Assembly (NCBI GenBank): GCA_028386065.3
Contig: JAKUCV010000342.1
Span: 199,074-263,073 of the forward strand
Origin: Turnera subulata
Taxonomy: Eukaryota; Streptophyta; Magnoliopsida; Malpighiales; Passifloraceae
DNA: 64,000 nucleotides
Reading direction: 5' to 3'
Both the position numbers and the translations under genes were made by a program. Below, in pieces: positions 1 to 64,000 of this stretch (the first letter of the stretch is position 1; each line of letters opens with the position of its first letter). Below the pieces are notes generated by a model. It saw only the letters and a program-made list of their open reading frames with translations. It searched no databases and was not told the DNA's origin.

Positions 1-1762
1 CTTTAATTATTAACAGTCCAAGTGTGAATTAAATAAACCGGATTACTATAGGTCTTTCTAATAGTCCAACAAAGAATAAAATTATAAATCGAATTACAAA
101 ACATAAATGGAATTAAGAGTTAATATTTGATTAATTAAATTAAATCTGTATTTTAATTAAAACAATTAAGAGTCCGGGTTCATTAACGTTCTTAGTCCGT
201 TAGAATGTATTCGTCCCGAGAACATGGGCTTTGCACAATCGGCCCGTTTCCGAGCCTAACTTGTAATCCGCCCAAACCCGAGCTCAACAATGCATACGGT
301 CCAAGAAATTACCCAAAGATCGGTTTTCGGGCTCGTCGAAAAATTCCCGGGACTGCCGGAAATTCGTCGGAATCCGGCCAAAGGTACTGTTCACAACAGC
401 CCCAAAACACCATGGTCGTCATCTCTGCTCATCTAGCATCAACGCACCCAAACCACCCAGTTAAACCACTGCCCAATCCACCCGCCAACTCCATGCCCAC
501 AGCAGCACACGGCCATCCATCCACCGTCACAAACCCACAACCACAACACCAACAGCAACGCCATCACAACCAAAGACACAAAACCCAAAATCAATTTTTT
601 GGAAACCCAAACATCACAGAGGAGAAGGAGACGAATTTGGCAGCAGTGACTTACCCCGACGGCGGCGCGGAGAAAGGAAGAGGAAGAGGATCGGTGGCGG
701 CTTCCACGGCGGCGGTGTTGGGAGATCAAGGAAGGAGGGGATCGACGGCGAGAAAGGAGAAAGAGGAGGCAGGAGGAGGTGATGGTGGCGGTCGGGTTGC
801 AGGCAGTGGCGTCGGTGGCAGCAGGTGACGGCGTCGTTGGGTCTTGCTCGCGGATGGAGACGCGGCGGTCTGGCGTCGGCGTCGCGCGTCGTCCGGCGGG
901 GAGGGGAAGAAGAGGAGAGAAGAGGTAGTGGCTTCGATGGTGGTAGAGGGCTCGACGTGGTGGTCGGTGGAGGAGAAAAGAAAAGAAGAAGGAAAAAGAA
1001 AGAAGAAGGGAGAGAGAGAGGGTGGCGCGGTGGCGATGAGGTGGTGATGATGGTCTCGGATGGTGGTGGCGTAGGGAAGGAGAGAAGGAGGAAGAGAAAG
1101 AAGAGGGGTTGCAGGAGAGGTGTGGGGGATCGGGTGGAGGGGAAGGAAAAAAAAATAAAGGAAATGAGGAAAAGAAAGTGACAAAAGGAAAAAGCAAAGA
1201 AAGGATGAAAAGAAGGAGGAGGGGCCGGCAGTTCACGGGGTGGAGGCGGCTGGAAGAAAATGGAGAAGAAAAGAAAAGAAAGAAGAAAAGAAAGGAAGGG
1301 AAGGAAAAGAAAGAAAAGAGAGAAGAGAAGTGGGGCCCACGCAGCCGGGGAAAAACCGGGAGAGAGGAAGAAATGTAACCGAGAAAGAGGAAGAGAAAGG
1401 AAAGAGAAGAAGGAAGAGTGGCTCGGGGCAAGCCTCATGTGGCCTGTCCGGATTCTCGCGTCGGAATCTCGTAGACGCAGGGATACTCCCGTCTTTCCGA
1501 CAAATTCCGTCCCGAGTCCAAATATACAACTTGGGCTCGGAAAATCCGATTAATTCCCCTGAACGTCGTCCAAGTCTCGGAACTGGAAACCGAGGCTCGG
1601 TTAGTTAGGAAGATACTCCCGAGCGCGGGAAAACTCTCGGTTTCGAAAAATGACTCCCGTTTTACCGTGAATTAATTACCCAAGGTTAATTCGTCCGGTA
1701 ATTCACTGTATAATGACTTTAAAAGTCCCGGTAAAAATCCAAATTTTACCCGGGCTGTTACA
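1..1762 (-). mobile_element. Element A, 3' LTR (partial, cut by window start)
   Basis: This is the TGTAAC-end half of a long LTR in minus orientation. It ends on the plus strand in CCCGGGCTGTTACA at 1749-1762. It is nearly identical to 6041-7828 over its full length apart from small indels, for example about 20 bp extra near 6390, so the two are the LTRs of one element. By comparison with the complete copy, about 1.8 kb lies outside the window. It contains a purine-rich stretch on the plus strand (about 620-1430) that produces spurious Lys/Glu/Arg-rich or Ser/Pro-rich open frames, and I do not call genes there. Confidence 0.85.
620..1430. repeat. Homopurine-biased tract in LTR A
   Basis: For about 800 bases the plus strand is dominated by A and G (GAAGAAAAG, GGAGAAG and AGAGAGAG runs), interrupted by GC-rich patches. 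The same tract recurs at 6690-7495 in the other LTR. In the sense of the element (minus strand) it is a polypyrimidine tract. The long open frames over it on both strands are composition artefacts. Confidence 0.8.
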
Positions 1763-1792
1763 TTCTACCCCCCTTAAAAAGAATTTCGTCCC
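1763..1792 (-). other. Polypurine tract and 3' end motif of element A
   Basis: Read on the minus strand, the bases just before the LTR are AAGGGGGGTAGAA directly abutting TGTAACAG, preceded by GGGGACGAAATTC. A purine run touching the 3' LTR is the plus-strand DNA primer site of LTR retrotransposons, and this wording resembles that of plant Ty3/gypsy elements. Element B has the matching AAGGTGGGTAGCC at 11465-11477. Together with the PBS-like site at the far end of the interior, this sets the element orientation to minus. Confidence 0.75.
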
Positions 1793-1803
1793 CAAAATTC
1801 CGT

Positions 1804-1947
1804 CTTATCCGTGGGTCCTACCACGATAAGCTTCTGGCACACTCTGCCAGGTGTCCAAACTCAACATGAGATACCGCTTATACCCTTAAGCGACATCTCT
1901 TTCGCTTATAAATACCAAACCTCACAGCTGAGATATTCACTCTCAGC
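1804..1947 (+). promoter_or_regulatory. Dyad-rich promoter and leader of gene alpha, copy A
   Basis: Four inverted repeats follow each other. D1 is 1804-1830, with 10-bp arms CTTATC(C)GTGG/CCACGATAAG and one bulged C. D2 is 1834-1850, CTGGCA/TGCCAG. D3 is 1868-1899, an inner CGCTTA/TAAGCG pair inside an outer GAGAT/ATCTC pair. D4 is 1927-1947, GCTGAGA/TCTCAGC, ending one base before the ATG. A TATA box, TATAAATA, lies at 1907-1914, about 35 bp before the start codon, so the leader would be only about 10 nt. D1-D3 and the TATA box are base-identical in copy B (11506-11616). A role as protein-binding sites or as RNA stems in the antisense element transcript is inference. Confidence 0.65.
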
Positions 1948-1948
1948 C

Positions 1949-2326
1949 ATGGACTCTCCACTTCGTTCTCGAACGACCTCAGACTCCGAGAACAACAGCT
2001 ACATCGGTGGCACCGCTTTCCCGACAAACTCCGATGAAGAGCCTCCAAAGAAACGGTTCAAGACCAACATCATCGGCCTGGAGGAGCACATGGTGGTCTC
2101 CCCAAAGCGACGGAAGAAGCGTGCCGGCAAGAAAGCTGAGGACAAGAAAGGCAAAGCGGTAGCTGAAAGCAGCACACCGCAGCAGAAGTTGACGCAGCTG
2201 AACGTCTCCCTGAGGAAGATCAGCTCGGCGGTGGCACAAATTGAACTGGCGTGCGTGGAGCTCTTCCCTCACTTGAGGAACGTCCAGCAACTTGTAAAAG
2301 ACTTAGAGAAGCAAGTAACTCAGTAG
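1949..2326 (+). CDS. Gene alpha, copy A: small basic nuclear-type protein antisense to the retroelement
   Basis: 125 residues, starting at the ATG in a good context (CCATGG) just after the TATA box and the D4 dyad. The open frame extends upstream only through a GTG, so 1949 is preferred. I do not recognise the family. Visible parts are an acidic/Ser N-terminus (about 1-32), a basic PPKKRFK cluster (about 32-38), a second basic cluster SPKRRKKR (about 51-58) followed by a Lys-rich segment, and a C-terminal predicted helix (about 80-125) with regular Leu/Ile/Val spacing. The clusters resemble nuclear localisation signals. Copy B (11652-12029) aligns without indels. I count about 36 synonymous against 18 amino-acid-changing codons, which indicates purifying selection. 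AATAAA follows at about 2361. Confidence 0.7.
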   Translation: MDSPLRSRTTSDSENNSYIGGTAFPTNSDEEPPKKRFKTNIIGLEEHMVVSPKRRKKRAGKKAEDKKGKAVAESSTPQQKLTQLNVSLRKISSAVAQIELACVELFPHLRNVQQLVKDLEKQVTQ

Positions 2327-3107
2327 AGTACTTCTTCTTCGATGTAAACTGTTATGAATTAATAAAATAAGTTTCCTTTTGAAATCAAATCTCTTAGATT
2401 ATAAATTCTCTTATTAAGATATGAAAGTTCATATTTAACTGAGAAGAAACAAAATATTTAAAACATAACAAAACCGTCATGAATAAAATCGAACATAATG
2501 ATGTTACAAACAGGACCGATAAAACGAATTATAACAAACATAAAAAAATTAAAAACGAAACAAAACTCGTTTAACAAAATCAAAACAAAAAGAAATAAAA
2601 ACAAGATATGTTTCATGCTCGGCGCTCTAGTTCGATCGTGTCCGTTCTCAATCCTGAGAAACGTGACACATACAGTTAACGGTGACGTCGATTAACCTCG
2701 TGAAGAGGACATCCGTTAGCTGGCAAGACGATGATCATGGGATCGTCCTGTGTCCCTCGAAAGACACGTTACCCACTTGTTCACCATTTCTGCATGGGCC
2801 AAAAACGTCTGTCAAAGCTCGTATCTCTCCACGATGTCCGAACAGCTGTGAGCTTGTCGCACATGCGCTATACTCGAGATACGGCCCCATCCGTCTAGCC
2901 ACAACGGTCACGGATGCTTGTGATAAAAGATGCAAGAAATATATAGAAAGGCCATAAAACAAAAAACAAGGTAGCCAGAGCGAATTAAAATCATGTGTTG
3001 AAAATAGGATGAAAATCTCTGGCATGGGTCCGAAAAACGCTTAAAGCAATAAATGCAAGCAATGGTAAATTCAAAAACAAAATCTTGAAAATCAAAAACG
3101 GTAATCA
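2327..3107. other. Spacer between alpha and beta with a conserved upstream block
   Basis: An AT-rich 3' region (2330-2600) precedes a block at about 2680-2930 that is roughly 80 percent identical to 12369-12610 in element B. The block includes GTGACGTC at its left edge. It can be read as an open frame in both copies, but neither has an ATG, and differences often change amino acids or the frame end. I treat it as conserved non-coding sequence upstream of beta. Confidence 0.5.
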
Positions 3108-3138
3108 CGCTCCCCATAAGAGTATAAAAGATGGAGCG
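3108..3138 (+). promoter_or_regulatory. Promoter of gene beta, copy A: TATA box inside an inverted repeat
   Basis: TATAAAAG at 3123-3130 is flanked by CGCTCC (3108-3113) and GGAGCG (3133-3138), a perfect 6-bp inverted repeat with the TATA box in its loop. The arrangement is repeated at 12806-12836 in element B, where the bases just after TATAAAAG differ but both arms are kept. The ATG follows about 110 bp later. Confidence 0.6.
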
Positions 3139-3235
3139 GTGAAGTGTAATTCATCAAAAGCATCAAAGCAAACAAAACGCTGAGGCAAAAGAAACACAAC
3201 GATCGTAAAACAAAACCCCACACGTCCAAAACAAA

Positions 3236-3919
3236 ATGCCTGCTCCTTCATCCGTCTTCTTCGTCGAAGGTGCCAATCTTGGCAGAAGGAACCGACTGGC
3301 TTACAGCATGGTCAACGAACGCGCTGAAGAGCTACCGAACGAGCTCGACAGAATGCCACGTCTAGTTTTCGTCGACGAGCTCTACTCCTCAAGATTCTTC
3401 GTCACTCCCATGGAAGAGGTGTTCTTCCTAGAGGACCATGGGACACTGAGGACTTCCTACTACGGCTCAGCAAACTCCGTGATGTTGTTCATCTCGGATA
3501 GGCTTCAAGAGTTCAACTTGGAGTCCACTTGCCAGACTGTGGAGCAAGGTGCTTACTACCAGCTCTCAATGACAGCCCAGAGCATACCCAGAATGACTCG
3601 GCTACCTCCAACCTGGCCAAAGGTACGGCTACTGGTGTGGAACTGCAGAGGAGTTGCAAGGCGTGCACAGGAATTCTCACGCACCCTGAGGGACTTGAAG
3701 AACCAGTATAAGCCGAACATGGTTCTTCTGACAGAGACACAGTGGCAACCACGGGACGATCACGGTCTGATTCCACTCCGGTTCCCTCAAGCAAACCGGT
3801 TCGAGATTCCTGGCCAGCGCGACAGAGGCGGCATGTGGTTCTCGTGGAGCGACAAAGTCACGGTCAACGTCAACAACGATCCAAACAGCTTCCGTGTCAA
3901 CGTCGTTCCGAATCGTTAA
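3236..3919 (+). CDS. Gene beta, copy A: novel N-terminal region plus truncated LINE-type endonuclease fold
   Basis: 227 residues from an ATG 106 bp after a TATA box. Residues 1-125 match nothing I recognise. Residues from about 127 carry the opening strands of the plant LINE endonuclease/exonuclease/phosphatase domain: LLVWNCRG, then the pattern L..LK...KPNMVLLTETQ including the metal-binding Glu, then GGMWFSW near residue 200. The protein stops there, so the GDFN and SDH motifs that complete the active site are missing. Nuclease activity is therefore unlikely, and a binding or regulatory role is inference. Copy B differs at eight or nine residues. In the first 48 codons I count 13 synonymous changes and one replacement. 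Confidence 0.75.
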   Translation: MPAPSSVFFVEGANLGRRNRLAYSMVNERAEELPNELDRMPRLVFVDELYSSRFFVTPMEEVFFLEDHGTLRTSYYGSANSVMLFISDRLQEFNLESTCQTVEQGAYYQLSMTAQSIPRMTRLPPTWPKVRLLVWNCRGVARRAQEFSRTLRDLKNQYKPNMVLLTETQWQPRDDHGLIPLRFPQANRFEIPGQRDRGGMWFSWSDKVTVNVNNDPNSFRVNVVPNR

Positions 3920-4236
3920 ATGTATTTTTCTTTTTATATAATATCAAAAATCCATGTATTATTTCCCTTTTTATAAAATATCAATGTAATATCTCTGTTT
4001 GCAATCAATATATTAATATTTCCCTTTGTATCAAAATATTAGCAATATTAATAATATTTGTATTTTCGCATCTTTATGGCATCATTTACCTCATATGTGT
4101 ATGTTCCTCGACAGCTGGCATCCCTCGACTGGATCTATAATGCACTAACTAAATGATGTAAAATATTAAACTACTGGAGCGAACTATGCAAACAAGACAA
4201 CAACACACATAGACTGCCCGACAAGACCTAACGCCC
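3920..4236. other. 3' flank of beta inside element A
   Basis: AT-rich sequence follows the beta stop codon and is conserved in copy B (13622-13946), including the run CAATCAATATATTAATATTT. It ends next to the primer-binding-like site. No further gene is visible. Confidence 0.5.
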
Positions 4237-4248
4237 GCTCCGCTACCA
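4237..4248 (-). other. Primer-binding-like site of element A
   Basis: On the minus strand, TGGTAGCGGAGC lies three bases inside the LTR end. It begins TGG, as required to pair with a tRNA CCA end, and matches 10 of 12 bases of TGGTATCAGAGC, the usual initiator-Met PBS of plant LTR elements. The identical word occurs at 13947-13958 in element B. The two mismatches leave the tRNA identity open. Confidence 0.6.
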
Positions 4249-5003
4249 AAATGAGACGCCCCGACCCGTATTTACCGTACACAGTAAACAAGTGCCGGAA
4301 CTGTGACAACCCCAACCCAACAAAGCCCGACGGACTGCGTATAAAATAATAAACAGGCCAACGGCCCAATATCAAAAACTGTAAACCGGCCCTTCGGCCC
4401 AACATAGAACTCGTCACCCGAACCCTGGGGACATCAACAACAACCAACTGGCCCAATGGCCCAAATACAACATATACACAGCAGAAGATTTAACAATATG
4501 CACAGCGGAAGACTCTTAACTCACAAGACAACATATGCAGAGCCCAATGCAACTAATGGATCCGAGTCCTGCCCGAGGGTACGCTTCAGCTCGCCCTATA
4601 CGTTCCTGCACTACCAACAACTCATCCTACGGGATGAAACCCCGCAGGCGAGGGGTGAGTCCGAAGCGCTCACCGACGAAAGATAAACAGTGATATATAG
4701 TCAACCATAATACTTTCGAAATAAACACAACAATCACAACCACAAGCAAAAGCAATCACCTCACAAGGATACTACCATAACAACTAACACATACTACACG
4801 ACAGAGGGAACTAACTCAAACAACACATCGGAGGAAACCAACATGAAAAACATAACAGAGGAATCCTACTAAATCATATCAAAGCCAAGACCAAATGTAT
4901 ACTTATTAATTTTTATTACCAATTTTATATTCCGGGCCCCGTCACTGGACAAGCTAGGGTCGTACCTGGTTATTAACTAATTCTGGATGCCAGGCCCCAC
5001 CAC

Positions 5004-5110
5004 AATCCGGGATCAACATCCCCATATCTCAAATCCGGGATCAACATCCCAATATCACAAATCCGGGATCAACATCCCAATATCACAAATCCGGGGTCAA
5101 CACCCCAACC
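5004..5110. repeat. Tandem repeat in LTR A (about 27-bp unit, four copies)
   Basis: Four near-copies of AATCCGGGATCAACATCCC followed by an AATATCAC-type spacer. Each unit carries the dyad GGGAT...ATCCC (GGGGT...ACCCC in the last). The array lies about 800 bp from the inner LTR end, a position where the other LTRs in the window carry their own short-repeat arrays. There are no flanking cas genes and no unique spacers. Confidence 0.8.
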
Positions 5111-6689
5111 AACAAACCTTCTAGCCATGACACCACAGAACTAGCCTCTAACCATCTAGTCGTACCACTACTTTCCAAGTGACAAATACATCATCATCTC
5201 AAATTCCAGTTCAATCCATTACTCTTTCATCAATTTCCCAATTTTTATTATCTCTGATTAATTCCACAGACTCAATCTCTTATCTCAAACTCGTGACACA
5301 AATTATTCAAAATTAACAGCTCAGCATAAATTCCAACACGTCATACACAAGTCTATCACAAACCAACAACAGCATCAATAATTCCACAATAATCAGGAAA
5401 CAGTCAATAATTATTCCAGCAGACCAATCTAGCAACAAAATACACAAACAACAAAGAAACACACACAGCATTACGGGCACATATCAAGGTTTATCTATCC
5501 TCACCTGATGTATCTCTGAAACTGCTATCCGGTCAACCTCGATACCCTATATGTATATACATAGCAACACAATCACTTATAATGCACAACAAAATGATTA
5601 TGCATGATACCGGTTTTAGAAATTGTTACACGGCTTGTCTTATACCAAGTCTAATTCTTATTATTTCCATGTTTTTCTTTAATATGAAATTAGCCTCTTT
5701 AATCGATATACCAGTCATACTCGATCTTTAAGGTGGAAACCGAAACCGAGCTCCAAGCCAATATCCCGGCCTTCTAGCCCTTTGTCGATAAGGGAAAACA
5801 TAAACATATTAAAATACATGTATATATACGTATATTTATACATAAATCGATACTAGATTATACGTATATCTAGTGTGACCATATTTATATATATATAGTA
5901 GGTAATTCCCATTTTACCATATATATATTTATGTGATAAATAAAATTGTAACTTCTTTAAGTGTTTATAATTCATAGATAATCATATATATGTTTTTAGT
6001 TTACATTTGACAACTAAATCAAGTTAATAAGTATTTTTGGGCCTTTAATTATTAACAGTCCAAGTATGAATTAAATAAACCGGATTACTATAGGTCTTTC
6101 TAATAGTCCAACAAAGAATAAAATTATAAATCGAATTACAAAACATAAATGGAATTAAGAGTTAATATTTGATTAATTAAATTAAATCTTTATTTTAATT
6201 AAAACAATTAAGAGTCCGGGTTCATTAACGTTCTTAGTCCGTTAGAATGTATTCGTCCCGAGAACATGGGCTTTGCACAATCGGCCCGTTTCCGAGCCTA
6301 ACTTGTAATCCGCCCAAACCCGAGCTCAACAATGCATACGGTCCAAGGAATTACCCAAAGATCGGTTTCCGGGCTCGCCGGAAAATTCCTGAGGCTTTGC
6401 CGAAAAATTTCCGGGACTGCCGGAAATTCGTCGGAATCCGGCCAAAGGTACTGTTCACAGTAGCCCCAAAACACCATGGTCGTCATCTCAGCTCATCTAG
6501 CATCAACGCACCCAAACCACCCAGTTAAACCACTGCCTAATCCACCCGCCAACTCCATACCCACAGCAGCACACGGCCATCCATCCACCGTCACAAACCC
6601 ACAACCACAACACCAACAGCAACGCCATCACAACCAAAGACACAAAACCCAAAATCAATTTTTCGAAAACCCAAACATCACAGAGGAGA

Positions 6690-7495
6690 AGGAGACGAAT
6701 TTGGCAGCAGTGACTTACCCCGACGGCGGCGCGGAGAAAGGAAGAGGAAGAGGATCGGTGGCGGCTTCCACGGCAGCGGTGTTGGGAGATCAAGGAAGGA
6801 GGGGATCGACGGCGAGAAAGGAGAAAGAGGAGGCAGGAGGAGGTGATGGTGGCGGTCGAGTTGCAGGCAGTGGCGTCGGTGGCAGCAGGTGACGGCGTCG
6901 TCGGGTCTTGCTCGCGGATGGAGACGCGGCGGTCTGGCATCGGCGTCGCGCGTCGTCCGGCGGGGAGGGGAAGAAGAGGAGAGAAGAGGTGGTGGCTTCG
7001 ATGGTGGTAGAGGGCTCGGCGTGGTGGTCGGTGGAGGAGAAAAGAAAAGAAGAAGGAATAAGAAAGAAGAAGGGAGAGAGAGAGAGTGGCGCGGTGGCGA
7101 TGAGGTGGTGATGATGGTCTCGGATGGTGGTGGCGTAGGGAAGGAGAGAAGGAGGAAGAGAAAGAAGAGGGGTTGCAGGAGAGGTGTGGGGGATCGGGTG
7201 GAGGGGAAGGAAAAAAAAAATAAAGGAAAGGAGGAAAAGAAAGTGACAAAAGGAAAAAGCAAAGAAAGGATGAAAAGAAGGAGGAGGGGCCGGCAGTTCA
7301 CGGGGTGGAGGCGGCTGGAAGAAAATGGAGAAGAAAAGAAAAGAAAGGAGAAAAGAAAGAAAGAGAAGGAAAAAAAAAGAAAAGAGAGAAGAGAAGTGGG
7401 GCCCACGCAGCCGGGGAAAAACCGGGAGAGAGGAAGAAATGTAACCGAGAAAGAGGAAGAGAAAGGAAAGAGAAGAAGGAAGAGTGGCTCGGGGC
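6690..7495. repeat. Homopurine-biased tract, second LTR A copy
   Basis: Counterpart of the tract at 620-1430, with several small indels in the mononucleotide and GA-rich runs. No gene is supported here. Confidence 0.75.
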
Positions 7496-7828
7496 AAGCC
7501 TCATGTGGCCGGTCCGAATTCTAGCGTCGGAATCTCGTAGACGCAGGGATACTCCCGTCTTTCCCACAAATTCCGTCCCGAGTCCAAAAATACAACTTGG
7601 GCTCGAAAAATCCGATTAATTCCCCTGAACGTCGTCCAAGTCTCAAAACTGGAAACCGAGGCTCGGTTAGTTAGGAAGATACTCCCGAGCGCGGGAAAAC
7701 TCTCGGTTTCGAAAAACAACTCCCGTTTTACCGTGAATTAATTACCCAAGGTTAATTCGTCCGGTAATTCACTGTATAATGACTTTAACAGTCCCGGTAA
7801 AAATTCTAATTTTACCCGGGCTGTTACA

Positions 7829-8803
7829 ATAAGAATTAATTAATAATAAACAAAAAATAAAAAACATTAAATAAGTCATTTTTAAAATTGAAATCATAAA
7901 AATAAATATAAAAATATATTATTATGAATAAAAAATTTAATACAAAAAATAAAATATAAATGAGAAAAATAGATAAAAATATTTAATAATAATTAATTTT
8001 ATAATTTAAACATGCGTAATTGAGTCCTAAAATAAAAAATAACAGAAAAAAATTAAAAAATATATAAAACATAAAAGAGACCACAAAAAAATATTATATA
8101 AAATAATAATATAAAGAACAATTAATTTATGAAATGAAAAATTAACAAATTAAAAGACATGAAAATTAAAACATACCTTTGCATCATTTAAACTCATATC
8201 TATGCTAATAAGGAGGTTCTATAATTTTGCATTCAAGGATTCCTACAATCTCGAAACTCTAACTTAATTTTTCTATAAATCATTGTCAGGAGTCAATTCA
8301 TCCAAAGCTTTAATATACCTTTTCCTGCACAAACAAAAAATATAAAAATAATTAAAATAGAATGGGAAAATAAAAAAATATAAAAATAAATAGGATGCTT
8401 AATTATGAGAGACAAAATAACCTTAATATTATATCAACATTCATACGTATGCAAATAGAAACAAAAAAAAAAAATTAGAGAGAATGAGTGAATTATAGAG
8501 AAACTGTATCACACACAGACAGAGACTATATCTAGACCTTGTGTAGTGCAAAAAAAAAATAAAGAAGAAGTAAAAGGAAATGAATGAATGATAGAGAAAC
8601 TGTATCACATATAGAGACTATTATTTCAGATACACAAACAAAGACTGTATCTGTATTTATAGAGAGATGATGGAATTTTTGAAGAGATGCACGATAAAAA
8701 AATAAAAATGATTAATGGTTAGTTGAATATAATATAATTCTTATCAGATAACAATAATAGAGTAAATTACATAATATATATATAACAATCTTTGCGTGTG
8801 AAT
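7829..8803. other. AT-rich spacer between elements A and B
   Basis: Very AT-rich, with many A-runs and a few short repeats, for example two versions of AGAGAAACTGTATCACA near 8498 and 8595. No coding region, RNA gene or recognisable transposon end was found. Confidence 0.6.
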
Positions 8804-9275
8804 TTTCTTTTGACCAATTTGGGTGTGACTGAAATTCTTTTTAAAAGAATATAATTAAGATCAGATTCATCAATTTAAATAAAAATAGTTTTATCCTTAT
8901 CTTTATTGATTAGAAACTCTACCAATTTGGGTGTGTCTGGAATTCTTTTTAAAAGAGTATAATTAAGATAGCTTATTTGTACCAATCTTGTGAAACGCCC
9001 CGACCCGAATTTACCGTACACAGTAAACCCGAGCCGGAACTGTGACAACCCAACAAAATAAACCCCAAGCATACAGTGTGTATAACAAAAACTCGGGCTC
9101 GACAGCCCATCATAATAAACCACAATACGGCCCTACGGCCCAACATCAATAGTAATAAAACCGGCCCAATGGCCCAATAATAGAAAAACTATGCACAGCG
9201 GAAGACTTTAGACTCACATGACACTGTATGCGACACATGCAATCTATGGATCCAAGCCTGTCCAAGGGATAACGC

Positions 9276-10163
9276 NNNNNNNNNNNNNNNNNNNNNNNNN
9301 NNNNNNNNNNNNNNNNNNNNNNNNNNNNNNNNNNNNNNNNNNNNNNNNNNNNNNNNNNNNNNNNNNNNNNNNNNNNNNNNNNNNNNNNNNNNNNNNNNNN
9401 NNNNNNNNNNNNNNNNNNNNNNNNNNNNNNNNNNNNNNNNNNNNNNNNNNNNNNNNNNNNNNNNNNNNNNNNNNNNNNNNNNNNNNNNNNNNNNNNNNNN
9501 NNNNNNNNNNNNNNNNNNNNNNNNNNNNNNNNNNNNNNNNNNNNNNNNNNNNNNNNNNNNNNNNNNNNNNNNNNNNNNNNNNNNNNNNNNNNNNNNNNNN
9601 NNNNNNNNNNNNNNNNNNNNNNNNNNNNNNNNNNNNNNNNNNNNNNNNNNNNNNNNNNNNNNNNNNNNNNNNNNNNNNNNNNNNNNNNNNNNNNNNNNNN
9701 NNNNNNNNNNNNNNNNNNNNNNNNNNNNNNNNNNNNNNNNNNNNNNNNNNNNNNNNNNNNNNNNNNNNNNNNNNNNNNNNNNNNNNNNNNNNNNNNNNNN
9801 NNNNNNNNNNNNNNNNNNNNNNNNNNNNNNNNNNNNNNNNNNNNNNNNNNNNNNNNNNNNNNNNNNNNNNNNNNNNNNNNNNNNNNNNNNNNNNNNNNNN
9901 NNNNNNNNNNNNNNNNNNNNNNNNNNNNNNNNNNNNNNNNNNNNNNNNNNNNNNNNNNNNNNNNNNNNNNNNNNNNNNNNNNNNNNNNNNNNNNNNNNNN
10001 NNNNNNNNNNNNNNNNNNNNNNNNNNNNNNNNNNNNNNNNNNNNNNNNNNNNNNNNNNNNNNNNNNNNNNNNNNNNNNNNNNNNNNNNNNNNNNNNNNNN
10101 NNNNNNNNNNNNNNNNNNNNNNNNNNNNNNNNNNNNNNNNNNNNNNNNNNNNNNNNNNNNNNN
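9276..10163. other. Assembly gap (888 N)
   Basis: A run of unknown bases within the 3' LTR of element B. Open frames that cross it are meaningless. Confidence 1.
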
Positions 10164-10849
10164 ATTTTCCAGAGAAAATAATACACATACTAAATTTCCA
10201 GAAATTAATTTTAGGGAATATATATAATTTCCAGCATATATATATCAAAACATAATAATAATGTTCAAACAAAATATAATTATATAAATTTTCCAAGAAT
10301 TAAAATAAATATTTTTCTCCCAGAATACCTTGATTAAAACTGTCCATAATTTTCCAAAACAAATATATTTTTTTTTCTCAGATTAATTACCAGTAATCAT
10401 ATATATATATAGAACAATAAAATAAAAAAAAATAAATAAAAAAAATAAACAAAACAGCCCCAACCCGCAACCAAGGCGCGACCCGGCCGTTGGTAACGGG
10501 TCGGAAACCCGGCCTCACCTCGGGTTAGGCGATGGCGGCGCGACGGCAGACGCGAGGGAGGCTAGGCAAGGTGCGGCGAGAGGCGGCGAATCGAGGGGCG
10601 GTGCTAGCGAGGCGCGAGGCGGCGCGACGGCCGAGCAGGAGAGCAGGGACCGAGATCCGCGGGTCCTCCTCCGGGTCGTTGGCGCGTCAGGGCGGCACCG
10701 GCGACGGATCGACTCGGGGCCGGCGGGGGTGAGGTCGCGACGGTACCGCAAACACGGAGGTGGCGGCGGTGGCACGAGATTCGTCGGGGATCGGGCTCGA
10801 GTGAACAGTGTGGGGCGGGCGGCGAAGGTGACAGAACTGTTCCTCCATT

Positions 10850-11130
10850 TTTCCTTTTTTTTTCTTATTTTCTGTAATTTCTTATTTTTCTTTCTTTTTC
10901 TTTGATTTTCTTTTCTTTTCTATTTTCTGTTTTTTTCATTTCTTTTTTTCTATTTTTTTCCCTTCTTCCTCTCACTGTTTTCCTATTTTTCTTTTTTTTC
11001 TTTTTTTTTCTTTTTTTTCCTCTCTTTTTTTTCTCTCTTTTTCTTTTCTCTCTTTTTCTTTTTCTCTCTTTTTTTCTCTCCTTTCTATTTTTTTCTTCTT
11101 CTCTTCCTCTCCTTCTTCCACCGGTTGATG
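10850..11130. repeat. Polypyrimidine tract in LTR B
   Basis: The plus strand is almost only T and C for about 280 bases, so in element sense (minus) the tract is polypurine. It is repeated at 16040-16318. Its strand is opposite to that of the equivalent tract in LTR A. Confidence 0.8.
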
Positions 11131-11464
11131 CCTCTTTATAACTGAAAATTCACTATTATACATGTGAATTTCAATAATGCAGTTCGTCTGCATTACGGGC
11201 GAATCCGATCCGGACCAGAAAATAACAGATACCTCCTTAGTTATTTTCCGGTGTGATTTTTCGAGAAATTCCGAAACCCGAAAAATACCAACTTAGTTCC
11301 GAAAAATCCACGGGAAAATCACGAGCGCGGGAAAACACTCGGTTTCGAAAAACGACTCCCGATTTACCTTGAATTAATTACCCAAGATTAATTCAACAGT
11401 AAATCACGGTAAATAGGCTTTTACAGTCCGGTAAAAATCCAAAATTTTTACCCGGGCTGTTACA

Positions 11465-11477
11465 GGCTACCCACCTT
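11465..11477 (-). other. Polypurine tract of element B
   Basis: On the minus strand, AAGGTGGGTAGCC touches the TGTAACAG start of the 3' LTR, with GGGGACGAAATTC just upstream. It corresponds to the tract at 1763 in element A with a few substitutions. Confidence 0.65.
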
Positions 11478-11505
11478 AAAAAGAATTTCGTCCCCGAAAT
11501 TCCAT

Positions 11506-11650
11506 CTTATCCGTGGGTCCTACCACGATAAGCTTCTGGCACACTCTGCCAGGTATCCAACCTCAACATGAGATACCGCTTATACCCTTAAGCGACATCT
11601 CATCCGCTTATAAATACCAAACCATCACAGCTGAGACACTCACTCTCAAC
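11506..11650 (+). promoter_or_regulatory. Dyad-rich promoter and leader of gene alpha, copy B
   Basis: D1 (11506-11532), D2, D3 (11570-11601) and the TATA box TATAAATA (11609-11616) are identical to copy A. The fourth dyad just before the ATG is kept except for one base in its right arm (TCTCAAC instead of TCTCAGC). The surrounding bases vary, so the dyads are better conserved than their surroundings. Confidence 0.65.
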
Positions 11651-11651
11651 C

Positions 11652-12029
11652 ATGGATTCTCCACTGAGATCAAGGACAACTTCTGACTCCGAGAACGACA
11701 GCTACATCGGCGGCAGAGCTTTCCCAACAAGCTCCGATGACGAACCTCCGAAGAAACGCTTCAAGACCAACATCATCGGTCTGCAAGAGCACATGGTCGT
11801 TTCCCCAAAACGACGGAAGAAGCGGGTCCCTAAGAAAACTGAAGACAGGAAAGGAAAGGCAGTTGCAGAGAGCAGCACTCCGCAACAAAAGCTGACGCAA
11901 CTGAACTTCTCCCTGAAGAAGATCAGCTCGGCGGTGGCGCAGATAGAACTGGCGTGCATGGAGCTCTTCCCGCACATGGAAAATGTCAAAAATCTTGTAA
12001 AAGACCTAGAGAAGCAAGTAGCTCCGTAG
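11652..12029 (+). CDS. Gene alpha, copy B
   Basis: 125 residues, the same length as copy A and with no indels. It keeps both basic clusters (PPKKRFK and SPKRRKKR) and the C-terminal helix with Leu/Ile/Val spacing. The replacements fall mostly in the linker after the second basic cluster and in the last 25 residues. The start ATG has the CCATGG context in both copies. AATAAA follows at about 12060. I assign no function. A DNA- or RNA-associated nuclear protein is the simplest reading of the basic clusters. Confidence 0.7.
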   Translation: MDSPLRSRTTSDSENDSYIGGRAFPTSSDDEPPKKRFKTNIIGLQEHMVVSPKRRKKRVPKKTEDRKGKAVAESSTPQQKLTQLNFSLKKISSAVAQIELACMELFPHMENVKNLVKDLEKQVAP

Positions 12030-12805
12030 AGTACTCTTCTCCTGTTGTAAAACCTTTATAAATAAAATAAATTTCCTTTTAAATCAAAAATTTCTTATGT
12101 TAAGAAATCTTATTCTAAACAGAATAAAATATCTCAAAGCAAAATAAAAATCAACTAAAAGAATATAAAATCCAATATAAAGAAATTAAAATCAAAACTC
12201 GTTTAACAAAATCAAAACATAAAGAAATTAAAACAAAAACGTTTAACCAAATTCAAAACAAAAAGGAAGTTAAAACAAAAAGGAAATTAAAACAAAATAT
12301 GTTTTCGTGAACGATGCTCTTACGGACGTGAACATCCTCGAATCACGAAACGTAACTCGTACAACTAACGGTGACGTCTGTTAACCTCGTGAAAAAGATA
12401 CCCAACAACAGGCAAGGCGATGATCACGAGCACGTCCTGTGTCTCTCGAAAGACACGTTACCCGCTTGTTCAAAAATTCCGCATGAGCCAAAAACATCTG
12501 TCGAGGCGCGTATCTCTCCAAGATATCCGAACAGCTGTAAACTCGTCGCACATGTACTCTACTCGAGGTGCGGTCCCATATGTCCAACCTCAACGGTCAC
12601 GGATGCAAGTGCTAAAAAAAGCAAGAAAATATAGATAGACCATGGGAAGAAAGGACAAAGTAGCCAGAGCAAAAGAAAATCAAGAAGTGGAAAAAGGCTG
12701 AAAAACTCTGGCATGGGTCCGAAAAACGCGTAAAGTAACAAAGCATTAATTGAAAGCAACGGTAAATTCAAAAGGCAAGATCTTGAAAATCAAAAACGGT
12801 AATCA
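12030..12805. other. Spacer between alpha and beta in element B
   Basis: A-rich sequence with imperfect repeats of AAAACAAAAAGGAA (about 12180-12300), then the conserved block 12369-12610 matching 2680-2930, then a 60-bp stretch nearly identical to 3060-3120 that leads into the beta promoter. Confidence 0.5.
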
Positions 12806-12836
12806 CGCTCCCCATAAGAGTATAAAAGAAGGAGCG
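12806..12836 (+). promoter_or_regulatory. Promoter of gene beta, copy B
   Basis: TATAAAAG at 12821-12828 again lies between CGCTCC and GGAGCG. The bases upstream of the TATA box are unchanged from copy A. Confidence 0.6.
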
Positions 12837-12937
12837 GTGAGGTGTAAATCACCAAAAGCATCAAAAGCAAACAAAACTCTCAGAAAACAAAACCACAACG
12901 TTCAATCAAAACCCCACACGTCCAAAAGAAAAACAAG

Positions 12938-13621
12938 ATGCCTGCTCCATCTTCAGTGTTCTTTGTTGAAGGTGCCAATCTTGGCAGAAGGAATCGTCTG
13001 GCCTACAGCATGGTCAACGAACGTGCTGAGGAGCTACCGAATGAACTCGGCAGAATGCCACGTCTAGTTTTCGTCGACGAGCTCTACTCCTCAAGATTCT
13101 TCGTCACTCCCATGGAAGAGGTGTTCTTCCTAGAGGACCATGGGACACTGAGGACTTCCTACTACGGCTCAGCAAACTCCGTGATGTTCTTCATCTCGGA
13201 TAGGCTTCAAGAGTTCAACCTGGAGTCCACTTGCCAGACTGTGGAGCAAGGCGCTTACTACCAGCTCGCAATGACAGCCCAGAGCATACCCAGAATGACT
13301 CGGCTACCTCCAACCTGGCCAAAGGTACGTCTGCTGGTGTGGAACTGCAGAGGAGTTGCAAGGCGTGCACAGGAGTTCTCACGCACTCTGAGGGACTTGA
13401 AGAACCAGTACAAGCCCAACATGGTTCTTCTGACGGAGACGCAGTGGCAACCACGGGACGATCACGGTCTGATTCCACTCCGATTCCCTCAAGCTAACCG
13501 GTTCGAGATTCCTGGCCAGCGCGACAGAGGCGGCATGTGGCTCTCTTGGAGCGACAGAGTCACGGTCAACGTCAACAGTGACGCAAACAGCTTCCGTGTC
13601 AACGTCGTTGCAAACCGTTGA
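12938..13621 (+). CDS. Gene beta, copy B
   Basis: 227 residues, colinear with copy A. It keeps the WNCRG strand, the TETQ metal-site motif and the GGMW strand of a LINE-type endonuclease fold, and it stops at the same position before GDFN and SDH. The unique N-terminal 125 residues are equally conserved and include an aromatic/acidic segment VFVDELYSSRFFVTPMEEV. Nearly all differences in the first 48 codons are synonymous. From about codon 40 to 110 the two copies are almost identical at DNA level, which suggests recent gene conversion between family members. Confidence 0.75.
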   Translation: MPAPSSVFFVEGANLGRRNRLAYSMVNERAEELPNELGRMPRLVFVDELYSSRFFVTPMEEVFFLEDHGTLRTSYYGSANSVMFFISDRLQEFNLESTCQTVEQGAYYQLAMTAQSIPRMTRLPPTWPKVRLLVWNCRGVARRAQEFSRTLRDLKNQYKPNMVLLTETQWQPRDDHGLIPLRFPQANRFEIPGQRDRGGMWLSWSDRVTVNVNSDANSFRVNVVANR

Positions 13622-13946
13622 ATGTATTTCTATTTTTATAAATTATCAAAAATCTATGTTTTTTTTTTCCTTTTTGTAAAATATCAAGTATCAATGTAAT
13701 TTCTCTGTTTGCAATCAATATATTAATATTTCCCTTTCTATCAAAATATTAGCAATATTAATAATACTTGTATTTTCGCTTATTTATGGCATCATTACCT
13801 CTTATGTGTATGTTCCGCGACAGCTGGCGTCCCTTGACTGGATCCATAATGCACTAACTAAATGATATAAAATAATAAACAACTGGAGCGAACTATGCAA
13901 ACAAGACAACAAACACACAAAGACTGCCCAACAAGACCTAACGCCC

Positions 13947-13958
13947 GCTCCGCTACCA
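13947..13958 (-). other. Primer-binding-like site of element B
   Basis: TGGTAGCGGAGC on the minus strand, three bases from the LTR end, identical to the site in element A. Confidence 0.6.
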
Positions 13959-13961
13959 AAA

Positions 13962-16662
13962 TGAAACGCCCCGACCCGTATTTACCGTACACAGTAAACA
14001 CAAGCCGGAACTGTGACAACCCGACCCAACAAAGCCCAAGCATACAGTGTGAACTACAATAACTCGGCCCAACGGCCCAAAATAGTAAAACAACATAAAT
14101 AATAAATCCCGGCCCAATGGCCCAATAATAGTAAAAACATGCACAGCGGAAGACTTATGAAACTCACATAAACACTGTATGCATAGATGCAAACTATGGA
14201 TCCGAGCCCTGTCCAAGGGAAAACGCTGCAGCCTGTCTGGAATGCACCAAACCTGTACATGAAACAACTCATCCTACGGGATGAAAGCCCGCAGGTGAGG
14301 GGTGAGTCCGAAGTGCTCACGACAATGGAAAGACCATCAATATGGACACTAAAGTTACTCAAGGCCAAAAACAATCAAAAACCGACCAAAAGACTCAACA
14401 AAATCCAATTATCCAATTTTATCTTTCCGGGCCCCGTCACGGATAAGCTAGGGTCGTACCAGGTTATCAACCTGTTCCTGGTGCCAGATCAAAAAGAACC
14501 CAGGGATAGACATCCCAAAAATAACAAACCGGGATAGACATCCCAAGCATAGACATGCTTATCAAGTAACCCAGATCATGGCCACCACAAACAGTCTCTA
14601 ACCATCCGGTCGTACCTCTACTTACCACGTGACAATTATATCATCATTAAAAACCAAACTCAGGGATCGACATCCCTAACCAAAATACCGAGGATCGACA
14701 TCCTCATCACAATTCATTAAGTAATCCTTTATACTTAATCCAAAAGAAAACACAGAAAATCAACACGGGATAAACATCCCAAAAATACCAAATAAGCACC
14801 GGGATAAACATCCCGAAACCAACCACATAATACTCAACAATGCAACAAGCAACAAAACACAATTAACCGAGTAATAAGGCACATATTGAAGGAAATCCAT
14901 CCTCACCTTGGCCGATTACTCAACTTCGGAAACTATGACCGGTCCGACGCCGGCTCCTCGGGAAACTGCCCGATATCCAAACCTATACCACAAAACCATA
15001 TATACACCTAAATGCACATATTCGGTATGCTATGATGCCCAAAATGCGTAATAATCACATCCCGATTATATACCCTTTATTATTTCCATTTACCGAAAAT
15101 ATTTATCCATACGTATATCCGAATATAATTTCGGTACTATATTTTAATTAAAACAATTTTTCAAAATATATTTTCATAAAATAAGTATAATTCCCAAAAT
15201 AATAATCATCATATTTTTTTTCCAGAAAAATAATAAGCTATTTATAATTTTCAGAAAATATTTATAGTATTTATCTTTTTCTAAATACATATACAATTTA
15301 ATTTTCCAACACAAAATATAATTAACTTAAATTCCCAAAATACATATTTATATACATATACCATAATCATAATTTTCCAGAGAAAATAATACACATACTA
15401 AATTTCCAGAAATTAATTTTAGGGAATATATATAATTTCCAGCATATATATATCAAAACATAATAATAATGTTCAAACAAAATATAATTATATAAATTTT
15501 CCAAGAATTAAAATAAATATTTTTCTCCCAGAATACCTTGATTAAAACTGTCCATAATTTTCCAAAACAAATATATTTTTTTTCTCAGATTAATTACCAG
15601 TAATCATATATATATATAGAAAAATAAAATAAAAAAAATAAAAAAAAAATAAACAAAACAGCCCCAACCCGCAACCAAGGCGCGACCCGGCCGTTGGTAA
15701 CGGGTCGGAAACCCGGCCTCACCTCGGGTTAGGCGATGGCGGCGCGAGGGAGGCTAGGCAAGGTGCGGCGAGAGGCGGCGAATCGAGGGGCGGTGCTAGC
15801 TCGGCGCGAGGCGGCGCGACGGCCGAGCAGGAGAGCAGGGACCGAGATCCGCGGGTCCTCCTCCGGGTCGTTGGCGCGTCAGGGCGGCACCGGCGACGGA
15901 TCGACTCGGGGCCGGCGGGGGTGAGGTCGCGACGGTACCGCGAACACGGAGGTGGCGGCGGTGGCACGAGATTCGTCGGGGATCGGGCTCGAGTGAACAG
16001 TGTGGGGCGGGCGGCGAAGGTGACAGAACTATTCCTCCATTTTTCCTTTTTTTTTCTTATTTTCTATAATTTCTTATTTTTCTTTCTTTTTCTTTGATTT
16101 TCTTTTCTTTTCTATTTTCTGTTTTTTTTCATTTCTTTTTTTCTATTTTTTTCCCTTCTTCCTCTTACTGTTTTCCTATTTTTCTTTTTTTTCTTCTTTT
16201 TTTTTCTTTTCTTTTTCCTCTCTTTTTTTTCTCTCTTTTTCTTTTCTCTCTTTTTCTTTTTCTCTCTTTTTTTCTCTCCTTTCTATTTTTTTCTTCTTCT
16301 CTTCCTCTCCTTCTTCCACCGGTTGATGCCTCTTTATAACTGAAAATTCACTATTATACATGTGAATTTCAATAATGCAGTTCGTCTGCATTACGGGCGA
16401 ATCCGATCCGGACCAGAAAATAACAGATACCTCCTTAGTTATTTTCCGGTGTGATTTTCTGAGAAATTCCGAAACCCGAAAAATACCAACTTAGTTCCGA
16501 AAAATCCACGGGAAAATCACGAGCGCGGGAAAACACTCGGTTTCGAAAAACGACTCCCGATTTACCTTGAATTAATTACCCAAGATTAATTCAACAGTAA
16601 ATCACGGTAAATAGGCTTTTACAGTCCGGTAAAAATCCAAAATTTTTACCCGGGCTGTTACA
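13962..16662 (-). mobile_element. Element B, 5' LTR (complete, 2,701 bp)
   Basis: Runs from TGAAACGCCCCGACCC to CCCGGGCTGTTACA and starts TGTAACAG in element sense. It shares its two ends and the CCCCGTCAC and CTAGGGTCGTACC modules with LTR A, but its middle is different: a GC-rich block (15660-16010), a pyrimidine tract (16040-16318) and AT-rich sequence. A set of GGGAT..ACATCCC palindromes lies at 14500-14820. Confidence 0.85.
14500..14820. repeat. Dispersed palindromic 15-bp motif in LTR B
   Basis: At least six variants of GGGATAGACATCCC and GGGATAAACATCCC are scattered over 320 bp, including compensated forms such as GAGGATCGACATCCTC and AGGGATCGACATCCCT. In the compensated forms both arms change together, so the pairing is kept. 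Confidence 0.7.
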
Positions 16663-17331
16663 GTTGCGTGTGAATTTTTATTTGAACAATTTGAGTGTGA
16701 TTGGAATTCTTTTTAAAAAGTATAATAGATCAGGTTATTATGGGATAATTATGTTTGTCATTATGACCAATCAAACTACACCTAAAATCCTCCAGATGGC
16801 AGTAAAGGAAGAGCTCAAAGCCTCCACATGGCAATAAAGCAAGACTCTAAAAATCCTATATGTCAAAACCTGGTGAGGGATACAGCTTTAAATATATATA
16901 ATAGATTTCTTTTGACCAATTTGGGTGTGACTGAAATTCTTTTTAAAAGAATATAATTAAGATCAGATTCATCAATTTAAATAAAAATAGTTTTATCCTT
17001 ATCTTTATTGATTAGAAACTCTACCAATTTGGGTGTGTCTGGAATTCTTTTTAAAAGAGTATAATTAAGATAGCTTATTTGTACCAATCTTGCGTGTGAA
17101 TTTTTATTTGAACAATTTGAGTGTGATTGGAATTCTTTTTAAAAAGTATAATAGATCAGATTATTATGGGATAATTATGTTTGTCATTATGACCAATCAA
17201 ACTACACCTAAAATCCTCCAGATGGCAGTAAAGGAAGAGCTCAAAGCCTCCACATGGCAATAAAGCAAGACTCTAAAAATCCTATATGTCAAAACCTGGT
17301 GAGGGATATAGCTTTAAATATATATAATAGA

Positions 17332-18245
17332 TATGAAAATTTAGAAATTCAAAGGTATATTGTCATTAAAATTAATTTTTAAGGGATTTATATAAAGCTT
17401 GTAAAGAGTGAAGGGCGGCCATGATCACCCGTGGCCTCTCCCTCCCTTCGCCACTGTTTAAGGGTTAAATTCTTTAAAATAAGAGCCGTCTGATAGGAGT
17501 ATCATCATCCCTACTAATGTAAGCCTCGCGGATCCATGAAACAGCTGATGCTTTTATCAAAATTTTCTAAACCTTCAAGCTGTTTTTTTGTCAATAATAT
17601 TCAACCCACCGCAGAGACGAGAGTGCTTTTGATGTATCAGTTTGATACTTGTGTTCTGTATTTTTTCATGTTATAAGTTGCGATAAGACTTGTGCTCTGT
17701 ATTTTAATTTCTTATATGTTTGCAAAGGGACTTAATGGTGAGACTTCGTCGAGATATTGATGCAAAACATACCGAAATATAGTGGGTAACTAATATTGCG
17801 TACATTTTTTTTATATCCAAATATAGTACAATTAGTACACCATTAGATTTGTAACTAATACACTGAATCCGATAAGCTCGTTTATACAAATTGCATGTTA
17901 TGAAAAATAGAACAATACTACAATAATATAAGATTGTTGTAAAGAAAACTTGGCACAAGATAAATAGTCTTATCACTATTAAATAATCTCATCCATAAAC
18001 AAATGTGTCGATATAAAATTTTTAGTACAAAATTGGGTTGGTTGGTTTAGCATTTTTCAAAAAAGAATATTCAGTTGTCCATCTGGGTAAGCATGATTAA
18101 GCACATTTATGAAGTATATTGCAATCGCTATCATGCAGGTAGAGGTTGTTAGTCTTATAAATGTCGAAATCACATTGGTCGTTGACCACAAGCAAATCGG
18201 TTTCAATTTCGTGCAATAGTAAATAGACTGGATAAAAAAAAAAAA
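17332..18245. other. AT-rich spacer before LINE A
   Basis: No gene or RNA is recognised. A short GC-rich island at 17403-17460 lacks a supported reading frame. Confidence 0.5.
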
Positions 18246-21200
18246 GTCAATAGGGGTAAAAATCTTGCATGGCAAGATGTGAAAAAGCAGTGCACAAGAC
18301 GCGGCGTTCAAGCCTTGCAAAGGCTTAGAGATGCTTGGCGCCCAGGTCTGGTCTATCTCATGGAAACAAAGCAGGATCAGACCTATTTGGAGGTTTTACG
18401 TAGAAATTTTGGTTATTTTGGTTCTTTGTATGTCAACCCTATCGGCCTTTCTGGAGGACTAGCCGTCTGGTGGATGTCAGACTTTCAAGTTGAGCTCTTG
18501 TCTAAATCTAAGTACTTCCTTGATGTATGGGTCACAGAAACTGCCTCTGGTCATGAATGGCAAACCACTTTTGTGTATGGGGAGCCTGATAGGGGCAAGC
18601 GAAAGGAAGTCTGGGAGAAGTTGTCTAAGCTAAAGCTTTCTGATGAAGAAGCTTGGCTTTGCGTTGGAGATTTCAACGCCCTCTTGGATGATGCAGGAAA
18701 GGATGGTGGCCAGCCAGCTAATCGACGCTTGTGCTCTGATTTTTTTGAATTCCTTGAAGCTTGTAACTTAATGGATCTAGGCTATCAAGGGGAAGCTTTC
18801 ACGTGGCAGAAGAGTAGAGTAGCACGTGATAATATTAAGGAAAGCCTGGATCGTGCTGTTGCAACCCCCACATGGAGGCTTCTGTTTGAACATAGTCAGG
18901 TCTATCATGATGCCCTCCTCTCCTCTGATCATCGCCCGATTATTGTCAAGCTACGGGATATTTCTTCCAAGAGGAGGGGATCCTTCAAATTTGAAAGTCA
19001 TTGGTTTGAAGAAAGTCAATGCTCTGAGGTTATTAGCAGTGCGTGGAATTGTCAACCCACTGGCTCTCTAATGTATCGGTGGAATGAGAAGCTTAAGATC
19101 TCTCAAGTTGCTTTATCTAAGTGGAAACGCTCCTCTTTGGGAAACAATAAAAAGGAGATCGAGAGTATCATTTTGAGGCTTGAAGAGATACAAAGGCTGC
19201 CGGTAACGGATTCTTTAATTGAGGAAGATAGGGTTTTATCGGCTAAGCTGGATATCGCTTGGAAAAAGGAAGAACGCTTCTGGCACCAACGTCCGAGAAT
19301 TAAATGGCTCAAATATGGTGATAGAAATACGAAGTTTTTCCATTTATCAACGGTGCAAAGGAGACAGCTCAACCAAATTCTATCTATTTGTGATCGTTAT
19401 GGCAATAGGCTCTATAATGAAGATCATATTGTAAATGCCTTCACTGATCACTTCCAAGATGTGTACTGTGCATCTCCAAGCTCATGCACCCAAACTGTTC
19501 TAGACGCTATCCAGCCTATTGTCAGTAATGAGATGAATGCTTCCTTGCTGAGAATCCCTGATGCCATTGAGATTAAGAGAGCCGTATATGACCTTGGTGG
19601 ACTCAAGGCTCCAGGGCCTGATGGCTTCTCAGGAGCCTTTTATCAGCAGCATTGGGAAATTATGGGCTGCGACATCATTCAAGCAGTTAAGAGCTTTTTT
19701 TTCGGAGGATTTATGTTGAAAAAGTTCAATGAAACCAATATCACTCTGATTCCAAAGCTCCAAAAATCCTCCTCTGTGAACGACTTCCGCCCCATAAGTC
19801 TTTGCAACTTCTCCTATAAGGTTATCTCTAAAGTTATGGCTAACAGGTTACGTCCCCACATGGATCAGCTAATTTCTTGTGAGCAAGCAGTCTTCATTCC
19901 TGGTAGAATGATCCAGGATAATATTCTCATTTTCCATGAAGCGCTACATCGCTTAAGGCTGTCTCGAACCAAAACTAAATTGCATATGACAGTGAAGCTA
20001 GATGTCAACAAAGCGTTTGATAAAGTTAGTTGGGCATTCCTTGAAACTTTGCTCAACAAAATGGGATTCGCTCCAAAATGGATCCATTAGGTCTTCCAAT
20101 GTATTACAACTGTACGTTACAAGGTGGTTGTCAATGGGATTCAATCGGAGACGGTTACCCCGAAGAAAGGTCTCAGGCAGGGTGATCCACTCTCACCCTA
20201 CCTGTTCCTCTTTGTGGCTGATGTGTTTTCCAAAATGCTTAGTAATGCCAAAACTGCAGGGTTATTGAATGGCTATCAACTCAAACCAACATGCCCTACC
20301 CTAACCCACATCATCTTTGCAGATGACACATTACTCTTTGGCAAGGCTAGTGTTCAAGAGGCAGTGGTCTTTCAGCAGCTCATTCGTGACTATAGTTTGG
20401 CCTCTGGGCAGACCATTAACCTCACTAAGTCTCGTATCACGTTTGGGAGCAATGTCTCTGCTGCTCTTCGACGAGATATCTGCTCCACCATGGGTATTCA
20501 GGAATCGTCTAGCAAAGAAAAATACCTTGGGCTGCCCGCTATATGGGGGAGATCAAAATCCGAGGCCTTTGCTTTTCTTATGAAGAAGATTGATGGGAAA
20601 GTTCACTCTTGGAAACAGAGATTTTTGAACCAAGCGGGTAGAGAAGTCCTCATTAAGGCAGTTATATCTTCTATACCGGGGTACACTATGTCTTGTTTCA
20701 AGCTACCCTCTGGATTTATTGAAGAAGTGCATAAGAAGAAAAGGCATTTCTGGTGGAACAATAAGAAGGAAGGGGGTGTTGTCCATTGGGTATGTTGGGA
20801 AAAGCTCACTAACCCGAAGAGTGTTGGAGGGCTCGGCTTCAGAGATTTAAACCTTTTTAATCGTGCCTTGCTAGCCAAACAATGCTAGTAAGGATCCGAA
20901 TCAGCTCTGGGCTAGAGTTCTCAAGGGTCTTTACTTCCCTAACACCTCCATCCTGGAAGCTAAACTTGGAGGCAGCCCATCTTGGGCATGGCGTAGCATG
21001 ATTGAGGGCAGAGATGTCTTGATGGAAGGCCTGAGGTGGAACGTAATGGGAGGTACACGTATCAGAGTTTGGGACGACCCATGGGTGCCCCTCTTGGATC
21101 GTTTCAAAATTAACTCACCAAGACCACAAAATTGTCCTCAGCTGAAAGTTTGTGATCTTGTTACTAGCGGGCAGTCTTGGAATATGCATACCTTGTCATC

Positions 21201-22418
21201 CCTTTTTTCTGAAAATGAAAAGCAAGCCATCCTTTCCATTCCTCTCGGCAACACATCCACACCTGACCAACTTATCTGGCACTATACCAAATCGGGTATT
21301 TTTAATGTCAAATCTTGCTATACCCGGCTATGTCAACTACGCCAGCAACAAGAAGACAATCGTCATGCGCTTGATGACTTCAATTGGAAGCACTTATGGA
21401 AGCTCAAAGTTGGGCCCCGAGTCCATAACTTCCTTTGGAGATCCTTTACCTACAGTCTCCCCACTATGGCCGGACTTCATCGGCGAAATATCAGCTCAAG
21501 TGCAGATTGCCCATTATGTGGCTCCCAAGCTGAAACAGTTAAGCATGTCCTCTTTCTTTGTGACCATGCAAGAGCTTGTTGGATGGCTAGTCCAATCGGA
21601 TACAGACCCTTTCCCTCAAATATTCCTGACATTAAGTCTTGGTGGAAGGAAATGCAATCCTTCTGTGAGCAGCACCAAGATGGTCTTTTTGAACACATTG
21701 CCTACTTGCTTTGGGAGATTTGGAAGTCAAGAAATGCAACAGTCTTGGGCAGTGGACACATCAGCCCGATAAACACTGCAATGAAGGCGTACAGGTTGTC
21801 ACAGGAACTGTCTTTGCAGCGACAACCATAGCCAAATCCCTCTCCTATCTCCCCCTTGCAACACTGGTCTTTACCCCCTGCTGGATGGTATAAGATCAAC
21901 TCTGATGCATCTCTCATTGATGCAAAATCTCCCATTGGTTTAGGCATTGTAATCCGCAATGATTCTGGTATGCTCATTGACCTCCAACAGGGTATTTGTA
22001 GGGGTATGTCTGCTCTTGTTGGAGAAGCCTGGGGACTTTTATATGGGTTCAACTTGCACTCAGTTGGGTCTACAAAGGGTCATTCTGGAAACTGACACTG
22101 TGAACTTAATAGCTGCTTTGAAGCGTTGCAAGGATGCACAGGTTGACTGGGGTATTGCTTCTCTCGTGGAGCAAACTCATCTTTTGTTAGGAAGTTTTGT
22201 TAGTTACAACATTTCGGCAGTGAATAGACAGGCTAATAGAGCAGCTGATCTTTTAGCACGAAATGCTAGACATCACTTGAGCATGGGTGTTGGTTTCTAT
22301 CTAGTGCCGAGTGACTTTTCACATGTAATTAACACGGATTTGCAGTAATGAATGACGTTACTAGACGTTCAAAAAAAAAACACCAATGATTGTACTCTTC
22401 TCATCAAAAAAAAAAACC
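18246..22418 (+). pseudogene. LINE A: L1-type non-LTR retrotransposon, ORF2 remnant
   Basis: A decayed ORF2 runs in the order endonuclease, reverse transcriptase, zf-RVT, RNase H. Endonuclease motifs are METK, CVGDFN and SSDHRP (18360-18950). The reverse transcriptase has GPDGFSGAF, IPKL, LDVNKAFD, GLRQGDPLSPYLF and FADD (19610-20340). The zf-RVT region is at 21380-21620 and the RNase H has NSDAS, EAWG, ETD and RAAD (21895-22260). Breaks are TAG at 20088, a stop plus frameshift at 20886-20889, TAG at 21829 and a frameshift near 22050. ORF1 and the WNCRG start of the endonuclease are missing, so the copy is 5'-truncated. The 3' end has A-runs at 22371 and 22408. No clear target duplication was found. 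Confidence 0.9.
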
Positions 22419-23471
22419 AAAGAATTGTAATGTGTCAAACAAGACTAGTTTAAAAATACAAAAAAAAAAATAAAGACCAGTGAAAAACAATTATAGTGAA
22501 GCACGGTAATGGTGATTACTTGCTAGTCAATCCCTCGACAGTTTTTTTTTATACAAAAGACATGACACTTTATTGATCAAGTAAAATTTAGTTTCCAAAG
22601 CATGGTTCCAAAAATTAGTGTGAATTCGATGATATAAATATAATAAGTCGTTATATGCCATTTAATGATGCCATAAAAATTTCCCTGGATATATATAATC
22701 GTCCGCCACTGCATATCTGTATTTTACTCCCCCTAATCTGACAATTGCAGATAGAAAATGTTCAACGATTATATTGTAAGTAAGCCACACTCACTGGTTA
22801 AAATATATCGCTAACCTTTTTTTTACTGGAAGAACTATGGTATCACATTCACTGATTAACTTTTTTATTAAGACAATAGAAAATTATCCAATCTTTAAAA
22901 TTTAAACGAGAAAACGTTACTTTCCTCAAAAAAAAAAAACGAGAAAACGTTACAATTCATTTTATTTTTCTAATAAAAAAAGAATTAACAGGACAGTAAG
23001 AGAGAGGAAAAAAGGATCCAAGGCGCGGGAGAACCGTCCCCATGATACTAAAACACACAAAAAGATCACAAAAAAAGCCAAAGCGCAGGCAAAAGAATAT
23101 AAGAGTTGGTTCGGGGAGTAAAACAGAGAAAAACAATGGCATACAGCGACGTTACAATACCTTCCCTTCCCTCCCTCTCTCCCCCTCCCCTTCACCTCAC
23201 CCCTATAAACGAAAAATGAAACCAATCCCTCCAAGTAAACCCTAATTTCCCATTTCCTCTCCATCACCCACACTCCTCACCTGCCATTTCGCATACAAAA
23301 CACACATCCCAATCCCAAAATACGTTTCGATTTATCAAACACACACTCTCTAGCGACATAACAAATTCTTTCGCATTTGAAAAATTTTATTTTGTTTACT
23401 CATAACGTTCTTCAATTCTTATCATATTTTTGTCCTTCGCTCGGTTTATACCGTTTAGATTCATACGGAAA
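22419..23471 (+). promoter_or_regulatory. Upstream region and 5' UTR of the PI4K gene
   Basis: AT-rich sequence up to about 23150, then a pyrimidine-rich stretch (CCTTCCCTTCCCTCCC near 23161) and further C/T-rich leader before the ATG at 23472. CT-rich initiators are common in plant housekeeping promoters. I see no convincing TATA box. Confidence 0.4.
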
Positions 23472-26400
23472 ATGGAGGCATTGACGGAGCTGTGCGATCT
23501 GGTGGCGCAGAACCCGACGCAATTCGCGGACAAGCTCGAGTGGATGTGCAACCGCTGCCCGCAGCCGGACATTCTCCTCGGCGGATCGCCTAGGGTTTCC
23601 CGCTCGCAGCTCAATGCGGTGCTCGCCGTCTCCCGATTCCTCTCCAAATGCGCCGACCCCTCCGACCTCCGCCCCGCCTCCATCGTCCTCGCCTTCCTCC
23701 GTTCCATCCCTTCCTCGTTCCGCCAGTCCTTCTGGCCGCAGTCCCTCGGCGCCGACGCGATCGCCTCCTTCTTCGCCGATTTCCTCGGCTACGTGTCCAA
23801 GGCAGCCGAGGCGTCCCCTGATTTCTGCGCCGAGGTCGCGGGATTCGTCGGTGACGTGGTCATGGCCGCGATCGGGGACAATGTCAGCGAGCATTTGGCG
23901 ATCTCCAGGGCGTTCTTGCTCGCTCTAGCGCAGAACTTCCCGCCAATTGAGGAAGACGACGCTGAGAAGTTGGTGTCGTGCCTTCTAGAGCAATTCACGG
24001 CGTCCTTACCGCCTCACCCATCGCCTGGTGAGCGGACTGGTACGCATTCTGATACGTCGTCCTCTATTAGTTCTCCGATGAACAATGTAAACCACGGCCG
24101 ACAAAAGAGTGCTGAGATTTCGAGTCCGGTAAATGATGCGAGCCACATGTCAGGGTCTACTGCCACCAGTGCCGTGTCGTCCTCGACTCAAGTGGCGGTG
24201 AATGGGAGTGGAGTGACGTGGAAGAGTGGTTTTGAGTCTGGGTTGATCGGTTTTGGGTTGAGTGATGGAATAGGCGGGGGGTTGTTCAGGCAATTGGTGG
24301 CTTCATTCGAGGAGGAGAGTGTGGAGGGAATGGAGAAGCAGGAGATTGCGTTTAAGTTGATTGCCCATGTTTTGGATCGTGTGAAGATTGATGAGGAGCT
24401 TTTGAAGCAGGTGAGGTTAATCGCGAAGAGGCAGCTCCAATCTCTCTCTGCTTTTCTAAAGGTAATGTCAAATAATTCGAAACAGATTGTACTTTGTGTG
24501 GATAGTTTTCCGGTGCATGTAACCGAAAGAAAAGCATTTGAACCATTGCAGAGACTTTTTAGCTTGCTCTTCAAAAACAGAAGAAAAAAACTCGGCATGA
24601 TTTTCTTTTATTCGCTGGCTATGTAGTGATGAGGAATATGAAGCTATGATCGGCAGGATTTCTCATAAGAATTTTGATTTTGATAGTGCAAATCAAACTC
24701 ATTACATGAATTGATGTATTCAAGAAATTGATTGTAGTATCTTGGTATTTATCATACGTGTGGCTTATGTCAATTTTTTTTCTTATTCAGTCTTTGGCTA
24801 GTTATTTGGTCTGTATGGCCGTCAGGAGTTAGATATTTTAATGCACTAGAAACACTAAAATCAATAAAATTCGAATATTGTGGTTGATGAGGGAAAGTTG
24901 GTTATATGGCCAGATCAGGAAGCGGGATTGGAGTGAACAGGGGCAACCTTTAAAAGCAAGAGTAAATGCAAAACTATCACTTTATCAAGCTGCAGCTGTG
25001 ATGCAGATTAAGAGTCTTAAATCTATAGAGGATGATGCAAAAACAGCAAAGAAGTTGGCCCTTGAGACTTCGTCATTGTTGATAGATACTGCAGAGGCGT
25101 GTTTAGTCTCTGTTTGGAGGAAGTTGAGAGTGTGTGAAGAGCTTTTCAGTTCCCTTCTTTCTGGGGTTGCCCACATTGCTGACAAGAGAAGGGGTCAGCC
25201 TATGCGTGTTTTACTCATTCGTCTTAAACCTCTTGTGCTGGCTGCATGCGCACAGGTAAGTGTCATGGGTGGGAATTGTAATTGCATTTCAGTTCAGTGC
25301 AGAACATGGTGTTTACTGTTGTTCTTCTGATTGTAACAGGCCGATACTTGGGGTGGAAGCCAGGGTCCCATGTTTGAGAGTGTTGTGAGGACATGTTGTC
25401 AGATAATTGAATCTGGCTGGACCAAGGATCGAGCCCCTGTGGACACATTTATCCTAGGATTAGCCACAAGTATACGTGAACGAAATGATTTTGATGAACA
25501 GGTTTGTTTTTATTATAATGCAGCTCTCGCATCTATACTTTATGTCCGGCTCACAAATTTAATTTCCGTTATTTGAGTGAGTTTTTTTCTTTAATTTCTA
25601 GGTTGACAAGGAGAAGCAGGGAGTTCCTGCTGTGCAGCTCAATATTATACGTTTGCTGGCTGATTTGAATGTTGCTGTGAACAAATCTGAACTTGTAGAT
25701 ATGATTTTGCCACTTTTCATCGAAAGTTTAGAAGAGGGCGATGCTTCAACTGCTGGTTTATTGCGACTTCGAGTATGAAATCTCTGTCTTCAGAGCATGC
25801 ATTTGCTGAATGAAGATTTCTTGTCCTTGTATTTGTTTCTTTATGATAATTGTTGTTTCAAAAGTTCATAGTGCCGATTGCTCCATAATTTGGGCATTAT
25901 TCTTTTTTCTTTATTGCAGCTTCTTGATGCTGTATCTCGTATGGCAAGCTTAGGTTTTGAGAAGTCTTATCGTGAGACTGTTGTTCTGATGACAAGAAGT
26001 TATTTGAGTCAACTGTCAAGTTTAGGGTCTGCAGAAAGTAATACATTGGCTCCAGAAGCCACTACAGAACGTGTTGAGGTATGTATTTCTCTTGCAAGTA
26101 TGATCTGGTCTAATTACTGTATCACTGATCCAATCAAATGGTTGCTCACTGGTTCAAATTCACTCTAGACTCTTCCTGCAGGATTTCTTCTGATTGCCAG
26201 TGGTCTTAAAAATTCAAAATTGCGAGCAGATTATCGCCATCGCTTGCTATCTTTATGCTCAGATGTTGGTTTGGCTGCTGAATCCAAAAGTGGGAGGTAG
26301 ACATCTGTTCCATCATCTAGCATCTCTAATTCTTATCTTCTTAATACCACTATTTTGTGTCCTTTGCTGCATTTACCAAGACTCCCATTGTTTCAGGAGC

Positions 26401-29400
26401 GGAGCAGATTTTTTGGGTCCTCTACTTCCTGCTGTTGCTGAAATATGTTCTGATTTTGATCCAACATTAGATGTAGAGCCATCACTTTTGAAATTGTTCC
26501 GCAACTTGTGGTTCTATGTTGCTCTTTTTGGCTTGGCACCTCCTATACAGAAAGGCCAACTACCAGCAAAGTCAGTCTCTACCTCACTAACCAGTGCGGG
26601 AAGTACAATTGCTCTTCAAGCAGTGGGTGGACCATACATGTTCAATGAGCTGTGGGCTTCTGCTGTTGAGCGCATTTCTCAAGGCACTCCTCCCCTTGTA
26701 AGTTAGTGGTGAATTTCTTGCATTCTGTTCTATTGGTTTATCCTTAAATTTTTGGTTTCTTTTATATTTCTTAAATATTTCCTGAATTCCATAGTCAATA
26801 GTTTGTTACTAATGCTGTATATGACAGCTAGGCAAATGGCTTGCCATATGCAATACTGATGCTATGATTCAAATCTCGTCTCAGAGATTTAAGTAGTTAG
26901 AAAATGCTTTCTTTCTTATGCTGTTTAGTTGATATCGTCAATTAGATTGTGCTTAGATTTTCTAAAACTTGATAGAGTCACTACAGATGGTTACCAGGTG
27001 AAACTGTGAAAGTTCTTGGACCGATTAACTAATTCTGTCTATTTTTTACTGGATTCTTTCAAACACAAAATAAAAGCAGTAAGAGGCTATGGATTCGGAG
27101 TTGGACATGCTTTTTGTGGAGAAATATGGTATTTATGAGGAGGTCGAAAGGCTGGCCTTGTAAACAAGCCTCAGGGCTGGAGCTGAAAGAGAGAAGCTAG
27201 ACTAGCAACCAAAAAGGAAATGGCAGCCCCAAAACCAACCAAACCTGTCGAAAGAAATTGCTTCCACTATGCATTCTTTTGTTGAACCTTTTCAAGAATA
27301 CCTAGATTTGGCATCTTTGAGTCAAGGGTTTTGAGCATGACAATTTTATGGGGTTTTCAGTTCTGATAGTCTTTAGAAAATAAATGTGATGTCATCCATT
27401 ATGATTATCAACATGAGATCTTTGTTTCCCACTCTAACTCCTTGCTTCTAGTCTTGGTGAATGATACTGGGGTTTGTACTTAAGTGGCTATGAGGCATCC
27501 CAAATAAGCTTTTTTTATCAGGTTTGCTATTGGCAGAAACAGAGGCCAAATGACGAACAGGGTCTCTCTTCCTAAGGATCCAACATGCAGGTTTTTTTGG
27601 CTCCTCAATCCTGCCATATAAGTTTAAGAAATTGGGTTCCAAATGGTGAATCTCATGTTGGAACTAAGACACCTTTAGATTAATTTGGAATCTGTTAAGA
27701 CTTTGGAGATGTAGGCAGCAGATCGTCATTTGGTCGCATTCTAAATTCTTAGAACTTGGGATCAGGTTTGCTGCTACCAGGAAGAACTTTTGAGGAAGTA
27801 AACAGCCTTTTTATTATAATGGAAAACGTCTGTTTTTGGAGATATAGTGTACTTCAAAATATTGTGCCAGTATCACTCCAGTATTATTTCATAGCAGGAT
27901 TTGTTTACATTAATATTTTTGTATGACAATGAGGTGCTCAAGGTTGTTAGCTCGGTGAAATGGCTCGAAGATGAATTAGAACTCAACGCTCTTCACAATC
28001 CTGGCAGTCGTCAAGGTAGTGGTAATGAGAAAGCAGCTGCAACCCAAAGAGCTGCTCTTTCAGCTGCTTTAGGAGGTCGGGTTGATGTTGCAGCCATGAG
28101 CATGATATCAGGTTAAACAACTAAAACTTGGCGGTGATGATTAAATGTTCATTTTGTCTGTTCATAACTGTTTCCAAGTTGACGTTTTTGCTTTGAGCAG
28201 CTGTATAACAGTATTGTTTCAATTTTGTGTATTGAGATTATCCTTGTTAATGCTCTTGAAATTAGAATTTATTTCTCTGGTATATTGATCTGAAGCATCG
28301 ACTCTTGTGTTATCATATTTGCTTTGAACAGGTGTTAAGGCGACCTATCTTCTTGCTGTAGCTTTTTTGGAGATAATACGATTTAGTAGCAACGGTGGCA
28401 TCCTTAATGGCGGTGGTGATTTGACTGCTTTGAAAAGTGCCTTCAGCTGTGTATTTGAGTACTTGAAAACTCCAAATCTTATTCCAGCTGTCTTCCAATG
28501 TTTGTCTGCAATCGTCCACCGGGCTTTTGAGGCAGCAGTACAGTGGCTGGTATATTTTGGTCTTATATGATGCCTTCCATATATATATATATATGTATAC
28601 ATGTAAATATATATTTATTGTTACCCTTCTGGTTGTGGCCCCTGACCTGGTTTACTTTCAGAAATTTTAGTTTCCTCATGTTTTTCCCTTCCATGAACTT
28701 TCAAGGAACAATGCATTAAAATATTTATCTGTGTGCTTGAATAGAAGGCTTTGCCTACTCAAGCCATTACTTGGCGTACTGTTAAAGTGCCTGTTGGTTG
28801 TCTAATGTGTTATGGGTGAAGCCTTGCATATGAAGCTGTAACTCTATGTTTATTATGCCATCTTGTATCTCTGTATATAGTCATGACACTCTCTGATTGC
28901 TAAGTGTGCTTGTCCCAGAAATACCTTTATATGGTGAGTAAGGACCATTGCTTGTGTCAGTGCTAGTTGCACTGAGAATTGCCACTTAAAGAAAAGGGGG
29001 ATGATTATCTCCATGTTCTGCATTCTGAACTATACTACTGGAGAGGCTTAACCAATAATACTTATTTCCTCATTGTGTATTATTTTCGTTGCTAATAATA
29101 TGATAGACAATTTTGGTGGAAATGTAATTGGAGCTTATAGCATCTTGAAAAATGATCTGTTGTATAACTGATACTTGGTTGTTCTCTTGTTGCTGTGTTA
29201 ATATGATCAATACTTTGCTCCTGGTTCAGGATGATAGAATTACTGACACTGGAAATGCAGCGGATGTTAGAGAATCAACTCTTAATTCCCATGTCTGTTT
29301 CCTTATCAAAGGCATGTCCCAGAGGGAGGAACACGTCCGTGATATTTCCGTGAACTTGTTGACTCAGCTTCGAGATAAATTTCCACAGGTAAAGTTGTCT

Positions 29401-32400
29401 GATACCCCAGGTGACTTCATTTTTTTGTCTGTCTTTTTTCCCATTTTCTGTTATTTATAATTTGCCAAGTTAGGTTAGAAACAAATGGAACTATATCTAT
29501 GCAGGTGCTATGGAGTTCATCGTGTTTAGATTCCATGCTGTTCTCAGTTCATAATGAATCAACTTCTGTGGTTAATGACCCTACTTGGGTAGCAGCTGTC
29601 CGTTCGTTGTATCAAAAAGTTGTCAGGGAATGGATCAGCATATCACTCTCTTATGCCCCTTGCACCAGCCAGGGTCTGCTTCAGGTTGTATTCATGCTCC
29701 AGTAATGTTTCTGAGATTAAGTTGACTTGAAATCCTGCAATTGCAGTCCTGCTTGGATAGGAACGAATATTTTCTTCAATGCATAGTGAATTGGACAAGT
29801 TCTCTTGGATAATATTCATGGCATGCATTTCCTTTTAAGCAACAATATACAGTCAAAGGAGATACAGTTGATAATGGATTTTCTTTTCAGTGTCTAAGGA
29901 ATTGTTTACTCTCAGATTATAAAGTAGTGATTGTGACTTGTATTTTGCTATTATTGTTTGTTTTATATTGGTTCTAATGGTTGACCCCTGAAAAACTTAT
30001 ATATAAGATTTATACTTTTTTCCTCTTGCCAGTTATGTAATATGCTTTATCACTTGGCTCACGAGTTTGGTCCTTTCTATTCTTGGTGGCGTGTGTTGAC
30101 CAAGTTGTTTGATAGATCCAGACTCATAAACAGATATTACTATGTTTGAAGAATTTTTTATAGCTTTTGCTGTTTATTTTAAACTCTTATATAGAAGCTT
30201 TAGCACTCTATTGAGTTGTTTATTGTTGTAATGGATGATGTCCTTATTTTATATGAATAGTCCATTACAAACCTTTACTTTCTTTTGTCCCATACTAATC
30301 ATTGTTTTTCTGTGTGTGCGTCATATGCTTCAGGACAAACTTTGTAAAGCAAACACTTGGCAGAGAGCACAACATACAACTGATGTTGTTTCTCTTTTAA
30401 GTGAGATACGGATTGGAACTGGTAAAAATGATTGGTCAGGCATACGAACGGCGAATATTCCTGCAGTCATTACTGCAGCAGCAGCTGCATCTGGAGCAGA
30501 CTTGAAATTAACAGAAGCCTTTAATTTGGAGGTGCTCAGTACTGGTATAGTTAGTGCAACAGTAAAGTGCAACCATGCTGGAGAAATTGCTGGCATGAGG
30601 AGGTTGTATAACAGCATTGGTGGCTTTCAGCCTGGTGGCAATGCACCAACAGGAATTGGTGGTGGTCTTCAAAGATTGATCTCTGGAGCATTTTCTCAGC
30701 CAACGCCAGCTGAGGACGACTCTTTTAACGCAATGCTACTAAGTAGGTTTGTGCAGAATCTTCAACAATTTGTTGGCGTTGCAGAAAAAGGTGGTGAGGT
30801 GGACAAGTCTTTGTTCCGTGAGACTTGTTCCCAAGCAACTGCACTACTGCTCTCGAATCTGGTGAAAATATGCCCCTGTTCTCTATTTTCTTGCTAGTAC
30901 AAGATTTTGGGTGCTTACTTGTTCTGTTGTTGTGTTTGTTTAATGCCAGGCCTCTAATTCGAAAGCAAACATAGAGGGCTTTGCGCAACTTCTACGTCTT
31001 CTTTGTTGGTGTCCAGCATATATTTCTACACAAGATGCAATGGAAACTGGTGTTTTCATTTGGACTTGGCTGGTTTCTGCAGCACCCCAATTGGGTTCCC
31101 TAGTTCTTGCTGAACTTGTAGATGCATGGTTATGGACAATTGATACAAAGCGTGGACTCTTTGCCTCTGACGTTAAGTATTCTGGACCTGCTGCGAAGTT
31201 ACGGCCTCATCTTGTTGCTGGGGAACCAGAGCCACAACCAGAAGTTGACCCTGTTGAACAAATTATGGCACATAGAATATGGCTGGGATTTTTCATTGAT
31301 CGGTTTGAGGTCAGAAATTCTCTCTTGAAATGGGCTTTGTCATAGTCTATTTTTTGCCCCGTGTTTTTAGCTTTCTGTAGCTTGCCTTTGATGTAGGAAA
31401 TGCATCTTCTGCCCGCATTTTACACTCACATGCTTATGTTTGTCATGATTGCTACTGGGAAGGTTTCGTGACTTATGTCTTTTCTACATAGATAATGCCC
31501 ATTAATAAAATTTGACTAGTTTATTGTGTGGTTGTCTATATTCTTGACATGATCTTTCCCTCATTGTAGTAGTGCTTTCATCAAGTCTGCCAGGTTTTTT
31601 CATCCTTTTCTTTTTTCAATTGATTGTCTTCAGTGATGCCATGTCCGCTCAATTTAATGTGGTCAGTCTTGAACATGTTGTGGCCCGAAAGATGAGTTGT
31701 GTTTTCTTTTCTTAGGTTTGAGATTTCTTCATGCTATTGCAATGTTAGTTTCAATTTTCTGTTCGAACCAACTTCATTTGGTTATCTCATTTGTTGCTCC
31801 TAGTACATAAATCCATGGGGCGTCCATACTGGATGGTCAATCTGTCTTAATCAATTGTCTCTACTGGGATTAATTCATATCGGTTCACATAATTTATTTT
31901 TTTGACTAAGATTGAAGGCTTTTTCCTCATTGTTGGCAGTGGAAGGTCTATTCTCTGATTAATTTTTACTTATGCCATACATTAATGAACTTCTTGAAAC
32001 TGACTATTGAGGTAGAATATTTGTGAAGCTATGCACTGCATTTATGATACAAGCGTTGTAATTTTGTATTGTGAACCTATGAAACAAATATTCTCCAGTT
32101 ACATGAAGTTCTCTTTTACTTTTTGTGCTTGGCCAAAGTGGCTGTAACTGTTTCTAGTAAACTGGCAGCAAGAAGGATCACCTACATGATGAGAGAAAAA
32201 ATTATACAGGCATTCTCTTTTGTTAGTTTTGCTTCTATGCCTATATGCCAGAAGAATCAGAGTATAATGTTGTCATTTCTAGCCTTGCAAGCTGGTAGTT
32301 TTCCTTTTGTCCCAATTGAGAAAAAGCTCTTAGAGGATCTCAAAATATCCTGTTTGTAATGTTGAAGTTTTTATTGGAACATGGAGAATCTTTTGAACTG

Positions 32401-35400
32401 GATGACCATTGTGACTGATGGCTACCTTCTTATATGTTCTGGCTTCATTTTCAGTTTAGTGAGAGGTGCATTGTGATCATATGTATGTCAAATGTTTGAT
32501 CCTGATTTAAGACTGCCTTGTGCAAGATTTTATTCTTGAGTGAGATGTATTTTTAAGGTGCTGTAAGATTAGAAATCTAAATTAGGAAGTCCAGAATGGG
32601 CCACTTTTTCAAGATTTTAAGCTACAGTGCCTGACTTGTTGGGGAACCTTTATTAAAGCTTTGGTGGAGACCAACATTTTGCTGCCCTGAGATTTAATAT
32701 GCACCAATTAATGTGCCTCCGTTGTGCTTAATATTTTCTGTTCACATTGTGGTTGCATGTACATTTGTTTTAGATTGCAATGCGTTTGTACTTACACAAA
32801 CACCTAGGAATTGTTGTACTTGCATCCTTGTGTCTGTGATTGATGCTGGAATACATGTCAGTTTCTGACTCTGCTTGGTAAGTTGTGGCTTTTATCGCAC
32901 AGGTAGTTCGGCATAATAGTGTTGAGCAACTCTTGCTCCTTGGCCGGCTTTTACAAGGAACCACAAAATCACCGTGGAACTTTTCTCGCCATCCTGCAGC
33001 GACCGGTACCTTTTTTACTGTCATGCTCCTTGGCTTGAAGTTTTGCGCGTGTCACTACCAGGGAAATCTACGGAATTTCAAAGCGGGACTTCAACTTCTG
33101 CAAGACCGGATTTATAGGTGAGATATGGTTGTATAAAATCTCCTTTTTGGTTCTTTTGCTGCTTTTTATGTCATTCACTAACAAACTTGAGCGTGTGACT
33201 GCTTTGCTTGTTCTTTGGTACATTGTTGCTCTTTAGTTTTCCTTGGTTTGCAAATGTTAATGGATCAGTCTAGTTTGTTTTACAAAGCCACAGTTCCTTT
33301 ATACTAGTGGATGGCAAAGATCACTCTCTGGAAAACTGAATATCTTTCTTGTGTTTATACTCAATCTTGAAAGTTGGAATATTTTGGCCTTAAATATTTT
33401 GAGAAAATGCATAGCATTAATGAAGTTTATAAAATTGTATTACATTTGAGAAGTGAGAGTTGTCTCTATGCATGTTTCAGGGCCTCTTTAGGCTGGTTTG
33501 CTTCTGAGCCTGAATGGCATGATGTCAACTATCTGAATTTCGCGCAGAGCGAGGCTCAATCTGTCTCTGTCTTCTTGCACTATCTGTCTAATGACCGTTT
33601 TGATGCTTCACAATCTGATTCAAAAGGAGGTCCCCCTGAGAATGGGAGTTCTTTGGTAAGATAACTACATATCTACACCGTCTTGTAACCTTGTTTACCT
33701 TACACACTTTTCATAATCTGTCGTACAGCTGTGGCCCTGCTGATCACAGGGTCATGATTGTATTTCAGATTTTCTCTTTGTCCTTTCTTAAACAATTTAA
33801 TCCTCAGAAGTCTTGCAAAGGTCATGAAGTATTTGATTAAGAGAGACTACAAGTGTGACACTTTTCGTGGAACATCCTAAAGAGGGAGTGCGGAAAGAAC
33901 AAATTTTTCTTTGTATTACTTATCAGTTTGCAATTATGTAGTAATTGCAGATTACTCATATCAACTGACAAAAGTAAGCAACTGCAGAGTGATCAATGTC
34001 ATCCTGTATGGGGCCAGATGGACAACTATGTTGTGGGAAAAGAAAAACGGAAGCAGCTGCTTTTGATGCTATGCCAGCATGAGACTGACAGGCTTGAAGT
34101 TTGGGCACAACCCACTAACTCGAAGTAAACTTTGCCCTAGATACATTCATTTACTTCCGTTTGAATATTTGTTCTAAAGTTGATTTGATGAGTGTATTTG
34201 CTATTGCTAGATTGTACACTTTTCTTTTGAAGACCTGCAATCACTGATTGACGTTTCATATGTTATAGGGATATTCCCCTCCGACCTAAAATCAGCTCAG
34301 AGAAATGGATTGAATATGCTAGGACTGCCTTTTCAGTGGATCCTCGTATTGCCTTATCCTTAGCTGCTAGGTTTCCAACAAACTCATCTTTGAAGGCTGA
34401 AGTAACTCATCTTGTTCAGGTATCTTTACCCCTCTTTTCCTGGTTGGAGTATATAATCAGATAAAAATAGATAATACCAGGGTTGCACTTACTTGTTATG
34501 TGGTCATAAGGTAGCTTGATTTAGGAATTGTTAATGTCCCTTGACTATGCCTTCTTTTCTTCTAGTTATTCAACTTAAAGCATGCCACTTATCTTTTTTC
34601 ATCCTGTTCTTATTTCCCTTGCAGTCACATATTTTGGACATTCGGTGCATTCCTGAAGCATTGCCATATTTTGTCACCCCCAAGGCTGTTGATGAAGATT
34701 CAGTGCTTTTGCAACAATTGCCGCACTGGGCTGCTTGCTCAATTACACAAGCTCTTGAGTTCCTCACCCCAGCTTATAAGGGCCATCCACGTGTCATGGC
34801 ATATGTTCTAAGGGTTTTGGAGTCCTATCCTCCTGAGCGAGTGACTTTCTTTATGCCTCAGCTGGTGCAGTCTTTGAGATATGATGAAGGGGTAGGTTAT
34901 CTGTTGAATCTGTTGTTTAAAAAGTTTATGCTTAAGTTTCAGTGCCATCTTAACTGGGTGGTGAGATCCGAATAGTTTTTGAGCAACTCAGACCTGACCT
35001 TGCTTTATGCATCGTCAACTGAAAATACTGCCCACCTCGCATGAATGTGTTAATTGTGATAGTGAACCAAAGTTTTTGGTCAAAGTGATATATTATTTTC
35101 TGTGACATGTGTTTCTTTCTTTCTGCAAATTTTCTTTTTTTTTGACAATAAGGTAAGCATGAGATGCTCATTCTCATATGAATTTATATTGATACTGGGT
35201 TAATTTTGGAAGATCAGTTGATACTTTTGGGGTTAGGTTTGTCTTATTACACTGCAGCTTCATACCACTATGGAAGTACAAGTGTCCTCTGATTTTCTGA
35301 ATTTAAGCTGCAATGATTTTGCAGATGTTGGTAGAAGGATACTTGCTCAGAGCAGCCCAGAGAAGTGACATTTTTGCCCATATTTTGATATGGCATCTCC

Positions 35401-38400
35401 AGGTGCAGAAATGCTCATATATTTGCATGATTGACTTGTTTTGAATTGAAGTTGGAGGAAGTTGTTATTTTACAGTACTCTTTTGGTTTATACATGCATT
35501 GATTTCTTTATGGCAGGGTGAGACTTCTGTACCAGAAGCTCCGAAAGATGCTGCTGCTGCTGCAAAGGTATTGTCTTCGTAGGTGTTTCTTGCGAGTGAT
35601 TTAGAACTTATCCATATTTGTAATTTGATCCTTTATCCTCAATACCTAGAATCTTCTAGTTAATGGATCTTCCTTGCACGTACTTAGTTTATCAGTTTAT
35701 TTTGAAGCCAAAAGAAATGAGTCCATGGTTTGAATTTGGCCCTGCATTCAATTGGGAGAATTATGATTCCATGCTTTTACTTGTTTTTGCATCTAGATAT
35801 AGAATCTACATTTCATTTTAGTAGAATTCAGCAGGGGAATTGTCAGGAGGATGCACAGGTTCAGGAAGTGTTTGCACATCATATTATGAACTTTCCTCTA
35901 CTGCTTGTTAAAGCAAAATGAAGATGGAACCCACAAGATCACCTGACACTGCTTGCTCTGAATGTGGTTACAGTTTTCATATAAGGATACATGAAGTGCT
36001 TCTGTTGACTTTTGAGTCTTTGTCTGTGTTAATAGTTTACTATTCCAGTGAAATGTTAGTGTCTGCAACCACCTCAGTCGGTGCTGACATTTGTGATGTA
36101 GGGTAGAGAATAGAATAGAGAAAAGAGGACTCAAAATAACAAAGATTCTAGTGGAATACTTAAACAGAATTGAATAGGAACAAAAGTTTGATAATTAGGG
36201 TTTAAAAACCCTAGATGTTTAGTCAAAATAATATAATAATAAGCTATTGAAACTAGAGCTAAGATAACCTATTTATACTAGTGAAAACCTAAATATAAAA
36301 TGAATACTGCTAAAGTATGCGTGAACAGTGATACGTGAACAGTAACCGGCCCAGCATGAAACAAAATAAAATATTAAAATACTAATAATTATGCTCCTGC
36401 ATCAGTTTGCGTCATTCGTTTACACATGATCGGGCTCACATAACGCTTGCAAATCCTGTCTCTGGTGTATCTTGTGTTTAATGACCATGTTTATATGCTC
36501 CATTTCAGGATAGTTCCTTTCAAGCAGTTTTGCCAACTGTTCGTCAACATATTATTGACGGTTTCACTCCCAAGGCGCTAGACATCTTTCAAAGGGAGTT
36601 TGAATTTTTTGACAAAGTCACCTCCATTTCCGGTGTTCTCTTCCCACTGCCAAAGGACGAACGCCGGGCTGGTATACGGAGGTGTACTTCTGATGCTTGT
36701 AATGCTTAATTTCATTATCTTTCTGTTTTATATCTTGCTGCTAAGTATGTTTTGTGCATTCCTCTGGCAGGGAATTGGAAAAAATTGAAATGATGGGAGA
36801 CGACCTCTATTTACCTACTGCTCCTAACAAACTTGTCCGGGGCATTCGGACGGACAGTGGAATACCTTTGCAATCAGCTGCCAAAGTCCCTATAATGATT
36901 ACTTTTAATGTGGTTGATCGTGGTTGTAGTGATGATGATATAAAGCCCCAAGCTTGCATATTCAAGGTAAGTTTTTAAAATTTGTTATCGTGAGCCAAAA
37001 CCCTATCTTTGGATGAGACGTAAGAAATGGTCTTAAAATGTGTAGGTATAATTTTATCCGCATATGAATTTTCATTGTTTACAAATTAGATCACACACAG
37101 TTTTGTTGCAATAATAATTTGCATTTTGAACTCTAGTGAATATGATGGTTGCCAAAATAGGGCCTCGTTCAAGGGAACTAATATTGCAGGATGAGAATCT
37201 GTCTTTATTGAATTCCTTCATTTTGAGTTTTGACACTGGTTTAAGCTCGGCTTATGTTTACCTCTCAAGGTTGGTGATGATTGTCGACAAGATGTTCTTG
37301 CTCTTCAAGTGATATCCCTTCTTCGGGATATATTTCAAGCAGTTGGACTTAATCTCTATTTGTTTCCTTATGGTGTTCTCCCAACTGGCCCAGAGAGAGG
37401 TATAATTGAGGTGAGTTTATCTTCAACATTTCATTAAGTTGGAGTGTTGTTTTGTCCCGCTCAACTCAATGAATAGATGTACACATTTGCTGAGGCAATG
37501 CTGTCGGGGAGGTTTAGCATCAGTACAACTTTATTAGATTTCTTGTGTTTTTTTTCTGCTGTATCATAGTAGTCATGTGGCATTGATTCGTTATTATAAA
37601 ATCATCTTAGTGGAGTTTTCTTGCTGGATTCAAAGCGTCAGCGTGCTCATAAATTATGATGTGCTGTCCTTTGATTTGGCGTGTCCAAAGCCTGTAGTGA
37701 ATCTTTTGGTTTGAGAGGCTTTTTGTAATATTTTCATGTATATGCTTGTTATCATGATATGCAGGTCGTACCCAACACAAGAAGCAGAAGTCAGATGGGT
37801 GAAACAACAGATGGCGGTCTGTACGAGATTTTCCAACAGGACTTTGGGTCTGTTGGTTCTGCTAGTTTTGAAGCTGCACGTGAGAACTTCATCATAAGCA
37901 GTGCTGGTTATGCAGTTGCAAGTCTTTTACTTCAACCAAAGGATAGACACAACGGAAATCTCCTTTTTGACAAGTAGGATTTTTTTTCATTTTTTGCCCC
38001 TTTTTTTTGCTGAGTTGCAAGTAGTTGCTATTTGCAAGGGTTTACTTAATAATAAATTGACTGATGGATTAGAATTTACATTACAAGTTAGGGAATTGGG
38101 CTTATCAAAAAAAAAAAGAAAGAAATGGGAATGGGAATGGAGCATGGTAGATGACATCATACCCAGCTATAATCACTTGGCTTCGCCTGGCCCAACTAGT
38201 TCCGCTTGTTAACATGAAATTTCATTTTAAATTGTTATCTTAAAAGGTAGAATAGCAATTATTGTACATATATGTAAAATGCAGTTTGGGGAGGCTCGTT
38301 CATATTGATTTCGGTTTCATCCTGGAAACGTCACCTGGTGGAAATATGCGCTTTGAGAGTGCACACTTCAAGCTGAGCCATGAGATGACTCAACTATTGG

Positions 38401-38801
38401 ACCCATCCGGTGTTATGAAGAGTGATACGTGGGTCCAATTTGTGAGGTAAAACATGTGCATGCTTTTCTGCATCCTAACTGTTCTGTGAACATATAGATA
38501 TGAGAAGCTTGCTTGCTCAATTTGCTACCCTTGTGCTCCCAGCTTGTGTGTCAAGGGGTACCTGGCAGCTCGTCGGCACATGAACGGGATAATCAGTACT
38601 GTGAACATGATGCTAGAAAGTGGATTACCTTGCTTCAGTAGGGGAGATCCGATTGGAAATCTTCGTAAGAGATTTCATCCGGAGATGAGTGAGCGTGAAG
38701 CTGCTAATTTTATGATTCGTGTATGTATGGATGCTTACAACAAGTGGACCACTGCTGGCTATGACTTGATTCAGTATCTGCAACAGGGAATTGAGAAGTA
38801 A
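23472..38801 (+). CDS. PI4KA1: Phosphatidylinositol 4-kinase alpha (type III), complete 26-exon gene
   Basis: Makes PI4P from phosphatidylinositol, chiefly at the plasma membrane. Exons: 23472-24461, 24914-25255, 25340-25501, 25602-25772, 25920-26078, 26169-26296, 26397-26697, 27943-28111, 28332-28549, 29230-29388, 29505-29684, 30334-30861, 30950-31309, 32903-33117, 33481-33655, 33988-34124, 34269-34419, 34625-34891, 35325-35402, 35517-35567, 36509-36681, 36771-36966, 37270-37410, 37765-37973, 38285-38446, 38543-38801. All introns are GT-AG and phases agree throughout. The product is 2,026 aa, the usual plant length. The N-terminus is a helical solenoid, and the PIK helical domain covers roughly 1500-1690. 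The kinase has a Lys near 1743 (AAKVP), catalytic loop DRHNGN (about 1877-1882), HIDFG (about 1893-1897) and the conserved end YLQQGIEK. Exon 20 encodes an Ala run. I see no disabling change. Confidence 0.95.
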
Positions 38802-39577
38802 ATAAAACTTGAGCTTGTCAAAATTGTATATGGTTACTAGTAATTTTGTAGTTTAATAGTCTTATGACACCGGTGATTCTTTCCAAGGAGCTCCCACTTT
38901 AGAGATTGCCGAGATCAAACCGGCAAAAGTAAGTAAGTTCTTTGTAATCTAGTGGTGGGATTCCTGCTGAGGTTTGTAATTTGTAAATGGGTACAGTTGC
39001 CCTTCTGATTAGTTAATGAAATCTGTTGTTCTTTGCCCTGGAGCACGGAGCTTTCTGTCTTGAATGGGCGCGTACTCCGGGTCTTTCTGTCAGCTTGGAT
39101 TCCGATTAACCTGCCGATTATATTATTAATTGTAGGCATAAGCGTAGCATTTCCTATATCAATTGCATAAATTTCGGATCAATTTTGATAATTCCCTGTA
39201 TCAGTGACTGATTTCATGCATTTGAAAGTAAAAGATGGTAGTTTTCTTTTCCGGTTTCCTATTTGTATCTGGAGCTCTGTTCCGACTAATTCGGATATGG
39301 ATTTGACCTGGGTTGCATACTTGGTTATGGTAGATAAGTCTCCTAATAAGAATTTTTTGCATATACGAGGATTCGAATTTGAAACCTTGCTTAAGTAGAA
39401 TTAAATCGCTTACCATTAAGACCAACCTCACATTGTTAATAAAAGATAGTAGTTTGATCATTTCCTGTTGCTGAATTCTGGAGAAGTAATATGCAAAAGT
39501 AATGCATGAAAGCCTAGCGAGTACTAGAAATTACAACAGGTACAATCAACTATCCACTGACAACCAAACTTCTTTAA
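38802..39577. other. Convergent 3' intergenic region
   Basis: PI4K ends here on the plus strand and transporter A ends on the minus strand, 776 bp apart. The PI4K 3' UTR probably occupies the left part, with AATAAA in the stop context at 38800. A SINE-like insertion fills much of the right part. Confidence 0.6.
39228..39436 (-). mobile_element. tRNA-derived SINE-like element, minus strand
   Basis: On the minus strand, a degenerate A-box-like segment (TGGTCTTAATGGTAAG, about 39408-39425) is followed about 30 bases later by a B-box-like ATTCGAATCC (about 39369-39380). Such spacing is that of an internal Pol III promoter. The body continues towards an A-rich end near 39230. No target duplication was identified, so the boundaries are approximate. 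Confidence 0.4.
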
Positions 39578-41944
39578 TCATGCTGCAGCAGTACTAGATT
39601 CGCTCTTCTTCTGCTCATCCTTTAAAGCATACCTCCACCCGAAGAAACGACCAAAAAGCACCTCCATATCTTCAAGACTTCTACCCCGTGTCTCAGGATA
39701 AAACGCATAGAAGAAGAGCCAACCTACTGCAGCAACTCCAGCGAAAAGGAAAAATGCCCCACCAATGGTTATAGCCTTGTACAAAGACAAGAAGGTTGTA
39801 GATATGACCCCGCTTGTGATCCTACTCGTTGCCACTCCCAGACTCGTACCCTGAGCTCTTAGTCTCAGTGGAAAGATTTCGGAACAATAAATCCAAGTGA
39901 TTGGACCTATTCCTATTGAAAAGAAGGCAACAAAAGCTAAGATCATGGCTATGCTTAATCCAATAGCCCAATTTAGTTTCTCATCCGAATTATCCACCAT
40001 TGTAAGTGCAAACCCAAGAGTTGTTAATGATACTACCATACCCCCAAGACTGCTTAGAAGCAATGGCCGTCTTCCAACCCTGTCTAGTAGAAATGTTGCC
40101 ACCAAAATGAATAAGGTTTTGACAAACCCAACAGCCACAGTTGCTAGTAACTTATGATTATCGGATGTGATCCCTGCCTTTTCAAAAATTCTGGGAGTGT
40201 ATAGAACAACAGCATCTACACCCGGGGCTTGCTGGAAGAAATGTACACCAAGAGCACATAGTAAAATGTGGCGAGTAGTTGGTGTAGATTTAAGGAATAA
40301 TTCTGTCCATACACCCTCTCCATGACTTTTTTTTGGGACTTGAACGATTTCGTCGTTGCAATCTTGAGGAATTCCAATGACTTCTTTAATACTTGCAAGT
40401 CTTTCCTGGGCTTCTTCTTTGGTGTCGGATGTCTTCTCAAGAACTCGCTTGGCATCACCAAGTCGTCCTTGCATAACCAACCAACGAGGTGATTCGGGCA
40501 TGACTATGATAATTAGCACCAAGAAAACCGAAGGTATTGCACCGATTCCAAGCATGAAACGCCAACCTATATTGGTTGGAAGCTTAGAGAATGCATAGTT
40601 AGATACGTACCCAAGTAAGATGCCACCGTTGATGAATACCTGTTAAGAAAAGGCAGAAAATAACCATAAACCCAAAAGCAAGATTTTTTTTTTTTTCTTA
40701 AAACACAGAATCATGCATGCCTTCTGGTTTGAATTTTATGGTAATTAACATGCAGAAGCATTGTATAGGGTTTGTTCTAAAAAAAAAAAATTCTAGGAGG
40801 TTGTAAAGATGTCAACACAAGCGTGACTGTACAGTGACTATATGGTAACCTAGCCAGTACTGGACGCACTGGCAATTGTTGTGATGGACTAGGAGCAAAA
40901 TGGTAAAAGAGGTTGTAAATGACATGTCGTTTGATCAGGGAATTCTAATAAAGAAGAACTCGGAAACGGAGGGAAAAGGCTAATGCCAATTTAAATTTAC
41001 ACGAACAGAATTTGCAGTTTATTATAAGCGAAAGACAAGGTTGCAAAGCATATTAACATTTTCATATGTAGTATTTTCAATATATATTTTCTTCATGATA
41101 AATCGTTTAATAAGGCTGGCAACACTTAAATAGGGTCAAGTAGTCAATTTTGTCGGTCCAATAATTTAATTTTTAAAAATATCAACTTTTAAGAAGAAAG
41201 GACAAAAGTGCATTATATCTGTTCCTTCATTGATCTTTTCTATTTAAAAATAATGGAGATAAACCCAAGTGTATAGCAAAAAAGAGCAGAGGCCAGTGTG
41301 GATACATACTTCTGCAAATGAAGTGAGAAATCCGCGAGAAGATGCCGGGGAGACCTCAACTGTGTAGACAGGGGCAATCATTAGAGCATACCCAATTCCA
41401 ACGCCAGCCACAAAGCGACCCACCATGAGAAAAGCATAGTTAGTGGCAAATCCCATGAGCAGAGCCGCAACAAAGAAAATCACTGCAGCCACCACTATAG
41501 TGTACCGGCGGCCTATCCAATCAGAAGTCCGGCCAGCGGCGGCCGCGCCGATGAGGCAGTACAAATTTAAAGTACCCACGAGTACTTCTAGTTGTACGTC
41601 GCTGATTTTGAGTTCTTCTTTGATGTAGATAGCAGCTCCACTCATTACCCCGAAATCTGTTGAACAAGGTATTCATTCATATACATAAATAAGTTAAGTA
41701 TCATGGTTAAGTTGTACAAAGAGTACATAGAAGGCATATAGTAAAAATGTTAAGATGTAAAATGAAACTAAGAAAATTGGTTTGAAGAGAACTCACCATA
41801 TCCGAGTAATACAGAACTCATAGAAGCCAAGATTGCACAAGCAAAAGCGTATTTGTTGGTCTTGGGCTTTCTTATTACATCGCTATTTGCAGGTCTTTGC
41901 TTAGGATTGGAGTCTAACTCTGTGTTGTTGATAGTATCAGCCAT
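39578..41944 (-). CDS. Polyol/monosaccharide:H+ symporter, transporter A (3 exons)
   Basis: Major-facilitator sugar porter of the plant PLT/PMT group, expected in the plasma membrane with 12 transmembrane helices. Exons on the minus strand: 41944-41797, 41656-41310, 40639-39578. GT-AG introns, phases 1 and 0, product 518 aa. Signature motifs are GRTSDWIGRRYT, GRFVAGVGIGYALMIAPVY, SPASSRGFLTSFAE, PESPRWLV, GRLGDAKRVLEKTSD, FFQQ, DRVGRRPLL and PETRGRSLEDME. The segment after FFQQ reads APGVDAVVLY, whereas transporter B has ITGIDAVVLY. Pro in the segment after FFQQ, near the sugar-binding helix, is unusual, so substrate choice may differ. Length and splice frame are intact, so it looks functional. 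The exact substrate (sorbitol, mannitol, inositol or hexose) cannot be read from sequence. Confidence 0.93.
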
Positions 41945-43112
41945 AACTCTGGGAGGGAATGGAACAGAGCAGAGGGACCGTGTGTGTTTTAACGTTCATG
42001 TAAGGAAATAATTCAGTTCAAATGGCTTATTATTGCTGCATGTTTTAAAGGCAAGCTTACTCCATGCTCATTTGGGATATTTCAAATATGAATTGACCCC
42101 TAGGAGTAAACAATTAAAATTAATTCAAAGTGTTCTTCAAGGCATTGCACCATTTTTGGTGTGGGTCATATCATATTCATTGGCAACGACACACACATCT
42201 ATGTTTATCTTGGTGAAAATCAAATCATGATACAAAGAGATCAAAAATATAAAAAGATACTAGAATATTATAAACCGCAGAGTTTAATTAATTAATTAAT
42301 ATTTTTTGAAGAAGAATTATCCCAGCAGCCGGACAAATTAGTACTTTCAAGTCATACTAATTATTATGGGATAACTATGTCGATCATGTTAAGGACGAGC
42401 TGTCAACTCGTGAATATGCATATTTTCAATTGTAACGTTGAAAACTCTATTGTCTTCCTCCGTCGAGGACAAAGCTCATATCATATGTAGGTGCGCATGC
42501 CTCCTGCCCCACAAGAAAACATAAAAAAGAAATTGAGGTAGATCCATGATAAGCGGATTATGAACTAAATATTATTATATACTTGCAAGTTGCAAATGAA
42601 TTTTGGACGTAACATTGTCAATAGTCAATGCAGAAGTGACATTTTTATTTATTTTTTCAATAAAAAATAATTTGGTTAGAGTGGATGCTTTGCAATTAAT
42701 TAATAGAAGCATCATCACAAATAAATATAATACAGCTCACGTACAACAACGATTATGGCAGAGCTAGAAGCCAACGTGGGGGACACTGGCGATCCAGGGA
42801 AGCAATTGGCCGCCACCTGATTTGCTTATCTTAATGTTTTATTTTATCCTCTGCAAATAGGTCTGGGAGCGTCCGGCCGGCTATTGCTGATCTATACAAG
42901 TTTGGCATACACAGGTTCTTTAAAAAAAAAAAAATTATTCATTGATATATATTAAACCAGTATACTTTTCGTGCATTACATTACATGGACTTGATTGTAT
43001 TTGTGTTTGTTCTTCTATTTAAAATAAAATTTTAAATACTTTATAAAAAGATTTTCTTAAAAAAAAAATTACACATAAACAATGATGAATGAAAAGGAAG
43101 AAGTCATTTCAT
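41945..43112. other. Upstream region of transporter A
   Basis: About 1.2 kb between transporter A and the LINE B fragment. AT-rich with poly(A) runs near 42919 and 43060. No gene is seen. The promoter of transporter A should lie in its left part. Confidence 0.5.
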
Positions 43113-44219
43113 TTATGAAATATTCCTACTGACATCTTCACAAGCCAGTTGAACAAGGGCATCCGGCAAGTCCTGATGCCACAGAAAGTTCGGGCAGCTA
43201 ACAGTTGCCCAACGATTAGTAAAGTCTGCAACCTTATTACAAATGCGAGGAATATAATGAAAAGAACAGTCTGAAAATAAAGAAGACAAAATATCCTTAA
43301 TAAGGATGCCAAATTGTGTAGAGTTCGGCTGGCGGGAGTTTAGAGCTTGAATCACCACCAGACTGTCTGTTTCAGCAATGAGCGCTGAGAATTGAAGAGA
43401 ACGAGCCAACTGCAACCCCAACCGCATAGCAATAGCCTCACCTTCGCGAACCGTGAGAGTAGCAGGTACAAACTGAGCTTGAGCTGCAACTATCTGGCCG
43501 TAAGCATCACGTAGAACTACTCCAAGCCCCGAACCAGAATCACCAATCCGGGACTTGTCAGAGTTGAGTTTGATAAGACCAGGAGGTGGAGGAGTCCAGT
43601 GTGAAGTACGAGGCTGGGCACTAGCCGGGTTAATCACGAACTGAGCCTGCTGATATTGCTGCAGAAGATCCAAAGCTGCGCTAACAATCTGGTTCTCTGG
43701 GATAGTATGATTTTGGAACAATAGCATATTGCGCGCTTTCCACATGTTCCATAAAACCATAAGGCAATGCTCCACCGCTGACCAACCCAGCGACAAGGAT
43801 ATATTGTACAGCCAGTCTCTTCCGCTATACATTCCACCAACCGGAGCCGAAACAATAAAAGGATAGTTCTGCCAAATCCGGGTAGCCCATGGACACTCAA
43901 AGAACAGATGGAGAGAAGTCTCCCAAGTATGATGACAGTAAGGGCATTGATCAACCACTGGAATACAACCGGCCACCAGATTGGATCGGACTAGGAGGAT
44001 ATCAGTGCAGAATTTCCAGGTAAAAGATCGAATTTTCGGGGGTATACCAAGCTTCCAAAGATGCCTCCACCAACACTTCCAAGATGCGTCAGTTTCCGAT
44101 TCTCGCAAGGAAATCTGTGGGCAAAGATGATCCAAAGCAAGATGGTAACCGGTTTTTTTAACAGAATATTGGCCTGTGTTGGTAAAGTACCAACCTAGCT
44201 CATCAGCTTGATCACACAA
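43113..44219 (-). pseudogene. LINE B fragment: zf-RVT and RNase H region, open for 368 codons
   Basis: The C-terminal third of a plant L1-type ORF2. The zf-RVT region has the pattern W..LWKLGIPPKIRSF.WK followed by C.YC and H.FF.C..A..IW. An RNase H domain follows, with NSDKS, REGEA, ETDSLV and NKVAD as the four acidic positions. The first position reads NSDKS where NxDGA/S is usual. The frame opens with TTG rather than ATG, so the copy is 5'-truncated, yet it has no stop or frameshift over 1.1 kb, which suggests a recent insertion. It lies between the two transporter genes on their strand and represents a different LINE lineage from LINE A. Expression is not implied. Confidence 0.85.
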
Positions 44220-44910
44220 GGGTCACCGGAGGTTAGTAGTGTAGTTGATTGAATACTCTTCCACCATAAAAGAAAAAAAGAACTAAATTGAGTATAAAGG
44301 AAATAAATTGAAAAGGTATATGACGGTTTTGAGTATTCAAGTACAAGTTATCTTTGTATAATAATCAGTTCGTATTTTATTCAAGTTATTTTTACGCTTA
44401 GTTTGTATTATGGGTTAGGCCCTAATTATATTAATAAATTTCCGGGTTTTGGTTTAAGCCACCGGGTCGATAATTCACATGTTCGTTGATTGGGTGCCAC
44501 CGAGACCAGTAACAGTACCCGTCACTTTTGCTGCCAGCATATCTCTATATCATATGTTCCCCCCGGCAGCTGAAAACACATGTCTTTGGCATTAATGGCT
44601 GTCACTCGCAACATGATACAGTGCATTTCTTTCTGTTCGAAACATGATACAGTGCATTATTGACATACATTACTGGAGAAACAAATTATTATCTTGCTTC
44701 TCATTAAAATATCTCTCTCTTTCTTCTTTTTTTTTCTTAATCGTTTCAGAGCATTACAATCAACTTTCTCTACACCCCACCACAAGCTTTTTTCTTTTAG
44801 CCTGAGCCCCACTCTCTTCCCCATAAAGTAAAAGAAAAAAAGGGACATCCACATCCTAATATAAGACACTAAAAGAAATCTTTAACCAAAGTCCTATAAC
44901 ACTATCTAGT
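44220..44910. other. Spacer between LINE B and transporter B
   Basis: AT-rich, with T-rich and C-rich stretches near 44700-44840. It includes the probable 3' UTR of transporter B. No additional gene is seen. Confidence 0.5.
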
Positions 44911-47437
44911 TCATGTAGTAGTAGTAGTAGTAGCCCCCAACTGGATTTGTCCATTATTTGCACCATTAACTTGGCTGCTGCTATTCTTATGGTCATCCTT
45001 GCCAACGGACCTCCACTTGATAAATTTTCCAAAGAGCACCTCCATATCTTCCAAAGTCCTACCTCTAGTCTCAGGGAAAATGAGGTAGAAGAATACCCAA
45101 GCCACACATGCAATTGATGCGAAGAGGAAGAATGCCCCACCAATGGTTATCGCCTTATACAACAATATAAAAGTAGTAGAAATCACCCCACTTGTGACTC
45201 TGTTCACTGCCACACCAATACTCGTCCCCTGAGCCCGTAGCCTCAATGGGAAGATCTCAGAGCTATAAACCCAAGTGCATGGGCCCATCCCAATAGAGAA
45301 AGTAGCCACGTAACACAACACCATAGCTATACTCAAAGCCACGGCCCAGTTTAGCTTCTCATGCGAATGGTCAATCACCGTAAGTGCAAACCCAAGAATT
45401 AGTAGCGAAAATATCATCCCACTCATACTGCACAGGATCAGCTTACGCCTACCAATCCTGTCCAGTAAAAAAGTGGCCACCAGGATAAATATAGTCTTCA
45501 CGAACCCAACAGCCACCGTCGCCAGTAACTTCATATTGGAGGACGTGATTCCTGCCTTCTCAAAGATTCTTGGACTGTAAAGCACAACTGCGTCAATACC
45601 CGTTATTTGCTGGAAGAAATGGATTCCTACACCACACACCAAGATATGGCGGACCGCCGGAGTAGGGTTGATGAACAATTCCCTCCACACGCCTTCGCCG
45701 TGGCTTTGCTTTTGGACTTGGACGATGTCGTCGTTGCAATCTTGAGGGATTCCGGCGGCTTCTTTGATGTCGGCTAGCCGGAGTTGGGCTTCTTCTTTGC
45801 TGTCAGAGGTTCTATCAAGAACTTTCCTGGCGTCGCCTAGCCTGCCTTGAAGGACCAACCAACGAGGGGATTCGGGCATGATTAGAATAATCGCGGCTAT
45901 GATGACCGATGGGACTGCACCGATTCCAAGCATGAGTCGCCATCCTAAGTGGAGTGGGAGCTTGGAGAATGCATAGTTTGATACGTAGCCTAGCAAGATC
46001 CCGGCATTAATGAACACCTGCGAGAAAAATGGCAAATCATATGGTTTAGTTTAATTCGTTTTGTCACTTTTGTGGTGTTTAATTTATTGGCCGATTAATT
46101 ATACAACCAAAAATGACAAAATAAAAACCATTTTTTTAAGTTTCATGTTCCTTGTGGTTGGTTAGGGATAAAAATTACTTGTCTATATACAGTCTTACTA
46201 TACGTAATTAAAAAATTGAGACTCTGTCACACATGTATTACACGTAACGACACAATTTTGGTGACGGTTTTCTAACCAATACAGACCCTTGATGATAAAT
46301 AGAAAGACTCAAATTTCTCTTTTATTGTCCGCAAAATACTGAACTCAAATTTCTTATGTATTAAGAAGTTTATGTCAGTATAATTAGAACACAACTCGTC
46401 TCCTACTATAAAGTGTATCAAAATTTCACTAAAAAAATGTATTAAAATCTTATTTTGCCCGCCATGATTGCAACTGATCACATTTTTTTTAATAAAGGTA
46501 CGTACTTAAAGGTTTGCGTTTCAAACTTTTTGGGAGACAGTTACTATTAAGATAAGTTGTTAAAGAGCAAGTAAATAATGGATAAATCTATGTCACTCAA
46601 ACATCCATTTAGTACAATACAACCAACCAAAGATTTTCTTTTTTTTTTTTTTAATCTTACTTTTCCCATTTTAAAAGTACTATACGGACATACCACTTGA
46701 GTATCCAATTTCAAGTAAATAATAACACATCCATAATATCCATACCTCGGGGAATGAGGTCAGGAATCCACGAGAAGATGCAGGGGAGACTTCAGCTGTG
46801 TAGACGGGGGCAATCATGAGAGCATACCCAACACCAACACCGGCAACAAAGCGGCCAACCATAAGAAAAGCATAGTTGGTTGCAAATCCCATCAGCAGAG
46901 CTCCGACGAAGAAAATGGCTCCGGCCACCACGATGGTGTACCGGCGTCCAATCCAGTCCGAAGTTCTGCCTGCAGCGGCAGAACCCACCAAGGAGTACAA
47001 ATTCAGGGTACCCACCAGAAAACTCACTTGTAAATCGCTGAGCCTGAAGTCATCTTGTATGTAGATAGATGCTCCGCTCATTACTCCAATATCTGTAACA
47101 TGACATGTATATAAAAGTTATATTACTGGCTTAGATTTACAAATCTTGGAAAATGTAAATTATATAATAATGGTGTATGTATAAGGATGTGGGTCTGGTA
47201 ACGCAAATGTAAAGCCAGTGAAAATTATTTAGGACGGTGAATATATTATGTTCATGAAAATAATGGATATTGGAGAGACCAAATGGCTTGGCTTGAAAAT
47301 ATGTACTTACCATATCCAAGTAAAACAGAAGTCATGGAAGCCAATATTGCACAAGCAAAAGCAAACTTGTTCCTCTTTGGTTTCTTTATGGGATCGAAAT
47401 CCGCTAGTGTTTTCTGAGACTGGGAGTCCATGGCCAT
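44911..47437 (-). CDS. Polyol/monosaccharide:H+ symporter, transporter B (3 exons)
   Basis: Paralogue of transporter A with the same three-exon structure. Exons on the minus strand: 47437-47311, 47092-46746, 46017-44911. Exon 2 is 347 bp in both genes. The product is 526 aa. It has the same sugar-porter signatures: GRTSDWIGRRYT, GRFVAGVGVGYALMIAPVY, PESPRWLVLQGRLGDARKV, HFFQQITGIDAVVLYSPRIF, DRIGRRKL and PETRGRTLEDME. The C-terminal tail is longer than in A and ends in a run of Thr encoded by a GTAGTAGTAG-type microsatellite at 44913-44933. Two ATGs stand in frame at 47437 and 47431, and I use the first. Tandem arrangement and identical introns indicate local duplication. Confidence 0.94.
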
Positions 47438-48967
47438 ATATATCTCTCTTTAGCTCTAAAGAAGAAGAAAAAAGAAAAGCTGAGCAGGGAGAGATATATA
47501 TAGAGGGCAGAAAAAGGAGAGGAGGGAGGTATTTGGTGTCTGGTTTTTTCTTCTTCGTTTCGTATGTATTCAAGCATCCATGGTGTTTCAAACTGTGAGG
47601 ATGCAGCGATGAGGGGGGTGCTGGAGCTGCTTAAATAGTGAGAAAAGTTGAGGTCATCATTTCGCAATCTTGGTAACCCGCTATAGCCGGTAATTCACTG
47701 CCTTTGGATAATCTTTCTGTCTTTCTGGTGCAGTTACCCCAACCAAATAAAAATGGGTTAGATAGGCTTAAGCCTGGATTCGAGTCGGGTAGGTCCACCT
47801 TGTAGGAAAAATATCGAAATCTTATTTAAGAAAACAAGGGCCGACCTCCTTGAACTAACCACGCATTGTTATCCCAATTTGGAGTATTAAACTTGTTCAT
47901 TTACATGGTTCTACAATTACTGTTAGTATTTCATTTAAGCATTAATTTTTTTTATCAAATATCTAACAATTGACAATTAACTATTAAGGCATATATTGAT
48001 TGTTTTTTTTTAAATAAGGCATATGTTGCCAAAACATATAGAGGGGACATTTACAGAAACCATAGAAATTCAATTATTTGTGTATAACTATTAGGTGATA
48101 ATATGCTTCTACGTATAAATCAACGTGTATATGACCATGTTACTTAAATAAGGATTATGGATAAGATTGAACTGCATGTACAGGTAATTAAATTAGCAAA
48201 ATTGTGTAAGAACAAAGTTTGAGTAATCTATGGATAGCTTATTCGTTGTCTGTCACAACCAGATGACTGTATTTGGGCATATAAAAGTCATGTATTAGTT
48301 GGTATTTTTCTGGATGGGTTTGGTTAGTTAATTTTATGCATCCATACACGTAATCTCAACTGTAGTTAATTAGTGTTAATAAGCTCTCAAGAAATTGAGG
48401 AGGATAGTCTGATACGGATTTTCAAAGTGTTAGTGATCTGTATAGGAGGTTGAAACAACACATTCACCTCGAGTAACGGTTATCTGACACTGATGGTTTT
48501 ATCCAATTACTGATGAGGATTTACGGAAAGATTGGATAAAACCTTGTGATTCATGATTTTTACCATTTCAGATTATAACTGCACTTTTTTTTTTTTTCAT
48601 TACTCTCCCTGTCCCACTAGAGAAAAAGAATTTGTCCCACTCAAATGTGTTCAAAATTTTAGATAATTTTAAATTCTTTTTCATATATATATATATTATA
48701 TATAATATCCTTTTCTTAAAATTATCAAATCTTAATTTTTCAAAATTTATTCTTTCTTAAAAAATATTTGGTAATTTACTCAAATAAGATGTTTCTTCCT
48801 AACAGTTAGCAATAGTTTTACAAAATAGAAAACCCAACTTGAATGGAATATTAAAAGAAATGGATGCCTCATCTCCTTAAGCATTAATATTAACTGTTGG
48901 TGGATGTCCTAATAACCGCAGTCACACAGTCAAATTATGGCATAGCATCATTTCTCGAGGCCACAAT
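47438..48967. other. Upstream region of transporter B and spacer
   Basis: TATATATA at about 47497-47504 and a CTATTTAAG at about 47630 on the minus strand are candidate TATA boxes. Further out the sequence is AT-rich with no gene. A weak SINE-like fragment may lie at 47765-47868. Confidence 0.4.
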
Positions 48968-50674
48968 TGTAACTACACTGGTGAAAATTTTGTAAATTTT
49001 ACCGAGTCGTTTGACTTTTACGGTGAGTAATGAAGTTTTATCGTTGTTAAACAAGAATGATCCGATAATTTTATACAGCTATCCGAACCTCGGTTTGCGA
49101 TTCCGTGACTTGCACAACGCTCAGAAAAATTAATTGGATTTTCCGAGCCTAAGTTGTATTTTCGGACCGAGACGGAATTTTGAAAAGACAATTATACCCC
49201 TGAGTTAATTTGGAACCCAAGAGGAACTGGAAGGGTATATAAGTCTTTTGTGGGATCAGATTTTTTTTACTCAATCCTGTAATAATTAATAGATATTTTA
49301 TTCTTTTTCTTTTCTTTTTCCTTTTTCCTTCCACTTCCTCTTGTCTTCCGATTTTTCCTTCAGCCGGCCCCCCCCACTCCCCATTTTCTCTTCCATCTTT
49401 TCTTTTCTCCTTTGTCTCCTTTCCTTTTCATTCTTTCTATTTCTCTTCTCCTTCCCCGAATCCCACACTCCCCTGCAACCATCTCCTTCCCTGCTTCCTT
49501 CCTCTCCCCACCAAACACGCCGTCGTTCCTTCCCCATCAATCGACGACCCCCTCTCTTTCCTCTGCTCTCTTCAAATCCGCCGCCGCTACACACCTTCTT
49601 CCTCTTCCTCCTAGCTCCTGTTCTCCTCCACCTCACCGCCGTCGCAGAGGGCCGCCACCGCGCACAGGGAAGCCGATTCCCCTTTCCTCTCCTTCATCCT
49701 CACATCCCCTCCCTGTCGCTGCCTTCGATCGCCGCCTTCTCGCTTCGTCGCAGCAACGCGAGCTGCCGCCGTCTCTCTCCTCCTTATCGTGCCGCCTCGC
49801 CCAGACGCTCCGCCCGACGCCAGCGACATCGTGAGACACCGAGCCAGAGTTGGGCAGCATAGACGCACCTCCTCGCTGCCGCTTCCACCTGCTCTCGTCG
49901 CCGCCTCGAGAAGCTCGCACCGGTCATCTTTCTCCTCTCTGTCTCTACTTCGCGTGCCAGCAGCAGCCGCCGAGTGACGGTCTGTCGCTTTCCCACCTTG
50001 AGGGTAAGGCCGGCAACGAACCTTACTCCTCTTCCTCTTCGCTTTCCTTCTTCCCTTATCACGATTGGTGTGTGTATTAATCGGATTTGTGTTTTTGTGG
50101 TGGTTGTGTTGACGGTTTGGATGTTGCCGCGGTGGATGACGATGGTCCTGTTGTTGACAGTGGTGGGTGATTGTTGATTGGGTGGCTGTGGATATAACGT
50201 GTTCGGCGGTGTTGCTGTGTGTGTTTTGGGTGTTTTGATGACGGCTGGTGTGAACAGTGGCTGCCGGAATCCGGCGAGGTACCGGTGTCCCGGGGATTTT
50301 CCGACGAACCCGGGAATAGACTTTGGGTAAAACCCCGGACCTTGGACTATCCATACATAATTAACGAACCTGAACTATACTAATGGACCCGGACTTTAAA
50401 ATGGCCTTAATTAATTGGATGAATTAATTTAATTAATCAATATTAATTTATGATTTTATTTATGCTTAACTCTATTTTAATTATGCTTAATTTTATTTAA
50501 TTTATGTTTTTATTTAATTTTCAGTCTGGGCTATTAAAAGTGCCCATTTTATTTAAATTCCGGTTTGTTTAACTTATGCTTGGGCTGGTGATAATAAAAG
50601 GCCCAGATGTATTTTATTTATTTTTGGCTGAATAATATTTGGCTATAATCTGATTTATTTATCAAGCTTATAAG

Positions 50675-50705
<31 letters not shown>

Positions 50706-51791
50706 CTATTTATGAATTACTATATTTTAATTATGTTTATATTGGTACTTATGTTTCCCTTATCAACAAAAGGCTGAAGGGTCGGGATATCGGCTTGGAG
50801 CTCAGTTTTGGTTTTCAACTTAAAGATCGAGTATGATCGGTATATCGGCTGGAAACATATAACGAGCTAATCTTCAATTAATGATGGGTTACTGTTGGAT
50901 TGAATTCCCAGAGGAGCTGTGAGGCTGAGAGCCTGCTCGGGAAAGTGAGAATGACGGGTTACTGTTGGACAGTGGAGTTAGAAATAATAATAAACAGTGG
51001 TAATAACATTTAGACATCTAGGTTGTGACGTGATAGGTATTGGTACGGCTAGATGGTAGTCGCCTTGTGATTGTGATTTGATAGGGAGGACTGCGGGACT
51101 CCCGGCTGAGGACTGTGGGACTCAGTTGATTTGTTATAGGAAGGACTGCGGGACTTCCGCCGAGGACTGCGGGACTCGGTTATTGTGATACTTTGTGATT
51201 TGAGATAATTATAGTTTAACGGGGAGTACCCTGGGGTTAGCTAACCTGGCTACCAGGCACGGCCAATACTTATTACGTGACAGGGCCCTAATAATAAAAT
51301 TGGTAAGTCTATCGGCAACAGTCAGTGAGTTTATAAGACTAGTTTAACCGTGAGAGGTCTGACGTATAGTGAGTTCAGGTAAGTTGACTCCGATATTATG
51401 TTTGTGCTTGCTGTACTTCTATTGTTTCTGTGTTAGCTTGGGTGCATTTGCAGTTGCTTGTATACTGCGGTTTATTTGTTTATCGGTGAGACAGTGGTTG
51501 GTCTCACCCCTCACTCAGTTCCTGCAGGTTAGGTTTGCACACTGGCGGCTGTCGCGTTACCTCAGACAGGACTTGGATCCAATTACATGCATTAAGACTT
51601 GCATAGGGTGTTAATCCAATGCTTCCGCTGTGCTGATGTTGATATCCCTGTGTCGGGTGACAGAATTGTGATTTTGACTATTTGCTAATTTTACTATTAT
51701 GTGTTCATGCTTTTATGATATGATGGCCACGTGGAGGCACTGTTTCGCAGTAATTACTGTTAGTTAGGTAAATTTTAGTCGGGGTGTTTCA
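48968..51791 (+). mobile_element. Solo LTR of the same superfamily, 2,824 bp, with 5-bp target duplication
   Basis: Starts TGTAACTACACTGG and ends GGGGTGTTTCA, in plus orientation. It is bounded on both sides by ACAAT (48963-48967 and 51792-51796), a perfect 5-bp target duplication. No interior or second LTR is present, so this is the product of LTR-LTR recombination. Inside are a pyrimidine-rich tract (49296-49560), a GC-rich block (49560-50000), a TA microsatellite (50675-50702) and a repeat of GGACTGCGGGACT type (51080-51180). Open frames in the GC block are composition effects. Confidence 0.9.
51080..51182. repeat. Short tandem repeat in the solo LTR
   Basis: Four or five variants of GAGGACTGCGGGACTCC with small differences. 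It lies about 650 bp from the LTR 3' end, the position where LTR A and LTR B carry their own unrelated arrays. Confidence 0.7.
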
Positions 51792-51796
51792 ACAAT

Positions 51797-53115
51797 GCTC
51801 CAACCGAAAGAAGATCAATTAAAGTTTGATTTTGAAATAACTTTTGCCTTCAAATTTTGGTTATATTCAATTTATATCCAGTTCAGTGTATATAAATTAA
51901 ACCCACGTTTTCCTTTTCTAACCAAATAAATTAAGCACCAAAAAATCTTTTCAGTGGTGCATCCATTGTTTGTGCATCTCCTCTTACTTGGATGTCGATT
52001 ATCCAGCACAGAAGTCAACATAAAGACAAAATAACAAAAAAGAGTACATTTCTAAGTCAAGCAAGTCAATGAGAAAGATATAACCACATGAATATGGGCA
52101 CGTCACTCAAATTATCTCATTCCCAATTTTCCAATTTGTCAAGTTGGCTCTCGCTTTTCCAAAAAAAATAATAGAAGAGTTTGGCTCTAACTCTGTTGTT
52201 TTTCAACGGTTCTGTTCACTGTTCTTCGCGGCAGTCAAGATTGAGGGCTGATCTGCTAAAGCCTAAAGATTTAGATGTGGCGGATTTCCTTTTTTCTTTC
52301 TTCTTACTCTAATTAATTATCCGGTGCAAAACACCTTACCCGGTTACTGCCCCCCTTCCCTCTTCAATAATTGCATATTCCATATAATTGCGAATTATTT
52401 TATTTTCTGTTTACATCAATAATTGTTTTCATAAACTTGTTTTATGGATATGTAGGGTTCTGTGTACATTATAATAACTTTATATATCCTTCTAAATCAA
52501 ATTCGTTTCCTTCCAAATCTAAAACTTCTTAAAATTTTAAATTTCTTTCCTTCCAAGCCCATGATAATATATATTTAAGGTAACTTGTTTGAGGGTCAAG
52601 AATAATTGGATGTTAATTAATTTAAGCACAAAAATTCGAAAGCGGTTTTTTTTTTCTGAGAATCAATAGAAAATGGCTTTCATTAGTTTATAGATAAGAC
52701 GAAGATAGCACATAATGGACTGATATTTAGCATCAAAAGATAATAATGGACTGATATTCGCAATTCACCGTCAGATTTCTACAATGAGGGTGCATAGTTA
52801 CTCCATATCCATGCATCCAAAACAATTTGTCAAAAGCTAGGGCTAAACGATGAGTTGTTAGAAATTAGATTACTCCTAGTATATATCAATCTTAAATGGT
52901 CAATTAGTCGGCTGGTTTATGGTTTCCCTGGTTCACTGATTATTAATTTCCTTAATTATTAGTCTGCTGGTCCAGTGGTTTGTGACCCATTAATTCTCTC
53001 CTCTTTTTTTTTTCTTTTTTGTAGTTTATCTTTTCATTCTAACTGGCTTCTCTTGCTACGTGACGCTATTTGCCTAACAAATTTGCTAGTCGGTATGTGT
53101 ACAAGGGGCAAAGCA
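51797..53115. other. Spacer, no gene seen
   Basis: AT-rich sequence. A direct repeat ATAATGGACTGATATT occurs at about 52711 and 52742, and a T-run at about 52648 could mark a degraded retroelement tail. Nothing coding is supported. Confidence 0.5.
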
Positions 53116-53320
53116 GAACGAGGATTGGCTTAGTTGGTTGAGGTTCAGTATGCATTCCTATTAGGTTGAGAGTTCGAATCCCACCGACCGTCCCTCTTAG
53201 TGGGTAATCTATAAATACCACTGTAAACGCTTGCTGAGCCCGGTAGTTTGTCCTGGCCCTAGACTTGGGGGAGCCTTCCCTCAACCTAAACTTTTCTAAT
53301 ACCAAAAAAAAGAAAAGCAA
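53116..53320 (+). mobile_element. tRNA-derived SINE
   Basis: The A box TGGCTTAGTTGG (53126-53137) matches TRGCNNAGYNGG exactly. A B box, AGTTCGAATCC (53171-53181), matches 10 of 11 bases and lies at tRNA-like distance. The body continues through TGAGCCCGG to an A-rich tail at 53303-53316. It is not a tRNA gene: the acceptor and anticodon stems do not close. Exact ends and target duplication were not resolved. Confidence 0.75.
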
Positions 53321-53403
53321 AAGGAGGGCTGTCTCTTTTCAGTCGCAATTACTATATAACGATATATATATTTATATAACCTTTAAAGAATTTGGTTTCA
53401 GAA

Positions 53404-53456
53404 ATATATATATATATATATATATATATCTATATATATATATATATATATAAACA
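53404..53456. repeat. TA dinucleotide microsatellite
   Basis: About 50 bases of (TA)n with one C interruption, ending near AAACATACAC. Confidence 0.95.
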
Positions 53457-55030
53457 TACACTTAAACTAGTTCACATAGTGTGAAAGGTTTCAAATTGCT
53501 ATTCGTCGTACTTATCAATCCAAATCAAAAGTATCACTACAAAGACTCATATATAGATCAGATTGTGGACTCTGTTCAAAGAAAAGCGAAGAAATTTGGA
53601 CTGGATGGAGTGTATAATTTGTGTAGCGGAGATATAAAATTCAAAAGTTTATCGTCACTGGATGGAGTGCTTTCAGAAGTTAGACCTTGGAATTGAATTT
53701 TCTATTTGTTTAGCGGCTACAAAAACAAAAAGATTGATCTCTTTGACTTGTTAGGTTGATAGTTTTGACAAAGATCAAGTGGTGACACACACCAATTGCC
53801 AGGGTGGCTCCTGACTATTGTGACGTTAGGAAATAAAAAATATATATGATCCTCTAATTAAATAAACTTTTTGTTAATTTAGAGATTCTAGTTGTAGATT
53901 CCTATGCGTTGAGCTGAATGAACAGCGAAATTGTAACAAAAATAATGCTTTGAGATGAGACAGCCAATGAAGAATGGTGGCTCCGCTACATGATTAATCG
54001 GCACCGTGATAAAGTTGAATCTTGAGGCAGACTACATAATTTTGCAAACTCATGATGATTTGGCGGAACTCTTTGTGAATTGACTATCTCAACTCAACCA
54101 TGGGGTTAAGGTCTGGTTTTGGGTCTTATATTCTAGGAATTAGAAAACATAACTGTTCTGTTATTATGCCCCTCTACCATATCTTCAACTAAAAATTTTA
54201 ACAGCGGCCTCATTACTGGTTTTGTCCTTACACAGTTATACTCCATTGATTTTATACTCTTAACAGTTTTTGGTGAAGAAAGTGTAGGGTTGTTTTCAGG
54301 ATTCTTTAATTAATTTATACATATATACTGAGGACCATTCTTTGGTAGACAGATTCAATGGAACAACATTACCACACCACCCTAGGGATTGCCTTCACGT
54401 CATGGGTTACAGCGTTCACAATTCTTACATGAAGAAAAATTGACGTTTCTCACTAAACTTGCATGACCCCTGAAGATTTGTGTTTCTTAAATTAATTTAT
54501 GACTTGTATCATATTTCTTGTCTTAAGAATTGGTGGACAAAATCTTCTAAACATATCTATGCTAGCTAAAGCTTTGCAGATCCCCGCAGGACTTAGTTAA
54601 TGCTCGTTCTTTTATAAAACATCTCAGAAATCCCTCCCAGGTTTTCAGAATCCTCCATATCTGGTAAATTTTAGTGTTGGAATTGACAATACGGTCGAGG
54701 CACCTTTTTATTGGTGTGGAAGGATTCAGTTTAGACAGTGTGATTATGTGCTCTTTAGCACATCCAGATAATTACAGGACCAACGTCTCATATACTACCT
54801 GAAAAAAGGTCATTTAGACGATTGAACACAAGATACTGCTTTTTGTTTTTTGATCACATCTCTTTTTAAGCAGGAGGAGGTATTTCAGGACCAATATCAG
54901 TCTTTCTAGCCAATCCTGTAGCAAGCAGATATAAGTCATTTAGGATTATATTTATATTTTTTAATGATGAACAGGTCCTTTTTTTATACTATATGTGAAC
55001 AGGTCCTTAGGGAATTAAAAAGGTGTAGCT
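53457..55030. other. Spacer, no gene supported
   Basis: AT-rich and repetitive in style. One 71-codon open frame at 53481-53696 has no convincing homology. No RNA gene or complete transposon was identified. Confidence 0.5.
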
Positions 55031-55039
55031 TTAATTTTT

Positions 55040-55549
55040 GGCTTAATACCTCTTTTGAGTCCTTAGTTTGGCAACCACTTTGATTTTAGCTACCTAGTTT
55101 TTAATTTTTTGATTTTGTATCTTAGTTTGGCAATGTTAGGTATTTTCACCCATCAGTCCATTCCAACACCTGTAACTCCTCTTTTGATAATTTTCTTTCT
55201 CACAAAGTCACCCCAAACTGAATCGCCAGAACAAAAACTAATTTATGATCCGATATAACCGATTTTGTTTCCTTATTGTATTTGTTTTCGGGTTCTATAT
55301 CGGGTCATAAATCATTTTTTTTGTTCGGTCAATTTGGCTCGGGATGATTTCGTAGGAAAAAAAATTACTAAATGAGGAGTTAATATGTGTTAGGCAATCT
55401 AAATGTTAATAATTTTACCTATTGGAATAGGTTGGAGGGTAAAAATACTTAATTATTGCCAAACTAAGGTGCAAAATCAAAAAATTAAAAATTAAATGAC
55501 TAAAATCAAAGTGGTTGCCAAACTAAGGGGCCAAAAAAGATATTAAGCC
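55040..55549. mobile_element. Foldback Mutator-type MITE (510 bp) with 9-bp target duplication
   Basis: The two ends are long inverted repeats. GGCTTAATACC at the left faces TATTAAGCC at the right, and similarity continues through CTTAGTTTGGCAACCACTTT for over 110 bp. The inner sequence also pairs (for example TTTATGATCCGATATA on the left with TATCGGGTCATAAA on the right), so nearly the whole element is a palindrome around about 55280. TTAATTTTT flanks it directly at 55031-55039 and 55550-55558, a perfect 9-bp target duplication, which is the mark of the Mutator superfamily. It has no coding capacity. A hairpin transcript could feed small-RNA production, which is inference. Confidence 0.85.
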
Positions 55550-55778
55550 TTAATTTTTCTATTGCGGGGTTCTTGGAAGTCAAGTGACCGTAGGATCAGT
55601 CTCGATCGACTGCGAGGGCAACATATATATATACATTGGAAAAGAATTGCCATTAAAAAACTTCTATTATTATTGATGACGCAAAGGGAACATGGACAGA
55701 CGGTCATGAAAATATTCAAAGTGATGGGGTGATCAGTTGATCCTTTGAAATTAACGTCTAGTTAGTTAACAATCTTTT

Positions 55779-55889
55779 TTTCTTTTTTATGCTAAACGAT
55801 ATTTTATTCATGCCTCAATATATACAGAAGGTAAAAGCAGGAATTCTGGGCTAAATCCTCTCTAACTTAACTTCTCTACACTCAAGTGG
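55779..55889 (-). mobile_element. 111-bp truncated non-LTR retroelement with 16-bp target duplication
   Basis: TAGTTAACAATCTTTT occurs at 55763-55778 and again at 55890-55905. Between them lies a T-rich start followed by about 95 bp of sequence, which on the minus strand is a short body with an A-rich tail. Target duplications of this length flanking a tailed fragment are typical of L1-type reverse transcription. It is too short to assign to a LINE or SINE family. Confidence 0.7.
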
Positions 55890-55905
55890 TAGTTAACAAT
55901 CTTTT

Positions 55906-58900
55906 CACTGTTTGTTAGTCCCCAGAACTTGGTAGAAGAAACAAGAATTCGAGTCACAGTTAGATAGGAACTTTAACAAAATTTAAGAAATGGTTGTTTT
56001 CATACTCTTTCGAGAAAAGAAATTTCTATCTGTCCTTCTTTGGTGGAATTTTCAACACATGAACTATTTTGCTTCATCAGGAAAGCGAAAGTATCAAATT
56101 CAGTAATGAGAAGGTGTTTACTTTTTATGTGAAGTAGAATTAAAGCAAAGAAAAATAGGGATGCCAAGGAACCTTCATGATAAAAAAAAGAAAAACATTA
56201 ATGCGAGTCACATCTTGGGTTGCTTTTCATACAGACCATCTCGCAAATGGGCAGTAATGTCCAAAACTGCATAAGTACTCCATCCATAGAGACAAATGAA
56301 AACAATTAATCCATCATAAAAACAATCCCTTCTGGCAATTATATGGCCAAAATCTTGAAGTAGAAACTTTGACTCCTAGCACTTGAAAGGAGTGGGGGAG
56401 CTTGTATGCAGCAGACCTGAGATTCTTGGTTCTATAAACATGTGTCCCCGCATGCAATTTAGTAATATGTATTCTTGCATGTTAGTCAAGCTCACGTGCC
56501 TTTGAATTTTGCCCGTCCATCATTGTGAGAATATATGTAAGGAATGGTGTCCTATAATTACTTCTTATTTGAAAATGCTTTCTGTTATATGTACCACAAA
56601 TCAACTGAAATGATAATAACAAGTAACCACTTATAGTTCAAGAGTGGCCAAGCCCACCTCATTGAGCTTGACGGGCTTGATTTAGACCGGCTGATCATTT
56701 TTTTCATTTTATAATTTTTATTTGATTAGCAGACTTCAGATTGTCTTTGTTTGCTTTTAAGAATCAAGAGGTAGGCTTGCCACTAAACATTGCATTGCAA
56801 TGGGTTCAAAACAAAAACATAACATTGCAATATACGTACTCAATTGGTTCATGTGCTTTGACACTTGATCTAATTTTCAAGCAAGTTTCTCAAATTTCAG
56901 TCTTACAATACTGTATCCAAATCCTAACTCACCCAATTAAACCTGTTACAGGTAGAACCAGCTAGTGCAGGAATATCCTTGATTTCAGATTTTATTTCCA
57001 ATCATTTATGCAGACTTGCTAACATATCTTGCCAAGCCACTACTTGGCACTTGCCATTCCAGCTAATGCTAATCATACAGAGTTGTATGCAACAATGCAC
57101 TAATTATTAAACCGATTTATTCAAGGCGGCTCAAATTTACTGGTATGATTCTCTTCACGAGCATCCAATGTTTTGGTGCAAGTTGTCTGCTTGGGAAGAA
57201 GGGTGGAGGTAGCTTGGATTCACGCATCATAACTAATTGTCCTCGATTATAGCAGGCATTAGACACATGCTTATAATATTGTTTGATACTGGCTGGATAG
57301 GCAATTTGGGCAAGAATCGGTGCATGACAGATAGTCTGGAGTTGGATATTTTAGGAACCCGACCGGTACTAAAAGATCGAACTCAATATCATTAAAAAGT
57401 GCGATTCTCGTCAATTATACGAAACAAAAGACCGTTTTTTAAATAATGAAGGGTCCATCTTGTTGGATACATGATTGCATAGCACGAAGCATAAAAATCC
57501 AAAAACTAAGTATTATGATAAGCAAATGCTAGATTCCCAAATCAAGTCTGGAATTTTTTTATTGAATCCCTCCAACAAGATTAAAACCTGCAAGCAAACT
57601 GTGTTGCAAGGTATAAATTAAAAATTACTAAACGTTGTTTTCACACTGCAAGTTGAATTTTATATTTATAAAGGGTGGTTGTTAATCAGTTAGATTACCC
57701 ATTGTTTGGCAAAATTGCTTGCATAGGCTCCTTTTTTCTTCCTTGATTAGGATAGGAGGTGTGTTCGCCACCAATTGCAGTGCATTCTCTATTTTGCCCA
57801 TCATCGGAGGACTTGACCAAGGATAGGTTGATAGAATCATCTATTATTGATTAATTTCCAATAATGATGAGCTTCAAGAGTAGAGTAGGATTAGCCATTT
57901 GAGTGATGAGATAAAAATAACATAGGAAGAAAAACTTCTTTTGGATCTTAACCACAACTACCAAGAATTGGCCAGAATCTCTGGGACTCTGTCGATTCAT
58001 ATATTGATTCCCTACCAAATGTTAGGATACTTGCATTTTTGTGCACATAATTCAACAAATGGCAAGGTTTTTGCTACAACCAAAAACAAGTAACTCAATT
58101 GTATCATGCTGGCTCACCAGGCTACCACAAATATGGGCACCCAATCCAACTAAAGTCGCAGCAGTACCTTTTCCTTCATACAAAAATCTCACGACCTCAC
58201 AAAGCTCCATCACTACTCCATCTTTCACCATGAAATTATTGTTCATTATTAATTAATATAAGATGCAAAATTCCAAAACGTACAATTGGGGTCATTTCGG
58301 TCGCCTTTTATTTTGGTTTGTGGTTAGAGACTAAACATGGGCTCTCTTTCCGAGGGACCATATGATCAACAAGATACATGTGATGTAGAATTTGACTCGA
58401 AACATTTTTTTTTTTTTTTATGGGGACTGCTTTTGGCATTTTCCTGTAAACAGATCATAACCGGAATCTTTCGAGAGGAGAAAGGTGGCGAGTCTTTATC
58501 ATTTCGTGATGGATCACTCACTGGGTGCATGGCACCTAAGCCTAGTTCTGTGGAAGGAATGGGCCGATAATGCCATGCCTTAGTATATGACTCGATATTT
58601 CTCGGGGTCAACACTTATCGGTTCATGGAACCCAACAACCATGCATTTGGTGTTTTAAAATTGGCACCCATTGTAGACTTGTTGACTAATAAAGCTTACT
58701 AACGAAATTCTCAAAAGTAAGTAATGGCCTCAAAATTTTTCTTCACAAATAGTGTTGGTAAACTATCATAATTAAATCTCATCAGTAAGGGCAGATTTAG
58801 TTTGAGGCTTAAGCAATCTATCACAAATATTATAGGAATAAAACAATTCACAATCCTTAAAACCTATCCAAGACACCCTTCAACTTTGACTTCGTATCAA

Positions 58901-59310
58901 CAGTTCCCAACGAATCTAGTTCAACTTGCTACCCTCTGTTTCTTGAGAGACCGAAAGAAATTCGCCATCGAAATTGTGGCAAGTGGTATTGGGCAGCAGC
59001 TTGAAGATGGACATAATGTAGAGTGGAATTGCAATGATGACTTTGGACCTTTTCCAAAACAGTAGGAAGCCCAAATTGGCTTTCCCTCCATTGGATCTCG
59101 AAATTGAGAGAGTTAGCTCACTAATCTGATCCATCAGGGATGTTTTTGCTTTTTGGGTTCTGAATTCTGATGATGCAATAATAATATCCGTCAAAATATT
59201 TTATTTTTTAAAACCGAATCCCGCGAACTGATTTTTTTTTTTTTTTTGTTGGGCAGATTTATCTCTGCAATGCATTAGTAATAATTTTCAGTTACCCGCG
59301 AACAAATCTC
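55906..59310. other. Gene-poor interval before the HVA22k-like gene
   Basis: 3.4 kb with only short open frames (up to about 90 codons) without recognisable domains or splice structure. The 5' UTR and promoter of the next gene should lie in the last few hundred bases. A T-run is at 59231-59248. Confidence 0.45.
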
Positions 59311-59816
59311 ATGGCTTTCTTCCCGAGCGAGGTTAACAAACCCTAAACTGTTCTTCCACCTGTTCTACGATTTCCTGTTTCCTCCTAATTATTTTTAAAT
59401 CTCTCTTATCCAAAAAATAAAACAAATTAACTCTCCCATTCCAGATATCTGATGTCGTTTTGTTCGTCTTCTTCTTCCTCAGGTGGGGCTTCAATTGCTG
59501 CTTTGCCCACTCAATTCCAACATTGTCGTCCGTACAGCATGGTAATCCCAAAATCTCACCCCCTTATAATTTTATTATCAATCGAGACCGCGAAATACTT
59601 GACCGTCAAATGTTTATGACTCTCATGTTCTTTTTTTTCTCTTTTAATTTATGTGACACGGTTTTTCTTTACGTGCAGTTGTTCTGTGGGGATCGGTTTA
59701 CCCGTTTACTCCACATTCAAGGCTATCGAACACAAAGACCAAACCGAGCAACAGAAATGGCTTCTCTATTGGGCTGGTCGGTCGCTATTTATCCTTCTAT
59801 TATATGCTTTCTATTA

Positions 59817-59881
<65 letters not shown>

Positions 59882-61815
59882 TCTTCTTATTATTATTATT
59901 ATTTCTTCTTCGCTGCTACTCGTTTTTTCTTTGTGTGTTTTTTGAATATCTTTGTTTGTTGCAGCCTATGGATCTTTTAGTCTCGTGGAGGTGTTCACTG
60001 ATAAACTTGTCTCCTGGTAACTGGTTTCTGGTCCTTTATGTTTTTTCTTATTATTTTTGGTAAAAAAACAATGTTAATTAGCTTAGCAAGTAAAATTTTG
60101 TAATCAGATCAATCAGTTAACATTAGCATACTTTTCCCTGAACATCTCCCTGCATGTCAAATTATTATGCCTGATGGTCTGCTTTTCCTTCCTTTTCTTC
60201 TATAGTTTTTTTTTTTCTTTTCTTTTTGCAGTGATACTGTCTGCTGCTAGATTAGAACATCTGATGCATCTTATTTTAGTTCTTTGTTTACCTTTTGCTC
60301 TTAGTAGTACTGCCTTTAATTTAGTGAATAAAGGTGGCTAAAAGCCCATAATTGTTAGCTCTGGTTGAGGAAATGGAAGTGTCACATGATTGGCGGTTTA
60401 ATGATCCTAATTGTTGCGAGTAATAGAATCCATCGAAAGGTTTATGATGAAGAAGATTGCACAGATAGTTAAATTTTGTTTCTAAAAGTGCTCAGTCTAG
60501 TTTGTCCCTAAGTCATAGGATGCAAGGTTAGATTTATCAATTTGTGATTTGACAGTGCAATCTTATTTTAACAATGTTTATATTAATCTTTAATTTCCAT
60601 CTTAGGGTGTTAGGAGTCAAAAATGTTTGAAATGCTTCTTTTTTTAAGTGAGAGATCATGTTCTGAAGCAATTTCTCATTTGTTTTGTTAGGATTCCTTA
60701 CTACTACCATATCAAGTTTGCGTTCCTTGTCTGGCTGCAGCTTCCATCGGTCAATGTAAGACTTTTATTTATCTGTTTGTTCATGCATTAGCTTTAGGCT
60801 GCCCAAAAAAACTGGGGTATACTAAACGGCTTCTGGATGAGGTGGTATAGCAAGTGAAGTAAATCTCTGTGGCTACTGGTGTATACTAGCAATCTCTATG
60901 TTTTGGATTTACTAAGATCGAAGTAAATCCATCTTACATTGATCAACTGGATATGCAAGGAATTGAAACTTTGAGGCAAACAAAAATATCTGAAGCACTA
61001 ATTGCTTGTCTTACAGGGAGCTAAGCAGTTGTACATGAGCCATCTCCGTCCTTTCCTATTAAGGCATCAGGCAAGACTTGATCTAATTGTGGAGTTTCTA
61101 CATGGTGAAACTGTAAGAATCCTTACTGTTGCATCTTATTGTCAGGCCATCCCTTTCACCTATCATGCTATAGTTACTAGATTCAGGATTCAAGCCCTCT
61201 CTCATGCATATATTGTATGCTGTGCTTTTAAGGCAAAGGGATCTATAGCACTCAGCAGTTGTGTCTGAGCCTCCTTTACCTCCTGCTAATCAATGGTCTT
61301 CCTTAAGTTCTTGATGTATAAACTACCCTGTGAAAAACTAAGTCTTTAGGTAGCAGTCATAGGCTGGGTGATAATCTTCATGTCAGATACTGTCCCTACT
61401 TCAGTGGAGGGAAAACTAAATGTTAGAGCGAATGAATTGAAAAATGCAAGTGGTCTGATGGATGGTGGGTTGTGCAGAATAAGTTTATCAGTACAAATCA
61501 TGGGGAATTTCAGTTTGCAAAAGCACTGGTTATAAAGACACTGTCATCAGGTATGGATTTGGGCTCACTGCTATTGGTTAATCCCTTAAATTGCCGCATT
61601 CTAGTCCACCAAATGTTGTGTATTGAGATTTTCACAGTCAATGTAATTATTCACTGCTTTTCTTTTAATGTTTGTTTTCACATCTTTGGTGGTCAGTGAA
61701 TCAAATGGTTCGTGGTGCTACGCCCCCAGGGGGAAGACGAGAGAATGGTGCCACTGAAGGCATGACCAGCGAAATGGATAATTCATCAGAGTCACTGTCT
61801 GATGACGAAGATTAA
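59311..61815 (+). CDS. HVA22K: HVA22k-like protein (TB2/DP1/REEP family), 8 exons
   Basis: Endomembrane protein of the TB2/DP1/HVA22 family, which shapes or traffics ER-derived membranes; some members are ABA or stress induced. Exons: 59311-59331, 59483-59541, 59679-59776, 59965-60016, 60692-60755, 61017-61112, 61478-61550, 61697-61815. All introns are GT-AG with consistent phase, and the product is 193 aa. The translation keeps the family core: GIGLPVYSTFKAIE, then KWLLYWAAYGSFSLVEVFTDKLVSW, IPYYYHIKFAFLVWLQLP and LRPFLLRHQARLD. The first two hydrophobic segments cover residues about 8-40 and 55-75. The C-terminal tail is acidic (SESLSDDED). Exon 1 has only seven codons, and the start is inferred from the family N-terminus and splice phase. 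The k-type assignment rests on the N-terminal and CCSVGIGLP wording. Confidence 0.9.
59816..59910. repeat. ATT trinucleotide microsatellite in HVA22k intron 3
   Basis: About 20 uninterrupted TTA units followed by a short interrupted run, entirely within the third intron. Likely length-polymorphic. Confidence 0.95.
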
Positions 61816-63178
61816 TACTCTTACCGTCTAGCAGAATTGCTGCTAATGTCTTTCTTTCTTTCTTTCTTTTACTTTTCCAGCAGCGTAGATGGCAGTTAAC
61901 AGTTTCCTTTTTTTCTTTGACGTTTCCGTTTTATTGTGGTGAGTAAATTATTAGCTTGGTCATTCATTCCCATATTTGGTCCACTTACCTACGTAGTGGA
62001 TTTCTCAAATATGAAGCCCGCACTGTAAATACTAGACTCCATTAGATGAATGTCTAAAAACTAGTCTTTCTAATCATGCTAGTGTTTCCTATTTCAGCCC
62101 TGGATATGAAATAACTACAACGCCTAATTTTATTTTATTAATTATTTAGCATACAATATTTGAGTTTCTCTATAAAAAAATTAAAGTGTTATATTATACA
62201 TCATTATTTTACAACATATTATGCTAGGGTAATGGAGAGGAAATTAGTCATTTTTTTATAGGAGACGAGATATATTTTGTATTACTTTCTGATTTTTGTC
62301 CTTCCCATTCTACGCCAATCACAAACTGGGGGAAAAAGGTCACATGATAATGACCATTTTTTTTGTTCATATAGGTTGAATGTTTGTTATACTTTACGTG
62401 TTTTCCGTCATTGTGTGTTAAACTTTTTTTCATTTTTTACATAAATAGTAATATTTAGGATAAAGAGATTTATGCGAGTTTTTATAAATAAATTTTAATT
62501 TTCTATTAGTTCAGGAATGGTAAGTTGCTTTGGAAAACACAATCTAGATAAAAATTATTTATTTGGGATGGAAAGTATTGGAAAAAACAATCTAGACAAG
62601 ATATTTATTTAACCACTTGTCTAGGTAATGTTTTAAATTAGCTTTCATAATCTCGGAGGGCTAGTTTGGCACAAGTACAATATAGTTAAACACTCAAACA
62701 CTAGTTGCTGTGTGGAGAGATGTGTTAGGCCCAGTTTGGCACAAGCACAATATAATTAAACAATGAAATGTATAAAAACCTGTGTTATCGAACTCGGACG
62801 GTCGAATGCGGTTAATCGTGACCCGGCTGGGTCTCCGGATTAACAATTCCTTTGTTACTTTTTGGTTGAACTGCGGTCTGACTAGTATTTACTCGGGAAA
62901 ATCATGACCTAGTGGCCCGACCTGTTCAACTCCCGGTCCGGATTTAATAACACTGATAAAAACACGTTGTAATTTATAAACGTATTTCAACTACAGCTGA
63001 TAAGTCCCTATGATGATTTTTTTTTTGTTGTATGTGGACAGCCTTTGTATCCTTTCCTCTATTTAAATGAATATTGATGGTTTCATCTTTGTATTCAAAT
63101 TCTTTTTAAAAGGAAGATTTTTAATATAAACACAAAACACGAATCGAAAAGATTATTATGCCTTGAAAAGATTACAAT
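61816..63178. other. 3' region of HVA22k and spacer
   Basis: A TTTC repeat at 61853-61869 lies in the probable 3' UTR. CAGTTTGGCACAAG-type sequence is repeated near 62664 and 62732, each followed by TACAATATAGTTAAAC-like sequence, a diverged direct repeat. No gene is seen. Confidence 0.5.
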
Positions 63179-64000
63179 TGTAACAGCCCGGGTAAAAATT
63201 TTGGATTATTACCGGACTGTAAAAGTCTATTTACCGAGATTTACTGTTGAATTAATCTTGGGTAATTAATTCAAGGTAAATCGGGAGTCGTTTTTCGAAA
63301 CCGAGGGTTTTCCCGCGCTCGTGATTTTCCCGTGAATTTTTCGGAACTAAGTTGGTATTTTTCGGGTTTCGGAATTTCTCGGAAAATCACATCGGAAAAT
63401 AACTAAGGAGGTATCGGTTATTTTCTGGTCCGGATCGGATTCGCCCGTAATATGGACGAATCGAATTATTTGATATTCACATGCCAAACAGTAAAATTTT
63501 CAGTTTAAAAGAAGGAAGTGAGCCGGTGGAAGAGCAGAAGAAGAGAAGGAAAAAAAAAAGAAAGGAGAGAAAAAAAAGAGAAAAATAAATTCGGAAAAGA
63601 AAATCAGAGAAAGGAAAAATGAAAAAGAAAATAAGAAAAGAAGAAGAAATACAAGAAAAAGAAGAAAATGGAGAAACCGGTTTTTGCACAGTGCACCACC
63701 TTCCTTCCTCCTCTGTTACTGTTCACGTGCCGCCGCTCCGGTCAGCCGTGCACGCCACCGCCACCACCGCCGTGCTCGCAGGGCCGGTGCGACCTCATCC
63801 CACCTGTCGCCGCCGCGTTCCACCGCCTGCAGCTCGCTGACGCGCCGACGACCCGGAGGAAACCCACGGATCTGTGTTCCTCCGCCTCCTGCGCCTTCTG
63901 CCGTCGCCGCCGCGCCCAGCTACCATCTCCCCTGGAGTCGCCAGCCGCCGCCTGATCTCCTGCGCCGTGCTCGCCTTCTCCCCGCCTCGTTCCCGCCGTC
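63179..64000 (+). mobile_element. Start of another LTR, element-B subfamily (cut by window end)
   Basis: Begins TGTAACAGCCCGGG at 63179 in plus orientation and follows LTR B closely in its first 300 bp, including ATCGGATTCGCCCG. A purine-rich tract (63509-63670) and a GC-rich block follow, the same order as in LTR B. The left flank is ACAAT, the same 5 bases found at the solo LTR. Whether it is solo or part of a full element cannot be seen. Confidence 0.85.

Follow-up and report, generated by a model that had tools for sequence, protein, structure and literature searches.

Two genes antisense to the element occupy the place of pol in a non-autonomous LTR retrotransposon family of Turnera subulata

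Introduction

Why would a retrotransposon without replication genes of its own carry two genes on its opposite strand? LARD and TRIM elements have LTRs, a PBS and a PPT without gag-pol, are moved in trans and are described as non-coding. Plant retrotransposons with antisense genes have been described before, but the function of these genes is not established (PMC7264820). Two elements, A and B, pose this question in a 64,000-nucleotide stretch of the Turnera subulata genome (the window; contig JAKUCV010000342.1, positions 199,074 to 263,073), for which an earlier interpretation made without database searches (the sequence-only reading) had described a shared 2.5-kb interior lacking gag-pol, with two genes, alpha and beta, on the strand opposite to the PBS and PPT.

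Results

Elements A and B are young LTR elements

A and B are real, young, minus-oriented LTR elements, and the coordinates, strands and frames of the shared interior and its two genes were borne out, as was the description of the elements as non-autonomous (Table 1). On the minus strand of both, the PPT reads AAGGGGGGTAG adjoining TGTAACAGCCC and the PBS reads TGGTAGCGGAGC; no gag-pol frame was seen in either interior when the ORF lists were read by eye, and a tRNA scan gave nothing useful. LTR divergence is small, with K2P 0.0225 for the A pair and 0.011 for the U3 side of B, so the decayed LTRs of the sequence-only reading turn out to be young, the sole diverged LTR part being the U5 side of B (K2P 0.14, from 261 sites only). 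LINE relics are also present in the window.

Table 1. Features of elements A and B in the window
Feature	Positions	Strand	Remarks
Element A 3' LTR	1-1762	-	Clipped at window start; LTR pair with 4252-7828
Element A interior	1763-4251	-	Element reads on -
Element A PPT and alpha promoter	1763-1948	+ for promoter	PPT read on -; TATA about 42 bp before start codon; 94% identity between A and B
Alpha of A	1949-2326	+	125 aa, basic, C-terminal helix 77-124
Beta promoter and 5' leader in A	3073-3235	+	TATAAAAG near 3123
Beta of A	3236-3919	+	227 aa
Element A 5' leader and PBS	4086-4251	-	PBS adjoins LTR
Element A 5' LTR (in element's orientation)	4252-7828	-	LTR pair with 1-1762
Element B 3' LTR	8991-11465	-	888 N inside at 9276-10163
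Element B interior	11466-13961		Element reads on -
Alpha of B	11652-12029	+	
Beta of B	12938-13621	+	
Element B 5' LTR (in element's orientation)	13962-16663	-	PBS at 13944-13955

Alpha and beta show selection at the codon level

Alignments of A with B contain zero indels and zero stops in either gene, as the sequence-only reading had reported, and our recount of codon changes in alpha returned its figure of 36 synonymous to 18 replacement; beta has 28 synonymous to 8 replacement changes over all 227 codons. The resulting dN/dS of 0.10 for alpha and 0.07 for beta agrees with the purifying selection that had been claimed, which for beta is also seen between subfamilies, and Fisher tests of the codon pattern gave p = 1.5e-16 (alpha) and 6.9e-14 (beta). 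Among the six frames tested the true frame is the only one free of stops; the -2 frame, which has third positions in common with it, yielded a low ratio too, but with 3 stop-bearing codons in alpha and 9 in beta. Because 59 of 500 Markov sequences modelled on the interior held an ORF of at least 125 aa (0 held one of 227 aa), the length of alpha alone is weak evidence; the codon-level statistics and the frame test nevertheless rule out chance ORFs for both genes.

A TATA box stands 41-43 bp before the alpha start in all 14 alpha or alpha' loci examined, and TATAAAA[GT] occurs at a similar place before beta in 27 of the 28 loci where the scan applied. This anatomy suggests that alpha and beta may each be expressed from a conserved TATA promoter of their own.

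The pair stands where pol would be expected

Relatives that retain gag fix the orientation of the pair. In loci selected by gag, beta lies on the strand opposite to gag in 12 of 12, at 250-300 bp beyond the gag stop, leaving no room for pol, and it is likewise antisense to gag in L010 and L030. One gag-bearing copy has the PBS of A and B located before gag. The antisense placement of alpha and beta was thus confirmed by the strand of gag in relatives, following the same PBS where this was read. The sequence-only reading had itself named the opposite case, a plus-oriented interior in which alpha and beta are divergent gag or env genes; we looked at this and it is ruled out, as gag is on the other strand in these relatives.

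A gag-pol relative, the single one read that far among 24 gag matches at 66-68%, has the PBS of A and B and a related PPT. Its domain matches are RVP_2, RVT_1 and SH3_Tf2-1 (an integrase tail), and neither alpha nor beta was found between pol and PPT in this one relative. Since beta follows gag in the 12 loci and the gag-pol relative is without the cassette, the cassette occupies pol's place; the same relative implies that the cassette is dispensable for some kin.

Beta is conserved between lineages across an abundant family

The 519-Mb genome is rich in LTR elements without pol that carry opposite-strand alpha and beta instead. No fewer than 150 copies were scored for alpha, and likewise for beta. 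In a sample of 30 loci picked by leader DNA, independently of beta and with A included, beta was detected in 29; it is conserved between subfamilies and absent from the gag-pol relative. Of these loci, 13, including A, have an intact beta and 16 a broken or partial one, and in the remaining 1 it was not found. The earlier claim that decayed copies keep both frames is therefore not supported, as only a minority of the 30 have an intact beta and as A and B are young.

Selection on beta is instead visible between lineages, where dS is 0.67-1.05 and dN 0.008-0.027; in sets chosen or ranked without beta, dN is 0.027 and dS 0.81 (ratio 0.033). Between types I and II, which keep one arrangement of alpha, beta and promoters, alpha has dN 0.075 and dS 0.99 (first 58 codons of one pair). 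Where beta and gag were compared at the same loci, nine in all, the constraint on beta is the stronger (0.10 vs 0.23). By these substitution measures, alpha evolves moderately fast and beta appears nearly invariant and strongly constrained.

Beta ends in a putative endonuclease half domain

Alpha is basic, its predicted structure shows one long, confident helix, and it is probably a small nuclear protein; searches of alpha against proteins and NCBIfam returned no useful match. The last 101 residues of beta (likeness at about 134-212) align with positions 2-86 only of the 225 in the EEP profile PF03372, found in plant LINEs, at a sub-threshold 18.6-18.9 bits against the curated Pfam cut-off of 24.5. 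This part includes WNCRG and TET, which we take to be EEP-type motifs. The remaining catalytic residues of EEP sit in the part of the domain missing from beta, and a complete EEP domain with all catalytic residues is not present. Judged from this alignment, the C-terminal part of beta probably derives from a LINE-type endonuclease, of which it would represent the first half, too short for cutting.

No relative of beta was found at E <=0.001 in 5.8 billion proteins, a collection rich in plants, and beta had no useful match among PDB sequences; a search of viral contigs gave nothing useful, and the best E against the window's LINE frame was 0.07. AlphaFold on a two-sequence alignment of beta gave pLDDT 29 and no usable model. 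A Pfam scan of alpha and beta from A and B at E <=1 did not list Transposase_28 (PF04195), which rules out that family for both proteins. Together with the relative's SH3_Tf2-1 tail and the placement of the cassette in pol's place, this leaves the affiliation with Tat and Grande that the sequence-only reading had brought in unsupported.

Beta is also found in DNA transposons

Copies of a DNA transposon also carry beta, there with a gene that we call gamma. Comparing the L002 group of these gamma-beta elements with L014 gave a dS of 0.05-0.10 for gamma and 0.42-0.46 for beta; because the beta value so exceeds that of gamma, these elements probably gained or swapped beta on several occasions. 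The same mismatch led us to drop the idea that they show beta to be under selection within a DNA transposon. A possible, if on balance doubtful, wider view is that beta forms a portable two-part accessory module with alpha, alpha' or gamma, each a small basic protein with a helix, which would have replaced pol in LTR elements, spread over subfamilies with different LTRs and been taken up with another partner by a TIR DNA transposon, its near-housekeeping constraint arising because beta engages a conserved host machine for whichever element carries it.

Discussion

Comparison with known systems places the pair near, and apart from, several others. The plant aORF-3R genes (maize Grande gene23, rice RIRE2 and Silene Retand ORF4) are, in the sections of the reports that describe them, antisense to gag in Ty3/gypsy-type elements and near the 3' LTR, as alpha and beta are; for the Grande aORF these sections report an own promoter and a nuclear protein, and some Retand elements are non-autonomous (PMC7264820, PMC11963269). 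As described there, however, the aORF-3R comes after pol and before the 3' LTR. Alpha and beta are flanked by gag or a gag remnant on one side and by the PPT on the other, with pol absent in the elements read; they are two genes, one of them chimeric and EEP-like, they have no Transposase_28 match, and the one gag-pol relative read lacks them. By position, then, a pol-replacing antisense pair appears to differ from the known antisense ORFs. A and B resemble LARDs and TRIMs in having LTRs, PBS and PPT without gag-pol (by eye, from the ORF lists), but carry two conserved genes under codon-level selection.

Our preferred reading, to which we give a probability of roughly 40%, is of a non-autonomous Ty3/gypsy-type family with an antisense pair in pol's place, copied in trans by its relatives, the pair encoding nuclear, trans-acting accessory factors. 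A and B would be gag-less, pol-less members with two independent opposite-strand genes; proteins of gag-pol relatives with the common PBS and related PPT and LTR end would copy them, and some pol-less members may still produce their own gag. Alpha, pairing through its one long helix, would be the element-specific adaptor and beta the part engaging a conserved host machine, and jointly in the nucleus they might sustain family expression or permit integration despite host silencing. VANDALs are DNA transposons. The VANC proteins that Arabidopsis VANDALs encode offer a precedent for anti-silencing proteins of transposable elements that act in trans, and are described as sequence-specific and in an arms race (PMC5735166, PMC10398659). 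The likeness would be one of role only, that of an accessory protein encoded by a transposable element and distinct from any replication enzyme; unlike VANC as so described, beta is almost frozen. This difference counts against the preferred reading, as do the gag-pol relative without the cassette, the EEP score below the cut-off, the poor model of beta and the 17 of 30 copies in which beta is damaged or missing.

Alpha and beta could instead be replication cofactors that enter the particle, or accompany it or the cDNA, during packaging, import into the nucleus or integration, complementing gag and pol supplied in trans with no part in silencing. The pair's occurrence in elements without pol, some with gag, fits this, a basic alpha would suit nucleic-acid binding, and a similar role has been proposed for antisense ORF proteins in the account cited (PMC7264820); we nevertheless hold it somewhat unlikely, given that the genes appear, from their TATA boxes, to have other-strand promoters separate from gag, and that the gag-pol relative manages without them. 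The EEP-like half domain and the LINE relics in the window would suit a decoy that competes with LINE proteins and so curbs a rival, but a decoy would be expected to co-evolve with its target, and we regard this as improbable.

A constrained host protein, captured whole or as a fragment repeatedly, would yield ratios as low as those of beta through selection in the host, and beta does occur in DNA-transposon copies too; the search of 5.8 billion proteins, many from plants, which gave no relative at E <=0.001, and the single arrangement of alpha, beta and promoters in types I and II make such capture quite improbable. That antisense transcripts regulate the element through dsRNA or small RNA, the proteins being incidental, has in its favour that the predicted beta transcript crosses leader and PBS and that dsRNA roles for antisense transcripts have been proposed in the account cited (PMC7264820). 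The codon pattern of both genes, with the ratios and p values given above, contradicts it and leaves it scarcely credible, while an additional role of the RNA is possible.

The preferred reading, of nuclear accessory factors acting in trans, concerns an abundant family in which alpha and beta are the sole genes left or stand beside gag only; with pol absent, whatever they do cannot arise as a side effect of pol. Beta has changed less than gag where the two were compared locus by locus, and less than alpha from type I to type II, which makes it a good handle in a search for a host target. The family raises the question of why a non-autonomous element keeps a trans-acting protein, and offers a test case for cooperation versus cheating among transposons.

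An antisense gene pair in two young LTR elements

Evaluation of the two LTR elements at the left of the window, A and B, revealed that each interior holds two plus-strand genes opposite to the element's own orientation, as the sequence-only reading had said: alpha (125 aa) and beta (227 aa). At a substitution rate in common use for plants (1.3e-8), the K2P distances between the LTRs of A (0.0225, 1762 sites) and, on the U3 side, of B (0.011, 1286 sites) date each insertion to less than 1 million years ago. The U5 end of B's LTRs (window 8991-9275 versus 13962-14226) instead has a K2P of 0.14 over 261 sites, a sign of recombination or conversion, or else of an assembly artefact caused by the adjacent stretch of N. 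B is inserted in a tandem repeat, and its flanks recur joined at about 17085-17095 of the window, such that the empty site is visible.

Features of the window and of a related transposon family
Feature	Location	Strand	Remarks
Element A	LTR ..1-1762; interior 1763-4251; LTR 4252-7828	minus	PPT, PBS, TG..CA ends
Element B	LTR 8991-11465; interior 11466-13961; LTR 13962-16663	minus	PPT, PBS, TG..CA ends; 888 N inside first LTR
Tandem repeat around B	8804-8990; 16664-17332		
LINE relics	18186-22348; 43113-44222		RT, EEP, zf-RVT, RNase H-like matches
Two adjacent transporter-like genes	39578-41672; 44911-47117	minus	second matches plant polyol transporter; frame 44911-46050 80% identical to Ricinus, Populus, Dovyalis proteins, making a eudicot host close to Malpighiales probable
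A-LTR-related stretch	49079-50847		reversed
First part of a further LTR of the same kind	63179-64000		opposite orientation; extends past window end
TIR DNA-transposon family with beta and gamma	L014-L019, L076, L077		CTCCCTCCG, TA-flanked

Searching the genome (518.7 Mb, 7125 contigs) gave 8182 first-look candidates for beta and 3883 for alpha, with by-eye counts of 140 of the best 150 scored beta copies lacking internal stops and 139 of 150 scored alpha copies being stop-free, both from similarity-ranked lists that are biased to intact copies. In a sample selected by 215 bases of leader DNA, beta was intact at only 13 of 30 loci (A included), broken or partial at 16 and without a match at one. 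Decay of beta copies is thus common, and the earlier claim that decayed copies keep both frames gives way to one in which A and B owe their intact frames mainly to being young.

The cassette and the position of pol

At two beta-selected loci, L010 and L030, gag (PF03732; E 1.5e-7 and 1.1e-7) lies on the strand opposite beta, and on the L030 contig the PBS immediately precedes it. A search with this gag returned 3370 candidates, of which 140 were scored and 12 loci taken, one being L010's own place. Beta was opposite gag at all 12, 250-300 bp past the gag stop, complete and intact at 10 and cut by N at two; the gag frame was whole (437 aa) in 10 and present only as its C-terminal part in two. 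Among the 24 gag matches listed at 66-68% identity, 17 fell by eye within open frames 500-966 aa long, a length suggestive of gag-pol. C6161, a member of the 24 that was read in two stretches, matched aspartyl protease, RT, RNase H, the integrase zinc domain and SH3_Tf2-1, with an integrase core match under its cut-off; its frames are split into three pieces, so this copy is not intact. It carries the identical 12-base PBS upstream of gag and, about 40 bp downstream of the final pol frame, a PPT resembling the one in type II elements (which have alpha', a relative of alpha, and other LTRs); neither alpha, beta nor gamma, a small ORF that can accompany beta, was found below E 0.1 in its 6,994 bases. 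Because this relative has pol and no cassette between its PBS and PPT, and beta at the gag-selected loci lies 250-300 bp past the gag stop, the cassette occupies the position held by pol in the one gag-pol relative read; other such relatives may carry the cassette.

Gag-less type II copies, for example L021, look like deletion derivatives, since by eye they retain apparent first gag codons beside the leader. Past the gag stop in L010, L063 and L065-L074 we observed TTCGAGGACGAA, with at most 1 mismatch at 4 of 11 loci scanned and by-eye variants elsewhere; a similar sequence precedes the type II PPT, such that similar short sequences flank the cassette.

Genomic settings, promoters and proteins

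Among 30 beta-selected loci, 15 also held alpha or alpha' (132 aa, 64-68% identical to alpha), including L007, which is cut by a contig end and matches alpha at 55%. Another 13 had gamma in lieu of alpha; this helical ORF, 95 aa long at all but one locus (91 aa), is on the other strand. The remaining two were truncated where the contig begins (L008) or contained 647 N (L025). The exact 12-base PBS was present at 14 of the 30, and no PBS was seen at the gamma loci. Type I copies, which resemble A and B, are LTR elements, as are those of type II. Gamma, which has a basic tail (for example L003:417-704), forms a small family (193 first-look candidates; 146 matches among 150 scored) whose full-length copies are mostly stop-free by eye, and it often stands in alpha's position on the opposite strand. 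Six gamma-group copies (L014-L019) share 99.1-99.8% pairwise identity, and their homology stops within a few bases at the terminal inverted repeat CTCCCTCCG adjoining TA, found at the right end of all six, with a single base altered in one, and at the left end of both copies read that far. This is a TIR DNA transposon, Tc1/mariner- or Stowaway-like, which has acquired beta together with its promoter.

A TATA box lies 41-43 bp upstream of alpha at all 14 of the type I and type II loci examined, and 104-118 bp upstream of beta at 27 of the 28 loci to which the scan could be applied. Alpha is a basic protein (pI 9.7-9.8), and its predicted model (mean pLDDT 66), with a low-confidence N-terminal part, a single helix at 77-124 and blocks of pLDDT 75-94 from residue 81 onward, would fit a nuclear coiled-coil protein. 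The C-terminal 101 residues of beta align with positions 2-86 of the 225 in the EEP profile at E 0.0014-0.0017, under the Pfam cut-off, and the single NCBIfam match at E <=1 is likewise to an EEP family (E 0.018). Among 5.8 billion proteins, many plants included, a word-based search that misses distant relatives and unannotated elements returned no relative of beta at E <=0.001 and none of alpha at E <=1.

Selection on alpha and beta

Purifying selection on both genes, also proposed from the sequence alone, held up between A and B, with dN 0.082 and dS 0.79 for alpha (Fisher p 1.5e-16 against neutrality) and dN 0.015 and dS 0.22 for beta (p 6.9e-14). The very unequal dS of the two genes within one element pair, together with a beta segment (3349-3627) having just 4 differences by eye, silent sites counted, points to exchange between elements. 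Across the non-genic interior, identity in 100-column blocks ranged from 50% (2461-2560) up to 94%, with high-identity blocks near the PPT and PBS and 100% identity in the final 18 columns.

Comparing beta representatives of types I or III with type II (12 pairs, most drawn from a similarity-ranked list) gave dS 0.67-1.05 and dN 0.008-0.027. In sets unranked by beta, after excluding seven copies whose alignments were broken or partial, intact leader-selected copies against gag-selected ones (130 pairs) gave dN 0.027 and dS 0.81, a ratio of 0.033, which was 0.040 with stop-bearing leader copies (100 pairs, stop codons skipped) and 0.065-0.092 within sets. At nine gag loci dN/dS was 0.23 for gag versus 0.10 for beta. 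The beta ratio of 0.41 at dS <0.02, from only 4 pairs, fits the expectation that copies drift once inserted whereas the lineage that replicates stays under constraint. For alpha, the first 58 codons of one type I and type II pair gave dN 0.075 and dS 0.99.

A review covers antisense ORFs that lie past pol and before the 3' LTR (PMC7264820), and for Retand elements, some of them non-autonomous, antisense ORFs with a Transposase_28 domain are given for 97% of clusters (PMC11963269). Our searches of open-licence papers listed no description of an antisense cassette replacing pol. The original observation of an antisense cassette in a non-autonomous element stands, and its interpretation does so only in part. 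The case is stronger than the one first proposed, and also different: an apparently pol-replacing antisense gene pair, one of whose proteins is nearly frozen, and whose job is inferred.
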